Assembly: GCF_003387475.1 (NCBI RefSeq)
Contig: NZ_QUNO01000006.1
Span: forward strand, 124,001-188,000
Length of the DNA: 64,000 bases
Direction: 5' to 3'
DNA from: Kutzneria buriramensis
GTDB lineage: Bacteria > Actinomycetota > Actinomycetes > Mycobacteriales > Pseudonocardiaceae
In this document: piece after piece, positions 1-64,000 of the stretch
How the letters are laid out: the number at the start of each line of letters is the position of its first letter
Position numbering within the stretch: position 1 is the stretch's first letter
Notes under the pieces: generated by a model
Database searches by the model: none
Seen by the model: the letters and a program-made list of their open reading frames with translations, nothing else
Told to the model about the DNA's origin: nothing
Program-made: the position numbers and the translations under genes

Positions 1-2773
1 CAGGTTCGCCCACTGGCTGATCGACCGCGGCGTCGGCCCCGGCGCGGTCGTCGGAGTTCGGCTGCCGCGGTCGTTCGACCTGCTGGTGGCGATCTACGGT
101 GTGGTGAAGGCGGGCGCGGCCTTCCTGCCGATGGAGGTCGATCTCCCGCCGGAGCGGGTGGCCTGGATGGTCGAGGACGCGTCGCCGGCACTGGTGATCG
201 AAAGCGTCCCGGACGTGTCGGCCCACCCCGACGAGGATCCGGCTGTCCCGATGTCGGCCGACCACGCCGCGTACATCATCTACACCTCCGGGTCGACGGG
301 CCGGCCCAAGGGCGTGGCGGTCCCGCACCGGTCGATCATGAACCGGATCCGATGGGGACAGGGCCGCTACGGAATGAGCGGCAGCGATCGGATGCTGCTG
401 AAGACCTCCGTCGGCTTCGACGTGTCCGTGCCGGAGTTGTTCTGGCCGCTCCAGGTCGGCGCTGCCCTGGTGATCGCCCGCCCGGACGGGCACAAGGACC
501 CGGCGTACCTGGCCCGGCTGATCCAGGAGCGGGACATCACCGACGTCGACTTCGCGCCGTCCACATTGGCCACCTTCCTGGCCGAGCCGTCGGCCGCCGA
601 ATGCCGGACCCTCCGGCGGATCGAGGCTGCCGGCGAGGCGTTGTCGACCGAGCTGGCCCAGCGCTGTGCGACCGTGTTGCCACAGGTCGAGCTGCACAAC
701 CTCTACGGCCCGACCGAAGCCGCCGTCGAGGTGACGGCCTGGCAGTACCAGCCTGAGCTCGACGCCACCGGCGCCGGCGTGCCGATCGGGACGCCGGTGT
801 GGAACACGCAGGTGTACGTGCTGGATGCGGCGTTGCGTCCGGTGCCGCCGGGGGTGCGGGGCGAGCTGTACCTGGCCGGCGTCCAGCTGGCCTGGGGTTA
901 CGTGCGACGGTCCGGGCTGACCGCCGAACGGTTCGTGGCCAACCCGTTCACGCCCGGGGAGCGCATGTACCGGACCGGGGACGTGGTCGCCTGGCGGCAG
1001 GACGGCGCGCTGACCTACCTGGGACGCGTCGACTTCCAGGTGAAGGTCCGCGGGTTCCGGATCGAGCCGGGCGAGATCGAGACCATGCTGATGGCGCATC
1101 CGCACGTCACCCAGGCCACTGTCATCGCCCGCGAGGACCAGCCGGGCGACCAGCGGCTCGTCGCTTATGTCGTGCCCGACGTCGACGACTCGGACGGCGG
1201 CGCGGACGAGCAGGTCGACGAGTGGAAGCAGGTGTACGACCAGACGTACGCCGACGCCACGCCGGCCGCCTGGGGCGAGGACTTCACCGGCTGGAACTCC
1301 AGCTACACCGGCGAACCGATCCCGACGGCGCAGATGCGTGACTGGCGGGACGCCGCGGTGAGCCACGTCCTCCGATGGTCGCCGCGCCGTGTTCTGGAGC
1401 TCGGTGTCGGATCAGGGCTGCTCCTGGCCCACCTGGTGCCGGCTGTGGACGAGTACTGGGGCACCGACTTCTCCGCACCCGTGCTCGACGAGTTGCGCCG
1501 GCAGGTGGACCGCGCCGGGTGGTCGGATCGGGTTCGGCTGCGGTGCCAGCCCGCCGACGACACGTCCGGACTGCCGGCCGAGGGCTTCGACACGGTCGTG
1601 CTGAACTCGGTGGCGCAGTACTTCCCGGACGCCCGCTACCTGGACCGCGTGCTGACGCGGGCGCTGGAGGTCCTCGCTCCGGGCGGTCGCGTGGTGATCG
1701 GCGACGTGCGCTACCTGGGATCGCTGCGCGCGCTGCGGGCCGCCGTGCACCGCGCCCACAACCCGGCCGCGACGCCGGCCACGGTACGGGCCGTGGTGGA
1801 ACAATCCCTGTTGACGGAGAAGGAACTTCTGCTCGACCCGGAGTGGTTCGTGCGTTGGGCCGCCCAGCACGACGACGTGCAGGTCGACGTCCGGCTGAAG
1901 CCCGGCCGGGCGCACAACGAGCTGACCCGCCACCGCTACGAGGTCGTGCTGCACAAGGCGCCCGCCGCACGGCGGGATCTGGCGAACTTGCCCGTGGTGG
2001 TGTGGGGGTGGCAGGCCGACTCCCTCGACGGGCTGGCGAAAATCTGCCGTGAGAGCGGACCGGTCCGTGTCACCCGCATGCCCAACGCACGCCTGGCGGC
2101 GGAACTCGACGCCGCCACAGCCCTGGCGGTCGATCCGCAGGATCTCCAGGACTGGGCCGACGGTCTTGGTTGGGGAGTGGCGGCCACCTGGGCCACCGGC
2201 TCCGTCGAGCACTTCGACGCCGTCGTGCTCCCGGACGGCCCCGTGGCCGGCCAGGTGGTCACCGGAGTCTTCACGCCGTCGGACCGCGCCGACCGCACGC
2301 TCGTCAACGCGCCGACCGGCGCCCGTCGGATCGGGTCGCTGATCTCCGGCCTGCGCGGCTACCTCCAGCAGCGGCTGCCGGAGTACATGACGTTGTCGGC
2401 CGTCGTGCCGATCGCCGAGGTTCCGTTGACCGCCAGCGGAAAGGTGGACCGGCGCGCGCTGCCGGTGCCCGACTACGCCGCCACGTCGACCGGACGTCCA
2501 CCACGAAACACAGGGGAGCGGGTCCTGTGCGAGCTGATGGCCGAGGTGCTGGGTCTGGACCGGGTCGGCATCGACGACGACTTCTTCGCCATGGGCGGCC
2601 ATTCGCTGCTGGCCACCCGTTTCGTCAGCCGGGTGCGAACGTCGCTCGGCGTCGAACTGCCCATCAGGGTGCTGTTCGAGCACCCGACCGTCGCCGAGCT
2701 GGCGAACGCCGTCGAGGACGGCGCCCGCCCGGCACGGCCCCGGGTCCGCAGGATGGATAGGAGCGGTCACTAA
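1..2773 (+). CDS. NRPS, 3' part: adenylation - methyltransferase - carrier (A-MT-T)
   Basis: This is the end of a nonribosomal peptide synthetase; the frame is open from base 2, so the start lies upstream. The adenylation domain shows its nucleotide loop [11 protein letters not shown] at 281-313. A SAM-dependent methyltransferase (LELGVGSG, about 1394-1417) is inserted between the A8 region and the A10 motif ([13 protein letters not shown], 2426-2464), the usual place for an N-methyltransferase acting on the bound amino acid. A carrier domain follows (GGHSL, phosphopantetheine Ser codon 2603-2605). Specificity residues aligned by eye to GrsA read D-V-P-D-E-A-L-V-E-K, which I do not recognise; the acidic residues at 278 and 331 would suit a basic side chain, but that is a guess. 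No epimerase or thioesterase follows, so the chain passes to the next gene, which starts directly after the stop codon. Confidence 0.93.
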
Positions 2774-5700
2774 ATGATCCCGTTGTCCTTCGCGCAGCGC
2801 CGGCTGTGGTTCGTCGACCGCTTCGAGGGCCCGTCCGCGCTGTACAACCTCCCGTTCGTGCTGCGCATGACCGGCGAGCTCGACCTGACGGCCCTGCACG
2901 CCGCGATCCGGGACGTCGTGGCCCGGCACGAGAGCCTGCGCACGGTGATCGGCCAGGACGAGGGCGGCAATCCCTTCCAACGGGTGCTGCCGATCACGGA
3001 GGTGGCGCTGGAGCTGCCCGTGGTGGACGTCGCGGCGGACGGGGTGCGGGACGCGGTCACCGCCGCCGCCGTCCACCGGTTCGACTTGGCCGCCGAGATT
3101 CCCCTGCGCGCCACGGTGTTCCGGTGTGGCCCCGACGAACACGTGCTGGCGCTGGTGATCCACCACATCGCCACCGACGGCGAGTCGATGGCGCCGCTGG
3201 CGCGGGATCTGGCCACCGCGTACGCCGCTCGTCGGGACGGCGTGGCGCCGGCGTGGCCGGAACTGCCTGTGCAGTACGTGGACTACGCGCTGTGGCAACG
3301 GGAACTGCTCGGCGACGAGGACGACCCGGACAGCCTGCTTGCCGCGCAGGTGCGGTACTGGCGGACGGAGCTGGACGGCGTGCCGCAGCCGCTGCCGCTG
3401 CCCACCGATCGACCCCGGCCGCCGGTGGCCGGCCGACGCGGCGACATCGTGGAATTCTCGTTCGACCGGGAACTGATGACCGCGGTGGAGAAGCTGGCGC
3501 GGGAACGCGGCGCCACCGCGTCGATGGTGCTCCAGGCGGCGCTCGCGGTGCTGCTGCACCAGATGGGCAGCGGCGAGGACATCCCGATCGGGTCGCCGAT
3601 CGCCGGCCGCACCGACGACGACCTCGCCGACCTCGTCGGGTTCTTCGTCAACACCTGGGTGCTGCGCGCCGACCTGTCCGGGAACCCGACCTTCGAGCAG
3701 GTGCTGGACCAGGTACGGGGCAAGGCGCTCGCCGCGTACGACAACCAGGACGCACCGTTCGAGCGGCTGGTGGAGCTGGTCAACCCGGCACGGTCCACCG
3801 CATGTCACCCGCTGTTCCAGGTGATGTTCGCGTGGCAGAACCTCGTGCGGGAGGACTTCGAGCTCCGCGGGTTGCGCGTCACGCTCGAGCAGGCCGCCAC
3901 CGGCACGGCCAAGTTCGACCTCTTCGTCAACATGGCCGACATCCCCGGTCTGGGGGTGGTCGGCCACCTGGAGTACGCGACCGACCTGTTCGACCGCGGC
4001 ACGGTCGAGAAGCTCGCCGCGCGGTTCACCGCCGTCGTACGGCAGGTGGTGGCCGGACCGAGCCGTCGCATCGGACTGGTGGACGTGCTGGTTCCCGGCG
4101 AACGCGAACTCCTGCTGACCCGGCTGAACGACACCGCCGCGCCCACACCGGAAGCCACCATCCCCGAGCTCTTCGAACGGCAGGCGACCGCGACGCCGGA
4201 CGCCGTCGCACTCGTCGTCGGCGGCGAATCGTTGACGTATCGGGAATTGAACGCACGCGCCGACCGCCTGGCTCGGGAGCTCGCCCGGCGGGGAGCCGGA
4301 CCGGAGTCCGTCGTCGGCCTCGCGCTGCCGCGCTGCACCGACCTGGTGGTGGCGCTGCTGGGCATCCTCAAGGCCGGCGCGGGTTACCTCCCCATCGATC
4401 CGCGTTACCCGAGCGGACGGCTGGCCCACATCCTCGCCGACGCGGGTCCGTCGCTGGTCGTCACCAACGCGGATGCCGCGGCCGTGCTGCCCCAGGACGA
4501 CACACCGCGGCTGATGGTCGACGGGCTGGACCACACCGATCCGACGAGCCACGTCGCCCGGCCGAGGCCGGATCACGTCGCCTTCCTCATGTACACGTCG
4601 GGCTCCACCGGCCTGCCGAAGGGCGTGGCCATCACCCACCGCAACGTCGTGAACGGTGTGCTGCGGCTGATCGGGGTGACCGGCGCCGGCCCGAAGTCCC
4701 GGATGCTCGCGGGCACCTCGATCAACTTCGACGTGTCCGTCTTCGAGATCCTCAGCACGCTGTTCACCGGCGGCGCGGTCGAACTGCTGCGCGACGTGCT
4801 CGCGCTCGGCGAGCGTCCGACGTGGACCGGCACGGTGATCAGCTCCGTGCCGTCGGTGTTCGCCGAGCTGTTGGACCAGATTCCCGGTGAGATCGAGGCC
4901 GACACGGTGGTCTTCGGCGGTGACGCGCTGTCGGCCGCGCTGGTGCGGCGAGTGCGCGAGCGCGTCCCCGGAATCCGGGTGATCAACCCGTACGGGCAGA
5001 GCGAGAGCTTCTACGCCACCACGTTCACCGTGCCCGATGACTGGACCGGAACGGGTCGGGTGCCGATCGGCGCCCCGCTGGGCAACATGCGGACCTATGT
5101 GCTGGGACCCGGGCTCGTGCCGGTGCCACCCGGCGTGGTCGGCGAGCTGTACGTGGCGGGCGCGGTCGGTCGCGGATACCACGGTCGGCCGGGATTGACC
5201 GCGGACCGGTTCGTCGCGGACCCGTTCGGACCGGCGGGCGACCGGATGTACCGCACCGGAGACCTGGTCCGATGGACATCCGGGCACCAGCTCGAGTACG
5301 TGGGCCGCGACGACGCCCAGCTGAAGATCCGCGGTTTCCGGATCGAACCGGGCGAGGTGGAGGCCGCGCTCGTCGCGCATCCCCGCGTGGCGGAGGCGAT
5401 CACCGTCGTCCGCTCACGGCGCGGCACCGCGCAGCTGGTCGGGTACGTGGTTCCGGTCGACACCGGTGCGGGACGCGGCAGCGCCGACGGCCTCAATCCC
5501 GGTGCGTGGGTGTCGGCGACGGAGCTGCGGCGGTTCGTCAGCGGCCGGCTCCCGGAGTTCATGGTGCCGGCGGCGTTCGTGGTCATCGACCGGATGCCGC
5601 TGGACCCGAACGGGAAGGTGGACCGGTCCGCGCTGCCCGAACCGGACGTCACCGCCACGGAGTACCGTGGCCCCCGCTCGCCGCTCGAGGAGCACCTGAC

Positions 5701-8700
5701 CGCGGTGTACGCGGAGGTTCTCGGCCTGGACCGGGTGGGCGTCGACGACGACTTCTTCGCCGTCGGCGGGGACAGCATTCGGTCGATCCAGGTGGTGGCG
5801 CGGGCCCGGGCGCGCGGCGTCGAGGTCACCCCACGAGAGATCTTCGAATGCCGCACGGTGGCAGAACTGGCCGCTCGCGTGGACGGCCGGGCCACCACCG
5901 GCGTGCTGGCCGAGCTGGACGGTGGTGGCGTGGGATGGGCGCCGCTCCTCCCGGCCGCGCGATACCTGACCGAGTTCGGCGGCGGGATCGACCGGTTCGC
6001 GATGTCGGTCGTTGTCGACCTGCCGGCCGGCATCGACCACGCTGGCATCGTCGCCACGCTCGGTGCGGTGATGGACCGGCACGACGTGCTCCGTTCTCGG
6101 TTGTTGTCGGGTCCGGACGAAGGCCTCGTGGTGGGGCCGCCGGGGTCGGTCGACGTCGCCGAGCTTGTGCGCCGGGTGGGCTGTCACGGTAGGTGGGACG
6201 ACGAGTGGCTGCGAGTCGCCCGGGCGGAGCTGGACGCGGCGACGAAGCGACTCGACCCGGCCGCCGGCCTGATGGCGCAGTTCGTCTGGTTCGATCCGGC
6301 TGAAGCCGGTGCGGGCCGGTTGCTGCTGGTGGTGCACCACTTCGCCGTGGACGGGGTGTCGTGGCGCATCCTGCTGCCGGATCTCGCGGCCGCGTGGGAT
6401 CAGGTTCGGGTCGGTCGTTCGCCGGTGCTGCCACCGGTGGCGACGTCGGCCCGGCGCTGGGCGCACGCCCTGGCCGACCAGGCCCGATCGGCCGAACGGG
6501 TCGCCGAGCTGCCACTGTGGAAGTCCATTGTGGACGCACCGGATCCGCCGCTGGGCTCGCGTCCACTGGATCCCACGGTGGACGTGATGTCCACGGTGGA
6601 GCACCGGTGGGTCGAGCTGCCGGTGTCGACGACCGAGGCCCTCCTGACGACGCTGCCGACGGCGTTCCATGGCGGGGTTGACGACGGTCTGCTGGCCGGG
6701 CTGGCGCTGGCTGTGACCGCCTGGCGCCGGCGGCGAGGGGTGCACGAGCCCGCGGTCCTGGTCCGGCTGGAGGGCCACGGTCGCGCCGAGGACATCATGC
6801 CGGGTGCGGACCTGTCCCGGACGGTCGGCTGGTTCACCAGCATGTTCCCGGTCCGACTGGACATCGAGGACGCCGACCTCGACGACGCGTTGGCCGGCGG
6901 CGGCGCCGCGGACGCGATCGTCAAGTCGGTCAAGGAGCAGCTGCGCGCGTTGCCGGACAAGGGAATCGGGTACGGGCTGCTGCGGCATCTCAACGAGGAC
7001 ACCGCGTCCGTGCTGGGCGACCGGCCCGATGGCCAGATCGCGTTCAACTACCTCGGGCGCTTCTCCGCCGCGGACATGCCCGAGCACCTGCGAGGCCTGG
7101 GCTGGACCGAGGCCGCCGACACCGCCGACTGGATCTCGGTGCCGGACCCGGACCTGCCGGCGATGGCGACCATCGAGATCAATGCGCTGGTCGACGACGC
7201 CCGGGACGGGCCACGCCTGCGCGCGTTGTTCGGCGCGCCCACCGGCGTGCTCGCACCGGACGAGGTGCGGGAGCTCGCCGAGCTGTGGCTGATCGCGCTC
7301 GAAGCGCTGGCCCGGCGCGTCTGCGAGGCCGGTTCGGGCGGCCTGACCCCGTCGGACGTCCCGCTGGTGGCCGTGCGTCAACGGGAGATCGAAGCGTGGG
7401 AGAAGCGCTACCCAGGGCTGACCGATGTGTGGCCGCTGACTCCGTTGCAGTCCGGCCTGCTGTTCCACACGACGCTGGCTGGTGCGACGTCGGACGCGTA
7501 TCACGAGCAGTTGGTGCTGCACGTGTCCGGACACATCGACCCGGACCGGATGCGTCTGGCCGGGCAGGCGCTGCTCGACCGGCACGCGAGCCTGCGGGTC
7601 GCGTTCGTGCCCAACGCCATGGGCGACCTCGTGCAGCTCGTCGTCGACGACGTTCGACTGCCATGGCGTGGCGTCGACCTGAGCGAGTTGTCCCCGGAGG
7701 ACCGGACGGCGGCGTTCGAGCGGCTGCTCGCACGGGACCGGGAGGCCCACTTCGATCCGGCCGAACCGCCGCTGGTGCGGATGAGCCTGGTGCGGCTGGA
7801 GCCTGAAAGGTCCGAGCTGGTGTTCACGGCTCACCACGCGTTGTTCGACGGCTGGTCGATCCCGCTGATGATGCGCGATCTGCTGGACCTGTACGCGAAC
7901 GGCGCGGACGGTCACGCGCTGCCGCCCGCCCGCCAGTTCGGCGATTTCCTCACCTGGTTGTCCGAACAGGACGGTTCCGCGTCGACCCGGGCGTGGGCTG
8001 ACGAGTTGGACGGCGTCGACGAGCCGACGTTGCTCGCGCAGGATGCGGCGGGGGAGGAGAAACTCGCCGGCTTCGACGTTCCGGTGCCGGTCGAGCTGTC
8101 CCGCCGGCTGACTCGGCGGGCCGCCGAACTCGGCGTCACGCTGAACACCATCGTGCAGGGGAGCTGGGCCGTCGTGCTGGCCGGGCTCGCCGGACGTCAG
8201 GACGTCGTGTTCGGGAACACGGTGTCCGGCCGGCCGGCGGCGGTGCCCGGTGTGGACGCCGTGGTCGGACTGTTCATCAACACGCTGCCCGTGCGGGTGC
8301 GGTTCACCGCGTGGGACACGCTCCGACAGATGCTGAATCGGTTGCAGGACCGACAGAGCGCGTTGCTGGACCACCATCATGTCGGGCTGGCCGACATCCA
8401 GCGCGCAGTCGGCCTCACCTCGCTGTTCGACACCGTCGTCGTGTTCGAGTCCTACCCGTTCGATCAGGCCGGCATCGACGACGCCGGAGCCGAGGCGGGC
8501 ATTCGGATCACCGGCATCGGCTCGACCAACGGCACCCACTATCCGCTGGGCGTGGCGGTCGGCGCCGACCCCGACATCCAGGCGGCGGTGCAGTACCAGG
8601 AAAACCTGTTCGACCAGGACTTCGTACGAGACATCGCCGAGCGCTTCGTGGAGGTCCTACGGCAGGTGGCGGACGATCCCGACCTGCCGATCGGGCGGGT

Positions 8701-11197
8701 GGACGCCGCGGCCCGACGGGGCCTGCCGCCGGCCGTGCACGACCCCGCGCCGCAGGTGCCCGAGGACACGATCGCGGCACTGTTCGAACGGCAGGTGGCC
8801 GCGACCCCGGACGCCACGGCCGTCGTCTTCGAGGACCGCGTTCTGACCTACCGCGAGCTCGACGAGCAGGCGAACGGGCTGGCGCACACCCTGATCGGAC
8901 GCGGGGTGGGGCCAGAGTCCGTGGTGGCGGTGTCGCTGCGGCGGTCGCCCGAACTCGTCGTCGCCCTGCTGGCCGTCGCGAAGGCGGGTGGCGCATACCT
9001 CCCGGTGGACCACACCTATCCGGCAGCGCGCATCGCTTTCGTGCTCAAGGACTCTGCCGCCGGACTGGCGATTGTGGACGACGAAACCGAAGCGGCGATC
9101 GCCCAGAACTCGATCGCCACCTTGAGGGTTGAAGAGTCCCTAGTGGATGGTGAACCGGTGGCAAGTGCCGCGACGCTGGACAACACCGCCTACGTCATCT
9201 ACACGTCCGGCTCCACCGGCCGGCCGAAGGGCGTGGCGGTGACCCACCGCGGCGTGGCCGCGCTGGCCGCCGCGCACGTCGAACGGCTCGCGGTGACGCC
9301 GGAAAGCCGCATGCTGCAACTCGCCTCGCCGAGCTTCGACGTCTCACTGTGCGAGCTGTTCACCGCGCTGCTGTCCGGCGCCGCCGTTGTGTTGGCCGAC
9401 CTCGACCGACTGGCACCGGGGACTCCGCTGGCCGGGGTCATCGAGGCACACCGCGTGACCCACGCGATGATCCCGCCGGCGGTGCTGGACGTCATGCCAT
9501 CCGATGCGCTGACCACCGTGGTGTCCCTGGTCGTCGGTGGGGAGGTGACGTCGCCGGAGCTGATCGCGCGATGGTCGGCCGACCGCCGGATGGTCAACGT
9601 GTACGGCCCCACCGAGTCCACCGCCTCGGCCACCATGAGCCGGCCGCTCACGCCGGACGTCCGTGTCCCGCCGATCGGTGATCCCATCCCGAACACCACG
9701 GTGTACGTGTTGGACGCGGCCATGCGCCCGGTTCCGACCGGTGTGGCGGGGGAGTTGTACATCGCGGGTTCCGGTGTGGCGCGCGGATATCTCGGCCGGT
9801 CGGCACTGACCGCAGAGCGGTTCGTGGCCTGTCCGTTCGGCCGGCCCGGCGAACGCATGTACCGCACCGGTGACGTGGTCGCGTGGACTCGTGACGGCGA
9901 ACTGATGTTCCGCGGCCGCGTGGACGACCAGGTCAAGATCCGCGGCTTCCGGGTCGAGCCGGGCGAGATCGAGACCGCCCTCGCGGCGCACGCCGACGTG
10001 GACCGCGCCGTCGTGGTGGTGACCGACGACCGGCGTTTGGTCGGCTACCTGGTCCCGGCGGCCGGCCGGGCCGACGGGGTCGCCGAGCGAGTGCGGGAAC
10101 ACCTGGTGGAACGTCTTCCCGGTCACATGGTGCCGTCGGCGCTGATGCTCATCGACGATGTGCCGCTGACGCCCAGCGCCAAACTCGACCGCCGGGCCCT
10201 GCCGGCGCCCGACTTCGCCGCCCTGCCCACCGGTCGGGCCGCGCGAACTACGCAGGAGGACATCCTGTGCGGGCTGTTCGCCGAGGTGCTGGGTGTGCCG
10301 CGCGTCGGTATCGACGACAGCTTCGTGGCGCTGGGCGGACACTCCCTGCTCGCCACCCGGCTCATCAACCGGATCCGCACGGTGCTCGGCGTCGAACTGC
10401 CGATGCGGCTGGTGTTCCAGGCGCCGACCGTGGCGGAGCTGGCCGCCCATCTGGCGTCGGACGGGCGGTCGGCCGACACCGCCGATCCGTTCGCCGCGGT
10501 GCTGCCGATCAAGCCGGACGGGGATCGGGAACCGCTGTGGTGCATCCACCCCGGTGGCGGAATGTGCTGGGTGTACCTGGGTTTCGCCGCGTTGGTGCCG
10601 GCCGACCGGCCGGTTTACGGCGTGCAGGCGAAGGGCATCGACGGGCGGACGGCGCGACCCGGATCGCTCGACGAGCTGGTGGCCGACTACGTCGCCGAGG
10701 TGCTGCGGGTCCAGCCGGAGGGCCCGTTCAACCTGATGGGGCTGTCCATCGGCGGCACCATCGCCCACGCGATGGCCGCGGAACTGCGGCAGCGAGGCCA
10801 CGAGGTCGGGCTGCTGGCGCTGTTGGACAGCGTGCCGAGCACGTACCTCAACTCGATCGCGCCGCCCACGCCGACCGAGATCCGGGAGTACTTCGAGGAG
10901 CACTTCACCAGCCTCGTCGGCGCGGACGAGTACGAGTCCTTCGTGGCCAACGCCGTCGCGGTGGTGGTCAACCAGACGTCCCTGATGCCCGGATTCACCT
11001 CGCCGGTCTTCGACGGCGACGCGCTGTTCTTCGCCGCGGCGCCGAACGCCGGCGACGACTACGCCGAACTGTGGCGGCCGCACGTCCGCGGCGCGATCCG
11101 CCGGCACGACATCCGGAGCGCGCACGGCGACATGTACCTGCCGGGGCCGGCGGCGGAGATCTTCCAGGCCATCAACCGCGAACTCACGGGGGACTAG
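2774..11197 (+). CDS. NRPS, two modules with release: C-A-T-E-C-A-T-TE
   Basis: This 2807-residue synthetase extends and releases the peptide. Its domains are: condensation (HHIATDG at 130-136); adenylation 1 (YTSGSTG at 607, FDVSVFE at 652); carrier 1 (GGDS, Ser1001); epimerase ([10 protein letters not shown] at 1188 and an EGHGR motif); condensation 2 (HHALFDGWS at 1687, expected to take a D-configured donor); adenylation 2 (YTSGSTG at 2143); carrier 2 (GGHS, Ser2524); and thioesterase (GLSIGG, Ser2658). By eye, adenylation 1 reads D-V-F-S-V-G-P-Y-A-K, close to remembered piperazate codes of the DVFSVAAYAK type, and the epimerase would make this residue D. Adenylation 2 reads D-V-C-M-V-G-V-A-S-K, which I cannot assign. 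The start codon follows the previous stop without a gap, with AGGAG at about 2760. The terminal thioesterase makes this the last synthetase in the chain, releasing by cyclisation or hydrolysis. Confidence 0.95.
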
Positions 11198-11257
11198 CCG
11201 ATGACGCGACCACCGGACGATGCCCCGACAACTCGAGCGGCACGAGAGGACCATCTC

Positions 11258-12565
11258 ATGGACACACGTGGGTCGGAGACGTACGACGTCGTGGGCATCG
11301 GGTTCGGACCAGCCAACCTGTCGCTGGCCATCGCGCTGGAGGAGAGCCCGCAGCGGCTCACCTCCGCCTTCTTCGAGCGGCAGCCGTCGCTGGGCTGGCA
11401 CCGCGGCATGCTGGTGCCCGCCGCGAAGATGCAGGTCGCCTTCCTCAAGGACCTGGTCACGTTCCGGAACCCGACGTCGACCTTCAGCTTCGTGTCCTAC
11501 CTGCACGATCGGGGCCGGCTGGCGCGGTTCGTCAACAACCAGGACTTCTTTCCCACCCGCCGCGAGTTCCACGACTACCTAGAGTGGGCCGAGTCCCGTG
11601 TGTCGCACCGGGTGTCGTACCAGTCCGAGGTCACCGCCATGCGGCTGCCGTGCGCTCAGCGCCCGGGCGAGGACGACCACGTCGAGGTCGAGGTGCGCGA
11701 CCGCACCGCGCCCAGTGGGTCCCGCACTGTCGCCGCGCGCAACGTCGTCATCTCCACCGGGCTCGTGCCGCGCATGCCGGCGGGCCTGCAGACCGACGAA
11801 TTCGTCTGGCACAGCTCGGAGTTCCTGCACAAGTTCTCGCGAGCCGACCACAGCGGGCTGAAGCGGGTGGCCGTCGTCGGGGCGGGGCAGAGCGCCGCGG
11901 AGATCGTGCGGTTCCTCTACGACATGCTGCCCGACGCGAACGTGTTCGCGATCATCCCGTCCTACGGCTACTCCATCGCCGACAACACCCCGTTCGCCAA
12001 CCAGATCTTCGACCCGGCGGCGGTCGACGACTTCTACGCCGGGTCGGATCAGGCCAAGGACGCGATCTGGCGCTACCACCGCAACACCAACTACTCGGTG
12101 GTCGACGACGAGGTGATCAAGGACCTCTACCGGCGCCAGTACGACGACGATCTCGGCCGCCCCGGGCGGCTGGCCTTTCTCAACCTCTCCCGGGTCCTCG
12201 ACGTGAAGCGGGTCGGCGAGGACACGAGGGTCACGGTGCACTCGACGGCCACCGAGCAGGCCGCCGACCTCGACGTCGACGTGCTGGTCTGCGCCACCGG
12301 CTACAGCCCGATGGAGCCGGCCGACCTGCTCGGCGACCTGGCTCGGTACTGCGTCTACGACGGCGACGGCCGGTACCAGGTCGACCGCGACTACCGGCTG
12401 GTCACGCCGGATCTGGACTGCGGGATCTACCTCCAGGGCGGCACCGAGCACACCCACGGGCTGTCCTCGTCACTGCTGTCGAACATCGCGGTGCGCAGCG
12501 GCGAGATCGCCGCGTCGATCGCGCGCCGGCGGCTGTCCACCAACGGAAACGGAGTCCACGCATGA
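11258..12565 (+). CDS. ktzI: L-ornithine N5-monooxygenase (flavin), piperazate precursor enzyme
   Basis: A flavin- and NADPH-dependent N-hydroxylase of the SidA/PvdA/KtzI family that converts L-ornithine to N5-hydroxyornithine. The FAD loop is [14 protein letters not shown] near the N-terminus, the NADPH loop [10 protein letters not shown] is mid-protein, and the family C-terminal motif ATGYSP is followed by [15 protein letters not shown]. The whole protein looks very like KtzI of the kutzneride pathway as I remember it. In that pathway N5-hydroxyornithine is then cyclised to piperazate by the haem enzyme KtzT, which is not in this window. I chose the ATG at 11258 (AGAGGA seven bases upstream) because it gives the short family-like N-terminus; an in-frame ATG at 11201 is possible. 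The gene directly follows the synthetase and overlaps mbtH by ATGA. Confidence 0.93.
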
Positions 12566-12795
12566 GCACCAACCCGTTCGACGACGAGAACGGCCAGTTC
12601 TACGTGCTGGTCAACGACGAGGAGCAGCACTCGCTGTGGCCGACCTTCGCCGAGGTGCCCGGCGGCTGGCGGGTCGTGTTCGGCGCGGAAGGCCGGTCGA
12701 ACTGCCTGAAGTACGTCGAGGAGAACTGGACCGACATCCGGCCGAAGAGCCTGCGCGACGCGATGGCGGCCGACGGCGCCGCGTCGGCGCGCTAG
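12562..12795 (+). CDS. MbtH-like adenylation-domain partner
   Basis: A 77-residue MbtH-type protein. These small cytosolic proteins bind NRPS adenylation domains and are often needed for their folding or activity. The family pattern is clear: [15 protein letters not shown] at the start, then the SLWP...PGGW tryptophan motifs, then [18 protein letters not shown]. The ATG overlaps the ornithine hydroxylase stop codon (ATGA), so the two are probably translationally coupled. One MbtH probably serves all adenylation domains of the cluster, including the free-standing one at 14008. Confidence 0.96.
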
Positions 12796-12817
12796 TCCGA
12801 CCACGAAGGGAGATCCG

Positions 12818-14011
12818 ATGAGCAGCGTCGTCGACCGGTGGGACATCCACCCCGGTCACCCGTGGCTGCGCGGGCTGCGGCCCGAGCTGCCGGTCCAGTT
12901 CGACGAGAACATGGGCCTGTGGGGCGTCTACGGATATCAGGAGGCGTTCGACATCCTCAACGATCCGCGGACGTTCTCGTCGAGGACGGCGCACCTCGCG
13001 CCGATCACGTACGACGAGTCGCTGAACGACGGCGACCTGACCCAGATGGATCCCCCGGACCACACCAGGTACCGCAAGCTGCTCAGCCACGCGTTCACGC
13101 CGAAGGCCATCGCCGGGCTGGAGCCGCGCATCCGCGAGATCACCGCCGAACTGCTGGACGGGATCGCCGGCCGAGACCGGTTCGACCTGGTGACCGATCT
13201 GGCCTATCCGCTGCCGGTCGTCGTGATCTCGGAGCTGCTGGGCGTGCCGAGCAGCGACCGCGACCTGTTCAAGAAGTGGGCGTTCCGCATCATCGACGAC
13301 CTGAACGGGATGGCCTACCTCACCGGGGGCGAGGACGAGCAGAAGGAGGTCGACGAGGCGACAGCCGGCATCCAGCCGTTGCTCGACTACCTGCTCGAGC
13401 ACGTGCTGGAGCGGCGCAAGCGCCCCCGCGAGGACATGCTCAGCCAGCTCGCATCGGCCGAGGTGGACGGGGTTCGCCTGACCGACAACGAAATCGTCAA
13501 CATCGCGAACATCCTGCTCGTGACCGGGCACATCACCACGACCATGCTGCTGGGCAACACGATGGTGTGCCTCGACGCCTACCCGGACCAGGGAGCACGG
13601 GTGCGGGCGGATCGCTCTCTCGTGCCCACGGCGATCGAGGAGGCGCTGCGGACGCTCACCCCGTCGGCGGCGATGTCCCGGCGCACGACCCGGGACGTCG
13701 AGATCGGCGGGGTTGCCATTCCGGCCGACAAGATGGTCCTGGTGTGGCTGGGCGCGGCCAACCGCGACCCGCGGCAGTTCGCCGAGCCGGACGCGTTCGA
13801 CGCCGGCCGCGATCCGAATCCGCATCTCGGGTTCGGCCGTGGCATCCACTTCTGCATCGGCGCGCCGTTGGCCCGGCTGGAGGGTCGGATCGCGCTGAAC
13901 GCCCTGCTGGACCGCTATCCCGGCCTGGCCGTCGATCCGGCGGACCCGCCGGTGTTCTTCCCGTCCCCGGACATGATCGGCGTCCGCGGGCTGCCGCTCC
14001 GCGTCGGATGA
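12818..14011 (+). CDS. Cytochrome P450, tailoring or on-carrier oxidation
   Basis: A soluble class I bacterial P450 of 397 residues. It has ExxR (EALR, about 275-278) and the haem loop [11 protein letters not shown] with the iron-ligating Cys346. In the I helix the usual Ala-Gly-x-Asp/Glu-Thr reads TGHITTT (236-242), so the acid of the acid-alcohol pair is Ile239. The start has AGGGAG upstream. The stop codon overlaps the ATG of the adenylation gene (ATGA), which suggests oxidation of an amino acid activated by that enzyme, as proposed for P450/adenylation pairs in other peptide pathways (for example KtzM next to KtzN). It is clearly paralogous to the P450 at 20477. Hydroxylation or dehydrogenation of piperazate is plausible but not shown. 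Confidence 0.93.
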
Positions 14012-15516
14012 CGACCATCGCGGAGATGATCGAGCGGCAGGTCGCCTCCGCTCCCGACCGGGACGCCGTGGTCTGTGGCGACGTGGGCCTGAGCTACCGG
14101 GAGCTCAACCGCCGGGCAAACCGGCTGGCGCGTGCCCTCGTACGGGCCGGTGTCGGGCCGGAGTCGCTGGTGGGACTGGCTTTGCCGCGGTCGGCCGACC
14201 TCGTGGTGGCGTTGGTGGGCATTCTCAAGTCGGGGGCCGCGTATCTGCCGATCGATCCGCGGTACCCCAGCCGCCGGTTGCGGGTGGTGCTGTCCGAGGC
14301 GTTGCCGGACCTGGTGCTGACCGATGCCCGCACGGCGGGGGAGTTGCCGGTCACGGACGCCCCGCACCTGCTGCTGGACGCCCTGGATCTCGCCGCTCCG
14401 GGCCAGGAGGGCAACCTGGCCCAGGGCGAGCGCCTCTCGCCGCTGCGGCCGGGCAACATCGCCTACCTGATGTACACGTCCGGCTCGGCCGGGCGGCCTA
14501 AGGGCGTGGCCATCACCCACCGGAACGTCGCCAACGGGATCACCGCGCTGGCGCGGGTGATGGACGTGCGGCCGCGTTCCCGCGTGCTGGCCACCACCTC
14601 GATCAACTTCGACGTGTCCGTGTTCGAGGTGTTCACGGCGCTGGCCCACGGCGCGGTCGTCGAGGTGGTACGCGATGTGCTGGTGCTCGCCGAACGGACC
14701 GGCTGGACCGGCGACGTGGTGCACACCGTGCCGTCGGTGTTCGCCGAGATGCTGGACCAGATCGCTGGCAAGGTCCGGACCGACACGGTGGTGTTCGCCG
14801 GGGAGGCGCTGCCGGGGACGCTGATCGGGCAGGTGCGGGCGGCGCTGCCGGGGGCGCGGGTGGTCAACGCGTACGGGCAGACCGAAAGCTTCTACGCGAC
14901 CACGTATCGGGTCCCGGTGGACTGGGCCGGCACGGGCAGTGTGCCCATCGGCGTTCCGATCGACAACATGCGCGCCTACGTGCTCGACGCGAGGCTCGCG
15001 CCGGTTCCGCCAGGCGTGGCCGGCGAGCTCTATGTCGCGGGCGAGGTGGGGCGCGGTTATCACGGGCGGACCGGGCTGACCGCCGAACGGTTCCTCGCGG
15101 ACCCGTACGGCCCACCCGGGCATCGGATGTACCGCACCGGCGACCTGGCTCGCCGGAACGCGGACGGCGACCTCGAGTGCATCGGCCGCGCCGACTTCCA
15201 GCTCAAGATTCGCGGTTTCCGCGTCGAGCCGGCCGAGGTGGAGGCCGCCCTGGTGGCTCATCCGCAGGTGGCCGCGGCCGTGGCCGCCACCGGTCGCGGC
15301 AGGCTGGTCGGCTACGTCGTGCCGGCGGGCGCCGAGACCGTCGACGTGCGGGACCTGCGCCGCTTCGCGTCGGTGCGGCTGCCGGAGTACATGGTTCCGT
15401 CGGCGTTCGTCGTGCTCGATCGGCTTCCGCTGACCCCCAACGGCAAGCTCGACCGAGCCGCGCTGCCCGACCCGGCACGCGGCCGGGCAGCGGTGGACCG
15501 CGGAACTCAACCGTGA
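14008..15516 (+). CDS. Free-standing NRPS adenylation enzyme, piperazate-like code
   Basis: A 502-residue adenylation protein with all core motifs: [18 protein letters not shown], the NAYGQTESF region, YRTGDL and the A10 lysine motif [12 protein letters not shown]. It then ends within 20 residues, so it has no carrier domain and must load a carrier in trans. By eye the specificity residues are D-V-F-H-V-A-A-Y-A-K, differing from remembered piperazate codes mainly by His for Ser at position 278. The only stand-alone carrier in the window is at 21882, beside the halogenase. Loading of that protein would recreate the split CytC1-CytC2-CytC3 arrangement of cytotrienin. Rescue of a defective adenylation domain upstream (KtzN style) is the alternative. 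It is translationally coupled to the P450 before it. Confidence 0.92.
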
Positions 15517-15535
15517 GTGCCGCCCGGCCGCGCCG

Positions 15536-16261
15536 TCACGCGTCGTGCGCGGCGCCGGCCGTGTGCGCGGCCGGGCCCACCGGCGTCCCGCCGCCGGCCA
15601 GCCGGACCGCCAGGCCGTCCAGGATGGTCTGGAGGCCGTACTCGAATCCGTTGTCCGCCGGCGCCTCGCCCTCGTCGTCCCAGTCCGCCATCCGGGCGCG
15701 CATCCGCGGGAACTGCATGGCGATCTCGGTGATCTTCTCCATCGACTCGTGCATCTGCTGCTGCTCGTCCGCGCTGCTCCGCCGCAGCCGCCGCTGCCAG
15801 GCCAGCTCGGCCGACTCGCCGAGGGCCCGGCCGAGAACGAACATGAACACGGTGTTCAGCGCCCAGTCGGCGTCCCGGCCGCTGAACCCGGCCGTCTCGT
15901 AGAGCCGGAGGCAGTGGTCGTCATGGCGGGCTTTCCTCGGGCCGTAGATGAGATGGGTGCTCATGGCGGGCACCAGCCACAGGTGCCGGTTGATCATCGC
16001 GTGCAGGCCGTGCGCCATCGTCGTGGCCGCGGTCCGCCAGTCCACCACGCCGAGATCGGGCAGCTCGATCTCGCTCCACACCTCGTCGCCGGCGAGCACG
16101 ACGAGGTTGTCCTTGCTCTGCACGTGCCAGTAGACGGCCGTCGCCGCGCAGTTGAGCCGTTTGCCGAGGGCCCGCATGTTCAGCCCCTCCAGTCCCTCGG
16201 TGTCCAGGACTTCGACGGCGGCCGACACGATCTGTTCCCGGGTCAGCGTTTCGCGAGGCAT
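15536..16261 (-). CDS. TetR-family repressor of the exporter operon
   Basis: A 241-residue one-component regulator. An N-terminal helix-turn-helix (LTREQIVSAAVEVLDTEGL, then MRALGKRL and AVYWHVQSKDNLV) is followed by a ligand-binding region like that of tetracycline-type TetR repressors. It is divergent from the ABC exporter genes and convergent with the adenylation gene, which fits autoregulation and control of export by the product or an intermediate. The ATG at 16261 gives the standard N-terminus MPRETLT; an upstream in-frame GTG at 16279 adds six residues. Repeated octamers in the divergent promoter region (16304-16350) are the likely binding sites. Confidence 0.9.
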   Translation of the reverse strand: MPRETLTREQIVSAAVEVLDTEGLEGLNMRALGKRLNCAATAVYWHVQSKDNLVVLAGDEVWSEIELPDLGVVDWRTAATTMAHGLHAMINRHLWLVPAMSTHLIYGPRKARHDDHCLRLYETAGFSGRDADWALNTVFMFVLGRALGESAELAWQRRLRRSSADEQQQMHESMEKITEIAMQFPRMRARMADWDDEGEAPADNGFEYGLQTILDGLAVRLAGGGTPVGPAAHTAGAAHDA

Positions 16262-16303
16262 ACCCGCAGGATAAGGCACGCCTCGGGCATGATCGACTCC
16301 GCC

Positions 16304-16350
16304 ACTTGCACGCAGTTCAAGTAGTGCCCTACACTCGCCTGGACTTGAAC
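16304..16350. promoter_or_regulatory. Divergent promoter with inverted octamer operator
   Basis: A good vegetative promoter reads rightwards to the ABC genes: TTGCAC at 16306-16311, an 18-base spacer and TACACT at 16330-16335. The perfect inverted pair GTTCAAGT (16315-16322) and ACTTGAAC (16343-16350) brackets the -10 box, and a further partial site ACTTG (16304-16308) overlaps the -35. This fits a TetR operator that blocks RNA polymerase. The same octamer pair recurs at 24393 and 24438. Confidence 0.6.
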
Positions 16351-16396
16351 ACCATGCAACTCCTTTGCGGCTAAGAATCTCTGGATAGAAGGAAAC

Positions 16397-17359
16397 ATGG
16401 CGATCCCCACACCGCCCCTGGCGATCTCGGTCGCGCAGTTACGCAAGTCCTTCGGCGAGCAGGTGGTGCTCGACGGCATCAACCTGTTCGTCGAGGAAGG
16501 CACGATCTTCTCGCTGCTGGGTCCGAACGGCGCCGGCAAGACGACCGTCGTGAAGATCCTGTCCACCCTGCTGGCCCCCGACGACGGCGTGGCGACCGTC
16601 GGCGGTCACGACGTGGTCCGCGAGCCGGACGCGGTGCGTGGGGCGATCGGCGTGACCGGCCAGTTCTCGGCCGTCGACCCCTTCCTCAATGCCGAGGAGA
16701 ACCTTCGCCTGATGGCCAGGCTGTGGCATCTGAGCCGCGCCGACGGCCGTCGCCGGGTGGCCGAGCTGCGCGAGCAGTTCGACCTGGGCGACACCTTCGC
16801 CAAACCGGCGCTCACCTATTCGGGTGGTATGCGGCGCAAGCTCGACCTCGCGATGACCCTGGTCGGCTCGCCGCGCATCATCTTCCTCGACGAACCGACC
16901 ACCGGCCTGGACCCGCGCAGTCGCCGGACGATGTGGCAGATCGTGCGCGATCTCGTGGCCGGCGGCGTGACGGTCTTCCTCACAACGCAGTACCTGGAGG
17001 AGGCCGACCAACTCGCCGACCGGATCGCCGTGCTCGACAAGGGCCGGCTGGTCGCCGAGGGCACCGCCGAGGAATTGAAGCGTCTCGTCCCTGGCGGGCA
17101 CATCGTGCTGCGGTTCGCCACGGTCGCCGACCTCGACCGGGCTGCCCGGGTGTTCGCCGGCGAGGGAACGCGTGACGACGACGAGCTCACGCTCCAGATT
17201 CCCGGCGACGGCAGCGTCCAGGCGCTCCAGGCGCTGCTCGGCCGGCTCAACAGCGCGTCGGTGACCGCGCAGAGCCTCTCGATCCACACCCCCGACCTGG
17301 ACGACGTCTTCCTCGCCTTCACCGATCAGGCGCGGCTGGAAAGGATGGTCCGCGGATGA
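16397..17359 (+). CDS. ABC exporter ATPase, DrrA type
   Basis: A 320-residue cytosolic ATPase that powers the permease encoded next. Walker A GPNGAGKTT (about 44-52), signature YSGGMRRKL, Walker B IIFLDEPTTGLD and the DrrA-like switch region TTQYLEEAD (Gln in place of the usual His) are all present. Members of this family export antibiotics from their producers, so self-resistance or product export is likely here. Leu15 is encoded by TTA (16439-16441), a very rare codon in this DNA and in streptomycetes a mark of bldA-dependent translation. The stop codon overlaps the permease ATG. Confidence 0.94.
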   Translation: MAIPTPPLAISVAQLRKSFGEQVVLDGINLFVEEGTIFSLLGPNGAGKTTVVKILSTLLAPDDGVATVGGHDVVREPDAVRGAIGVTGQFSAVDPFLNAEENLRLMARLWHLSRADGRRRVAELREQFDLGDTFAKPALTYSGGMRRKLDLAMTLVGSPRIIFLDEPTTGLDPRSRRTMWQIVRDLVAGGVTVFLTTQYLEEADQLADRIAVLDKGRLVAEGTAEELKRLVPGGHIVLRFATVADLDRAARVFAGEGTRDDDELTLQIPGDGSVQALQALLGRLNSASVTAQSLSIHTPDLDDVFLAFTDQARLERMVRG

Positions 17360-18180
17360 GCACTCTTCCCTACGCCGTCAGCGATTCCGTCACGTTGCTG
17401 GGGCGCAACCTCAAGCACATCCTGCGCTACCCGACCACCGCGGTCGCGGTCGTCGGCATCCCGGTCATCTTCCTGCTGCTGTTCGTCTACGTCTTCGGCG
17501 GCGCGCTGGGCGTCGCCGCTTCCGGCGCCGCGCACGGGAACTACGTCAACTACGTGGTGCCCGGGCTGGTCGCCATGACCACGGCCACGGGCGCCGTGGG
17601 CACCTCGACGTCGGTCAGCGTGGACATGACCGAGGGCATCGTCACCCGCTTCCGCACCATGGCCATCTTCCGGCCCGCCTTCCTGATCGCACGGGTCGTC
17701 GCGAGCATGCTCCAGACGCTGGTCAGCATCGCCCTGGTCATCGGGGTCGCGCTGCTGATGGGCTTCCGCCCGACCGGCAGCGCGGCCGGCTGGCTGGGTG
17801 CGATCGGCATCCTGGCGCTGATCTCGTTCGCGCTCACCTGGCTCGCCGTCGCGTTCGGTCTCACCGCGAAGACGCTGGACGCGGCCAGCAACGCGCCGTT
17901 CCCCCTCATTCTGCTGCCGATGATCGGCAGCGGCATCGTGCCGACCGACTCCATGGCGCCCGGCGTGCGGCAGTTCGCCGAGTACCAGCCGTTCACGCCC
18001 GTCATCGAGACGGTCCGCGGCCTGCTGATGGACACCCCGGTCGGCTCGAACTGGATCATCGCCGTCGGCTGGTGCCTCGTCATCACCGTCGCCGGATACC
18101 TCTGGTCGGTGCGGGCGTTCAACCGCGATCGGGCCAGCCAGGGCGGCGGCATGGCACAGGTCGGGGCCGCCGCCGGCTGA
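17356..18180 (+). CDS. ABC-2 type exporter permease, DrrB type
   Basis: A 274-residue inner-membrane protein with about six hydrophobic helices. The first (PTTAVAVVGIPVIFLLLFVY) is near residue 35, and the family region VSVDMTEGIVTRFRTMAI sits in the cytoplasmic loop after helix 2. It pairs with the ATPase encoded immediately upstream, with which it shares ATGA. With the TetR gene and the MMPL gene it forms an export and resistance block inside the biosynthetic cluster. Confidence 0.93.
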   Translation: MSTLPYAVSDSVTLLGRNLKHILRYPTTAVAVVGIPVIFLLLFVYVFGGALGVAASGAAHGNYVNYVVPGLVAMTTATGAVGTSTSVSVDMTEGIVTRFRTMAIFRPAFLIARVVASMLQTLVSIALVIGVALLMGFRPTGSAAGWLGAIGILALISFALTWLAVAFGLTAKTLDAASNAPFPLILLPMIGSGIVPTDSMAPGVRQFAEYQPFTPVIETVRGLLMDTPVGSNWIIAVGWCLVITVAGYLWSVRAFNRDRASQGGGMAQVGAAAG

Positions 18181-18276
18181 CGGCCCCGAACCACCGAGAG
18201 ACAACAGCGCGACACCGCCGACGGTGTCGTGTGGAACGACGCTGCCCGTAATCGGTCAGGGAAGTGAGGAATAGTC

Positions 18277-20430
18277 GTGCTAGGGCGCCTTGGGGGCTGG
18301 GTGGCACGCCACCCGTGGTGGACCATCGGCGGCTGGCTGGTCGCGGCCGTGCTGATCGTGCTGCTGGCGCCGCCGCTGCCAACCCAACCCAACCAGAGTC
18401 ATGAACTGTCCGACGACTACCAGTCGGTCCAGGTGGATCGCCTCCAGGAGCACGCCTTCCCCGGACGGCAGGAGGCGTACACCGGCGTGTACGTCATCCT
18501 GCGGCATCCCGGCGGCGGCTCCGTCACGGACGCCGACGTCGTGAAGGCGGGGCAGGTCGGCGACGCCCTGCGCGGCAAGAAGATCGTGTCGGTGACCGGG
18601 GTCGACCCCCAGACGACCGCGCCTGACCGCTCCCTGGTGTGGGTTCCCGTGCGGATGATCCGCAGCACGGTGGCCAGCGTGCTGGTGCAGCAGGCCGACG
18701 CGGTCACCCAGATCCGCGCCGCACTGCCGGAGCTGCTGGCCGGGAGCGATCTCCAGGCGAAGGTGGGCGGGGACGCCGCGGCCTACCTGGACGACTCGAA
18801 TTCGCTGAGCCAGTCGCTGTCCATCGTCACCATCGCCACCCTCGTGCTGATCATCGGGCTGATCCTGCTGATCTTCCGTGGGCCGCTGGCCGCGGTGCTG
18901 CCGATCATCGTGATCCCGGTGACCATGGAGGTCGCCCTCAGCATCGCCGCGATGGTCGCGACGCCGGCCAACCTGGTCTTCGACCAGAGTCTCCAGATCG
19001 TGGTGCTGATCCTCATGTTCGGCATCGGCGCGGACTACTTCCTGTTCCTGCTGTGGCGGTTCCGTGAACGCCTGCGTGCCGGCGACGACCGGGCGACGGC
19101 GCTGCGGTACGCGGTGGAACGGGCCGGTCGGGTCATCATCGGCACCGCGCTCACCACGATGGGGGCCGTCCTGGTGCTGCTACTGGCCTCCTTCCGCCTG
19201 TTCCAGGCGTGGGGACCAGCGCTGGCGATCGCCGTGGGCACGATGGCCGTCACCGCGCTGACCCTGATCCCGGCGCTGCTGCGGCTGCTCGGGCCGGCCA
19301 TCTTCTGGCCGTCCAAGGGCTGGCAGCGGCAGCCCAAGGGCCGGACTGCTGCCCGCCTCGGTCAGCTGGTGGCCCGCCGTCCCGCGGTGGTGGCGGTCGT
19401 GTCCGTCGCGTTGATGGCGGTGCTCGGCGCCGGCGTGTTCACGTTCAAGCTCAGCTACGACGTCCAGGGCGGATTCCCGACCGACACCGAGTCGTACCAG
19501 GCGCAGCAGCAGTTCGAGAAGGTCGTCCCGGGCGCTGCCGGCCTGAACTATCCGGCGGAGGTGATGCTGCGCAGCAAGGACGGGTCCCGACTCGGACCTG
19601 AGCAGTTGACCGCGTTCGTTGCCGCCGTCCAGCACCTGCCCGGGGTCGGGGTGGTCGAGCCGCCGTCGGTCGGCACCGCGGACCCCTCGGTGGCCCAGGT
19701 GGACATCCGGCTCCAGCAGGACCCGTTCTCCGACGACGCCATCGTCCACATGCGAGACACGTTGCGACCGGCGATTCTCGCCGCGGCCCCGGCCGGCACC
19801 AACGTTTACGTCGGCGGAATCACGTCCGGCTACGTCGACATCGACCACGCCACCCGGCGGGATCTGCCGGTGATCCTCGTGGCGGCGGCCGTGCTGATCG
19901 CCCTGATCCTGGCGCTCGTCGTGCGGTCACTGGTGGCCCCGCTGCTCCTGGTCCCGTCGGTGCTGCTCGGCTTCGCGGCCGCGCTGGGCGCGGCGGTCTA
20001 TGTGTTCCAGGACGCGCTCGACAAGCCGGGCCTGAACTTCCAGCTGCCGTTGCTGCTCTACCTTTTCGTGCTCGCCATCGGCACCGACTACAACATTCTG
20101 ATGGTCTCCCGCTTGCGGGAGGAGATCTCGATGGGGCATGGTCCGCGGGAGGCCGCGGGACGGGCCATCCAACACGCGGCGCCCATCGCGGCGGCGGCCG
20201 GTCTGATTCTCGCCGGCACGTTCTCGGTGATGTTGCTGGCGCCGGTCACCATGATGCGGCAGCTGGGGTTCTCGGTGGCGCTCGGCATCGCGATCAGCGC
20301 TTTCGTGATGGCGCCATTCCTCGTGCCGGCGCTCACCGTGCTGGTCGGCCGGGGATTCCTGTGGCCGTCCAAGGCCGCGCGTCAGCAGGACGGGCGCCAC
20401 ACGGATCGGCTGAGCATGGCCGAACGGTGA
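18277..20430 (+). CDS. MMPL-family (RND-type) membrane transporter
   Basis: A 717-residue membrane protein with the MMPL layout. It has an N-terminal helix (HPWWTIGGWLVAAVLIVLL), a periplasmic-type loop domain, a helix bundle with FGIGADYFLFLLWRFRE, a second loop domain, and a second bundle with AIGTDYNILMVSRLREE. Relatives export lipids, lipopeptides and other natural products using the proton gradient. The GTG start is preceded by GAGGAAT. It lies in the same direction as the ABC exporter genes, about 95 bases downstream, and probably shares their control by the TetR protein. It may be a second route for release of the peptide. Confidence 0.92.
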   Translation: MLGRLGGWVARHPWWTIGGWLVAAVLIVLLAPPLPTQPNQSHELSDDYQSVQVDRLQEHAFPGRQEAYTGVYVILRHPGGGSVTDADVVKAGQVGDALRGKKIVSVTGVDPQTTAPDRSLVWVPVRMIRSTVASVLVQQADAVTQIRAALPELLAGSDLQAKVGGDAAAYLDDSNSLSQSLSIVTIATLVLIIGLILLIFRGPLAAVLPIIVIPVTMEVALSIAAMVATPANLVFDQSLQIVVLILMFGIGADYFLFLLWRFRERLRAGDDRATALRYAVERAGRVIIGTALTTMGAVLVLLLASFRLFQAWGPALAIAVGTMAVTALTLIPALLRLLGPAIFWPSKGWQRQPKGRTAARLGQLVARRPAVVAVVSVALMAVLGAGVFTFKLSYDVQGGFPTDTESYQAQQQFEKVVPGAAGLNYPAEVMLRSKDGSRLGPEQLTAFVAAVQHLPGVGVVEPPSVGTADPSVAQVDIRLQQDPFSDDAIVHMRDTLRPAILAAAPAGTNVYVGGITSGYVDIDHATRRDLPVILVAAAVLIALILALVVRSLVAPLLLVPSVLLGFAAALGAAVYVFQDALDKPGLNFQLPLLLYLFVLAIGTDYNILMVSRLREEISMGHGPREAAGRAIQHAAPIAAAAGLILAGTFSVMLLAPVTMMRQLGFSVALGIAISAFVMAPFLVPALTVLVGRGFLWPSKAARQQDGRHTDRLSMAER

Positions 20431-20476
20431 GCGCGGTGCGACAGAGGGGGACACCCCGTGCGGGGAAGGAAGGACT

Positions 20477-21673
20477 ATGAGCGATTTCGCTGATCGTTGG
20501 GGTCTCAATCCGGCCCACTTCTGGCTGCGTGGCAAGGAGCCGGAGCGGATCGTCGAGCACGACGAGAAAATGGGCATCTGGAACGTCTACGGCTATCCGG
20601 AGGCAGCGGAGATCATCGGTGACCCGGTGACCTTCTCCTCCGACTCGTCGCGGCTGCTGCCGGATGCGGAGGACAAGGACGAGTACTCGGAGGGCGATCT
20701 CCTGCAGATGGCCGAGCCGGAGCACACCAATCTGCGCAAGCAGGTCGGCCGCGTGTTCAGCCCGGCCGCGGTGGCCAAGCTCGGCGCCCGGATCACGGAG
20801 CTCGCCACCGGGATCCTGGACGAGCTCGCCGGCCGCGACCGGATCGACCTGATCAAGGACTTCGCCGACCCGATGTCCGGCATCCTGTTCTGCGAGATCC
20901 TGGGCATCCCGCCCGGCGACCGCGAGCTGTTCCGGCTCATCCAGCAGTCGATCGACAGCCCCGTGCCGATCTCGACGGTGCCGCCCGAGGACGGCGAGGA
21001 GAGTTACCTCGAGGCCCAGCTGGCGCACCTCCAGCCGCTGCGCGAGCGACTCGCCGAACACGTCGACGGGCATCGCAAGAACCCGAGCGACGACCTGCTG
21101 GGGGTGCTCACCGGGCTCACCAAGCTCGACGGCACCGGCCTGAACGACAACGAGGTGACCAACTTCGCGATCATCATGCTCGGCGCGGGCCACCTCACCA
21201 GCACTGTCCTGATCGGCAACACCGGTCTGCTGCTGGACGAGTTCCCCGACCAGGCCGCGCGGGTGCGGGCGGACCGGGCGCTGGTGCCGAGCGTGATCGA
21301 GGAGTCGTTGCGCTTCCTCACCCCCGCCGCGGCCACCTACCGGGCCACCACGGCCGAGGTGAAGGTCGGCGACACGGTGATCCCCAAGGACCAGATCGTC
21401 CAGGTCTGGTATGCGGCGGCCAACCGCGACCCGCGCCAGTTCGAGCGCCCGCACGAGTTCGACCCGGGGCGCGACCCCAATCCGCACTTCGGGTTCGGCC
21501 GCGGCATCCACTACTGCCTCGGCGCCCACATGGCCCGGCTGGAGGGTCGCATCGTGTTCAACCTGCTGCTGGACCGCTTCCCGGCAATGCGAACCGACCC
21601 GGCCGACCCGCCGAGCTTTTTCGGCGCGCCGGACTTCATCGGCCTGCACTCCCTGCCGGTGCGCGTGAATTGA
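20477..21673 (+). CDS. Cytochrome P450, paralogue of the 12818 gene
   Basis: A 398-residue P450 with the ExxR motif (ESLR) and haem loop GFGRGIHYCLG (ligand Cys347). As in its paralogue the I-helix acid is missing: GAGHLTST (236-243) has Leu240 where Asp or Glu is normal. The two proteins share the same N-terminal pattern (RWGLNPAHFWLRG against [13 protein letters not shown]) and probably arose by duplication, one for each of two oxidations on the peptide or its precursors. GGAAGGA precedes the ATG. The gene is followed within ten bases by a strong hairpin, so it ends its transcript. Confidence 0.93.
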   Translation: MSDFADRWGLNPAHFWLRGKEPERIVEHDEKMGIWNVYGYPEAAEIIGDPVTFSSDSSRLLPDAEDKDEYSEGDLLQMAEPEHTNLRKQVGRVFSPAAVAKLGARITELATGILDELAGRDRIDLIKDFADPMSGILFCEILGIPPGDRELFRLIQQSIDSPVPISTVPPEDGEESYLEAQLAHLQPLRERLAEHVDGHRKNPSDDLLGVLTGLTKLDGTGLNDNEVTNFAIIMLGAGHLTSTVLIGNTGLLLDEFPDQAARVRADRALVPSVIEESLRFLTPAAATYRATTAEVKVGDTVIPKDQIVQVWYAAANRDPRQFERPHEFDPGRDPNPHFGFGRGIHYCLGAHMARLEGRIVFNLLLDRFPAMRTDPADPPSFFGAPDFIGLHSLPVRVN

Positions 21674-21681
21674 TCGGCCAC

Positions 21682-21719
21682 GGCGCCCGGTTGTCCCGTC
21701 GACAGGACAACCGGGCGCC
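21682..21719 (+). terminator. Strong hairpin terminator
   Basis: A perfect 15-base inverted repeat, GGCGCCCGGTTGTCC and its complement, with an eight-base loop. It starts nine bases after the P450 stop codon and is followed by ATAACTT. It separates the exporter/P450 transcript from the carrier-halogenase operon. Confidence 0.85.
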
Positions 21720-21735
21720 ATAACTTCCGTCACTC

Positions 21736-21763
21736 TTGACCATGCTGGATCAGTGGATAGGCT
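21736..21763 (+). promoter_or_regulatory. Candidate promoter of the carrier-halogenase-thioesterase operon
   Basis: TTGACC at 21736-21741 and TAGGCT at 21758-21763, 16 bases apart, lie between the terminator and the carrier gene. The implied leader is about 110 bases. The -35 box is good and the -10 box is weak. Confidence 0.4.
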
Positions 21764-21881
21764 TGGCGTCGCGAGGTGTTTTTCCCTTATCGCACAGGCC
21801 TGTCGCCGATCGGATTCCGCGACGGCCGATACCAGAATCCGATTGTCTTCGCGGTGGAAGACGGCGAGGAGGTCGCCCCCG

Positions 21882-22169
21882 ATGTCGCAGGCGCAGATGA
21901 GTGACGAGACGGAACACGCGGCGGACAGGACCGAGATAGTGACGGCCGCGGTGGAGTGGTTGCGCACCGAGTTGAACGATCCCGACATCACCGGTGCCGA
22001 GAACTTTCTGGACGTCGGCGGTCATTCGTTGACGTTCTCGAAGCTGAACATCTTTCTCGGCGGCACGTTCGGCGCCGAGCTCGACAAGAAGCTCACCTAT
22101 GAGCGTTCGCTGAGCGAGGCGGTGGCCGGGATGACGCCGGTCGACCGACCCGAGACGATCGAGAAGTGA
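21882..22169 (+). CDS. Stand-alone peptidyl carrier protein
   Basis: A 95-residue carrier protein with the phosphopantetheine site in [12 protein letters not shown]. It has no fused adenylation or condensation domain, so its amino acid must be loaded in trans, probably by the adenylation enzyme at 14008, and modified while bound by the halogenase encoded ten bases downstream. I chose ATG 21882 because GAGGAGG (21866-21872) lies nine bases upstream; ATG 21897 is an alternative. The layout matches CytC2 of the cytotrienin system, a free carrier that presents its amino acid to an iron halogenase. Confidence 0.92.
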
Positions 22170-22179
22170 GGACAGCGTC

Positions 22180-23133
22180 GTGACGTCGAACATCGAGCGG
22201 ACAGATTTCGCTCTGAGTGCCGAAGAGCTGGACTTCTTCCGGGAGCGGGGCTACATCGGGCCGGTGACCGTCTACTCGCCGGACGAGATGGACGAGATCT
22301 GGAAGACGGCGCAGCGGCAGACGCTCGACCGGTCGCGCGCGGCGTACGCCGAAGAGGGCGCGATCGCCGGCACCACCAACATCGCGAACTATGACCGCCA
22401 CCTGGACGTCGACGCGCTGGCGCGCCACATCTGCAACCGGCGCATCATCGACCGCGTCGCGTCCATCCTCGGCCCGGACCTGCTGTGCTGGCGCAGCGAG
22501 TTCTTCCCCAAGTACCCCGGGGACGAGGGGACCGACTGGCACCAGTCCGACACGTTCGCCAACGCCAGCGGCAAGCCCCAACTGCTGTGGCCGGGGGAGT
22601 CGGAGGACGACTTCGGCGCCGGCACGCTCACCGTGTGGACCGCGTTCACCGACTCCACGCTGCGCAACGGCTGTCTCCAGATCATCCCGGGCACGCAGCA
22701 CCAGATGAACTACGACGAGACCAAGCGGATGGACTACCGGGCCGAGCAGATCAACCAGGAGACCAAGAACGGGATCCAGCGCGGCTTCTTCGGCTACGAC
22801 TACCGGCAGCTCCAGTTCGACCCGAACTGGAAGCCGAACGAGGACGACGCCGTGTCGCTGGTCATGGAGCGCGGCCAGTGCGTCATCTTCTGGTCCACCC
22901 TGATGCACGCGTCGCTGCCGAACGTCAGCTCCGGCAAGGACTATCGGATGGGTTTCGCGTCCCGGTACGTGCCCACGAAGGTGCGCATCTACCCGAACAC
23001 CGACCGCATCTACGAGTACGGCGGCAGCATCTCCCTGGACAAGTGGGGCGCGGTGCTCGTGAACGGCCGGGACGAGTACGGCCACAACAAGATCGTCACG
23101 GAGACACTGCTGGGCACGCCGTTCACGGCCTGA
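22180..23133 (+). CDS. SyrB2-like Fe(II)/2-oxoglutarate halogenase, variant HQS active site
   Basis: A 317-residue non-haem iron enzyme of the phytanoyl-CoA dioxygenase fold. From memory it is closely similar to SyrB2 along most of its length: [53 protein letters not shown] and [10 protein letters not shown]. SyrB2-type enzymes chlorinate an unactivated carbon of an aminoacyl carrier protein using O2, 2-oxoglutarate and chloride. The iron ligands here should be His121 and His243. The third position, Ala or Gly in known halogenases and Asp or Glu in hydroxylases, is Ser123. A halogenase is still the best call because no carboxylate ligand is present, but the reaction needs testing. The start is GTG; the gene lies between its carrier and a thioesterase. 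Confidence 0.88.
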
Positions 23134-23141
23134 GCCGGGTC

Positions 23142-23810
23142 ATGTCGGATGCACGCCCCGTCGTCGCCTTCATCCCGCCGTCGGGCTGCGGCGCCGGCTA
23201 CTTCCGCCGGGTGCTGCGGGCACTCGACGGCGTTGTCGAGTGCCGAGCGGTAGAGCTGCCCGGCCGAGGCCGCCGCTATCGCGAACCGCTCCTCACCGAC
23301 GCGGACCTTGCGGTGAACGACCTCGTGCAGCGGCTGGGCGGCCCAGTGGACGCGATCTACGGCGAGAGCCTGGGCGCGTACCTCGGGCTGGCGGTGGCGG
23401 CGTCCGTCGAGCAGGACCGCACCCCGGTCCTGCTCGCGGCGTCGAACGCCCCGCCGTGCGTGCGGGGCCCCGTCGGGACCGGCGAGGTGGATTCCGTCGC
23501 CGACGCCGTGGCCGGATTGGCGGCGCTGGGCGGTGCCAGCCCGTCGGAGGTGGTCGAGGATGCTCTTCCCTTGCTCCGCAGCGATCTCTACCTGTCCCGG
23601 TCGCTCATCACAGCGCTGTGCGGAGCGACGGTGAGTGCGAATATCTGGGTGCTCGCCGGTGAGCAGGATGCCGGGCTTGTCCGCCCGGAGGCGTGGGCTG
23701 AGCACACCACCGCGCAGACGACGATCATTCGCCTGACCGGCGAACACCTGCTGTCGGCGACGAATCCCGCCGGCGTCGCCCAGGTGGTGCAGAATGCGCT
23801 GGCTCAGTAG
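23142..23810 (+). CDS. Type II thioesterase
   Basis: A 222-residue alpha/beta hydrolase of the stand-alone NRPS thioesterase family, with FIPPSGCGAGYFRRVLRAL at the N-terminus, ELPGRGRR, the nucleophile motif YGESLGAY and a late His in LTGEHLLS. Such enzymes hydrolyse stalled or mis-primed chains. In the cytotrienin CytC4 system the partner enzyme releases the chlorinated amino acid from its carrier. Its position eight bases after the halogenase favours that second role here. I place the start at ATG 23142, since the longer frame runs back through the halogenase gene. Its 3' end overlaps the convergent DUF1707 gene by seven bases. Confidence 0.88.
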   Translation: MSDARPVVAFIPPSGCGAGYFRRVLRALDGVVECRAVELPGRGRRYREPLLTDADLAVNDLVQRLGGPVDAIYGESLGAYLGLAVAASVEQDRTPVLLAASNAPPCVRGPVGTGEVDSVADAVAGLAALGGASPSEVVEDALPLLRSDLYLSRSLITALCGATVSANIWVLAGEQDAGLVRPEAWAEHTTAQTTIIRLTGEHLLSATNPAGVAQVVQNALAQ

Positions 23811-24376
23811 TCGTCGCGGTCGGACCGCGGTCCTCGACGGTACCGCCGCATGTAGCTGCGGGTGTAGTTGCGCGTGTAGCCCCGACCGTACCAACCGTAG
23901 CGGTCGCCGTCGTAGTACGCGTCGTCGTCGCCGTCGAGGTCCCCGTCGTTCCAACCGGAGCGTCGGGGATCCCGGCTGCCTCGAACCAGCGCGGCGCCGG
24001 CGACGCCGAGCAGCACCGGAATCGCTATGAGCAGCCACAGGTGGGCGACGACGAGCACCACGACCGCGATCCCGAGAATCGGTGCCGCGACCCGCGTGAT
24101 CACACGCGTGCCGTTCGGCCGCCGCTCGCGGACCGCCGCCTGCGGTTCGGGAGCGGGCGCAGGGACCGGTGCGGTCGAGTCGAACGTGGGATGCGGCTGG
24201 GGCAGGTCGTCGAACAACGCGGCCAGGTCGCGACGCGTCACCGCGGCCGCCACCTGTGCGCTGCGGTCGTCGAACTCGCTGAGACCCAGCCGACCGGTGC
24301 CCATGTGCTCACCCAGCGCAGACAGCGCGGACTCCCGTTCCGCATCGCTGACGCGCACGTCGGAGAACTCGACCAT
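23804..24376 (-). CDS. DUF1707 membrane protein
   Basis: A 190-residue protein that opens with a DUF1707 domain (VRVSDAERESALSALGEHMGTGRL), a short SHOCT-like region common in actinomycete membrane proteins. A proline-rich linker and a hydrophobic segment (VAAPILGIAVVVLVVAHLWL and on) follow, then a Tyr/Arg/Asp-rich tail. Its function is unknown; relatives are often linked to cell-envelope stress or to regulators. The ATG is only about seven bases after a TACAAT box, so the mRNA is probably leaderless. It marks the right edge of the peptide cluster. Confidence 0.8.
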   Translation of the reverse strand: MVEFSDVRVSDAERESALSALGEHMGTGRLGLSEFDDRSAQVAAAVTRRDLAALFDDLPQPHPTFDSTAPVPAPAPEPQAAVRERRPNGTRVITRVAAPILGIAVVVLVVAHLWLLIAIPVLLGVAGAALVRGSRDPRRSGWNDGDLDGDDDAYYDGDRYGWYGRGYTRNYTRSYMRRYRRGPRSDRDDY

Positions 24377-24382
24377 GCTGTC

Positions 24383-24468
24383 ATTGTACAGCGTTCAAGT
24401 GGTCGCTCGTCGAGTGTCGACGGAAGCTCACGTCCGCACTTGAACATAGTACAAGTATCCGTTACGAT
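24383..24468. promoter_or_regulatory. Divergent leaderless promoters with inverted repeats
   Basis: Leftwards, TACAAT (24388-24383) sits seven bases before the DUF1707 ATG. Rightwards, TTGAAC (24440-24445), a 17-base spacer and TACGAT (24463-24468) place the transcript start at the GTG of the next gene. The two arms GTTCAAGT (24393-24400) and ACTTGAAC (24438-24445) are exact reverse complements. Together with outer TGTAC elements they match at 13 of 16 positions. The octamer is the one found at the TetR operator (16315, 16343). Confidence 0.5.
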
Positions 24469-24476
24469 GTGGCATC

Positions 24477-25043
24477 GTGGATTCGATCTTCTATCTCGGT
24501 CTCGTGCTGTTCGCCGTAGGCGCGTGGCAGGCCATCCGGCGATACTCGCATTCCTTGGCCATCGGCGTGATCCTGCCGGTCTACCTGGTCGGCGCGGTCC
24601 TGACGTTCGCGGGACTGGGTCGGATCGGCAATTTCGTCAGCTATCTGTTCGTTGCCTGGTTCGTGCTCCTGCAACTACTCGTCGTCTCCAGCAGGCGCAA
24701 ATACTTCTTCCATCTCGTGCCGTTCGCCGTCCTCTATGGCGCGGCCGTCGGCTTCTTCGTGAAATTCTACGCACTGCAATCCTTCTTCTGGCCGACGGTG
24801 GCCCTGACCGCCCTGTTCCTGCTTGTGAACCTGGTCGTGCAGCTGGGGAGCAAGGACGCCGTGGAGGCGCACGTCCAGCTCAAGAAGGCCGTGCTCGCGG
24901 AGATCAAGGAGAGCGACATCCGACAGAAGGTCCAGAAGGAGCTGGGCCATCGCACCCTGGTCGTGCAACACGTTGTGATGTCGGTGCTCGCGTTCGCCGG
25001 CGCCTGCGTCCTCGTCTTCTACCTGGTCAACGGCAGCCTGTGA
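24477..25043 (+). CDS. Membrane protein of unknown function
   Basis: A 188-residue protein with about five hydrophobic helices (for example VILPVYLVGAVLTFAGLG and VALTALFLLVNLVVQL). A charged cytoplasmic segment before the last helix is rich in Lys and Glu (AHVQLKKAVLAEIKESDI). I do not recognise a family. The GTG start coincides with the predicted transcript start, so it is likely leaderless. It is divergent from the DUF1707 gene and shares its intergenic repeats, which suggests joint control. Confidence 0.7.
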   Translation: MDSIFYLGLVLFAVGAWQAIRRYSHSLAIGVILPVYLVGAVLTFAGLGRIGNFVSYLFVAWFVLLQLLVVSSRRKYFFHLVPFAVLYGAAVGFFVKFYALQSFFWPTVALTALFLLVNLVVQLGSKDAVEAHVQLKKAVLAEIKESDIRQKVQKELGHRTLVVQHVVMSVLAFAGACVLVFYLVNGSL

Positions 25044-25066
25044 GCATCTTTCGCCGGGTCCCGTCC

Positions 25067-26185
25067 CTACCAAGTGGGACGGCCGAAGACAGGCAGACGG
25101 ACGGTGACGTCGAGCCCGCCGGTGGGCCGGGCGGCGATGACGAGCTCGCCCCGATGGGCGGCGACAATGGCGTCCACAATGGACAATCCAAGGCCGGCGC
25201 CCCGGTCGGTGTGGATTCGCGCGCCCTCGCCGCGGACGAAGGGCTCGCGCAGCCGTGCGACGGTCGTGGGCGCGATGGGCGGCCCGCTGTTCGCGATGCG
25301 GAGGAACGCCCACCGGCTCGCGATGCCGGTGGTCAATTCGACGTGGCCATCGGAGTGGTTGTGGCGGATGGCGTTCTCGAGCAGGTTGCCGCACATGCGT
25401 TCCAGCAGAACAGGTTCACCGATGACCGGTGCTGGTCGCAGGTTGGCGCGCACGGTGAGGTCACCGTCGTCCAGGCTGGTGGCGCCGAATTCGACGAGGT
25501 CGGCGAGGTCGATGCGGTGCCGCGGGCCGGCGCCGGCCTGGCTTTGGGCCAGGGCGAGTAGCCCCTCGAGGGTGCGCTGGCCCTGCTCGACGGCGGCGCG
25601 TACGTCGGCGGTCATGGCGAGTAGGTCCGCCGCGCTGGGCCGGCTGTCGAGTGTGACGTCGATGGCCGTGCGCATGATGGTCAGCGGAGTGCGCAGTTCG
25701 TGGGCGGCGTTGGCGGTGAACATGCGCTGGCTCGCGAGAACTCGGTCACGCTCGGCGACGCCTTCCTGTATGCGGTCCAGCATGTCGTTGATGGTGCCGG
25801 CCAGGGTGGCGAGCTCGTCGGCGGGCGTGGTGACGGGCACCCGCTCGGACAGGTCCTCGGCCGAGAGGCGCCGGGCTGCGGCGGAGATCGTGCGGATGGG
25901 TCGCAGCACCCGCCCGGCCACCAGCCAGCCCAGTGCCGCGGCGAGCACCGTGACCACGGCGAGCGCGACAGCGGCCTGGGTGAGGAAATCGACGAGGGTG
26001 ACCTCCTTGACTCCCTCGGGCAGCGCCGGCGGCGCACCGGATCCTGGCGACGGGCTGAGGACGATGACTGACTGCCGGCGGCCGGCGTTGCTGCGCATCA
26101 GCAGGTACGTCAGGCCGGTGAGCACGATGCCGGCGGCGAGCACCAGTGCGGTGTAGAGGATTGCGAGTCGGCCGCGCGCGGTCAT
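25067..26185 (-). CDS. Sensor histidine kinase
   Basis: A 372-residue membrane kinase with two membrane helices (LAILYTALVLAAGIVLTGLT and AVALAVVTVLAAALGWLVAG) around a short external loop. A HAMP domain (RVLRPIRTISAAARRLSAED), a phospho-acceptor helix NAAHELRTPLTIM and an ATPase domain (NLLENAIRHN, GAGLGLSIVDAIV) follow. Its start overlaps the stop of the response regulator gene (ATGA), so the pair is co-translated. The signal is unknown. The serine hydrolase divergent from this operon is the likely target. Confidence 0.93.
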   Translation of the reverse strand: MTARGRLAILYTALVLAAGIVLTGLTYLLMRSNAGRRQSVIVLSPSPGSGAPPALPEGVKEVTLVDFLTQAAVALAVVTVLAAALGWLVAGRVLRPIRTISAAARRLSAEDLSERVPVTTPADELATLAGTINDMLDRIQEGVAERDRVLASQRMFTANAAHELRTPLTIMRTAIDVTLDSRPSAADLLAMTADVRAAVEQGQRTLEGLLALAQSQAGAGPRHRIDLADLVEFGATSLDDGDLTVRANLRPAPVIGEPVLLERMCGNLLENAIRHNHSDGHVELTTGIASRWAFLRIANSGPPIAPTTVARLREPFVRGEGARIHTDRGAGLGLSIVDAIVAAHRGELVIAARPTGGLDVTVRLPVFGRPTW

Positions 26186-26838
26186 GGGATGGTCCGGTAG
26201 CCCGCGCTCGGCACGGTCTGGATGAGCTGCGGGTCGCCGAGCTTGCGTCGCAGCGTGCCGACGGCGATCCGGACCGCGTTGGTGAAGGGGTCGGCGTGCT
26301 CGTCCCACACCTTGTCCAGCAAGGTTTCCGCGCTGACCACGGCGCCGCCGGCGGCGAGCAGGTGCTCGAGCACGCCGAACTCCTTGGGCGTCAGGTGCAG
26401 GAGCCGTCCCGCGCGCTCCGCCGTGCGGCGCACCGGGTCGAGCACCACGTCGCCGGCCCGCAGCAGCGGCGGCGTCGCGGGTGCGCTGCGCCGGGACAGC
26501 GCCCGGACCCGGGCGACGAGCTCGGAGAACGCGAAGGGCTTGCCCAGGTAGTCGTCCGCGCCCAGGGTGAGCCCGTCGACGCGGTCCTCGACCGTGCCGG
26601 ACGCGGTGAGCATCAGGATCCGCGCCGTGCCGCGCTCGGCCAGTTCCCGGCACACCGTGTCGCCGTGCACGACGGGCAGATCTCGGTCCAGCACGACGAC
26701 GTCGTAGGGCGTGACCACGCATTTGTCCAGCGCTGTGCGCCCGTCGAACGCGACGTCGACGGCGAACCCGTGCTTGCGCAGGCCGGCCGCGATGTACTTG
26801 GCCAGCGGTTGCTCGTCCTCGACCAGCAGCACCCGCAT
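26182..26838 (-). CDS. OmpR/PhoB-type response regulator
   Basis: A 218-residue regulator. The receiver domain has the acidic pocket (VEDEQ), the phosphorylation site in VVLDRDLP and the conserved Lys in LGKPF. The winged-helix DNA-binding domain follows (LTPKEFGVLEHLLAAGG, AVRIAVGTLRRKL, VPSAGYRT). It is cognate to the kinase downstream. The direct repeat at 26863-26881, between this gene and the serine hydrolase, has the 11-base spacing typical of this family's tandem binding sites. Confidence 0.94.
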   Translation of the reverse strand: MRVLLVEDEQPLAKYIAAGLRKHGFAVDVAFDGRTALDKCVVTPYDVVVLDRDLPVVHGDTVCRELAERGTARILMLTASGTVEDRVDGLTLGADDYLGKPFAFSELVARVRALSRRSAPATPPLLRAGDVVLDPVRRTAERAGRLLHLTPKEFGVLEHLLAAGGAVVSAETLLDKVWDEHADPFTNAVRIAVGTLRRKLGDPQLIQTVPSAGYRTIP

Positions 26839-26862
26839 CCGGCCAGTGTCCCCGCCACGACA

Positions 26863-26881
26863 TATGGATCACGTATGGATC
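26863..26881. promoter_or_regulatory. Direct repeat, candidate response-regulator site
   Basis: TATGGATC occurs at 26863-26870 and again at 26874-26881, an 11-base period or one helical turn. OmpR/PhoB-family dimers bind such head-to-tail repeats. It lies 25 bases upstream of the regulator gene and 44 bases upstream of the hydrolase gene. Confidence 0.5.
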
Positions 26882-26924
26882 GGGCATCGGCCCCCGATCG
26901 TGCGGGATCGGTAGATCTTCGGCC

Positions 26925-28064
26925 ATGACGACCACGACACGACGATCGGTGCTCGGCCTGATCGGCGCTTCCGGCGCGGTGCTCGCCACCGGCGCGCTTG
27001 CCGGCGCCGCCTCGGCCGCGACGCCCGGTGACCTGCGCGCGTTCGACCAGTTCCTCCGTGATCAGGGGTTCTCCGGCAGCTACCTGTTCGTCCACAGAGG
27101 ACGAACGGTGGCGGCCGGGTCCTACGGCCGCGCCAACGACGCCGCGCTCAACGGACCGGACACCCGGTTTGCCATGGCCTCGGTGACCAAGCTCTTCACC
27201 GCGGTCGCCATCGCCCAGCTCGCGCAGGCGAGGAAGATCGGATACGGCGACAAGCTGGGCGCCTTTCTGAGCGGATTCCCGGCCGGCATCGCGGAGACCG
27301 TGACCGTGCACCACCTGCTCACCCACACCTCCGGCCTCGGCGACGTCTTCACGATGCCCGGCTACCTGGCCGAGGCGCTGTCGTGGACCAGCGTCGACCA
27401 GGTGATGAACGGCACGACCGACTACATCCGTCGAGCGACGCTGGGGTTCCCGCCGGGGGCCGGGTTCGAGTACAGCAACGCCGGTTACCACCTGCTCGGC
27501 ATGATCGTCGCCCGGGTCTCCGGGCAGTCCTACTACGACTACGTCCGCGAGCAGGTGTTCCGGCCAGCCGGCATGACCAGCACGGACTTCTACCTCCGGC
27601 CGCAGTGGCACGCCGATCCTCGCATCGCCCACCCCTACGCGGTCCAGCCCTCCGGCGAGTACCTCGATTCCATCGACCGCCGGCTGTACGTCGGCACGCC
27701 GGCCGGCGATGCCTTCTCGACCTGCGCCGACATGGCCCGTTTCGCCCGTGCGCTTCAGGGTTCGACGCTGCTCGACGCCGCCTTCACGCCCCTCACTCTC
27801 GGCGGCAAGGTGCCGCTGGGGCCGCCGACGACCGGGCCGGCGCCCGCGGTCCCGCCCGTCGCCTTCCAGTGCTACGGACCGATGAAGACGCTGGCCAACC
27901 ACCAGTGGGTGACGGGCCACAGCGGGGGCGCACCCGGCACGTCGACCGACTTCCAGATGTACCTCGACAGCGACTGGGTGTCGGTGATCCTGAGCAATCG
28001 TGACTTCGGCGCCGGTGGGGTGCCGCCGTGGCCGGCCAAGGCACGCGAACTCATCACCGCGTGA
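26925..28064 (+). CDS. Secreted serine hydrolase, beta-lactamase class C / DD-peptidase fold
   Basis: A 379-residue secreted enzyme with a Tat-type signal (TTRRSVLGLIGASGAVLATG, cleavage near ASA). The class C triad motifs are visible: Ser-x-x-Lys in SVTKLF, Tyr-x-Asn in YSNAGYH, and HSGG in place of the KTG motif. The family covers esterases, D-aminopeptidases, carboxypeptidases and true AmpC enzymes; esterase or peptidase activity is more likely here than beta-lactamase activity. It is divergent from a two-component system that probably controls it. Confidence 0.9.
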   Translation: MTTTTRRSVLGLIGASGAVLATGALAGAASAATPGDLRAFDQFLRDQGFSGSYLFVHRGRTVAAGSYGRANDAALNGPDTRFAMASVTKLFTAVAIAQLAQARKIGYGDKLGAFLSGFPAGIAETVTVHHLLTHTSGLGDVFTMPGYLAEALSWTSVDQVMNGTTDYIRRATLGFPPGAGFEYSNAGYHLLGMIVARVSGQSYYDYVREQVFRPAGMTSTDFYLRPQWHADPRIAHPYAVQPSGEYLDSIDRRLYVGTPAGDAFSTCADMARFARALQGSTLLDAAFTPLTLGGKVPLGPPTTGPAPAVPPVAFQCYGPMKTLANHQWVTGHSGGAPGTSTDFQMYLDSDWVSVILSNRDFGAGGVPPWPAKARELITA

Positions 28065-28292
28065 CGCCGCCACAGCGCCGTTCATGTGGATCAGTTGAAC
28101 GGAGATTCGAGCACTGGCGGGTCGCCGCTGCCGCTGGAGTCCGTTCCGTGCAGATCGATGCCGTCGTCAGCAACGTGGAGGAGGAGCCTCGTGCACTCGA
28201 CACCGGGCCCGCTCCTCATGGCCGGCCGCCATGAACATCAGTCGGGCGCGGCCAGCAGGTCGGCACGTGGGCGGAGTCGTCCCACTCTTGAC

Positions 28293-29183
28293 TCATTTCG
28301 GAAGATGTTGTGCTGCCCAGGTTTCGAAGCTGGTGACCGGGATGTCGAAGGCCCGGGCGAACTCCGGTCGGGCGGGCTGGCCGACCGCGTTTATCCGGTC
28401 GTGGGCGGCGCCCATGGGCGGCATGCCGGCGGCGAGGGCTTCGGCGATGGTCATGTCGGGCGCGGAGAGAGGGTGGCCCAGCACGCGGGCGAGGATCGCG
28501 GCGACCTCGTTCATCGAGCGGTAGTCGCTGGCCAGTTCGAGCTCGACCCGGTGGAAACGGGTGGGGTCGGCGATCGCGGCAGCGGCTGCGACGCCGATGT
28601 CGTGGACGGCGACGAGGGACAGCCGGGTCTGTGGCTTGAGCACGGTGACCAGGCCGCCGTCGATGCCCCGCGGGAACAGGAAAGCCATGGAGGGCAAGAA
28701 GTTCTCCATGAAGAAGCCGGGCTTGAGCAGTGTCCACAGGGGAAAGTCGGCGGCCCGGAGGTGGTCCTGGATGGTGCTCTTGGCGTCGAGGCTGGGGATG
28801 GCGGTGCCCCAGGCGGGATCGCCGGCGTGTTGGCCGGCGCCGGTGACGGAGGTGTGGACGAACTGCTGGACGCCGGCCGCCTTCGCCGCCTCGATGAGGT
28901 TGATGGCTTGTCTGACCTCGCCGTCGAAGTCGGGCCCGGTCGAGGTGAAGGCGGGCATCTGCACGGAGAAGGCGGTGCGGACGCCGTCGGCGGCGCGGCG
29001 TAGGGAGTCGAGGTCGTGCAGGTCGCCGACAACCAGCTCGGCGCCCTGAGCGGCGAGGGCTCGCGCCCGGTCGGTGCTGGGGTCGCGGACGAGGGCGCGG
29101 ATGGGCACGCCGGCGGCGAGCAGGGCGCGGGCGGTGGCGCCGCCCTGCCGGCCGGTCGCGCCGGTCACGAGAACGTCGGGCAT
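28293..29183 (-). CDS. NmrA/HSCARG-like NAD(P)-binding reductase
   Basis: A 296-residue atypical short-chain dehydrogenase. The N-terminal Rossmann loop is VTGATGRQGGATARAL and the family segment FVHTSVTGAG follows; the usual active-site Tyr-x-x-x-Lys is not obvious, as in NmrA and HSCARG redox sensors. I take ATG 29183, with GAGGGAG upstream; the longer frame runs into the divergent promoter. It is divergent from a TetR gene and shares an elaborate inverted-repeat operator, a common pairing for stress-responsive quinone or NADPH reductases. The 228 bases between it and the serine hydrolase hold no gene I can support. Confidence 0.88.
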   Translation of the reverse strand: MPDVLVTGATGRQGGATARALLAAGVPIRALVRDPSTDRARALAAQGAELVVGDLHDLDSLRRAADGVRTAFSVQMPAFTSTGPDFDGEVRQAINLIEAAKAAGVQQFVHTSVTGAGQHAGDPAWGTAIPSLDAKSTIQDHLRAADFPLWTLLKPGFFMENFLPSMAFLFPRGIDGGLVTVLKPQTRLSLVAVHDIGVAAAAAIADPTRFHRVELELASDYRSMNEVAAILARVLGHPLSAPDMTIAEALAAGMPPMGAAHDRINAVGQPARPEFARAFDIPVTSFETWAAQHLPK

Positions 29184-29198
29184 GGGTACTCCCTCGAG

Positions 29199-29259
29199 GC
29201 TAAGTGGCGGGGCCCGCCGGTTATCGTCCGGTACGATATGGCGGGGCCCGCCACTTAGC
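29199..29259. promoter_or_regulatory. Long inverted-repeat operator between reductase and TetR genes
   Basis: GCTAAGTGGCGGGGCCCGCC (29199-29218) and GGCGGGGCCCGCCACTTAGC (29240-29259) are reverse complements except for the central base of the GC core. Each arm contains GGCGGG-N-CCCGCC, itself a palindrome, so two dimer sites are present. The 21-base spacer holds a TACGAT box (29232-29237). This fits a TetR operator shutting both promoters. Confidence 0.75.
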
Positions 29260-29272
29260 AAGAGGGGATGCC

Positions 29273-29833
29273 ATGGCCGAGCAGCAGCGCGCCGACGCCC
29301 GGCGCAACTACGCGCGCATCCTCGCGGTGGCCGAGGCGGAGGTGTCCGCGCACGGCGCCAACGCGTCGCTGGAGCAGATCGCGCGGGTGGCGGGCGTCGG
29401 CTCGGCGACGGTGCGGCGGCACTTCCCGACCCGCCACGCGCTGCTCGCGGCGGTCTCGCACGAGCGAATCGAAGCGCTGTGCGCACGAGCCCACGAACTG
29501 GCCGACGAGACCGACAGCCGGCAAGCGCTGCTGGCCTGGCTGGCCGACGTCGTCAGCTACTCCGTCGCCGCGCGCGGCCTGGCTGCCGCGTTGGCCTACG
29601 ACGGCGACGTGCACCGCAACTCGTGCTCGGCCGCGCTCGAGGAGGCAGCCGATCCGTTGCTGCGCAATGCGATTCGCGACGGGGCGCTGGCCGAGGAGGT
29701 CGCCGCCGTCGACCTGATCACGTTGATCGTCGGCATCGTGTTGGCCACTGAGCACTTCCCGGACCCCGCGGCCGAGGCGCGCCGGCTGTTCGGCCTGGTG
29801 GTCGCCGGCCTGAGCCCGGACGGACGGCGCTAG
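29273..29833 (+). CDS. TetR-family repressor of the NmrA-like gene
   Basis: A 186-residue regulator with an N-terminal helix-turn-helix (ASLEQIARVAGVGSATVRRHF) and a helical ligand domain, matching the common type that contains SYSVAARGLAAAL and ALAYDGDVHRNSC. AGAGGGG precedes the ATG at 29273; an ATG five bases upstream is out of frame. It is divergent from the reductase, with the operator at 29199-29259 between them. An electrophile or quinone-like inducer is likely for this pairing but is not shown. Confidence 0.92.
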   Translation: MAEQQRADARRNYARILAVAEAEVSAHGANASLEQIARVAGVGSATVRRHFPTRHALLAAVSHERIEALCARAHELADETDSRQALLAWLADVVSYSVAARGLAAALAYDGDVHRNSCSAALEEAADPLLRNAIRDGALAEEVAAVDLITLIVGIVLATEHFPDPAAEARRLFGLVVAGLSPDGRR

Positions 29834-29996
29834 CCCGCTGGCACGCCGGCACCGTCCGGGCAAGGGTCTCCCACATGATGAACGGGCGGCGACGTGCCTT
29901 GTTGCCGCGGATTGCGCCTGCAAGCATCGGTGCCGCGGTCAAGGAAATCCTCTTGTGCCGTAACGGTTTCTCGCGCCACCGAGAAGGATCACCGTC

Positions 29997-31382
29997 ATGC
30001 CCCAGCACGTCTTCCCCCGTCGGGCCCTGTTACGCGGCGCCGGCGGCCTCGGGTTGGCCGCCGTGCTCGCCGCGTGTGCGGCCGGCACGGACCCGGGCGG
30101 CACGCCGGCCGCCGGACCGGCGAAACCGGGCGGGACACTGCGGATCGGCATGCCGGTGCCGCCGACGGCCGTCGATCCGGTGACGATGCACGACGGTTCG
30201 GCGATCGCCATCGTCCAACTGGTGGCGGACTACCTCATCTGGTTGGACAGCGACTTCAGCCTCAAGCCGCGGCTGGCCGAGAAGTGGAGCGCGGAGAAAG
30301 GCAACCAGCAGTGGGCTTTCACGCTGCGCCAGGTCGTCACGTTCTCTGACGGCACGCCACTGGACGCCGCCGCGGTCAAGGCCTCGTTCGACCGGCTGCT
30401 CGACCCGGCGAAGAACTCGGCGGCGCTGGCCGCCTTCAAGACCGTGCTGGCCCAGGGCGGGGTCAGCGTCCGCGACAGCGCGACGGTGGTGTTCACCTTG
30501 CAGCGGCCGTTCTCCGACTTCCCGTACCTGGTGTCGGCCGGCAACTACAACGCGGTGATCCTCAAGTCCGACTACGCCGGCGGCTTCACGTCCAAGGCGA
30601 TCGGCACCGGGCCCTTCCTGCTCACCGACTACAACCCATCGACCGGGGCAACGCTCACCCGCAACCCCAAGTACTGGCAGCGCGGAAAGCCCTACCTGGA
30701 CGGCGTTCGGGTGAAGTTCTACGCCGACGCCCAGGCCGAGCAGTTGGCATTGCAGGGCGGCGACATCGACACGCTGGCGATCACCGACCCGTCGGTGATC
30801 CAGGAGGCCGGCGATGTCGTGCTGGACAGGGCGCCCGCGACCAGCATGACCGCCCTGACCCTGCGGGTCGACCAGCATCCCTTCGACCGCAAGGAAGTCC
30901 GCCAGGCCATCGCCTACGCGCTGGATCGGCCGGCGGTCAACGACGCCGTCGACAACGGTATCGCCCAGCTAGCCAACGACCACCTGTTCGCGCCGTTGTT
31001 CCCGAGCAGCCCCAAGGAGCCCAGCTCGCGGCACGTCCAGGTGGCGGTGGACGGCGTCGTCGTGGCCGACACCCGGCGGCCGGTGCTGGTGTTCGAGACC
31101 CGCTTGCCGGTGCGGTACTACATTCCGCCCGAGGACGTGGACCTGAGCCGGCTGGTCCGCAGCGTGTTGCGGACCCGCTGCCCGTACAAGGGAGAGGCAC
31201 GGTACTGGTCGGTGCGTGGCGGCCCGGACAACGTCGTGTGGACCTACCCGGACCCGATCCCGGCCGCCGCGGCAATCCGGAACCATGTGGCGTTCTACAA
31301 CGAGGTCGTCGACATCACCGTGGACGGTGAGCCGGTTGAGCGCCCGGTCACCGTGTTCACCGAGCGCTTGACGACCCGTTAG
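29997..31382 (+). CDS. In-frame fusion: truncated peptide-binding lipoprotein + DUF427
   Basis: A 461-residue chimera. Residues 1 to about 338 are the first two thirds of an ABC solute-binding protein, family 5, with a twin-arginine/lipobox signal (RRALLRGAG...VLAACAAG) and the family motif SDGTPLDAAAVKASFDRLLD. From about residue 340 the sequence becomes a complete DUF427 domain (VAVDGVVVADTRRPVLVFET, CPYKGEARYWSV, VAFYNEVVDI). A normal binding protein is about 520 residues and DUF427 proteins are cytosolic, so a deletion probably fused two genes near 31017. Permease partners are absent. Leu12 is a TTA codon (30030-30032). Function is doubtful although the frame is intact. Confidence 0.85.
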   Translation: MPQHVFPRRALLRGAGGLGLAAVLAACAAGTDPGGTPAAGPAKPGGTLRIGMPVPPTAVDPVTMHDGSAIAIVQLVADYLIWLDSDFSLKPRLAEKWSAEKGNQQWAFTLRQVVTFSDGTPLDAAAVKASFDRLLDPAKNSAALAAFKTVLAQGGVSVRDSATVVFTLQRPFSDFPYLVSAGNYNAVILKSDYAGGFTSKAIGTGPFLLTDYNPSTGATLTRNPKYWQRGKPYLDGVRVKFYADAQAEQLALQGGDIDTLAITDPSVIQEAGDVVLDRAPATSMTALTLRVDQHPFDRKEVRQAIAYALDRPAVNDAVDNGIAQLANDHLFAPLFPSSPKEPSSRHVQVAVDGVVVADTRRPVLVFETRLPVRYYIPPEDVDLSRLVRSVLRTRCPYKGEARYWSVRGGPDNVVWTYPDPIPAAAAIRNHVAFYNEVVDITVDGEPVERPVTVFTERLTTR

Positions 31383-31453
31383 GGCTTGGCCGCCGGTGCC
31401 ATTCCTCGGTGAGCTGCTGGTGGGACCGGACCCGGTCGGCTACTTGGGCCGCG

Positions 31454-31546
31454 ATGGCAGTGAAGGCGCAGGGCCACCGTCTGGTGTTGGCCAGCTCGGG
31501 CAAGCCGGAGCATGTGGAGCACTACCTCGATCTGTTGCGCGCCAGG
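31454..31546 (+). pseudogene. HAD-type phosphatase remnant
   Basis: One frame reads MAVKAQGHRLVLASSGKPEH then VEHYLDLL. This is the motif II region of a HAD-family hydrolase (the Ser of LASSGK binds phosphate). The rest of the gene is missing on both sides. It lies in a run of clipped genes. Confidence 0.5.
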
Positions 31547-32196
31547 ACAGCCGAATCTGTGCGGCGGGTGCGTCCGCCGACTACCCCGATCACGCCCCAC
31601 AGCACGACGAGCAGGCCGATCGAGACGACCAGCAGCGCCCTGATCACCGGGATCTCGGCCGGATCGACGAGGTCGCCGAGCCGGGGTGCGAGCACGCCGG
31701 CCGGGTCCTCCACGACGTCCACGTGGTCACCGGGGTCCGGCCGATCGTCCACCGCGACCGTGTCGCCGATCAGCGAGCCGTCCGGCCGGCGCAGACGGGC
31801 CGCGCAGGCCAGGCCGCCGCCCTTGGCGCGCTGGCAGCTGGTGGACACCACCGTCGCGGTGATGCGCGTGCCGTGGTCGGCCAGGTACCACAGCGAGCTC
31901 AGGCCGACCATGGCCATGCAGAACCAGGTGGCCAGCACCGTCGGGAACAACGGCCAGACCCGGCGGGTGAGCACGATCGCGACACTGGCCGCGATCGCCC
32001 CGCCGAGCACGCCCAGGATGAACGAGAAGACCTGCACGACGCCGCTGTCGCTGGTCGCGCCGACCCCGATCAGCCCGCAGACAAGCAGCGTGGTCAGCAG
32101 GCAGAGGCCGACGCGCACGGTGGTCCGGCGCCAGCCCCACGGGGCGAGCCGGTCCGATCCGGTCCGGGAATGGAAACGCGTGTCTTCGGCCGGCAT
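31522..32196 (-). CDS. Membrane protein with an external domain, unknown function
   Basis: A 224-residue protein with three hydrophobic segments near the N-terminus (VGLCLLTTLLVCGLIGVG, VFSFILGVLGGAIAASVAIV, LFPTVLATWFCMAMVGL). An external domain of about 75 residues with two Cys (TSCQRAKGGGLACAAR) follows, then a final helix (LLVVSIGLLVVLWGVIGVVG). The layout resembles DUF3592-type proteins, but I cannot name it. The 200 bases upstream, to 32394, hold no gene I can support. Confidence 0.65.
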   Translation of the reverse strand: MPAEDTRFHSRTGSDRLAPWGWRRTTVRVGLCLLTTLLVCGLIGVGATSDSGVVQVFSFILGVLGGAIAASVAIVLTRRVWPLFPTVLATWFCMAMVGLSSLWYLADHGTRITATVVSTSCQRAKGGGLACAARLRRPDGSLIGDTVAVDDRPDPGDHVDVVEDPAGVLAPRLGDLVDPAEIPVIRALLVVSIGLLVVLWGVIGVVGGRTRRTDSAVLARNRSR

Positions 32197-32394
32197 TCGT
32201 GGATTCTGGCACGTCAGTGCCCCACCAGGGCGCAGAACCGGAATTCCCTACCGGCCAGCCCAGGAGCAGCCGGCCAGCTCGCAACCAGCGTGCGCCGGAC
32301 GTCCTGAACGCACCCTCACGCCGCCGCGCGTGTGTGGCCTTCCGCTCCTGTCGATGGGCGGATGCATGCGAAATCGCGAGTGGGGACGGGAACG

Positions 32395-32868
32395 TCAGTC
32401 AATGCTGCCACCTATGGCCGGCTGGTGGCGGTTCGAGGCGGCGAGATCAGCAGGCGTGCCTTGCTCGAGAATGTGCCCGACCAGGTCCGTGGTCCATTGG
32501 ACGTATTCGACTTCCACGCCGTCGGCGTGCCCGGCGTAGAGGAAGCCGCCGGTAGGCGACGGTGTCGGTGGTGCGGTGATGGTGGCGTCCGCGTCGGTCA
32601 GGATGGCGTGCACGGCATCGAGATCGTCGACGACGACCGTGGCGGAGGCGTGTGCGTACTTCGCGCGTTCCTCGGCGGGACCGGCGATTACCAGGAAGTC
32701 GCCGATCGCCGCCAGCTCGATCGCGTGGAAGGGCAGTCGGAGGTGTGGTCGTTCGCCGGCGAGCCGCTGTAGCAGCGGGAGCGCGTCGTCGAGGTTGTCG
32801 CTCCACACGCGGGCGTAGGCGTTGAGGATGGTCACGTTCGTCGGTCGCTGGCCCATCACCAACGACAT
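32395..32868 (-). CDS. VOC/glyoxalase-fold protein
   Basis: A 157-residue single-domain protein of the vicinal oxygen chelate superfamily (AYARVWSDNLDDALPLLQRL, LRLPFHAIELAAIGDFLVIAG, GGFLYAGHADGVEVEYVQWT). Relatives include dioxygenases, resistance proteins and uncharacterised enzymes; no specific substrate is apparent. The start is uncertain: ATG 32868, ATG 32856 or a GTG nearer the first conserved residues at 32835. It stands alone among gene fragments. Confidence 0.75.
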   Translation of the reverse strand: MSLVMGQRPTNVTILNAYARVWSDNLDDALPLLQRLAGERPHLRLPFHAIELAAIGDFLVIAGPAEERAKYAHASATVVVDDLDAVHAILTDADATITAPPTPSPTGGFLYAGHADGVEVEYVQWTTDLVGHILEQGTPADLAASNRHQPAIGGSID

Positions 32869-33204
32869 CGCCGAAGCTGTCGCGCCCCAGTCGGCGACGC
32901 CATCGCCGATGTCGCGCTCACCTCGGCCAGCTCCTCAACTTGCCAGACTCTCCGGCCGCGCCGCTGGACCCGCCAGCCCCGACGTCAACCGCCCGATGCC
33001 GTGTTCGAGCCCCTGGCCCGGACACTGCTGCCCGACGCGGTCATCGTCGCCGAATCGCCAACCGCCCCTCTGTGTCATCTGGGGCACGCTGCCATGGGAG
33101 ATCAGTCCCGCGAGCGCCGCCACCCACGGCCCCTGCACCTGTCAAGATCCGGCCGGCGACGCATGCCCGGGAATAGCGCCGCGAGCCAGGACGTTCGGGT
33201 CCAC

Positions 33205-33633
33205 ATGCCGAAAGCGTTCACCGAGGCCGAACGTCAGCAGTTCCTCGCGGGAAAGCACGTCGCCGTGCTGTCGGTTGCCGCCGACGGCCGCCCGCCGGCC
33301 AGCGTCCCGATCTGGTACGACTACACCCCAGGAGGGAACATCCGGGTCAACACGGGCGTCTCGCGGCGCAAGGCCAAGCTCATCGAGCGGGCCGGCGCGG
33401 TGACCCTTGTGGTTCAGCGCGAAGAGTTGCCCTACCAGTACGTGGTCGTCGAGGGCACCGTCGTCGAGGCCACCACGCCGTCACCGGCGGAGGCTCGGGA
33501 AGCTATCGCCATCCGTTATCTCGGCGAGGAAGGCGGACGCGAGTTCGCGCACCGCGTCGACGGTAGCGACAGTGTGTTGTTCACCGTCCGCCCCGACCGC
33601 TGGTTCACTGCCGACTTCTCCGCCGACTTGTAG
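33205..33633 (+). CDS. Pyridoxamine-phosphate-oxidase-fold flavin or F420 protein
   Basis: A 142-residue split-barrel protein (FLAGKHVAVLSVAADGRPPA, SVPIWYDYTPGGNIRVNTGV, KAKLIERAGAVTLVVQREEL, YVVVEGTVVEA). Such proteins bind FMN or F420 and reduce small substrates. I chose ATG 33205 because the longer frame upstream has no family similarity. KtzT, the piperazate synthase, belongs to a different flavin-like family of about 200 residues, so this is not a good candidate for that missing step. Confidence 0.8.
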   Translation: MPKAFTEAERQQFLAGKHVAVLSVAADGRPPASVPIWYDYTPGGNIRVNTGVSRRKAKLIERAGAVTLVVQREELPYQYVVVEGTVVEATTPSPAEAREAIAIRYLGEEGGREFAHRVDGSDSVLFTVRPDRWFTADFSADL

Positions 33634-33789
33634 TCCGGCCATGCCCGACCGTGAGCCACGGGGGGTACGGGGTTGAGGGGCATCAGCGGCAACACTGACC
33701 GCACGCTCATAGCTGCGAGCCTCCAGGCATCGCGAGGACAGCAGAGCGTCGAACACCTAGTCGACCGCAGTGCGAAAGTCGAGAGGTGA

Positions 33790-34015
33790 TGTCGTGGACC
33801 GGCGTGATGGCCGTGGGGAGGACGACCAGCCCGTCCAGCACCACGCGGCTGCCGCTCACCCTGGTCAGCTGGATTGTATGGCCGCCAGGGGTGAACCCTG
33901 TGACGGACACCAGGGCCTGCTCGGCGGTGCGGGTCACCCGAGCCGGCTACGGACACCGCCTGGTTCAACGCGCCGTCCACATACACGTTGATGCTGCCCT
34001 CGTCGCTGTTCAGGC
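33790..34015 (-). pseudogene. Remnant of a secreted carbohydrate-binding or glycosidase protein
   Basis: The minus strand reads LNSDEGSINVYVDGALNQAV in one frame, then VSVTGFTPGGHTIQLTRVSG and SRVVLDGLVVLP in the next frame. This is typical of the galactose-binding-like end of a secreted polysaccharide enzyme. One frameshift near 33940 and loss of the N-terminal part make it a pseudogene. Confidence 0.45.
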
Positions 34016-34107
34016 CCGGCGAGTCGGTCGAGGACCTGGTGTGGGACCTCGAACAGGGCTTCGCCCACCTCGCCGCCACCGTGCGGGAGGAGGTCCCGTC
34101 GGCATGA
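34016..34107 (+). pseudogene. C-terminal remnant of a PLP sulfhydrylase-type enzyme
   Basis: The last 30 codons read GESVEDLVWDLEQGFAHLAA followed by TVREEVPSA and a stop. This is the style of the C-terminus of O-acetylhomoserine sulfhydrylase and related Cys/Met-metabolism enzymes. The stop overlaps the ATG of the CoA-binding remnant (ATGA), a pairing I remember from intact actinomycete operons. All else is lost. Confidence 0.35.
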
Positions 34108-34212
34108 CCGTTCCTGAGCGCTACCAGGATCCGCTCGAAATTCGGCGGGTCCTCGACACCGCGCGGACCGTCGCGATCGTGGGCCTGTCGAACAACCAGC
34201 TGCGCGCCGGAA
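34104..34212 (+). pseudogene. N-terminal remnant of a CoA-binding protein
   Basis: TVPERYQDPLEIRRVLDTAR and TVAIVGLSNNQLRA form the start of a YccU-like CoA-binding (Rossmann) protein, normally about 140 residues. The similarity stops at about 34205, where it meets a quinone reductase fragment coming from the other strand. The frame closes after ten unrelated residues. Confidence 0.6.
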
Positions 34213-34214
34213 CA

Positions 34215-34381
34215 AAGGGAAGTTCGACCGCCGGCGAATAGGTCCCGGTGACCCGGGAGACGTCGGCATGGTTCACCCCTGCCGCGGTGACGGCCACGAC
34301 GAGCCGCCCGTCGCCCGCCACGGGCTCGGTCACCGCGAGTGCCTCAGGGCCACCGAACGGCGTGACCTGTATCGCCCGCAT
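34215..34381 (-). pseudogene. N-terminal remnant of a quinone oxidoreductase (MDR family)
   Basis: MRAIQVTPFGGPEALAVTEP, then VTAAGVNHADVSRVTGTYSP and AVELPFVP, form the classical start of a medium-chain NADPH:quinone reductase. About 55 of roughly 320 residues remain. It runs head-on into the CoA-binding fragment, so one deletion removed both 3' ends. Confidence 0.65.
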
Positions 34382-34533
34382 GACATCGCACGATAGGCGC
34401 AGTCGGCCCGTACCACCCTGACGTCCATATTATGGGAGTTTCAGCCTTGTGGTCTGCGGCAAGAGGTAGACGTGAGGTTCCCGCATGGTGGTCAGGCGCT
34501 TCGATGGGCATGCCGTTGGGCTGTAACCGGGGC

Positions 34534-35412
34534 ATGACTGCATCGCTCGATCTCGAGCACCTGCGGACGCTGGTCGCGATCGCCGAGTGCGGCGGCTTCG
34601 GCAAGGCAGCGGCGGCGCGGCACATCAGCCAGCCGGCGCTGAGCCAGCACGTGCGGCTGCTCGAACGGGGCCTCAAGCGCAAGCTGTTCGAGCGGGACGG
34701 GCGGCACATGCGCCTCACCCACGACGGCGAGCAGGTGCTGGCCGAGGCGCGGCGGATCATCGACGTCCACGACGCGGCGCTGACGCGCCTTGCGGCAGAG
34801 CCGGACAAGACGATCGTCGTCGGCTCGACCGAGCACAGCGCGGGCCAGATCCTGCCGGAGATGATTCGCGCGCTCAGGGCCGCGTTCCCCGACAGCGCCA
34901 CCCGGTTCGAGATCGGTCGGTCCACCCAGCTGGCCGAGGCGGTCGGCAAGGGGACGGTCGACTTCGCGTTCGTGCTCGACCCCAGCGGCCGGGGAGCGGG
35001 ACATCTGGTGGGGCAGCTGCCGCTGGTCTGGTACGCGGCGCGCGGATGGACGCCGCCGACGGATGGCCAAGCGTGGCCGCTGATCGCATTCGAGGAACCG
35101 TGCGGCCTGCGCGACCGGGCGCAGTCGACCCTCGTCGACGATGGGCTCCGCGTCGAAGTCGTGGCTCAGTCGACGACGCTGGAGGGCGTGCTGGCCGGCG
35201 TCCGCGCCGGTCTGGGCGTGGCCCTGTTGCCCAACGCGGGCGGGCGGGCGGAGGGACTGAGCGTCCAGGGCGAACTGCCCGACGCCGGCACGGTGCACCT
35301 CCGGATGGTCGTGCGCCGTGGCCTGGCGCCGGCGGTCGAGCAGACCGCGCTCGCGGGCGGCACCGAGTTCTTCACCCAGCGACCCCACCTGCATCTGGTG
35401 CGGGGCGCGTGA
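34534..35412 (+). CDS. LysR-type transcriptional regulator
   Basis: A 292-residue regulator with an N-terminal winged helix-turn-helix (LDLEHLRTLVAIAECGGFGK, HISQPALSQHVRLLE) and a periplasmic-binding-protein-like effector domain (TIVVGSTEHSAGQILPEMI, ALRAAFPDS). I chose ATG 34534, which gives the family N-terminus; the frame is open further upstream. Its natural target is probably the monooxygenase gene downstream in the same direction, now truncated. The 150 bases upstream hold the clipped quinone reductase. Confidence 0.9.
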   Translation: MTASLDLEHLRTLVAIAECGGFGKAAAARHISQPALSQHVRLLERGLKRKLFERDGRHMRLTHDGEQVLAEARRIIDVHDAALTRLAAEPDKTIVVGSTEHSAGQILPEMIRALRAAFPDSATRFEIGRSTQLAEAVGKGTVDFAFVLDPSGRGAGHLVGQLPLVWYAARGWTPPTDGQAWPLIAFEEPCGLRDRAQSTLVDDGLRVEVVAQSTTLEGVLAGVRAGLGVALLPNAGGRAEGLSVQGELPDAGTVHLRMVVRRGLAPAVEQTALAGGTEFFTQRPHLHLVRGA

Positions 35413-35530
35413 GGTCGATAAGGCCGGGCTATCGAAATCGATCGCGCACTTGTCTTGGACGTGGCCAGCACGGCCGCCATACGTTCCCAGCGCGGCACCC
35501 GGCACCACAGACAGGGGATCGGAACCGTCA

Positions 35531-35817
35531 TGACCAGCGCGCCCTCCTTCGACCAGGCGATCCCGGCGACCGCCGCGCGGAAGGTCGAGTTCATCAGCCT
35601 GTCGCACCTCAACCCGTCGACGGAACTGAACCCGGTCCCGACCAGGGGCATCGACGTGGCGTACTTCCGCACCTACGTCCAGGCGCTGGAAGAAGGCGGG
35701 TTCGACTACACGCTGCTGCCCTACGGGGCGGCGGGCGCGGACTCGTTCGTGGTCGCCTCGGCGGTCGGCCAGCTCACCGAGCGGATCAAGCCGATCGTCG
35801 CGCTCCGGCGCTGTTGA
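35531..35817 (+). pseudogene. Luciferase-like flavin monooxygenase, truncated
   Basis: The first 95 residues of an LLM-class FMNH2-dependent monooxygenase of the alkanesulfonate (SsuD) type: KVEFISLSHLNPSTELNPVP, VQALEEGGFDYTLLPYG, SAVGQLTERIKPIVALR. Intact relatives have about 370 residues. The similarity ends at 35812 and the frame stops at once, where an arylsulfotransferase fragment starts on the other strand. The LysR gene upstream is its likely former regulator. Confidence 0.7.
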
Positions 35818-35925
35818 GCTCCTGGCCGGGCGCGGCCACCGGCGTGAACGAGCTGGCCTTGCCGCCGAGCTGCCACAGGATCCGGCCGTCCCAGCGGGAG
35901 ATCTCGTAGCTGGCCCAGGTCAGGA
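35815..35925 (-). pseudogene. Arylsulfotransferase-like remnant
   Basis: Read on the minus strand, the segment gives TWASYEISRWDGRILWQLGG followed by KASSFTPVAAPGQELN. This resembles the conserved repeat region of secreted arylsulfotransferase (ASST) proteins. Nothing else of the gene remains. Confidence 0.45.
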
Positions 35926-35934
35926 GATCGTAAC

Positions 35935-36580
<646 letters not shown>

Positions 36581-36633
36581 GCGGTGTCGGGCTGATGTGT
36601 GATCGAGGCCGCGCCGGACTCGGACGTCGCCGC

Positions 36634-37812
36634 TCAGGGAATGAAGGTCACCTCCGGGTACCGACGGGATGGACCGTCCAGCAGGTGGCCCTGGTGTCGA
36701 AGCTGCAGGTCGAAGAATGCCAGCGGATAGGCCCGCTGCACCGCCTCGACGCGTTCCGGCCGGGGCGTGCCGATCTGCTTGTCGATCTCGTCCTGGGACC
36801 AGCCGAGCAGCGGCGCGATCTGCGGCACGATCAGCTCCTCGTCCCCATAGGAGACGTGTGCCGCGCCGGGAAGTCCGGTGTTGAGCCGCCAACCACGCAG
36901 GTTCGACCAGAACGTCTGCTGGTCGGCCAGCAGCTTTCGGCTGGTACGGTTGGCGTCCATCAACATGAACGGCCGATCAAGCCCGCCGGTGACCACCGGA
37001 CCGAACATCGGACCGTCCATGCTGAGGCCAGCCCTGATCCGCCGATCCTCGAACATGGTGTTGGCGGTGGCGCTGCCGCCGGCGGACTCGCCGAACGTGC
37101 CGATGCGGCACAGATCCAGCGCACCACGGAGGCCGTCGGGCAGTCGGCGGCGTTCGGCGTCGGGGTTGCCTCCGGTGTTGAGCAGCCGCAGTTGGTCGAG
37201 CACGAACCGGACGTCAGCCACCCGCGTCCGCGCCGGATCAGCCTCCACACCGTCGGGCAACCCCCGCACCACGTGGCCGTCGGGGAACTCCACCACCTCC
37301 GCGTCGTAGGTGTGGTCGATCGTGACCACCAGATAACCCCGACTCGCCAGCTCCTCCACCACCACCGTGCTCGCCGACCGGACGGAGCCGTGGCCGGGCG
37401 AGTACACCACGATCGGCAGCCGGCCCTCGTGCCGGTCGACCGGAGCGCCCTCGTGGCCGTGGGTCAGCGGAACTCGGACCTGACCAGGGGTGAGCCCGTT
37501 GTCGGCGAGAAACCGGGCCGCCGCCCCCGCCGGAAGCCAGGGCACCACCGGATACCCTCCGATACGGCCGGTCGGGTACCACAGGCTGATCATCAGTTCC
37601 CGCGGCGCGTTCCGGGCGGCCGTCGGGTCATGCCGGGACGGGTCAACGAGATGCAGAGACACCGTGCCGACCGAATGGGGTCCGGTGGGCGGCGGCAGGG
37701 TGAGCTGGAGTGGCCCCGCCGCCGGGGTGGCGTTGGCCGCGTGGATGGATCCCACCACGCACAACGCGCCGATGCCCAGGGCCGCGAGGCGTCCCATGCG
37801 GCTTGCTTTCAC
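36634..37812 (-). CDS. Secreted alpha/beta hydrolase, PAF-acetylhydrolase/lipase-like
   Basis: A 392-residue secreted hydrolase. It has a signal sequence (MGRLAALGIGALCVVGSIHA), an oxyanion-type motif VVYSPGHGSVRS, the nucleophile elbow GTFGESAGG and a late His in LRHQGHLLDGP. The arrangement resembles actinomycete lipases related to platelet-activating-factor acetylhydrolase; an ester or lipid substrate is expected. I chose GTG 37812, which has GAGG five bases upstream, over the ATG at residue 6. It is the last gene before the fragment zone and reads away from the ABC operon. Confidence 0.82.
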   Translation of the reverse strand: MKASRMGRLAALGIGALCVVGSIHAANATPAAGPLQLTLPPPTGPHSVGTVSLHLVDPSRHDPTAARNAPRELMISLWYPTGRIGGYPVVPWLPAGAAARFLADNGLTPGQVRVPLTHGHEGAPVDRHEGRLPIVVYSPGHGSVRSASTVVVEELASRGYLVVTIDHTYDAEVVEFPDGHVVRGLPDGVEADPARTRVADVRFVLDQLRLLNTGGNPDAERRRLPDGLRGALDLCRIGTFGESAGGSATANTMFEDRRIRAGLSMDGPMFGPVVTGGLDRPFMLMDANRTSRKLLADQQTFWSNLRGWRLNTGLPGAAHVSYGDEELIVPQIAPLLGWSQDEIDKQIGTPRPERVEAVQRAYPLAFFDLQLRHQGHLLDGPSRRYPEVTFIP

Positions 37813-37886
37813 ACGCTCTCCTCGGGTTGTGATTGTTGCTGTCATTGGCCTTTGGGGTCGCGGCCACCGAAGTGCCAAGCCCGGGC

Positions 37887-38669
37887 TCAGACGTCGTGGT
37901 GGGTCAGGCGCCAGGCCGCCGCCGTGACGCTGACGGTGAGGTAGGTCAGGCAGACGACCAGGGCGAATCCCGCGGTCGGCCAGTCGGGGTCGTGGAACGT
38001 TGTCCACGTCAGGCCTTCTGCTGCCGCGGCCGGAGCCCAATGGATCAAGGCCGTGGAGCCGTCGGGGGAGATCGCCTTGAACACCATGGTGGACAGGAAC
38101 AGCAGGCCGGTGGTGAGTGCGATCGCGCCCGCGGTGTGCCGGAGCAGGGTGCCGATCGCGGCGCCGAGGATCGTGACTGTGCCCAGGTAGAAACCCTGGC
38201 CCAGCACCGCGCGCAGGACGTTCGGGTCGCCGAGTGTGACGTCCAGGTGCTTGCCCGCCAGCACGCACTGCCCGGCGAAGAAGGCGGCGAACGCCAGCGC
38301 CTCCCCGACCACCAGCGCCACGGCGCCGAGGACGAGCAGCTTCGCCGCGAGCACCTGGCCGCGCCGGGGCGCCGCGGCGAAGGTCGAGCGAATTGTGCCC
38401 GTGCCGTATTCCGTGGTGACGGCCAGGATGCCGAGCAGCCCGAAAGCCAGCTGTGCCACCTGGAATCCGGTGAGCGTCGTGAACACGGGATCGAACTCGG
38501 CGCGGGCGCGAGCTGCCCAGCCGTCCCATGCGCCGACTGTCGAGCGGGCCTGGAACACCGCGATCCCGATGGTGGCGACCGTCGCGACGGCGAGGATCAA
38601 CGGTGTCGACCGGACCGAGCGCAGTTTGGTCCACTCGGCGGCGACCAGGCTGGTCGGGAACAGGGTCAT
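37887..38669 (-). CDS. ABC-2 type transporter permease
   Basis: A 260-residue membrane protein with about six helices and the ABC-2 permease look (SLVAAEWTKLRSVRSTPLIL, QLAFGLLGILAVTTEYGTGT, IRSTFAAAPRRGQVLAAKLL). The E(W/F)xKLRSxRS opening is typical of actinomycete permeases paired with bacitracin- or antibiotic-type ATPases. The start overlaps the ATPase stop (ATGA). The divergent NarL-type two-component system suggests it answers cell-envelope or antibiotic stress. Confidence 0.9.
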   Translation of the reverse strand: MTLFPTSLVAAEWTKLRSVRSTPLILAVATVATIGIAVFQARSTVGAWDGWAARARAEFDPVFTTLTGFQVAQLAFGLLGILAVTTEYGTGTIRSTFAAAPRRGQVLAAKLLVLGAVALVVGEALAFAAFFAGQCVLAGKHLDVTLGDPNVLRAVLGQGFYLGTVTILGAAIGTLLRHTAGAIALTTGLLFLSTMVFKAISPDGSTALIHWAPAAAAEGLTWTTFHDPDWPTAGFALVVCLTYLTVSVTAAAWRLTHHDV

Positions 38670-39586
38670 CGGGCGTCCTCCCGGTGTGGCTCGGCGCGGT
38701 ACTGGAGTTCGGGATCGGTGATGCGGCGGAAGACTTCCTCGAGCGACGGCGCGCGCGGAGTCAGTTCGACAAGCGCGATGCCGTGCGTGGCGGCCACCGC
38801 AGCGATCTCGCCCGGGTCGAGACCTGTCACCGCCAGGCCCTGGCCGGGTTCCGGCGCCACCGTGGCCCCGCGAGCGGTGAGCAGCGCGGCGAGCGGCGTG
38901 TCACCGGCGGCGCGCACCAGCACGTCGCCGCAGCCCGAGCGGACCAACTCCGCCATGCCGGAGTCCGACAGCAGCCGGCCGCGGGCGAGGATGAGCACGT
39001 GGTCGGCGGTCAGCTGCATCTCGCTCATCAGGTGGCTGGAGATCAGCACCGTGCGGCCCTCGGCGGCCAGCGACCGGATCAGCCCGCGGATCCAGTGCAC
39101 GCCGTCGGGGTCAAGGCCGTTGACCGGCTCGTCGAAGATCAGGATCTGCGGGTCGCCGAGCAGGGCCGCGGCGATCCCGAGCCGCTGCTTCATCCCGAGC
39201 GAGAACCCGCCGACACGCCGATGCCCCACCTCGGCCAGGCCGGTCAGGCGCAGCACCTCGGCAACCCGGCCGTGCGGGATGTCGTTGGTCTGCGCGAGCC
39301 AGCGCAGGTGATCGCGGGCGCGGCGGCCGCCGTGGACGGCGTTCGCGTCGAGCAGCGCGCCGACCTGCCGCAACGGCCGGTCCAGCCCGCGGTAAGGCCG
39401 CCCGTCGACCCGCACGCGGCCGTGTGTCGGCGAGTCCAGGCCGAGGATCAGCCGGATGGCGGTGGATTTGCCCGCACCGTTGGGTCCGAGGAATCCAGTC
39501 ACCCGCCCGGGCAGGATGCGGAAGGTCAGCTGGTCCACCGCGCGGCGGCGGCCGTAGGTCTTGGTCAGCTCGTCGGCTTCGATCAT
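38666..39586 (-). CDS. ABC transporter ATPase, antibiotic-export type
   Basis: A 306-residue ATPase with Walker A GPNGAGKST, a signature region modified to FSLGMKQRL, Walker B ILIFDEPVNGLD and switch His in LISSHLMSEM. The C-terminal extension is typical of exporters such as BcrA. GGGAG lies upstream of ATG 39586. It works with the permease encoded downstream. Export of an envelope-active compound or lipid is the usual family role; the substrate is unknown. Confidence 0.93.
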   Translation of the reverse strand: MIEADELTKTYGRRRAVDQLTFRILPGRVTGFLGPNGAGKSTAIRLILGLDSPTHGRVRVDGRPYRGLDRPLRQVGALLDANAVHGGRRARDHLRWLAQTNDIPHGRVAEVLRLTGLAEVGHRRVGGFSLGMKQRLGIAAALLGDPQILIFDEPVNGLDPDGVHWIRGLIRSLAAEGRTVLISSHLMSEMQLTADHVLILARGRLLSDSGMAELVRSGCGDVLVRAAGDTPLAALLTARGATVAPEPGQGLAVTGLDPGEIAAVAATHGIALVELTPRAPSLEEVFRRITDPELQYRAEPHREDAR

Positions 39587-39696
39587 CGGCACTCCCTTTC
39601 TGGCCGCTCCACCGTGCCGGGACGGCGGGGGAGCCGTCATCGCCGCACGGGCAGGCACCCTGCGGCCTATACCCGTGGGCATACGTCCGGAGAGTG

Positions 39697-40875
39697 ATGC
39701 GCGCGGCGGTGACGCCCGACTACGGTCGGGCGATGGGGATGGACGTGCGCCCGCCGCTGCTGCGGCGGCTGCGGCCGGGACACTGGTTCGCGCTGGACTG
39801 CGTCGCGGCCGTCGCGGTCGCGCTGGTGTGGGGCGGCACGCTACTCGGCGGGCACAGCGACGCGGCGCCGGCGTCGCGGTGGGTCGGTCTGCTCGGCGCC
39901 ACTCTCCTTGCCGTGCCGCTCCTGCTGCGCCGACGGTGGCCGTGGGTGGCGTTCGGGCTGGGTATCCCGGCGTTCGGCATGTCGCTGGCGACGTCGGTGG
40001 TGCCGGTGGTGCCGTTCGCTTCCGTGCCGATGGCGCTGGTCGCGTATTCGGTCGCGGCGCGGGGTTCCCGCCGCGCGTACGCGGCGCTCGCGGCGATCCT
40101 GGTCGCGGTCGCCGCCGCAACCGTCTGGAATGGACAGTGGGTGACGGTGCTGCTCCCGGGTGCCGTCGTGGTGATCGGGTGGGGTGCGGGGTCGTTGCGG
40201 GCGCAGTATCGCGGGTACGCGGAAGCCCTTGCGACGCAGCGGGAACGCGAAGCCGACGCGCTGGTCGCCGACGAGCGCCTGCGCATCGCGCGGGAACTGC
40301 ACGACGTCGTCGCACACAGCATGAGCGTGATCACCGTCCAGGCCGACATGGGCCGGCTGGTGTTCGACCGCAAGCCCGCCGCCGCGGCCGCCGCGCTCGG
40401 CGTCATCGAGACCACCGGCCGCGATGCGCTGACGGAGCTGCGCCGGATGCTGGGTGTGTTGCGGGACACCGACTCGCGGGGCGTGCTCGGACCGGCGCCG
40501 GGCCTGGCCGGGCTGGACGGCCTGGTCGCGCGCACGGCGGCCGCCGGAGTCAACGTCGACGTGGTCGTGCGCGGCATGCCACGGCCGCTGCCCGCGGGGG
40601 TCGACGTCTCGGCATACCGGATCGTGCAGGAAGCCCTGACGAACGTGGTCAAGCATGCTGGGACCCCGACGTGCCGCGTCACGATCGCCTACGGGCAGGA
40701 CGCAGTGCTGCTGACGGTCACTGACGACGGCCGTGGCGGGCCGCCCGGCCCAGGCGGGCATGGGCTGGTCGGGATGCGCGAGCGGGCCGCGCTCTGCGCC
40801 GGCGAGCTGCGCGCCGGCCCGGTGCCCGGCGGGTTCGAGGTCGCCGCGCGGCTGCCGGACGGGGACCGCTGGTGA
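39697..40875 (+). CDS. NarL-type sensor histidine kinase
   Basis: A 392-residue kinase with four to five membrane helices in the first 150 residues and almost no external loop. A HisKA_3 dimerisation helix (RIARELHDVVAHSMSVI, phospho-acceptor His) and a short ATPase domain (YRIVQEALTNVVKHAG, VTDDGRGG, GHGLVGMRERAAL) follow. This layout resembles intramembrane-sensing kinases next to ABC exporters. GGAG precedes the ATG at 39697; an ATG at 39733 is also possible. The stop overlaps the regulator GTG. Confidence 0.93.
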   Translation: MRAAVTPDYGRAMGMDVRPPLLRRLRPGHWFALDCVAAVAVALVWGGTLLGGHSDAAPASRWVGLLGATLLAVPLLLRRRWPWVAFGLGIPAFGMSLATSVVPVVPFASVPMALVAYSVAARGSRRAYAALAAILVAVAAATVWNGQWVTVLLPGAVVVIGWGAGSLRAQYRGYAEALATQREREADALVADERLRIARELHDVVAHSMSVITVQADMGRLVFDRKPAAAAAALGVIETTGRDALTELRRMLGVLRDTDSRGVLGPAPGLAGLDGLVARTAAAGVNVDVVVRGMPRPLPAGVDVSAYRIVQEALTNVVKHAGTPTCRVTIAYGQDAVLLTVTDDGRGGPPGPGGHGLVGMRERAALCAGELRAGPVPGGFEVAARLPDGDRW

Positions 40876-41522
40876 TCCGGGTGCTCATCGCCGACGACCA
40901 AGCCCTCGTCCGGGCCGGGTTCCGCGAGATCGTCGGCTCGGCCGACGATCTCGATGTCGTCGGGGAGGCCGCGAACGGCGTGGAGGCGGTCCGGCTGGCG
41001 GCAGTGCACCGGCCCGACGTCGTCGTGATGGACATCCGGATGCCGGAGCTGGACGGCATCGAGGCGACCCGGCGGATCACCGCGGAGCTGACCGGGGTGC
41101 GGGTGCTCGTGCTGACCACGTTCGACCTGGACGAGTACGTGTTCGAGGCCCTGCGCGCCGGTGCGAGCGGCTTTCTGCTCAAGGACACCCCGTCGGCCGA
41201 GCTGCTGGCGGCGATCCGGGTGGTCGCGGCCGGAGATGCGCTACTCGCTCCTGGCGTGACGCGCCGGCTCATCGCGGAATTCGCGGCCCGGCCGGTCGGG
41301 CCGTCCCCGCGCGCGGACCTGCCCACCACGATCACCGCGCGGGAACGGGAAGTCCTCGCCCTGGTCGCGGCCGGGTTGTCCAACGCCGAGATCGGGCTAC
41401 GGCTGCACATCACCGCCGGGACCGCGAAAACCCACGTCGGGCACCTCATGCTCAAACTGGCCGCGCGCGACCGTGTGCACCTGGTGATCCTCGCCTACCG
41501 GGCCGGGCTCGCCGCGATGTGA
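40872..41522 (+). CDS. NarL/LuxR-type response regulator
   Basis: A 216-residue regulator. The receiver domain has IADDQALVRAGF, the phosphorylation site in VVVMDIRMPELDG and the Lys in LLKDT. The LuxR helix-turn-helix is TAREREVLALVAAGLSNAEI followed by TAGTAKTHVGHLMLKL. It is partner of the kinase upstream (GTGA overlap) and probably controls the divergent ABC genes. The 110-base intergenic region 39587-39696 is where its site should lie; I see no clear repeat there. Confidence 0.94.
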   Translation: MIRVLIADDQALVRAGFREIVGSADDLDVVGEAANGVEAVRLAAVHRPDVVVMDIRMPELDGIEATRRITAELTGVRVLVLTTFDLDEYVFEALRAGASGFLLKDTPSAELLAAIRVVAAGDALLAPGVTRRLIAEFAARPVGPSPRADLPTTITAREREVLALVAAGLSNAEIGLRLHITAGTAKTHVGHLMLKLAARDRVHLVILAYRAGLAAM

Positions 41523-42250
41523 ACGAGGAATGGACGAAAATTCCCATGGTTCGCGCCCGTGGTTTGCCGACGACGGCGGGCGGGCAGCCAGCGCTCGTGC
41601 GGAAGAGTCTGCTCACTCTGGTGTGCCTGCTGCTCGCTGGTTGCTCCGGCCAGGCTGTGATCTCCCCGATCGGAGCGCAACCTGCCGGTGTGAACACCCG
41701 GCACACCGCGGAACTGGACGTGGTCGGTGGTGCGAGCTCGGTGCTCGTGCGCTCGGCGAACCTGGGTACCGCGTTGTACCGGACCCAGGATCCGGCCCAG
41801 GTCGAGGTCCAGGGCGACGTGGTACGGGTGTCGGTGCGGTCGGCCGGACCGGGGAACGTGGTCATCGACCTGAACTCTGTTGTGGTGTGGCGGATCGCGT
41901 TGGACGGCGGGGCCAATGAGGAGAACGTCGACCTGTCCGGTGGACGGCTCGCCGAACTCGACTTGCATGCCGGGGCCGGCCGGATCACCGCGGTGCTGCC
42001 ACCGCCGCGGGAGACCGTGCCGGTGCGGATGACCGGCGGCGCGTCCAGCTTCGAGGTCCGGCTGCCCAGTCGGGTCGAGGCGCGGGTGCTGTTCGCCGGC
42101 GGTGCCGGGGAGGCCACCATCGACGGCACGGTCCACACAGGCATCGCGGGCTCGACCGCGCTGGCCACGCCGGGTTGGAACACTGCGGCCAACCGGTACT
42201 CGGTGGAGAACGCGGCTGGCCTCTCGTCGTTCACCCTGGGCCGGAGTTGA
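41519..42250 (+). CDS. Lipoprotein with adhesin-like beta domain (DUF4097/DUF2154 style)
   Basis: A 243-residue predicted lipoprotein. A hydrophobic stretch ends in the lipobox LLAGC (SLLTLVCLLLAGCSGQ). The rest is beta-rich with repeated short segments (VSVRSAGPGNVVIDLNSVVV, LDLHAGAGRITAVLP, MTGGASSFEVRLPSRVEAR), like proteins that report envelope damage. The GTG at 41519 overlaps the regulator stop, implying coupling. A GTG at 41597 would give a more ordinary short signal peptide. Its place as third gene of the two-component operon suggests a sensing or accessory role. Confidence 0.78.
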   Translation: MNEEWTKIPMVRARGLPTTAGGQPALVRKSLLTLVCLLLAGCSGQAVISPIGAQPAGVNTRHTAELDVVGGASSVLVRSANLGTALYRTQDPAQVEVQGDVVRVSVRSAGPGNVVIDLNSVVVWRIALDGGANEENVDLSGGRLAELDLHAGAGRITAVLPPPRETVPVRMTGGASSFEVRLPSRVEARVLFAGGAGEATIDGTVHTGIAGSTALATPGWNTAANRYSVENAAGLSSFTLGRS

Positions 42251-42433
42251 CCCGCTGCGGTCTCACCACTCGGGTAGCGGTCTCGCGGTTGAACATCCAC
42301 CGAGAGCGGTTGGCGGATCACGCACCGTGCAGAGAAACTCGCCTGCTTCCAGAATGATCCCAGTTCCGTGTTGGGGGCGCAGCGCACGTCTGTACTGTTC
42401 GTCCACGCACGCGGCCGGGAACTTCGCTGGAGG

Positions 42434-43876
42434 ATGTCGCACGTGGCCACACCGGAGACGCAACGGCTGGTAGCCGGGAGATACGCACTGCTGGCGGAGC
42501 TGGGCCGCGGTGGCATGGGGGTGGTGTGGCGCGCCGAGGACCGGGTGATCGGACGGCAGGTCGCGGTGAAGGAGCTGCGGCTGCCCGACGGCCTGAACGG
42601 CGAACGCCGCGAGGTGCTGGAGGAACGGGTCCTGAGAGAGGCCCGCAGCGCCGGCCGGCTCAACGACCCGACGGTGGTCACGGTGTTCGACGTGGTGGCC
42701 GACAACGGCAGCCTGTTCCTGGTGATGGAGCTGGTCGAGGCCCCGACGCTGACGCAGTGGGTGAACGCGAACGGCCCAATGCCGCCGGCTATGGCGGCGG
42801 CGCTGGGCACGCAGGTGCTCGCGGCGCTGGAGAGTGCGCACGCGGCCGGCATCGTGCACCGCGACGTGAAGCCCGGCAATATCATGGTGTTGCCCTCGGG
42901 TCGCGTGAAGCTGGCAGACTTCGGCATCGCGCGGATCGACGACGATCCCCGGCTGACCAGCACCGGTGCGGTCGTCGGATCACCGGGTTACCTTGCGCCC
43001 GAACGGATTCAGTACGCCGTGGCGTCGCCGGCGACCGACCTCTGGGCGCTCGGTGCGACGCTGTTCTTCGCGGTGGAGGGCTACGCCGCGTTCGAACGTC
43101 CCACCACCGCCGCCACCCTGTACGCGGTGGCGAACGAGGTGCCGTACCTCAGTCGCTGCCGCGGGCCGCTGGCCTCGGCGGTGATGGGCCTGCTGATCGC
43201 CACGCCGGACGCGCGGCTGTCCGCCGCGCAGGCGATGCACCTATTGGGACTGGCCAGCAGCCAGGTCCAGGCGGGTCCCACCACCCAAGTGGTTACCAAG
43301 CAGGCTCAGGTGCCGGGCAGGCGGTTCACGCGGACGGCGGTGCTGGTCGGCTCGGCGGTGTTGCTGGCCGCCGTGTGCTTTGGTGGCGGGTGGCTGACCG
43401 GTCGGTTCGGCGTCACGGCGACGGCCGTCAGCTCTCCGGCCCTGCAGACGACGTGGACCTACGGCACGGGCGGCCAGATTCCCCAGTTCAAGCTGTACAC
43501 GGGCAGCTGTGCCGGCGGCAGCCTGCAGACCGGCCGGGCCTACACTGCGGCGATCTCGTGCGACCAGCCGCACGACATCGAGGTCTTCGGCAGCAACACG
43601 GAGTTGGACGCCAACTACAAGGGCGGCTACCCGGGTCAGGAGGTGCTGGCCCGGGATGCCGAGGGGTTCTGCGGGTTGCTGTTCGCCAGCGCCAAGATCG
43701 CGCCGGTGGACAAGGACAGCTCGCTGCGGTTCCGTGCGTTGGTGCCCGACCAGCAAGCGTGGGACCACAAGAAGACCGAGGCCGAGCCCGAGGACGGCGC
43801 TCGCGACGTGTTCTGCGTGGTCTCCTCCGCCGACGGCACTCAGCTGAGGAACACCGTCATCGCCAAGCCGTCCTGA
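42434..43876 (+). CDS. Membrane Ser/Thr protein kinase with septum-formation-like external domain
   Basis: A PknB-type kinase of about 480 residues. It has the glycine loop GRGGMGVVW, catalytic Lys in VAVKEL, catalytic loop HRDVKPGN, DFGIAR and APE. After about residue 300 comes one membrane helix (TAVLVGSAVLLAAVCFGGGW). The external domain has paired Cys and the CDQPHDIEVFG and YPGQEVL motifs seen in actinomycete septum-formation proteins, in place of PASTA repeats. The start may be ATG 42434 or GTG 42443; GGAGG is better spaced for the latter. TTGGGG (42371) and TACTGT (42393), 16 bases apart, may be its promoter. Confidence 0.9.
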   Translation: MSHVATPETQRLVAGRYALLAELGRGGMGVVWRAEDRVIGRQVAVKELRLPDGLNGERREVLEERVLREARSAGRLNDPTVVTVFDVVADNGSLFLVMELVEAPTLTQWVNANGPMPPAMAAALGTQVLAALESAHAAGIVHRDVKPGNIMVLPSGRVKLADFGIARIDDDPRLTSTGAVVGSPGYLAPERIQYAVASPATDLWALGATLFFAVEGYAAFERPTTAATLYAVANEVPYLSRCRGPLASAVMGLLIATPDARLSAAQAMHLLGLASSQVQAGPTTQVVTKQAQVPGRRFTRTAVLVGSAVLLAAVCFGGGWLTGRFGVTATAVSSPALQTTWTYGTGGQIPQFKLYTGSCAGGSLQTGRAYTAAISCDQPHDIEVFGSNTELDANYKGGYPGQEVLARDAEGFCGLLFASAKIAPVDKDSSLRFRALVPDQQAWDHKKTEAEPEDGARDVFCVVSSADGTQLRNTVIAKPS

Positions 43877-44052
43877 CCGGTCAGCAGCCCGGCACGACCT
43901 GGTAGTAGCCAGGCGGCGCTCGGACTGGCTCGTCACCATGGCAACGTTCCACAGCCCCATGGCGTCGTTGGAACCTGTGGGGCTCGGTAAGTCATCGCTG
44001 CAGGTGGCAGTTGGGAACCTGACCTTCCGGTAGTGGCTGGGGCGCTGCCCGG

Positions 44053-44600
44053 ATGATCGTCTCGCTGTTGTACCGAGCAACGCGTGCACTGCTGTCCGTG
44101 CCGGTCGTGTTGCTGCGGTGGGAACCGCCAAAGGCGCCGAACTGCTCGTGCTGCGGCACGAGAACGCAGTCCTGCGACGACAGCTCGTGAGAACCCGGGG
44201 TGGGGGCGCCGCAGAATCCAGGGGGGAGCTGGCCCTGCTATGGCACCGGATCGCGCGTCCACGGTCTGGAAGATCCTGAATGCAGCCGGCATCGACCCGG
44301 CACCGCTCCGCACTGGCCCCACTTGGCGCGAATTCCTCACCCGCCCAGGCCGAAGGATCATTGCCGCAGACTTCTTCCGCCTGGACACGATCGCCGGCAA
44401 TCGGCTGTTCGCACTGGCGTCCTCGAGCATCGAACACGGAAGCTCTACGTCATCGGCCTCACGGCACATCCGACCGCGCAGTCGACGCTGTCTTCGGGGC
44501 CGAGGAAATGAAGGTGCTGCTCAGCGCACCCCAGGCGCCGCGCATGAATGCCCACTGCGAGCGGGCTACCGGCACCATCGGCGCCCGTCCTCGGCCGTGA
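44053..44600 (+). pseudogene. Integrase-type transposase pseudogene
   Basis: Pieces in three frames add up to an integrase (rve) transposase: MIVSLLYRATRALLSVPVVL, GAELLVLRHENAVLRRQLVR, STVWKILNAAGIDPAPLRTG, REFLTRPGRRIIAADFF, RKLYVIGLTAHPTAQ and PRMNAHCERATGTIG. Several frameshifts and at least one internal deletion reduce about 1 kb to 0.55 kb. The same family is seen at 62100. The flanks 43877-44052 and 44601-44729 hold nothing else I can support. Confidence 0.8.
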
Positions 44601-44729
44601 ACTCATAGTGAAGGCGCATCACCGATGAGCGTGTTTCCCCGCCGCTCGGCGCGTTGACTTCCGCGTACGGCGGCCGGCCGGCGGCCCAGCGGCTGCGCCG
44701 CGCAGTCAACGGCCACTTGATGACCAAGC

Positions 44730-45176
44730 TCAGGCGAGGGCGGAGGCCAGCAGGACGAAGGCGGCGATGAGGACGGCGACGCGGACGTAGTGGTAGCGGT
44801 CCCAGCGGTTCATCTGCTCCTTCCAGTCCTCGGGCCGGTTCTCGGGGGTCCACGTCTTGCCCCGGTTGTTGATCGGGACGAGCAGCAGCACCGACATGAT
44901 CACGCTCACGATCAGCAGCGCGGCGGCGATGACGACGAGGACGGCGCCGGGGCGATGCCATCCGGCGACGGCCCAAACCGCGCTCAGGACGAGCGAGCCG
45001 ATGTACCAGAACGGCATGAGGGCTCCGAGCATCCGGCCCCCGTGGGCGCGGCCGAGTTGATCACTGTCGGCGGGGAGTGCGTTGAAGATCCGGTTGAGAA
45101 CGAAGGCGACGGAGAACTCCACCCCAACCATCACGCCGACGACCACGATCGTGATGACCTCGAGCGTGCTGAGCAT
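44730..45176 (-). CDS. DUF1772 membrane protein
   Basis: A 148-residue protein with four hydrophobic helices and the DUF1772 features GVEFSVAFVLNRIFNALPAD near the first helix and LLLVPINNRGKTW before the last. The function of the family is unknown. I chose ATG 45176, with AGGGG upstream. Its promoter region carries three evenly spaced palindromes (45194-45257), a sign of tight repression. The divergent regulator expected there has been lost or reduced to fragments. Confidence 0.85.
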   Translation of the reverse strand: MLSTLEVITIVVVGVMVGVEFSVAFVLNRIFNALPADSDQLGRAHGGRMLGALMPFWYIGSLVLSAVWAVAGWHRPGAVLVVIAAALLIVSVIMSVLLLVPINNRGKTWTPENRPEDWKEQMNRWDRYHYVRVAVLIAAFVLLASALA

Positions 45177-45193
45177 GGTGCCCCTCCAGAAAC

Positions 45194-45257
45194 CTAGCGC
45201 TGCTAGCCGGTGAGGCAACGCTAGTACTAGCGGCGCTCGATTGTCTAGCGGTGCTAG
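45194..45257. promoter_or_regulatory. Three phased palindromes upstream of the DUF1772 gene
   Basis: CTAGCGCTGCTAG (45194-45206), CGCTAGTACTAGCG (45219-45232) and CTAGCGGTGCTAG (45245-45257) share CTAGC/GCTAG arms. Their centres are about 25.5 bases apart. Such spacing suggests cooperative binding of repressor dimers on one face of the DNA. Confidence 0.7.
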
Positions 45258-45873
45258 ATTGAGCTGATGTCGGCACCGGAACGTGGTGCTGGCGGTGGCC
45301 GTCACAGCCGGTCCTCCTGGCTGTGCTGCCTGGGCCGACGCTGCTCCTGGTGATGTCAACCACGACTTGACCTGTGGAGGTAGAGCTTCGGTGGGTGGGA
45401 CGGGTGACGTCGCAGCCGTCCCATCCGTCACACGGCCAGGTTCGAGGACCCACAGGCGCCGATGAGCTCCTTCAGCGCCCGGCGCGCGATGTCGGTGAGC
45501 TGTTCGTCGGTGAGGTCTCCGGAATCGTGGCCTCGTCGAGCAGATCGACGTATGACGCGGCAGCGGGGTTGACGCGTCGGCATGCTCGCGTTTGAGCGGC
45601 CAGGGGTACCACGCATGCCCCGAAGCGGCGGACAGAGCAAGGGAATGCGGCCATGTCGAGCAGACCCGCACTGTTCCATGTACCTAGTGTCCTTTTTGGA
45701 AAACAATTTCCAGGCGTAACGTAAGGATGCTTCAACGACGTCGGGATCCCAACAGCGTTGCACTCGCGGCCCGGCGTTGTGACCCACCGCCGGAGGCGCC
45801 GGACTCGCCTTCAGTTGGCCGTGGCGAGGGGCCTGTGGCGGTCTCTGACTGCTGTGTGGGAGAGGACGCTGCG
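45258..45873. other. Region without an intact gene
   Basis: A short frame opens at ATG 45267 (SAPERGAGGGRHSRSSW) and stops after 28 codons; it could be the stub of a divergent regulator. On the minus strand a 30-codon tail ending at 45428 (LTDEQLTDIARRALKELIGA) looks like the C-terminus of a lost helical protein, perhaps a TetR. From 45560 to 45873 I see no gene. Confidence 0.35.
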
Positions 45874-46767
45874 ATGAACACGTCGAGTTGGCTGCCGCGC
45901 GCTGCGCTGCTCGCGCCAGCATTGCTGCTCGGGAGCTCGATGGCCTCGGGCGCCGGGATCCCGAGCCACCCGGCCAATGCCCAGGCGGTCCGTCCCGCCG
46001 CCTGTCCGGCGCCGGTGGCGTTCGGCTCGCTGCCGACGTTCGCTCACATCAACGGAGCCGACGACATCACCGTGGGGCAGGACGGCAACGTCTGGATCAC
46101 CAACGTGACCGGCAACCAGGTCACCGAGCTGAACGCGCAGGGCCGTCTCGTCAAGACCTTCGCCGACGCGCGGAATCCGGAGGGCGTCATCCAACTCCCC
46201 GCCGGCCAGTTCGCACTCGCGGAGCAACGCTCGGATCGGGTGGTCGTCTTCGATCCGGTGAGGAACACGAAACAGGTGTGGGTCCAGCTGACGGCGAACG
46301 GCAACCTGGGCGTCGATGGCCTGGGGCTCGAGCCCGGCATGCTCCTGCTCCCGGACGCCGCCCAGGGCAGGCTGGACACGGTGCCGCTGCCGCCGTTCAG
46401 CGGCGGGCCGAAAGTGGTGGCCAGCAACCTCGGGCGTCCGGTCGCCGCGGCGCCTGTCGGTGACGGCACGATCCTGGTCGCCGTCGAAAACCGGCCCGGC
46501 CTCGACCGGGTCAACCCGAACACCGGGCAGGTCACGGCGATCGGCAGCTTCGGCTCGCTCGACGAAGTCCTTGTCAGGAACGGGATCGCCTACGTGGCCG
46601 ACCTCAGTACCGGCCAGCTGGACGCGGTGAACCTCGCCAGCGGTGCCGTCAGCGTGCTGGTGACCGGCGCCGGGGCGCCGCAAGGCCTGACCTTCCGGCC
46701 CGACGGCCACCTGCTCCTCGTCGACGAGAACTCGGGGAACGTCGCTGTCGCGACGGCCTGCGCCTGA
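45874..46767 (+). CDS. Secreted beta-propeller protein, SMP-30/NHL-like
   Basis: A 297-residue secreted protein. A signal sequence (LPRAALLAPALLLGSSMASG) precedes six-bladed-propeller-style repeats such as ADDITVGQDGNVWITNVTGN, NPEGVIQLPAGQFALAEQRS and APQGLTFRPDGHLLLVDENS. Related proteins are lactonases or simple binding scaffolds; no catalytic metal set is obvious by eye. GGGAGAGG lies upstream of ATG 45874. It is similar in design to the protein at 57560. Confidence 0.82.
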   Translation: MNTSSWLPRAALLAPALLLGSSMASGAGIPSHPANAQAVRPAACPAPVAFGSLPTFAHINGADDITVGQDGNVWITNVTGNQVTELNAQGRLVKTFADARNPEGVIQLPAGQFALAEQRSDRVVVFDPVRNTKQVWVQLTANGNLGVDGLGLEPGMLLLPDAAQGRLDTVPLPPFSGGPKVVASNLGRPVAAAPVGDGTILVAVENRPGLDRVNPNTGQVTAIGSFGSLDEVLVRNGIAYVADLSTGQLDAVNLASGAVSVLVTGAGAPQGLTFRPDGHLLLVDENSGNVAVATACA

Positions 46768-46844
46768 CCAAGTCAACGTCTCACATCGCTTCTCGACGGT
46801 GACCGGCGCGGACCTGATCCTGCTCCTCGACAAGGGGAAGCTCA

Positions 46845-47330
46845 GTCGCGCGCCGGACTGGGTGACCGTGGCGTTCCACGAGTTGGCGACGGTCTGGCTG
46901 CCGGGGAACCTGCCGTTGACGGTCCAGGAGTTGATCGGCGCCGTCCCGCTGTTGGTGACGGTGACACTGGCCTGGAAACAGCCGGGCCAACTGCTGGTGG
47001 TCGACTCGCTCGCGGTGCCCCCACCGGGCGGCGTCGTGGTGGACGAGGACGGGGGAGTGGTCGTCGTGGTGCCACCGCCACCATTGCCGGTCGTGTAGCT
47101 GACCTGTAGGCCGCGGCGCACTGCGTGCCGCAGGACGCCGGCAGTGAGAACGTGTACACCCGCCCGCCGTTGATCAGCGTGTCGTTCGCGTCCAGCACGC
47201 GGATCTGGAACTGGGTGCCACTCGCGGTCGTGGGGGACAGAATGTACGGGTCACTGGCTATCCGGCTTGCGGGCCTGGGGAGTGTGCTGGGCGGCGCGGC
47301 CGGTGCCGGCATGATCAGTTGGTGTTCGGC
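46845..47330 (-). pseudogene. Remnant of a secreted polysaccharide enzyme with a CBM2 module
   Basis: Minus-strand fragments in two frames give RIASDPYILSPTTASGTQFQ with NGGRVYTFSLPASCGTQCAA. After a frameshift near 47105 come a Thr/Pro linker (TTTTTPPSSSTTTPPGGG) and a cellulose-binding family 2 module (FQASVTVTNSGTAPINSWTV, QTVANSWNATVTQSG). The catalytic domain and the module's end are missing. Confidence 0.6.
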
Positions 47331-47968
47331 CGGCCGAAGGTTACGGTGACGTTCTTGAAACCCAGTGACTCCAGCAGGCTGACCAGCATGGCCTTGGTGT
47401 TGCGTTCGGCGTCGGCGGTCAGCTCGCTCTTGCCGGCTGCCTGTTGGATGTCGCGCTGTGCCAGTTCGTAGAGCGCCTGCTGGGAGTTCGGGTTGCCGTT
47501 GAGGAAGTCGTTGATCCTGGTGAACAGTCCCTGCTGCTGCGCGTAGACGTAGGACTGTTTGACGTCCAGTGCCGCTGGCGCCAACTGGGCGTGGTCCAGT
47601 GCGATCGTGGCGGACAGCCGGTCGTCGGACACGTGGACGGCGTTGCCCGTCAGGTGCGAGAAGTCGACGTATGCGTTCACGGTGCCGACACCGACGAACA
47701 TGGTGTCGCTGCCCTCGAGGAAGCTGGGCAGGAACGAGTTGCCCGACGAGATGTCCACGACCACCTGGAAGGTGCCGCTGGCGGCCTCGTACCGGGACAT
47801 CTGAACGATCGACTGGAGCAGAACGGGCCCGGACCGCTCCTGCGTCGTGTCCGCGAATGGATTGCGCAATTGGGGTAACAGTTGTACCGCCGACCCGACC
47901 AACACGGCCCCCAACAGGACGATCGCGGCGACAATCGCGGCGACGGCCCGTTTGTGCCAGGTCCCCAT
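47315..47968 (-). CDS. DUF4230 membrane-anchored protein
   Basis: A 217-residue protein with one N-terminal membrane helix (AVAAIVAAIVLLGAVLVGSA) and an external DUF4230 domain (ATLxxI-type region QSIVQMSRYEAASGTFQVVV, GVGTVNAYVDFSHLT, LDHAQLAPAALDVKQSYVYA). The function of the family is unknown. I chose ATG 47968; the frame is open well upstream. It is divergent from a 49-residue membrane peptide. Confidence 0.8.
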   Translation of the reverse strand: MGTWHKRAVAAIVAAIVLLGAVLVGSAVQLLPQLRNPFADTTQERSGPVLLQSIVQMSRYEAASGTFQVVVDISSGNSFLPSFLEGSDTMFVGVGTVNAYVDFSHLTGNAVHVSDDRLSATIALDHAQLAPAALDVKQSYVYAQQQGLFTRINDFLNGNPNSQQALYELAQRDIQQAAGKSELTADAERNTKAMLVSLLESLGFKNVTVTFGRPNTN

Positions 47969-48064
47969 GCGCACTTGACTCCCTCGCTGCCAGTACCGTG
48001 CTGTCCACGGTTTGATGACGCGGGCGTACGGATATTCATCGTAGGGGAAACACGGGGAGGTGCA

Positions 48065-48214
48065 GTGCGTAGATCGATCTGGCTGTGGTTGCTGCTGGCT
48101 GTCCTCGTGGTGCTGTTGCTCGGCCTGCTGTTCGGCGGCTACCGCAAGGGTGCCGTGGTCAACGCGCCGAGTCCAACCTCCCCGGTGCCATCGCACACTG
48201 TCGTCTACGAATAG
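48065..48214 (+). CDS. Small single-pass membrane protein
   Basis: A 49-residue frame starting at GTG with GGGGAGG eight bases upstream. It encodes a positive N-terminus, one long hydrophobic helix (LWLLLAVLVVLLLGLLFGGY) and a short Pro/Ser/Thr tail. It resembles the short DUF6480/hydrophobic proteins found widely in actinomycetes, but I cannot assign it. The ribosome site and clean membrane pattern support translation. Confidence 0.6.
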   Translation: MRRSIWLWLLLAVLVVLLLGLLFGGYRKGAVVNAPSPTSPVPSHTVVYE

Positions 48215-48292
48215 GGTGAGAGGGCGGACTCATGCGGCGTCGGGCCGGCCTCGACCGCGCGGCTGACCATCAGGATTGACCGCGTCCCGGCC

Positions 48293-49720
48293 GTGGTACT
48301 CGCAGTCGTGCGCCTCTTGGACGTGCTCGACAACCAGCTCGGTGACGGGTTGGAAGCGGTGCTCACCGCCCACCACGTGCGGCGGTTGCGGTGGCTGGGC
48401 TGGGGCGATGTGCTGCCGGCGACCGACGACGAGGGCTTCACGCCGCATCGCGACCGCCGCATGGGCAACCGGGCCACTGTGCTGATCGACGGCGAGAAGG
48501 CGCTGGCGTCGATGGCGGCGGCGATCCAGGCCGCCCGACGCCAGGTGCACATCGCGGGCTGGCATTCGAGCCCGGAGTTCCGGCTCACCCGGGAACCCGG
48601 CGCGCCGACGCTGCGGGATCTGCTCGCCACGACGGCCGAGCGCGCGGCGGTCCGGCTGCTGTTGTGGGCGGGGCCGCCGCTGCCGGTGTTCCAACCCACC
48701 AGGCGCAGCGTGCGTCGTGGCTGCGCCGAGTTCACCCGGGACAGCAAGGTCCGCTGCGTCCTCGACACCCGCGAGCGGACGTTGCACTGCCACCACGAGA
48801 AGATCGTGATCATCGACGACGAGCTGGCCTTCGTCGGCGGCGTGGACTTCACCGCGTTGCAGGGGGATCGGCACGACAGCCCCCGTCATCCCGCCGACCG
48901 GCCGATCGGCTGGCACGACGTGATGATGCGGATCGAGGGCCCGATCGTCGCCGACGTGGCCGAGCACTTCCGGCAACGGTGGACCGAGGCCGCGGGCGAA
49001 GGTCTGCCGACGCCGGTGACGCCGCCGGAGGTGGGCCGGTCGACCGTCCAGTTCGTGCGGACGCTGCCGGAGAAGACCTACGACTTCGCGCCACGCGGCG
49101 AGTTCACCATCCTCGACGCCTACCTGCGCGCGCTGCGCTCGGCCGAACGCCTGGTATATCTGGAGAACCAGTTCCTGTGGTCGCCGGAGATCGCCGACGT
49201 GCTGATCGACAAGCTGCGGCGGCCGCCGTCTGAGGACTTCCGTGTCGTGCTCGTGCTACCTCGCAAACCCAGCAACGGCGCCGACACCACCCGCGGTCAG
49301 CTCGGCCGGCTGATCGAGGCTGACAACGGGGGCCGTCGACTGCTGGCGGTCACGCTCACCGCACACGACGGTGCCAACTCCGTGCCCATCTACCTGCACG
49401 CGAAGCTCGGCATCGTCGACGACCGGTGGATGACCGTCGGATCGGCCAATCTCAACGAGCACTCGCTGTTCAACGACACCGAGGCCAACCTGGTGACCGA
49501 CGACGGCGAGTTGATCCGCGACACCCGTCTTCGCCTGTGGTCGGAGCACCTGCAACGACCGTTGTCCCAAGTGGACGGTGAGCCGGCGACGGTGGTGGAC
49601 CGGCTGTGGCGCCCGCTGGCCAAACACCGCAGCCGGCACCGGCTCACCCTGCTGCCGAACGTCTCGCGACGAGCCGGGCGACTGCAAGGCCCTCTTCGAG
49701 GACTCCTGGTCGACGGATGA
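48293..49720 (+). CDS. Phospholipase D-type phosphodiesterase
   Basis: A 475-residue member of the phospholipase D superfamily. Both HxKxxxxD motifs are present: HHEKIVIIDD (near 48795) and HAKLGIVDDRWMTVGSANL (near 49399), which together form one active site. A Glu/Asn-containing GSANLNEHS tail follows the second. Relatives cleave or transfer phosphatidyl groups, as in cardiolipin synthesis, and most are intracellular or membrane-associated. No signal peptide is visible. The GTG start at 48293 is the first in frame; it may begin later. Confidence 0.9.
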   Translation: MVLAVVRLLDVLDNQLGDGLEAVLTAHHVRRLRWLGWGDVLPATDDEGFTPHRDRRMGNRATVLIDGEKALASMAAAIQAARRQVHIAGWHSSPEFRLTREPGAPTLRDLLATTAERAAVRLLLWAGPPLPVFQPTRRSVRRGCAEFTRDSKVRCVLDTRERTLHCHHEKIVIIDDELAFVGGVDFTALQGDRHDSPRHPADRPIGWHDVMMRIEGPIVADVAEHFRQRWTEAAGEGLPTPVTPPEVGRSTVQFVRTLPEKTYDFAPRGEFTILDAYLRALRSAERLVYLENQFLWSPEIADVLIDKLRRPPSEDFRVVLVLPRKPSNGADTTRGQLGRLIEADNGGRRLLAVTLTAHDGANSVPIYLHAKLGIVDDRWMTVGSANLNEHSLFNDTEANLVTDDGELIRDTRLRLWSEHLQRPLSQVDGEPATVVDRLWRPLAKHRSRHRLTLLPNVSRRAGRLQGPLRGLLVDG

Positions 49721-49792
49721 GGTCCTCTGCGCTCCACAGCGGACCTCAGCGCGCCCGTCGTTCCTGACGCATCCTCGTCAACGGGCAGCGTT

Positions 49793-50530
49793 TCAGTAGC
49801 GGAAAGCACGAATCCCGGTCAGTGACCACGCGCGCGCGATCCGGCCCTCGCGCGCCGTGAGAAGGTCGACTCCGCCGACGGCGACACCGTCTTCCGTGGC
49901 TTCGGCGGTCCAGAGGAACGCGACGGAACCCCGGGCGAGGTCGATGACGGGATGCCGGTGGATCGCGATGGCGGGGGCGGCCTTCTTTTCGACCAGGGCA
50001 GCAAGCTCGGCCTGCCCGTTCACGTCACCGGCCGAGCTCTCCCCGTAGAACAGGGCGAAGTCGCTTGTCACCAATTCCTGGGCCAGCTCGGCCTGGCCGT
50101 TGCGCAGCTGCACCCAGCAACGCGCCAACCGCTCAATCGCGTCCGGGTCGGTCAGGCCCGCCGCCGCTGGTTCGGGGTCGGGCTGGTCGCAATGCCGTTC
50201 TCCCACGAACGTCCAGTTCTCGTGGATGCGGTCGTCGCTCAAGACATTGACGTCCAGGCCGGTCCTCACCTGCCCCTCGGGGGTCCGCACGTCCCACAGG
50301 TAGGCGAACTGATCTCCGGCGTCGACCAACACCCGTGGGGTGAACAGGTTGACGTGCCGCGCGCGATAGTCGGTGACGAACCGTTCCTGTTCGTCCGGGC
50401 CGACCACCGTGTCCAGGCCCTCCTTGCGGTTCGACCACTGCACGCAGCCGTCGGTCATCAGCTCGTGTGCCAGCGAGGGGTCCTCGTTCCACATCCTGCA
50501 CCAGACGATCATGCGCTTCTCGTTGTCCAT
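49793..50530 (-). CDS. Tandem SnoaL/NTF2-fold protein
   Basis: A 245-residue protein made of two related halves of the NTF2/SnoaL cone fold. Each opens with an (R)xCRMWNEDPSLAHELMTDG or ARCWVQLRNGQAELAQELVT helix and ends with a strand of the FAYLWDVRTPEGQVRTGLDV or VAFLWTAEATEDGVAVGGVD type. Single-domain relatives include polyketide cyclases and steroid isomerases, but many bind nothing known. It is 50 bases downstream of the WYL regulator on the same strand, probably one operon. Confidence 0.75.
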   Translation of the reverse strand: MDNEKRMIVWCRMWNEDPSLAHELMTDGCVQWSNRKEGLDTVVGPDEQERFVTDYRARHVNLFTPRVLVDAGDQFAYLWDVRTPEGQVRTGLDVNVLSDDRIHENWTFVGERHCDQPDPEPAAAGLTDPDAIERLARCWVQLRNGQAELAQELVTSDFALFYGESSAGDVNGQAELAALVEKKAAPAIAIHRHPVIDLARGSVAFLWTAEATEDGVAVGGVDLLTAREGRIARAWSLTGIRAFRY

Positions 50531-50580
50531 GACCGACAGCCTGGCGATCGTCGGCGACAGCGTCCTGTCGGTGTTTCAGG

Positions 50581-51279
50581 TCACGATGTGAACGGCTCGG
50601 CGTCCAGGCGCGCCAACTCAGCCGCCCAGTGCTGCTCGCGCGGCGCACCCCGTTCGTCCAACAGCTCCACCGAGACGATCCGGTCCAGTTGAAAGCCGCG
50701 AATTGCGGACCGGAGCCGGCACCAGCCCGCCAGATACCAGCCACGTGGCCCCCACAGCAGGCCCAACGGCTCGACGTCGCGTGTGGTCGCGGCGCCGGCC
50801 CGGTCGGTGTAGGTGAGGTGCAGCACACGCCCGGAGGCCATCGCCTCGGCCAGGACATCGCCCACTGCGGCACTCGTGGTGGGCGTGTGGTCCCCGACCC
50901 GGTGCACCCGCCGTGCGAGTGCTTCCTCCCGTCGTCGCACCTCAGCAGGCAACACCGCTAGCACCTTCTGCCCAGCGCGGCGTGCGGCCGCAGCCAACGG
51001 GGTGGACTCCGCCGCCCGCAGCGCGAGGCTGATGGCGAGAGCCTCACCGGCTGACAGCGTCACGGGTGGCAGTGTGCGATCCCGGTCCAGGCTGTATCCG
51101 CCGGCCCGTCCGGTGTCACTGAGGATCGGCACGCCCGACTGCCGCAGGGCGTCGAGATCCCGCTCGATGGTGCGCACGCTGACCTCGAACCGCCGTGCCA
51201 GCCACGAGGCACTGCGTGGCCGTGGTGCCACGGCTCGAAGCTCCTCGACCAGCGCGTAGAGGCGGTCAGTGCGGTTCAC
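50581..51279 (-). CDS. WYL-domain transcriptional regulator
   Basis: A 232-residue regulator with an N-terminal DeoR-like helix-turn-helix (SASWLARRFEVSVRTIERDL) and a C-terminal WYL ligand domain (LGLLWGPRGWYLAGWCRLRS, then AIRGFQLDRI). WYL proteins sense small molecules or nucleic acids and are common in actinomycetes. It probably controls the SnoaL-type gene that follows. Its start faces the IS21 remnant at 51330. Confidence 0.9.
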   Translation of the reverse strand: MNRTDRLYALVEELRAVAPRPRSASWLARRFEVSVRTIERDLDALRQSGVPILSDTGRAGGYSLDRDRTLPPVTLSAGEALAISLALRAAESTPLAAAARRAGQKVLAVLPAEVRRREEALARRVHRVGDHTPTTSAAVGDVLAEAMASGRVLHLTYTDRAGAATTRDVEPLGLLWGPRGWYLAGWCRLRSAIRGFQLDRIVSVELLDERGAPREQHWAAELARLDAEPFTS

Positions 51280-51329
51280 CGTCTCAGCGTAAGGGCCTGG
51301 CAGGACCCCGTGAACTGATCCACCTGATG

Positions 51330-51479
51330 TGACCTGGTCGCGGCGGGCTTCCTGGGGGCAGGTTCGCCGCGGCCCACCGCTTCAGCGAGGCCATCGACGC
51401 GGTCAGGCCTTGCTCGTGCCGCAGCCGCTGCCTGATCGTGGCCTGGGTGACCCTGGCCCCCAGCATGTCGGCGACGTTG
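51330..51479 (-). pseudogene. IS21 transposase (istA) remnant, second part
   Basis: VADMLGARVTQATIRQRLRH and EQGLTASMASLKRWAAANLP continue an IS21-family IstA protein exactly where the piece at 52981-53240 leaves off. The aldo-keto reductase and merR genes lie between the two parts. The similarity stops at about 51340. Confidence 0.7.
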
Positions 51480-52538
51480 CTAGTCGCCGGCGGCGCGGTC
51501 CGCGAGCGTGCGCCGACGCTGGTTGGCGTCGGTCAGCGAGGCCGGGACCAGGGGGCCGTGTTCCTTGTACAGGTTCGCGCCGGGCGGCACGATCTCGTCG
51601 ATGCGGTCGAGGGTCGCGTCGTCAAGGGTGAGCGAGGTCCCTTTCAGCAGCGTGTCCAGCTGGTCCATGGTCCGGGGGCCGGTGATCACGGACGTGACGT
51701 CGGGATGCGCCACCGGGAAGGCCACCGCGAGTTCGGGCAGCGAGCAGCCGATGTCCTGGGCCAGTTCGACGAGCTGTTCGACGATCTCCAGCTTGGTGAT
51801 GTTCTCCGGAACCGTGGGGTCGAACCGGGACGGTGTGAGCGACGCGCGGCCGGTGGTGAGGTCGATCGGCAGGTCCTTGCGGTACCGGCCGGACAGGAAG
51901 CCCGAGGCCAGCGGGCCGAAGGTCAGGACCCCCATCCCGTAACGCCGGCAGACCGGCAGCACCGCGGTCTCGATCCAGCGGGCCAGCAGCGAATAGGCCG
52001 GCTGCTCGGTCCGGAAGCGTTGCAGTCCACGGCGTTCGGCGACGTGGTGGGCTTCGACGATCTGCTCGACCGGGAACATCGAGCAGCCGAACGCCCGAAT
52101 CTTCCCCTGGCGCACCAGATCGGTCAGCGCGCCGAGCGTCTCCTCGATGTCGGTCGTGGGGTCGGGCCGGTGGACCTGGTAGAGGTCGATCCAGTCGGTC
52201 TGCAGCCGCCGGAGGCTGTCCTCGACCTCCTTGACGATCCAGCGCCGCGAGTTGCCGCCCCGGTTGGGGCCCCGGCCCATCGGAAAGTGCACCTTGGTGG
52301 CCAGCACCACGTCGTCGCGTCGGTCGCGGAGCGCTTTGCCCACGATCTGTTCGGATTCGCCCGCCGAGTACATGTCGGCGGTGTCGACGAAGTTGATGCC
52401 CTGGTCGAGTGCGGCGTGGATGATGCGGACGCAGTCGTCGTGGTCGGGGTTGCCGACCGCACCGAACATCATGGCCCCCAGGCAGTGCACGCTCACGTCG
52501 ATGCCGGTGCCGCCGAGTGGGCGGTAGCGCATGGTCAT
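51480..52538 (-). CDS. Aldo-keto reductase
   Basis: A 352-residue NADPH-dependent reductase of the aldo-keto superfamily, YajO/Tas-like group. It has the first strand YRPLGGTGIDVSVHCLGAM, the catalytic Asp-Tyr-Lys-His set in VDTADMYSAGE, LATKVHFPMG and YQVHRPDP, and a C-terminal cofactor loop (SVITGPRTMDQL). It reduces aldehydes or ketones; the substrate is unknown. The first ATG lies about seven bases after the -10 box of a MerR-type promoter, so the mRNA is probably leaderless. It is divergent from merR and both are enclosed by an IS21 remnant. Confidence 0.93.
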   Translation of the reverse strand: MTMRYRPLGGTGIDVSVHCLGAMMFGAVGNPDHDDCVRIIHAALDQGINFVDTADMYSAGESEQIVGKALRDRRDDVVLATKVHFPMGRGPNRGGNSRRWIVKEVEDSLRRLQTDWIDLYQVHRPDPTTDIEETLGALTDLVRQGKIRAFGCSMFPVEQIVEAHHVAERRGLQRFRTEQPAYSLLARWIETAVLPVCRRYGMGVLTFGPLASGFLSGRYRKDLPIDLTTGRASLTPSRFDPTVPENITKLEIVEQLVELAQDIGCSLPELAVAFPVAHPDVTSVITGPRTMDQLDTLLKGTSLTLDDATLDRIDEIVPPGANLYKEHGPLVPASLTDANQRRRTLADRAAGD

Positions 52539-52544
52539 GCCGGC

Positions 52545-52575
52545 ACCCTAGAAACTAGAGTCGGCTCTAGGTCAA
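52545..52575 (-). promoter_or_regulatory. MerR-type promoter with 19-base spacer
   Basis: On the minus strand, TTGACC (52575-52570) and TAGGGT (52550-52545) are 19 bases apart, longer than normal. The inverted repeat CTAGAG-TCGG-CTCTAG (52555-52570) fills the spacer. This is the classical architecture of promoters switched on by MerR-family proteins, which untwist the DNA. Confidence 0.85.
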
Positions 52576-52593
52576 GACCGTATCCTGGCGGTC

Positions 52594-52980
52594 ATGCCCG
52601 AGGACACGCTCGACCTCACCATCGGCGAGGTCGCCGAACGCACCGGCCTCAGCGTCCATGCGCTGCGCTTCTACGAGCGCGAGGACCTGTTGGCCAATCC
52701 GGTCCGCCGTGGCGCCGCCGGCTGGCGCGTCTACAGCGAGGACGACGTCGAGTGGCTGCGTCTGTGCATCCTCCTCCGGGCCTCGGGCATGCCCCTGGAC
52801 TCGATCCGCCGGTACACCGCCCTCGTCCGGCAGGGCGACGGCAATGAGGAGGAGCGGCTCACCCTGTTGCGCCAGCACGAGAAGCAGGTCGTCGCCCAGC
52901 TCGACGAGCTCAACCGCTGCCTGGACGTGATCAGGTACAAGATCGCCGTTTACGAGGACTACCTCGCCGATCAGTCCTAG
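52594..52980 (+). CDS. MerR-family regulator of the aldo-keto reductase
   Basis: A 128-residue regulator with the MerR helix-turn-helix and wing (LTIGEVAERTGLSVHALRFY, EREDLLANPVRRGAAGWRVY) and a dimerisation coiled coil (EEERLTLLRQHEKQVVAQLD). No Cys-rich metal site is visible, so an organic or redox-type signal is more likely. It is divergent from the reductase, and its recognition site is the 19-base-spacer promoter at 52545-52575. Genes of this pair are common in actinomycetes. Confidence 0.93.
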   Translation: MPEDTLDLTIGEVAERTGLSVHALRFYEREDLLANPVRRGAAGWRVYSEDDVEWLRLCILLRASGMPLDSIRRYTALVRQGDGNEEERLTLLRQHEKQVVAQLDELNRCLDVIRYKIAVYEDYLADQS

Positions 52981-53240
52981 GCAGTCGCGGTGCCGCTCGA
53001 TCTCCGGCCGGGTCGTCTGCCGCAGCCCCGTGTCGCTAGCTGTTGCGGGAACCATGTGCTGTTTAGCGTGTCCCAGTCCGCGGTGGTCATTGGCGAGCCG
53101 CCGGGGCTGATGCCGGCCGCGATCGCCGGGGACACCTACTTCTTGATCGTCTTGCGGTCGATGCCCAGGCCGGCCGCCACATCGCACGGCGAGCGACCGG
53201 CATACCTGTGGACCCGGATCTCGGTCATATCCGTCACGTC
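52981..53240 (-). pseudogene. IS21 transposase (istA) remnant, first part
   Basis: The minus strand reads MTEIRVHRYAGRSPCDVAAG and LGIDRKTIKK, a stop codon, VSPAIAAGISPGGSPMTTAD and WDTLNSTWFPQ, then after a frameshift GLRQTTRPEIERHRDC. This is the N-terminal helix-turn-helix region of an IS21 IstA protein. It breaks off at the last base of merR and continues at 51479. From 53241 to 53377 I see nothing but the approach to the next element. Confidence 0.75.
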
Positions 53241-53379
53241 GTACGTTCTCCTCGCAATCCCCTCCCTCGATGAGCGTCGCCGACAGAGGTGTCTGGTACT
53301 CCAGCCGCACTTCGTGATCTTGGCTGGTCAAAGGGCCATGTGGACGGGTGGCGGCCACTCAGTGATCACGAACGGTTGT

Positions 53380-54626
53380 GTGGACTGTCCAAGATCGTGT
53401 GGTGGCCGCCGGCCACAGCGGAGACCCCGCCCGATGGCGGGAGACTTTCGACGGGCTCATGGCCCGGATAGCCGGCCCGTTCAGACGGGTGGAACCCCGC
53501 CGACGAGCCCACGCGTTCGTGCTCGGCCTGTTAGCGGACCTACCACGCAAGAACTGCTGGACCATCGCCGGGCACGCCGGTGACCGTGGGGCCGGCGGGA
53601 TGCAGCACTTGCTGCGCAAGGCGATGTGGAACACCGACGCCGTCCGTGACGACATCCGCACGATCGCCGTGGAGCGCCTGGGCAACACCGACGCGATCCT
53701 GGTCGTCGACGAGACCGGCGACGTGAAAAAGGGCGTGTGCAGTGTCGGTACGCAGCGTCAGTACAGCGGGACCGCAGGCCGGATCGAGTACACCCAGGTC
53801 GGGGTGTTTCTGACCTGCACCACCGCCGCCGGGCACACCCTGATCGACCGGGAGCTGTATCTACCAGCTTCCTGGACCTGTGACCCGGCCCGGTGCGGGG
53901 TGGCCGGGTTACCGAGGACACGGTGTTCGCGACGAAGACCGTGTTGGCCCAGCGCGTGATCGTTCGCGCGTTGGAGGAACGTGGCATGGGGTATGTGCTG
54001 GCGGTCGCCTGTGATCATCAGGTGCGGACCGCGACTGGTTCCCATCGCGTGGACGCGGTGACGGCCCGACAGCCGCAACGAGCGTGGCAACGGCCGCCCG
54101 TGGGCGAGGGAGTGAAGGGACACCGGTTCTATGACTGGGCCTGTCGGTCTGGTCGATGGGCCCGGTGAGCCGGCCGGACATCGGTGGCTGCTGGTCAGGC
54201 GTCACCGACGCACGGGCGAATTGGGCTACTTCCGCTGCTACGCAACTAGACGGGTTGCGTTGGCGATTCTGGTGCGGGATCGCCGGGCGACGGTGGACCG
54301 TGGAGGAGTCCTTCCAGACGGCGAAGGGGTTGGCTGGTCTGGACAAGCATCAGGTCCGGACCTGGACGTCGTGGTACCGCCGGACGACGTCGGCGTTGGT
54401 GGCGAATCTGTTCATGGCCATCACGACCGCCGCTGAGCGTGCCAGCCCAGCGCCGGCGGGATGATCCCGTTGACCCGCAACGAGATCCGGCACCTGTTCG
54501 TTCGTCTGGCGATCGTTTCAACCTGCCATCCCCTGGACTGCCTGCGCTGGTCGGAGTGGTGCCGACGGCATCAGTACCGTGCCCGGCAGGTGCACTACCT
54601 GCGCCAAGCCGACGAAGAACGGAGAT
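53380..54626 (+). pseudogene. IS701-type transposase pseudogene
   Basis: Frames joined by three shifts give a nearly full DDE transposase of the IS701 group: VEPRRRAHAFVLGLLADLPR, AILVVDETGDVKKGVCSVGT (first Asp), VIVRALEERGMGYVLAVACD, GVTDARANWATSAATQLDGL and IAGRRWTVEESFQTAKGLAG (late Glu). The tail LTRNEIRHLFVRLAI ends near 54626. Shifts near 53900, 54160 and 54470 rule out activity. It lies directly upstream of the MFS gene and may have brought its promoter. Confidence 0.85.
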
Positions 54627-54670
54627 GATCGTGATCTATTATTAGCGTGCTAGCGGGAGGAATTCTCGAC

Positions 54671-55927
54671 GTGCCCACGAAGGAATCTGTCGACGCCAAG
54701 GTGCGACTGGGCGGTCGCTTCCACAGACTTTTTGGTGCCACGCTCGTGTCGGCCATCGGCACCGGCATGCACGCCGCCGCGTTGCCCCTGCTGGTCCTGC
54801 AGAGCACCAGCAGCCCGCTGGCGTTGAGCTTCGTCGTCATGGCCGCCGAGATTCCCTGGGTGCTGCTCTCGCTACACGCCGGTGTCGTGGTGGACCGGCT
54901 GGACCGCCGGTGGGTGATGGTGTGGGCCGACCTGGGCCGGTTCGCCGTCCTGGTCGCTCTCGCAGTGCTGATCCTGACCGCGCAGGTGAGCTTGGTGTGG
55001 CTGGTGCTCGCGGCGTTCCTATTGGGCGTCGGCCAAGTCTTCTTCGACCTCGCCGCTCAGTCGGCCATTCCCGACTTCGTGTCGCGGGATCCGCGGAGCC
55101 TGGCAACCGCGAACGGGAGGATCGTCGCGGCGGAGAGCAACGGTGAGGACTTCGTGGGGCCTCCGCTCGGCTCCGCGCTGTTCGGCGTGTGGAACTTCCT
55201 GCCGTTCGCCGGCAACGCTCTCTCGTTCGTCGCCAGCGGCCTGTTGATCTTCTCGATCCGGACGGACGCCAAGCCGAAGAGGACGTCCGAAGCTCCGCGC
55301 ACGAGCGTGCGGAGCGACATCGTCGAGGGCATTCGGTGGTTGTTCGGGAACCGGACTCTGCGGGCGTTGGCCACGGTGTCCTGTCTCGGCAACGTCGCCG
55401 CCACCGCTCAGTTCGCGATGCTCGCGCTGCTGGCCAAGGAGGTCCTCGAACTTCCGGATTTCGGTTTCGGTTTGTTACTGACGGCCACCGCGCTGGGCGC
55501 GACGGTCGGGGGACTGGCTGCCGCGGCCGCCAGCAAGCGGTTCGGCCCCGGCACCGTGATGCTCGCGGGCAAAGCCGGTGTGGGCATAGCCATTCTGGTT
55601 CTGGGGCTGGTCGCCAATGTGTGGGTGGCGGCCGCGATGATGATGGTGACCGGTGCGCTGATGACCGCGGAGAAAGTGGTGGTGAGCACCTTGCGACATC
55701 AGATCGTGCCCAATGAACTCTTGGGGAGGGTGCTCTCGTCGAGCAGACTGGTTGTCATGATTGGGGGGCCGGTTGGTGCGGGACTCGGCGGCGTTCTCGC
55801 CAGCGTGTTCGCCGTCCAGGTCTCGTATGTCGCCTGTGGTGTTTTTCTCATCCTGGTGACGCTGGTTTTCTATCCCGTGCTGAACAACCGCGCCCTGGCA
55901 AGCGCTACGGACGAATCGGCCGGGTAG
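54671..55927 (+). CDS. MFS exporter, EntS/MefA-like
   Basis: A 418-residue major facilitator with 12 predicted helices. The motif A-like loop is VVDRLDRRWVMVWADLGRFA and the family segment LATANGRIVAAESNGEDFVG is typical of enterobactin-exporter/macrolide-efflux proteins of actinomycetes. I chose GTG 54671 because GGGAGG lies ten bases upstream; an upstream GTG at 54647 is in frame but less well placed. It probably exports a drug-like compound or siderophore. Its promoter must lie in or near the end of the IS701 remnant. Confidence 0.88.
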   Translation: MPTKESVDAKVRLGGRFHRLFGATLVSAIGTGMHAAALPLLVLQSTSSPLALSFVVMAAEIPWVLLSLHAGVVVDRLDRRWVMVWADLGRFAVLVALAVLILTAQVSLVWLVLAAFLLGVGQVFFDLAAQSAIPDFVSRDPRSLATANGRIVAAESNGEDFVGPPLGSALFGVWNFLPFAGNALSFVASGLLIFSIRTDAKPKRTSEAPRTSVRSDIVEGIRWLFGNRTLRALATVSCLGNVAATAQFAMLALLAKEVLELPDFGFGLLLTATALGATVGGLAAAAASKRFGPGTVMLAGKAGVGIAILVLGLVANVWVAAAMMMVTGALMTAEKVVVSTLRHQIVPNELLGRVLSSSRLVVMIGGPVGAGLGGVLASVFAVQVSYVACGVFLILVTLVFYPVLNNRALASATDESAG

Positions 55928-56176
55928 GCGGAAAATCCGCGGCCGCGTGGGAGGTGCCGCACCGCACTCTCCGAGGCCCTCTCCACGGCCAAGATTACGA
56001 AGTCGGGCTGGAGTTGCAGTGAGCCTTTTTCGTGCGCCCAGCAGACTGGAGGTTGACCGTGTAAGTGGTTGATCTTTCATGTCGTCAGCTCGTCGTCGCT
56101 TGCCGGTGTGAGTCCGGTCCGGGTAGCGGTTCGTTCTGTTTCCTTCGGAATCCACTATCGACACTCCTTTGCGTAC
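55928..56176. other. Region without a gene
   Basis: Nothing recognisable lies between the MFS gene and the insertion-sequence remnants. Confidence 0.4.
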
Positions 56177-56371
56177 TCAACCACTGCTGTTTCCTGTCAC
56201 CAGCGCCTCCCGCGATGTGTTCCACGAACGTCCGCTTTGGACACTCCGATGTCGAACACACGAACCGACGTACCCGCACCACCAGCACGGTGCCTCGTCC
56301 CGCGACCGGCAGATCGACCACCGAGTGCGAGTACGTTCCGTGAACGCGATCAGACAGAGCCCGCAGGCTGG
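56177..56371 (-). pseudogene. ISL3 transposase N-terminal remnant
   Basis: SDRVHGTYSHSVVDLPVAGR, VLVVRVRRFVCSTSECPKRT and FVEHIAG match the zinc-ribbon start of ISL3 transposases, although the first CxxC pair is gone. It is joined directly to an IS630 fragment at about 56372 in the same frame. Confidence 0.65.
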
Positions 56372-57000
56372 CGGGATCGCAGGGCCGAGCGTAGACCGTG
56401 AGGACGTCTTCCACCACCGCGGCGAAGGTTGCGTTCGCCTTCGGTGGGATGGTCCAGCACTTCTTCAGATGAGGGCGCAGTTCCGTTTTTTTAGGACCCG
56501 GCCGATGGTGGAGTGGTCCAGGTCGGGGAGGTCTTTGATGAGCGCGACGTGCGTCTCCAACAGCCGCAGCGACCATCGGGCATGCCCCGCCGGCGGCTGC
56601 GAGCACGCCAGGGTGATCAGCCGCGCCTCGACCTCACCGGTCACCGGCGACGGCACCGGCGGATGCTCGCGCTGCTTGCGCTCGATCGTGGCCCAGATGT
56701 CGCCGCCGGTCTCGGCGAAGCGCTTGGCGACCAGACGCAGCGTCTCACCCGAGACCCCGACCCGGGTCGCGATCACCTCTTTCGCGTCCACCTCACCGGC
56801 CGCAGTGTTCAACGCGAGCAGCACTCGCGCTCGCATGATCATCGACGCCGGATGAACACCTGTCGTGGTCACCCGGACCAGCTCGTCACGATCCCGGGCA
56901 GTCAACCTGACAGGCCGCTTTTTCTGCGAGGGCACAACAACCGTCCTTGCCCGACAGGGAAAGGACCTGCCGCACAACAGCATCCCAGCCATGAAGGCCA
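56372..57000 (-). pseudogene. IS630 transposase remnant
   Basis: The N-terminal helix-turn-helix half of an IS630 transposase: KKRPVRLTARDRDELVRVTT, EVIATRVGVSGETLRLVAKR, GGDIWATIERKQREHPPVPS and DLPDLDHSTIGRVLKK. A shift at a run of seven T (near 56490) leads into TELRPHLKKCWTIPPKANAT and VLTVYARPCDP. The DDE catalytic half is absent, replaced by the ISL3 piece. Confidence 0.8.
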
Positions 57001-57021
57001 CAACTAAGCAGCGACGCTCTA

Positions 57022-57450
57022 CTAGCCTAGGTCGTCGGGCCGGGTGTCGTACTCCTCGCGCGCGGCCAGGACCTCCGACAGATGCCGCTGCGACCACTCC
57101 GTGAGCGCCTTCAACGGTTCCCTGAGCGTCTGGCCGAGCGGGGTCAGGTCGTACTCCACCCGCGCCGGCACCGTCGGGTACACCGTCCGTCGGACGATCC
57201 CGTCGCGTTCGAGGGCGCGCAGCGTCTGGGTGAGCATCTTCTCGCTCACCCCGGCCAGTTGCTTGCGAAGGTGGGTGTAGCGGGACACGCCGTGCCGGCC
57301 GAGCTCACCCAGCACGAGCACCGTCCACTTGTCGCCGATCCGGTCGAGCACGTCCCGCGACGGGCAGCCCCGCGTGTACGGATCCCACGGCCTTGTCGGT
57401 CCGCTCACATCCTGACCGGTCGCGACCCCGCCCACCTCCATGCTCTCCAC
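57022..57450 (-). CDS. HxlR-family transcriptional regulator
   Basis: A 142-residue winged-helix regulator with the HxlR pattern: an N-terminal Cys in TRGCPSRDVLDRIGDKWTVL, then SRYTHLRKQLAGVSEKMLTQ and YDLTPLGQTLREPLKALTEW. Members often sense aldehydes, quinones or oxidants through the conserved Cys. It is divergent from a secreted beta-propeller gene at 57560, a frequent pairing, and probably represses it. The start may be ATG 57450 or 57441. Confidence 0.92.
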   Translation of the reverse strand: MESMEVGGVATGQDVSGPTRPWDPYTRGCPSRDVLDRIGDKWTVLVLGELGRHGVSRYTHLRKQLAGVSEKMLTQTLRALERDGIVRRTVYPTVPARVEYDLTPLGQTLREPLKALTEWSQRHLSEVLAAREEYDTRPDDLG

Positions 57451-57559
57451 CGGGTGGCCACCCTACCGAAAGGTGGCTACTTCCCGATAGGAAGCATGCA
57501 GCTCATGGTGGGTGCACGACGCCGCAGACCGTCGCGGCACAGCCTGGAGGAGTTCGTCG

Positions 57560-58534
57560 ATGTCCCAGCCCACCCCGTGGCGGCGCACGCTCGTCACCCT
57601 CACCGCGACCGCGGCCACCCTGACCGGCCTCGACCTGCCGGCCACCGCAGCCACGGCCCACGGCCCGCAGTGCGACGCCCACCCGATTACGATCAACGGT
57701 GGCAACGCCTTCCCGGAAAGCGTCGCCACCGACGACAACTACGTCTACACCGGCAGCATCGACGACGGCGCCGTCTACCGCGGCCGCCTCGGGGCGACGA
57801 GCCTCGACCCCTTCCTGCCCGGCGGTCAGGACGGCCGCACCCAGGTCACCGGCGTGAAGACCACCGGAAACCGACTGCTGCTCGCCGGCGCCTTCACCGG
57901 GCGCTTCTTCGTCTACAACACCGCGGGCACGCTCGTCGCCACGTACACCGTCTCCGACACGGGGGAGAAGACCCTGGTCAACGACGCGGCCGTCACCTCG
58001 AACGGGGATGTCTACATCACGGACTCGCTCCGGGCCGTGGTCTACCGGATCCCGGCCGCCGAGGTGCACGCCCCCGCCACTGGTGCGCAGCGGACCCTCC
58101 AGGTCGCCTACCGCCTGCCCGACTACGTGGCCGGCCAGTCCAACGGCAACGGCATCGTCGCCACGCCCGACGGCAAGTCGCTGATCCTCGGCTACTGGTA
58201 CAGCGGCGCGCTCTACCGCCTCACCCTGGCCACCGGTGCCGTCAGCCGGATCGACGCCCCGGCCCTGCCCAGCGCCGACGGCATCGTGCTGCGCGGGCAC
58301 ACCCTGTACATCGCCCGCTCCACCACCAACGAGATCGACACGGTGCGGCTGTCCGACGACGACACCCGGGCCGCGGTCCTGGGCCGGCGCACCTATCCCG
58401 GGGCCGACACCACCACCGGAATCGCCGTGACCGGGGATCGGCTGCTGGTGACCAATTCCCAGATGGACACCTATCTGTACGGCGCGCCACTGACCAGCCC
58501 GGTGTTCACCCTGGAAAGCCTGCCGCTGAGCTGA
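57560..58534 (+). CDS. Secreted beta-propeller (SMP-30/gluconolactonase-like) protein
   Basis: A 324-residue secreted protein. A signal sequence (RRTLVTLTATAATLTGLDLP, cut near ATAATA) precedes repeated propeller strands: FPESVATDDNYVYTGSIDDG, DAAVTSNGDVYITDSLRAVV, GNGIVATPDGKSLILGYWYS and TTTGIAVTGDRLLVTNSQMD. GGAGG lies upstream of ATG 57560. Lactonase activity is possible but the metal ligands are not clear by eye. It is the likely target of the divergent HxlR regulator. Confidence 0.86.
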   Translation: MSQPTPWRRTLVTLTATAATLTGLDLPATAATAHGPQCDAHPITINGGNAFPESVATDDNYVYTGSIDDGAVYRGRLGATSLDPFLPGGQDGRTQVTGVKTTGNRLLLAGAFTGRFFVYNTAGTLVATYTVSDTGEKTLVNDAAVTSNGDVYITDSLRAVVYRIPAAEVHAPATGAQRTLQVAYRLPDYVAGQSNGNGIVATPDGKSLILGYWYSGALYRLTLATGAVSRIDAPALPSADGIVLRGHTLYIARSTTNEIDTVRLSDDDTRAAVLGRRTYPGADTTTGIAVTGDRLLVTNSQMDTYLYGAPLTSPVFTLESLPLS

Positions 58535-58574
58535 CCTCATTCGACGCGGCGGCAATGCGTGCGCTCGCCGTCTG

Positions 58575-59106
58575 TCACGGGTCCGAGAACTGGGCTGCGC
58601 GTGTTCGCAGGTCGTTCAGGGCTGTGACGGCGAAGGGCGGGAACGGTTCGTCCTCGCCGGCCTTCATCCAGCGTTCGAAGGCGACCCGGAACGCCAGCAG
58701 GCCCAGGTTTGCCGCCAGCTGTGCGGTCAGGTCGTCCACGCCGCGCTCGTGGAGTGCGTCGGCGATCGAACTGGTGATGCGGGCGTACTTGAGCTGGCCT
58801 CGTTCGTGCAGTTCGCTGTCGGCCGTGAGGATCAGGATGCGCCGGCTGGCGGCGGCCCGCCGCTGAGGGGTCATCGTGTCCCCGACGGCGGCCAGAGCCG
58901 CCCGCAGGCACTCGATGAGCGTTGCCTCCGGCGGGGCGGCCCGGATGGGAGTCGGCGAACAGACCGGGCAGGACGTCCTCGCCGGCGAAGAGGACCTCGC
59001 GCTTGTCGGCGAAGTGGCGGAAGAACGTGGCACGGTTCAACCCCGCGCGCTCGGCGATCTGCGCGACGGTCGTCTCCTCGTACCCGTTCTCGACGAACAG
59101 GTCCAC
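58575..59106 (-). pseudogene. TetR regulator, truncated and frameshifted
   Basis: DLFVENGYEETTVAQIAERA and GLNRATFFRHFADKREVLFA form a helix-turn-helix lacking its first 10-15 residues. After a shift near 58940 the other frame continues PPEATLIECLRAALAAVGDT through to RVAFERWMKAGEDEPFPPFA and a normal end. The 5' end abuts a headless hydrolase gene on the opposite strand. Confidence 0.75.
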
Positions 59107-59552
59107 TGAAGTCCCAGGCCAACCCCGAAGGCCTACCGCTGGAGGTCTTCGACAGCCTGCGGGCGGGCGTGGCCGGCGACCGCTCCCAGTTCTACCGGGA
59201 GCTCGCGATCAAGTTCTACGGCGCGAACCGGCCGGGCGCCGTGGTCTCCCAGGGAATCCTGGATCAGTTCTGGCTGTGGAGCATGCAGGCCGGCGCCAAG
59301 AACGCCTACGAGAGCATCAAGGCCTTCTCCGAGACGGATTTCACCGACGACCTGCGCAGGATCAAGGTGCCGACGCTCGTCATGCACGGCGAGGACGACC
59401 AGATCGTCCCCGTCCACGACTCGGCCCGTAAGTCGGCCCGGCTCATCCCCGGCGCCCAGGAGATCTACTACCCCGGCGCACCGCACGGCCTCACCGCCAC
59501 GCTCGCGGACCAGGTCAACGCCGATCTACTGACCTTCCTCCGCAGTCGTTGA
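59107..59552 (+). pseudogene. Alpha/beta hydrolase (chloroperoxidase-like), C-terminal half only
   Basis: LKSQANPEGLPLEVFDSLRA, VAGDRSQFYRELAIKFYGAN, VPTLVMHGEDDQIVPVHDSA and PGAPHGLTATLADQVNADLL are the cap and C-terminal half of a cofactor-free haloperoxidase/esterase, with the catalytic Asp and His. The N-terminal half with the nucleophile Ser is gone. An in-frame start would lie inside the divergent TetR remnant. Confidence 0.75.
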
Positions 59553-59651
59553 GCGCCCGCATTGCCGGTGCGCGTCGCTGACGCCATGTGGACGTGCGCC
59601 CGCATGCTTTGTCCCCTGACCGGTGGGACCGTGAGATGAGGTGATTTTCCG

Positions 59652-60344
59652 ATGGCCAAGATCCTGTTCGTGGTGACCGGAGCGAGTTACTGGACGCTCA
59701 AGGACGGCACCAGGCATCCGACCGGTTACTGGGCCGAAGAGTTCACGGCCCCGTACAGCGCGCTCACCGGAGCCCACCACGAGGTCATGGTGGCCACTCC
59801 CGGCGGCGTGGTGCCGTACGTGGACGTGATGAGTCTGCGCGCCGCAATGGCCGGCAGCGAGCAGATTGCCCTGGAGGAAGAGGAAATCCTGCGGTCCGCC
59901 GAGGAGTTGCGGCGGCCTGTCGAGCTGGCGGACGTCCGCCTGGAGGACTACGACGCCGTCTACTACCCCGGCGGCCACGGTCCGATGGAGGACTTGTGGG
60001 CCAACGCCGATTCTGGCCGGCTGCTGACCGCGTCCCTCGCCTCGGGCAAGCCCCTGGCCATCGTCTGCCACGCGCCGGCCGCCATGCTGGCGACCCGACG
60101 GGCGGGCGTGTCACCCTTCGCCGGCTACCGGGTCACTGCTTACACCAACGATGAAGAGGACGCCGTCGGACTTGCCGCCAAAGCTAGGTGGCTACTGGAG
60201 GACGAACTGATCAATATGGGTGTCCACTTCACCCGCGGCGAGATCTGGCGGCCCTACACGGTCATGGATCGCAACCTGTACACCGGGCAGAACCCCGCGT
60301 CCGCTGCGCCCCTGGCGCAGGAGCTGCTCAAGGTGCTCAACTAA
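59652..60344 (+). CDS. DJ-1/PfpI-family protein
   Basis: A 230-residue cytosolic protein of the class I glutamine amidotransferase-like (DJ-1/Hsp31) group. It opens with AKILFVVTGASYWTLKDGTR, shows YDAVYYPGGHGPMEDLW and the nucleophile Cys in LAIVCHAPAAML. It also has the Hsp31-like segment GYWAEEFTAPY. Members act as glyoxalase III, chaperone or stress proteins. It stands alone after a hydrolase remnant. Confidence 0.9.
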   Translation: MAKILFVVTGASYWTLKDGTRHPTGYWAEEFTAPYSALTGAHHEVMVATPGGVVPYVDVMSLRAAMAGSEQIALEEEEILRSAEELRRPVELADVRLEDYDAVYYPGGHGPMEDLWANADSGRLLTASLASGKPLAIVCHAPAAMLATRRAGVSPFAGYRVTAYTNDEEDAVGLAAKARWLLEDELINMGVHFTRGEIWRPYTVMDRNLYTGQNPASAAPLAQELLKVLN

Positions 60345-60909
60345 GTAGGTCGGGGGCTGGCGCGGTTGCGCATTCGTCCACGTTTCCAGCCCCCGCCACC
60401 TCAAGTGAACATGCAGTTCTCCCGCACACGGCTTTCGACATCGTCGATCCACCGGCATGCGCCGTTGCCCTGCGCACGGTCCCGGTCAAGCGGTGGACCC
60501 GAGCCGGGGAACTGGTGGGGGGCTGGTCCACCGTTCGCTGCCGCACCAGGGCAGCGCCTCCAAATTGCGCTGAGACCGGCTCCGGCGGATACCGCACCGC
60601 CAACTCCAGCGGCTCAGTGTTGTCCATCTCGGTCCGCCACCAGTCGAACTGGCGGCCATACGGGAACGCGCACCCTGACGGAGCGGTCCAACCTGCACGC
60701 CCAGCCCATGACCTGGGACGAATGCCAGCCCCTGGCCGCGGACTTCTGCGCCCAAGTCATGGAGTGGGCTGATTAGCCCACTCCAGGAACGGCAGCAAGG
60801 TCCTTCACCACAGACGGATGGACCACCGAAACGCGTCGAGTCCCACCGGAGCTCGACGAGGACCGACCAGCGCATGAAGCCGGCGAGAACGAGACACACG
60901 GAGGTACCA
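60345..60909. other. Region of 565 bases without a recognised gene
   Basis: A weak frame (60366-60776) ends in MTWDECQPLAADFCAQVMEW, and an overlapping minus frame starts MDNTEPLELAVRYPPEPVSA. Neither has a convincing ribosome site or family. It may be the worn end of a mobile element. Confidence 0.35.
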
Positions 60910-61827
60910 GTGAAGGCAATCGTCGCGACGGATCAGACCGCGGAAGCAGCCGGGATCACCCTCGCAGAGCGGCCCGAGCCGACGCCGGCCATCAACGACG
61001 TCGTCGTTGAAGTCCACGCGTCCGGCTTCGTCCCCGCGGAGTGGGAATGGCCCTCCACGTGGGTCGATCGCGCCGGTCACGACCGCGCCCAGGCGATCAT
61101 CGGCCACGAGTTCGCCGGGGTGGTCACCTCCCTCGGCTACGGCACGACGGGTCTCTCGCTGGGACAGCGGGTGTTCGGGATCACGGACTGGCACCGCGAC
61201 GGCACCCTGGCGGAGTACGCGGCCGTGGAGGCACGCAACCTCGCGCCGCTGCCGGGCAACGTCGACTTCACGGTGGGCGCGAGCCTGCCGATCTCCGGCC
61301 TGACCGCGTGGCAGGGCCTGTTCCAGCATGGTCGTCTTCGGGCGGGGCAGAGCGTTCTCGCCCACGGCGCCGCCGGCGCGGTCGGGTCCGTGGTGACGCA
61401 GCTCGCCCGGGATTTCGGCGCCTACGTCATCGGCACCGGGCGGGCGGCGGACCGCCAGTCGGCGCTCGACTTCGGCGCGAACGAGTTCCTCGACCTCGAC
61501 GACGGGGATCTCGACGACATCGGCGGGGTCGACGTGGTCTTCGATGTCATCGGCGGTGATGTCCAACGGCGCTCGGCGGGCATCATCCGGCCTGGCGGGA
61601 CGCTGGTGTCGGTGGTCGGGCCTGTCGAGGCTCGCCCTGTCGACGGGTTGGCGGTCGACTTCGTCGTCGAGTCGGTTCCCAGTCAGCTGGTGGAGATCGT
61701 CGACCGGGTGCGGGACGGGCGGCTTCGCACGCACATCGGAACCGTCGCGACCCTCGACGACGCCGTCCCCGCGCTGAACCCGACCGAGCGCCGCAAGGGC
61801 AAGACCGTCATTCGCGTGCGCCCCTGA
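60910..61827 (+). CDS. NADPH-dependent oxidoreductase, quinone reductase/zeta-crystallin type
   Basis: A 305-residue medium-chain reductase without zinc ligands. It has the N-terminal domain (IIGHEFAGVVTSLGYGTTGL), the cofactor motif VLAHGAAGAVGSVVTQLARD (AxGxxG-type loop) and a short C-terminal end. It reduces quinones or enones with NADPH. I chose GTG 60910, preceded by GGAGGT five bases upstream; the ATG at 60874 is in frame but lacks a good site. The 270 bases after it, to 62099, hold nothing I can support. Confidence 0.9.
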   Translation: MKAIVATDQTAEAAGITLAERPEPTPAINDVVVEVHASGFVPAEWEWPSTWVDRAGHDRAQAIIGHEFAGVVTSLGYGTTGLSLGQRVFGITDWHRDGTLAEYAAVEARNLAPLPGNVDFTVGASLPISGLTAWQGLFQHGRLRAGQSVLAHGAAGAVGSVVTQLARDFGAYVIGTGRAADRQSALDFGANEFLDLDDGDLDDIGGVDVVFDVIGGDVQRRSAGIIRPGGTLVSVVGPVEARPVDGLAVDFVVESVPSQLVEIVDRVRDGRLRTHIGTVATLDDAVPALNPTERRKGKTVIRVRP

Positions 61828-62099
61828 GGTGTACGTGCCGAAAACTACGTCCGCACAGGTCAAGCGGCATGCCGATACTCGTGGAGGACTCCACCGAGAC
61901 GGTCCCGTCGGCGTAATGCGAGGCGTTCGATCTGGTCAGGACCGAGGGGCTCGGGCTGGGCTCGCAGAGGTGCCGCTGCGGCGAGCGATCGATGGGTGCG
62001 ATGCAGGCTTGTAGTGCCGCTCGTACTTCCGAAGCGCGTGCCGAAGATGGGTCTCGTTCCGATCCCGACGCCACGGAGGATCTCATTGATCAGCGCGGG

Positions 62100-62621
62100 G
62101 TATTTGGCGTCCCGCCCAGCTGACGGTCGCCCGGTGCGGGGTCGAGTCGATGCCAGCCGTGTTGAGGATCTCCCACACGGTGGAGGGAGCGATCGTGATA
62201 CCGAGCAGGGCGAGTTCGCCGTGGATGCGACGGTAGCCCCAGACGGGGTTCTCGGTTGCCAGGCGCAGGACGAGGCGGCGGATCGAAGCGAGGGTGCGCG
62301 GACGCCTTGGCCCTCTGCGTCCGCTCGCGCGGGCGTGACGGCGTTTCATCAGGTCGCGATGCCAGCGCAGCATAGTGTCCGGTCTGACCAGCAGTCGGAG
62401 CCAGCGTAGCGTCGCGCGAGCCAGCGGAGCGAGAAGTGCTGTGAGGAACGCTCGGTCTTTGGGGCGAGCTTGGGGCGTTGGTCGCCGAGTTGTCGTTGCA
62501 GGACGGTGAGTTGGTGGCGTAAGGCGAGGATCTCTACGTCCTTGTCGCGATCGGTCGTGCGCGATCGTCGCAGCGCGGAGAAGGCGTGGGTGACGGCGAG
62601 GTAGGCGAAGCGGACCAGCAC
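62100..62621 (-). pseudogene. Integrase-type transposase pseudogene
   Basis: Frame 1 reads LVRFAYLAVTHAFSALRRSR and DVEILALRHQLTVLQRQLGD. After a shift near 62390, frame 2 reads LRWHRDLMKRRHARASGRRG, LRLATENPVWGYRRIHGELA and LGITIAPSTVWEILNTAGID, and stops before the catalytic core. It is the N-terminal third of the same transposase family as at 44053. Its 5' end replaces the start of the YcnI gene. Confidence 0.85.
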
Positions 62622-62634
62622 GAGCCACGATCAT

Positions 62635-63370
62635 GCCCGACAGCGACTGGTCGCACTTCGGCGCCTGCTGCCAGCCACCGTCACGCTCGCCACCGCGTTA
62701 CTGGGCGCCAGCATCGCCGCCGCACACGTGGAGACCGATCCCGGCCGAGCCGCCAAGGGCGACGACGCCACCATCACCTTCCGCGTGCCCAACGAGGAGA
62801 ACCAGGCCGCCGTGGTCAAGCTGGAGGTCACCTCCCCGCTCGACCACCCGGTGCCGGAGGCCCGCACGTCCCGATGCCGGGCTGGACGGCCAACCTCACC
62901 ACGACCACGCTGCCCAAGCCGGTGCACCAGAACAACTCCGACGTCACCACCGCGGTGCAGACCGTCACCTGGACCGCTGATGCGGGCAATCAGATCATGC
63001 CGGGCGAGTTCCTGCGGTTCTCGGCGCTGGCGGGCCCGCTGGCCGACAACGTCGACAAGCTGACCTTCAAGGCACTGCAGACCTACAGCAACGGCGATGT
63101 CGTGCGGTGGATCGACCCGCCGGCCGCGGATGGCGCCCCTGAACCCGAGCATCCCGCGCCGACGCTGACCCTCGTCTCGGAGGACAAGGGCAATGGCGCG
63201 GCCAGGCCGGCCACCACCGCGGAGACCCCCGGGGCCGATTTGCACTGCACCGCCCGTTGGCTGGGCGGCGGCGGTCTGGTGGTTGGCATCCTCGGGCTCG
63301 CCCTCGGGATCGTCATCGCCGCGCGAGGCAGGCGCTCGGGGACTACGACGAGCAGAGCGCGGCCACGTAG
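62635..63370 (+). pseudogene. YcnI/DUF1775 protein, headless and frameshifted
   Basis: The signal region LPATVTLATALLGASIAAAH has no start codon because the IS remnant ends at it. The YcnI domain follows (TDPGRAAKGDDATITFRVPN, VKLEVTSPLDHPVPEA), then a shift near 62870 to MPGWTANLTTTTLPKPVHQN, KLTFKALQTYSNGDVVRWID and EPEHPAPTLTLVSED, and a final membrane helix (LVVGILGLALGIVIAARG). YcnI proteins are extracytoplasmic copper-related proteins; the His directly after the signal is the metal ligand in the known protein and is still encoded. Confidence 0.85.
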
Positions 63371-63498
63371 CCTCGTCGATCAGCCGCCATCAGGACAGAC
63401 CCCGACCACCGCCAGCTCTTGGTGTCTTCGTCAGGTTCCGCTGTGCTGGACGTAGATCATTTGGATGGCTGTCAGCGGACCTCGGAGGTGGTGCGGCG

Positions 63499-63768
63499 AT
63501 GGGTGGCGTGATCATTGGTGCGGCGCGGGTGGTGGTGATCGGGCTGGTCGGTGCGATCGCCTACGACGGTCTGAAGCGGGTAACCCGGTCCGGCGCGCTG
63601 CGAGGTGCGTCGGTCACGGCCGCCATGTGGGGCTTGCGTGGCGTGCGGGCTGCCGAGATAGGTGGCGAGCGGGTGCGGCTGGCCGTCGGGGACGTCATCG
63701 CTGAGGCGCGTGGCCGGATCGGCGAACAGGCGCCGGCGCCCGGCGCGGCGAGCGGGCACGAGCACTGA
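63499..63768 (+). CDS. PacL-like DUF1490 protein, metal-efflux partner
   Basis: An 89-residue DUF1490 protein with one N-terminal membrane helix (VIIGAARVVVIGLVGAIAYD), a basic helical middle and a C-terminus ending in GHEH, a possible metal-binding tail. In mycobacteria such PacL proteins are encoded directly before the metal-exporting P-type ATPases CtpC, CtpV and CtpG and assist them. Here too the stop overlaps the ATG of an ATPase gene (ATGA). GGAGG lies eleven bases upstream of ATG 63499. Confidence 0.88.
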   Translation: MGGVIIGAARVVVIGLVGAIAYDGLKRVTRSGALRGASVTAAMWGLRGVRAAEIGGERVRLAVGDVIAEARGRIGEQAPAPGAASGHEH

Positions 63769-64000
63769 TGACGGCTTCGGCATGTCCGCGGCTGGTCGCG
63801 GACGCCGCCGGCCGGGCGCGGTTCGTCAGCTCCCGGCTGCGCGGGTCGGCGGCGTTGGCGGTCGCCGTCGAGGACGCCGTCGGCCGAGTGCCGGGCGTGC
63901 GTCAGGTGTACGCCTATCCGCGCACCGGCAGCGTCGTGGTCTGGTATGACGCCACCCGCTGCCGGCACGACGACCTCGCCGCGGCGATCAGTCGCGGGCT
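63768..64000 (+). CDS. Metal-exporting P1-type ATPase, N-terminal part (CtpC-like)
   Basis: Only the first 77 codons are inside the window. They encode a ferredoxin-like metal-domain fold without a CxxC pair (ALAVAVEDAVGRVPGVRQVY, AYPRTGSVVVWYDATRC), the kind that opens CtpC-type ATPases. The catalytic motifs would lie beyond 64000. The gene context (DUF1490 partner with ATGA overlap, broken copper-type YcnI upstream) supports transition-metal export at the cell membrane. Confidence 0.8.
   Translation, partial: MTASACPRLVADAAGRARFVSSRLRGSAALAVAVEDAVGRVPGVRQVYAYPRTGSVVVWYDATRCRHDDLAAAISRG

Follow-up and report, generated by a model that had tools for sequence, protein, structure and literature searches.

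The window, the whole 64,000-nucleotide stretch of the Kutzneria buriramensis contig analysed here, encodes on its + strand a 317-residue SyrB2/KthP-type Fe(II)/2-oxoglutarate halogenase (22180..23133, GTG start; assigned by family profile, trees and alignment) in which the third-ligand/halide position is occupied by serine, within a His121-Gln122-Ser123 motif (22540..22548, + strand; codons CAC CAG TCC) that is both real and rare. We think it likely that this enzyme is the orthologue of KthP, a carrier-dependent Fe(II)/2-oxoglutarate halogenase that would chlorinate piperazate at C5, as suggested by its clade, its gene cassette, a free-standing adenylation (A) domain, KtzI- and KtzT-like genes and piperazate-type nonribosomal peptide synthetase (NRPS) modules, all in one cluster. 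It most likely departs from the textbook HX(A/G) rule without being an enzyme of a novel kind.

The HQS motif had been picked out in a sequence-only reading of this DNA, and both the window bases 22540-22548 (CACCAGTCC) and the translation of the open reading frame confirm it. That reading had also described the protein as strongly SyrB2-like, which agrees with its score of 438.5 bits against the NCBIfam model TIGR01762 ('chlorinating enzyme', cutoff 226.3) and with its identity to SyrB2 (62%) and CytC3 (58%) in a small alignment; Pfam PhyH matches as well, and SyrB2 (E 1.7e-131) and CytC3 (E 5e-126) are the top solved structures by sequence. Ser123 stands opposite SyrB2 Ala118 in the alignment, and SyrB2 residues H116, N123, T143, S231, H235, R248 and R254 are retained (this numbering presumes a chain offset of 3), H121, H243 and R262 of the window enzyme pairing with H116, H235 and R254. 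In SyrB2, H116 and H235 are the iron ligands and R254 is the 2-oxoglutarate arginine. A structure predicted from a 15-row alignment has a mean pLDDT of 75, and in a fold search it matches SyrB2 chains best; pLDDT is below 50 at residues 123-133, and the model is therefore uninformative on the Ser123 side chain. SyrB2 and CytC3, the best fold matches of the model, thus share both iron histidines with the window enzyme and differ from it in having Ala at the halide position; SyrB2 is described as acting on carrier-bound threonine and CytC3 on 2-aminobutyrate (PMC8407142).

SyrB2-type halogenases 'usually' have Ala or Gly at the third-ligand position, in the wording of PMC8407142, and because of that word, and because the apparent KthP gene also encodes Ser, we do not take Ala/Gly as defining the type. 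The window enzyme has neither of these residues there but Ser123, and it has the other features of a SyrB2-type halogenase: a TIGR01762 score above the cutoff, the two iron histidines and the arginine, no Asp or Glu at the third-ligand position, and a partner carrier. It is the single SyrB2-like match in its genome. A hydroxylase is rejected, since the residue two past the first His is Ser123 rather than a carboxylate-bearing Asp or Glu, and family and context argue against it.

Among 116 related loci (the best 80 of 227 relatives together with loci from among the matches listed), 108 read HQA at this position, seven HQV and only one HQS. These loci comprise the best 80 of 227 from a contig scan, eight from a search of the class, one from a search of Kutzneria sp. 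744 and 27 from a search of the family; they represent 108 distinct aligned sequences, and neither the copy in the window nor repeated hits to the HQS gene from Kutzneria sp. 744 are counted. The searches covered 394 genomes in the class, 390 in the family and 392 in the genus of G243, loci being taken from among the matches listed, and on the same basis 29 further loci from that genus are all HQA, although nine of these duplicate sequences already in the set. The peptide patterns of the contig scan omit residue 123, and the sampling was therefore neither for nor against Ser. The sole HQS locus, L008, belongs to Kutzneria sp. 744, of the same genus as the window genome; a search of seven genomes of this genus recovered both of its halogenase sites. 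Among open-licence papers we found none with a SyrB2 A118S variant, and among those listed none with HXS; HXS may still be reported elsewhere.

HQV is found at the same position in L089, L123, L124, L125, L126, L127 and L128 (seven of the 116 loci, ∼38-43% identity; outside this count, the genus of G243 has seven more matches of 40-43% identity). These loci constitute one side of a starred branch in a 109-row tree, and the TIGR01762 cutoff is passed by both members tested (two of the seven). With valine in place of Ala/Gly, this clade breaks the HX(A/G) rule in a second way.

In the 109-row tree the window protein groups with L008, L001-L006 and L102 in a nine-row clade (support 98/86, and 89/87 in a 20-row tree) that contains the two HQS proteins, from the window and L008, and seven HQA members. 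A check proposed earlier, that HXS proteins might form a clade, came out otherwise: the two HQS rows sit among HQA members with the same kind of cassette, and HXS as a separate functional clade is rejected. The two HQS halogenases are no closer to each other (74% identity by alignment) than to the HQA members of the clade (74-78%), and just two residues of the aligned part, Ser123 and Asp35, occur in both while being absent from the seven HQA members. Of 34 columns chosen as SyrB2 active-site or nearby positions, 28 are identical in all nine members; position 123 separates HQS from HQA, and 84, 86, 141, 150 and 254 vary in other ways. As judged from these alignments, the clade is a natural Ala/Ser contrast. 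The HQS proteins are unpaired in the 20-row tree, where two Ala/Ser changes are needed, and a tree constrained to pair them is not rejected (AU p 0.148); Ser123 may have arisen once or twice. Two further loci with the same cassette, L141 and L142 (75% identity), lie outside both trees.

The identity of the second HQS gene bears directly on what Ser123 permits. Kutzneria sp. 744 has two SyrB2-like matches, one HQA (L094) and one HQS (L008). The HQA gene, with an HQADN motif, has as neighbours an acyl-CoA-dehydrogenase-like gene and a free A domain, and a small carrier separates that A domain from the halogenase; this is the arrangement of KtzA/B/C/D. With such KtzA-, KtzB- and KtzC-like neighbours L094 is taken as KtzD, and therefore, by elimination only, the HQS gene (L008:7986-8948; positions 10,043,456-10,044,418 of the Kutzneria sp. 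744 record) is very probably KthP. The kthP gene reportedly lies 12 ORFs from the defined cluster; between the L008 cassette thioesterase and the KtzA-like gene, where the sequence contains runs of N, rough gene calling places eight genes, a spacing that neither proves nor excludes the reported distance. The KthP-like cassette adjoins an NRPS gene of C-A-T organization (L008:2431-5923) that has a piperazate-type code and is broken into two reading frames.

KthP (UniProt W7T5C7; PMC11705231) is reported to place the C5 chlorine on carrier-bound (thioester) piperazate (PMC11705231, PMC12615548). KtzD, as taken here, is of the same family as the window enzyme (55-56% identity) and differs in its HQA motif, its clade and its substrate, being described as chlorinating carrier-bound isoleucine en route to a cyclopropyl residue (PMC12615548). 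Alignment with KthP had been suggested as a check on the unusual motif, and the apparent KthP, identified by elimination, is itself HQS. Because this reported chlorinase appears to have the same motif, Ser123 is probably compatible with chlorination. The sequence-only reading had offered three consequences of Ser, of which an open halide site is favoured by the apparent KthP, and a weak oxygen ligand and a shift towards hydroxylation or another radical reaction are not.

It is nonetheless conceivable, if unlikely, that Ser123 alters the outcome, its hydroxyl binding iron or hydrogen-bonding the halide so that 5-chloropiperazate is made together with 5-hydroxypiperazate, or hydroxylation prevails. 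This would suit a residue that is one of only two setting the HQS pair apart from the seven HQA members, and the two Ala/Ser changes required by the best 20-row tree could mean repeated gain; set against that, Ser123 brings no carboxylate, and even with the SyrB2 triad rebuilt with Asp or Glu chlorination is described as abolished with no hydroxylation gained (PMC4019311). Natural products do contain both 5-hydroxy- and 5-chloropiperazate, but piperazate hydroxylation is reported for the P450 HmtN (both PMC11705231) and the window cluster has three P450 genes; the apparent KthP, with the same Ser, is reported as a chlorinase (PMC11705231, PMC12615548). We put little weight on the stronger form of this idea, in which Ser would have been tuned in the piperazate chlorinases of Kutzneria, perhaps after two separate gains, with its hydroxyl contacting halide or iron, C5 chlorination and hydroxylation partitioned by one enzyme, and HXS marking dual-outcome halogenases. 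A partial shift to hydroxylation is possible, and nothing in this analysis supports it.

The proposed piperazate chlorination by a KthP orthologue draws further on the surroundings of the gene. A carrier at 21882 had been noted previously, and there is indeed a stand-alone 95-residue carrier protein with a GGHS motif directly upstream of the halogenase (21882..22169, + strand), which is without a Pfam match at the threshold used; a thioesterase follows (23142..23810, + strand; PF00975, E 4.5e-9). The L008 cassette around the Kutzneria sp. 744 HQS gene has the same order, with identities of 56% for the carrier, 74% for the halogenase and 57% for the thioesterase, and in all nine clade members the halogenase is immediately preceded by a small carrier and followed by a thioesterase. 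A gene termed antiporter-like, on the basis of a sub-cutoff match of the window genome's copy to the CPA2 model, adjoins the cassette in eight of the nine (after it in seven, before it in L008); the relative in the window genome does not adjoin the cassette, lying ∼40 kb upstream. On the − strand, a gene resembling a TetR-type regulator by eye (15536..16177) is 48% identical to one located 1.8 kb downstream of the cassette in Kutzneria sp. 744.

Genes for making and activating piperazate are close by, a context that the sequence-only reading did not recognise, along with the free-standing A domain at 14008-15516. An L-ornithine/L-lysine N-monooxygenase resembling KtzI, presumed to catalyse the first step to piperazate, is encoded at 11258..12565 (+ strand; PF13434, E 8e-107), and a KtzT-like protein is encoded outside the window, 35 kb upstream of the halogenase (contig C6:110572-111261), with the KLSQ motif described for piperazate synthases (PMC10888640). 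KtzT homologues are present in all nine clade genomes as compared with none of five sister handles, although the two groups differ in taxonomy and two of the five (L007 and G758) are one genome, leaving four distinct genomes; at the same threshold the background is 23 of 150 genomes for the family and 34 of 199 for the genus of G243. Counting L141 and L142, 10 of 11 genomes have a homologue, on the same contig and within 63 kb in seven (the window genome, L003, L004, L005, L006, L008 and L102), on another contig of a draft assembly in L001 and L002, and ∼530 kb from the cassette in L141; the L142 genome is without a KtzT match. KtzT was likewise not found in the genomes of five more distant relatives (63-64% identity). 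The genome of G400, of the same genus as the window genome, encodes a KtzT homologue (C1:1021234-1021893, 61% identity) but gave no SyrB2-like match at E 1e-40.

The free-standing A domain (14008..15516, + strand; 502 residues) has no carrier domain that we could find, and its code, DVFHVAAYAK, is of piperazate type. A-domain codes were read by eye from an alignment, the last K of this one being assumed; applied as a control to an A domain from the ktz stretch of Kutzneria sp. 744, this way of reading gives DVFSVGPYAK, the published piperazate code of KtzH-A1, that of HmtL-A1 being DVFSVAAYAK (PMC9866976). A DVF-type code lies near the cassette at nine of 11 orthologue loci (the window genome, L001, L002, L004, L005, L008, L102, L141 and L142). 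A motif scan that included extended flanks revealed no piperazate-type A domain at L003 and L006, two loci that do have matches to A domains (34-46% identity) and to KtzI (66%).

At the left end of the window is the 3′ part of an NRPS gene that starts before it (1..2773, + strand), encoding the larger part of an A domain together with methyltransferase and carrier domains, followed by an NRPS gene of C-A-T-E, C-A-T-TE organization (2774..11197, + strand) whose first A code, DVFSVGPYAK, equals that published for KtzH-A1, and whose E domain is deduced from a third condensation-type match and motif order. Three NRPS genes together make six modules (A-T-E, C-A-T; C-A-T-E, C-A-MT-T; C-A-T-E, C-A-T-TE, with E domains placed by motif order), of which three have piperazate-type codes. 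Also on the + strand are cytochrome P450 genes at 12818..14011 (56% identical to a P450 called in the Kutzneria sp. 744 ktz stretch) and 20477..21673, a two-gene DrrA/DrrB-like ABC exporter (16397..18180) and an MMPL-family exporter (18277..20430). Outside the window, at C6:102815-104446 (window -21185 to -19554), is a protein that shares 75% identity with one of the two tryptophan halogenases of the ktz stretch, followed by an antiporter-like gene and a flavin reductase; the predicted peptide may therefore also carry chlorotryptophan.

Taken by its genes, the window looks like part of a chlorinated-piperazate hexapeptide cluster. With clusters of the kutzneride and himastatin types it has in common a KtzI/KtzT-like pair, piperazate-type A codes and P450 genes, and with the ktz stretch also the tryptophan halogenase relative; it differs in its own order of six modules and codes. 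The apparent KthP region is alike in its HQS motif, cassette order and KtzT-like gene. It is distinguished from the window cluster by the latter's three piperazate-type NRPS modules and free-standing piperazate-type A domain, by one called P450 gene in the ktz stretch as opposed to three, and by a KtzA-/KtzD-like second halogenase set of Kutzneria sp. 744, of which neither the window genome nor the scanned 136 kb yielded a counterpart.

A less probable alternative still is that the halogenase serves this cluster by acting on another carrier-bound amino acid, such as a hydrophobic one or threonine, the latter being a possible substrate in the sister rows. A domains near L007, L009 and L010, which are sister rows, have the threonine-like code DFWSVGMVHK, and with KtzT not matched in the L142 genome and ∼530 kb away in L141, piperazate may not be every member's substrate. 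For the window enzyme, on the other hand, the only A domain outside the three NRPS genes in 136 kb (motif scan) is the piperazate-type one at 14008-15516, the cassette is ordered as in Kutzneria sp. 744, and the cluster also contains the KtzI- and KtzT-like genes. L142 itself (G1011) combines a cassette whose halogenase is 75% identical with a DVF-type A domain and no KtzT, and may have another piperazate source or another substrate. As for sequencing or assembly error, with GCC misread as TCC, the Ser codon is one base away from an Ala codon, but the same nine bases, CACCAGTCC, recur at this site in the independently sequenced Kutzneria sp. 744 gene, whose protein is only 74% identical, and we reject this explanation as exceedingly improbable.

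The favoured route, then, is one in which the KtzI-like monooxygenase (11258-12565) would N-hydroxylate ornithine and the KtzT-like synthase (C6:110572-111261) would close N-hydroxyornithine to L-piperazate, both by homology, after which the free-standing A domain (14008-15516) would activate piperazate and load it onto the carrier (21882-22169). By analogy with SyrB2 and KthP, His121 and His243 of the halogenase would bind Fe(II), Arg262 would help to hold 2-oxoglutarate, and chloride would occupy the site beside Ser123, where hydroxylases have Asp or Glu, Ser123 being proposed as a tolerated neighbour of the chloride. The chloro-ferryl would take hydrogen from C5 and give back chlorine; the thioesterase (23142-23810) would free 5-chloropiperazate, and an NRPS module would put it into the six-module peptide.

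The HX(A/G) rule is usable for sorting halogenases from hydroxylases in genome data. With HXS in the very probable KthP and in its likely orthologue in the window, an HX(A/G) filter would therefore miss true halogenases, and because the nine-member clade keeps its other catalytic residues, the role of position 123 is directly testable by comparison of its Ala and Ser members.
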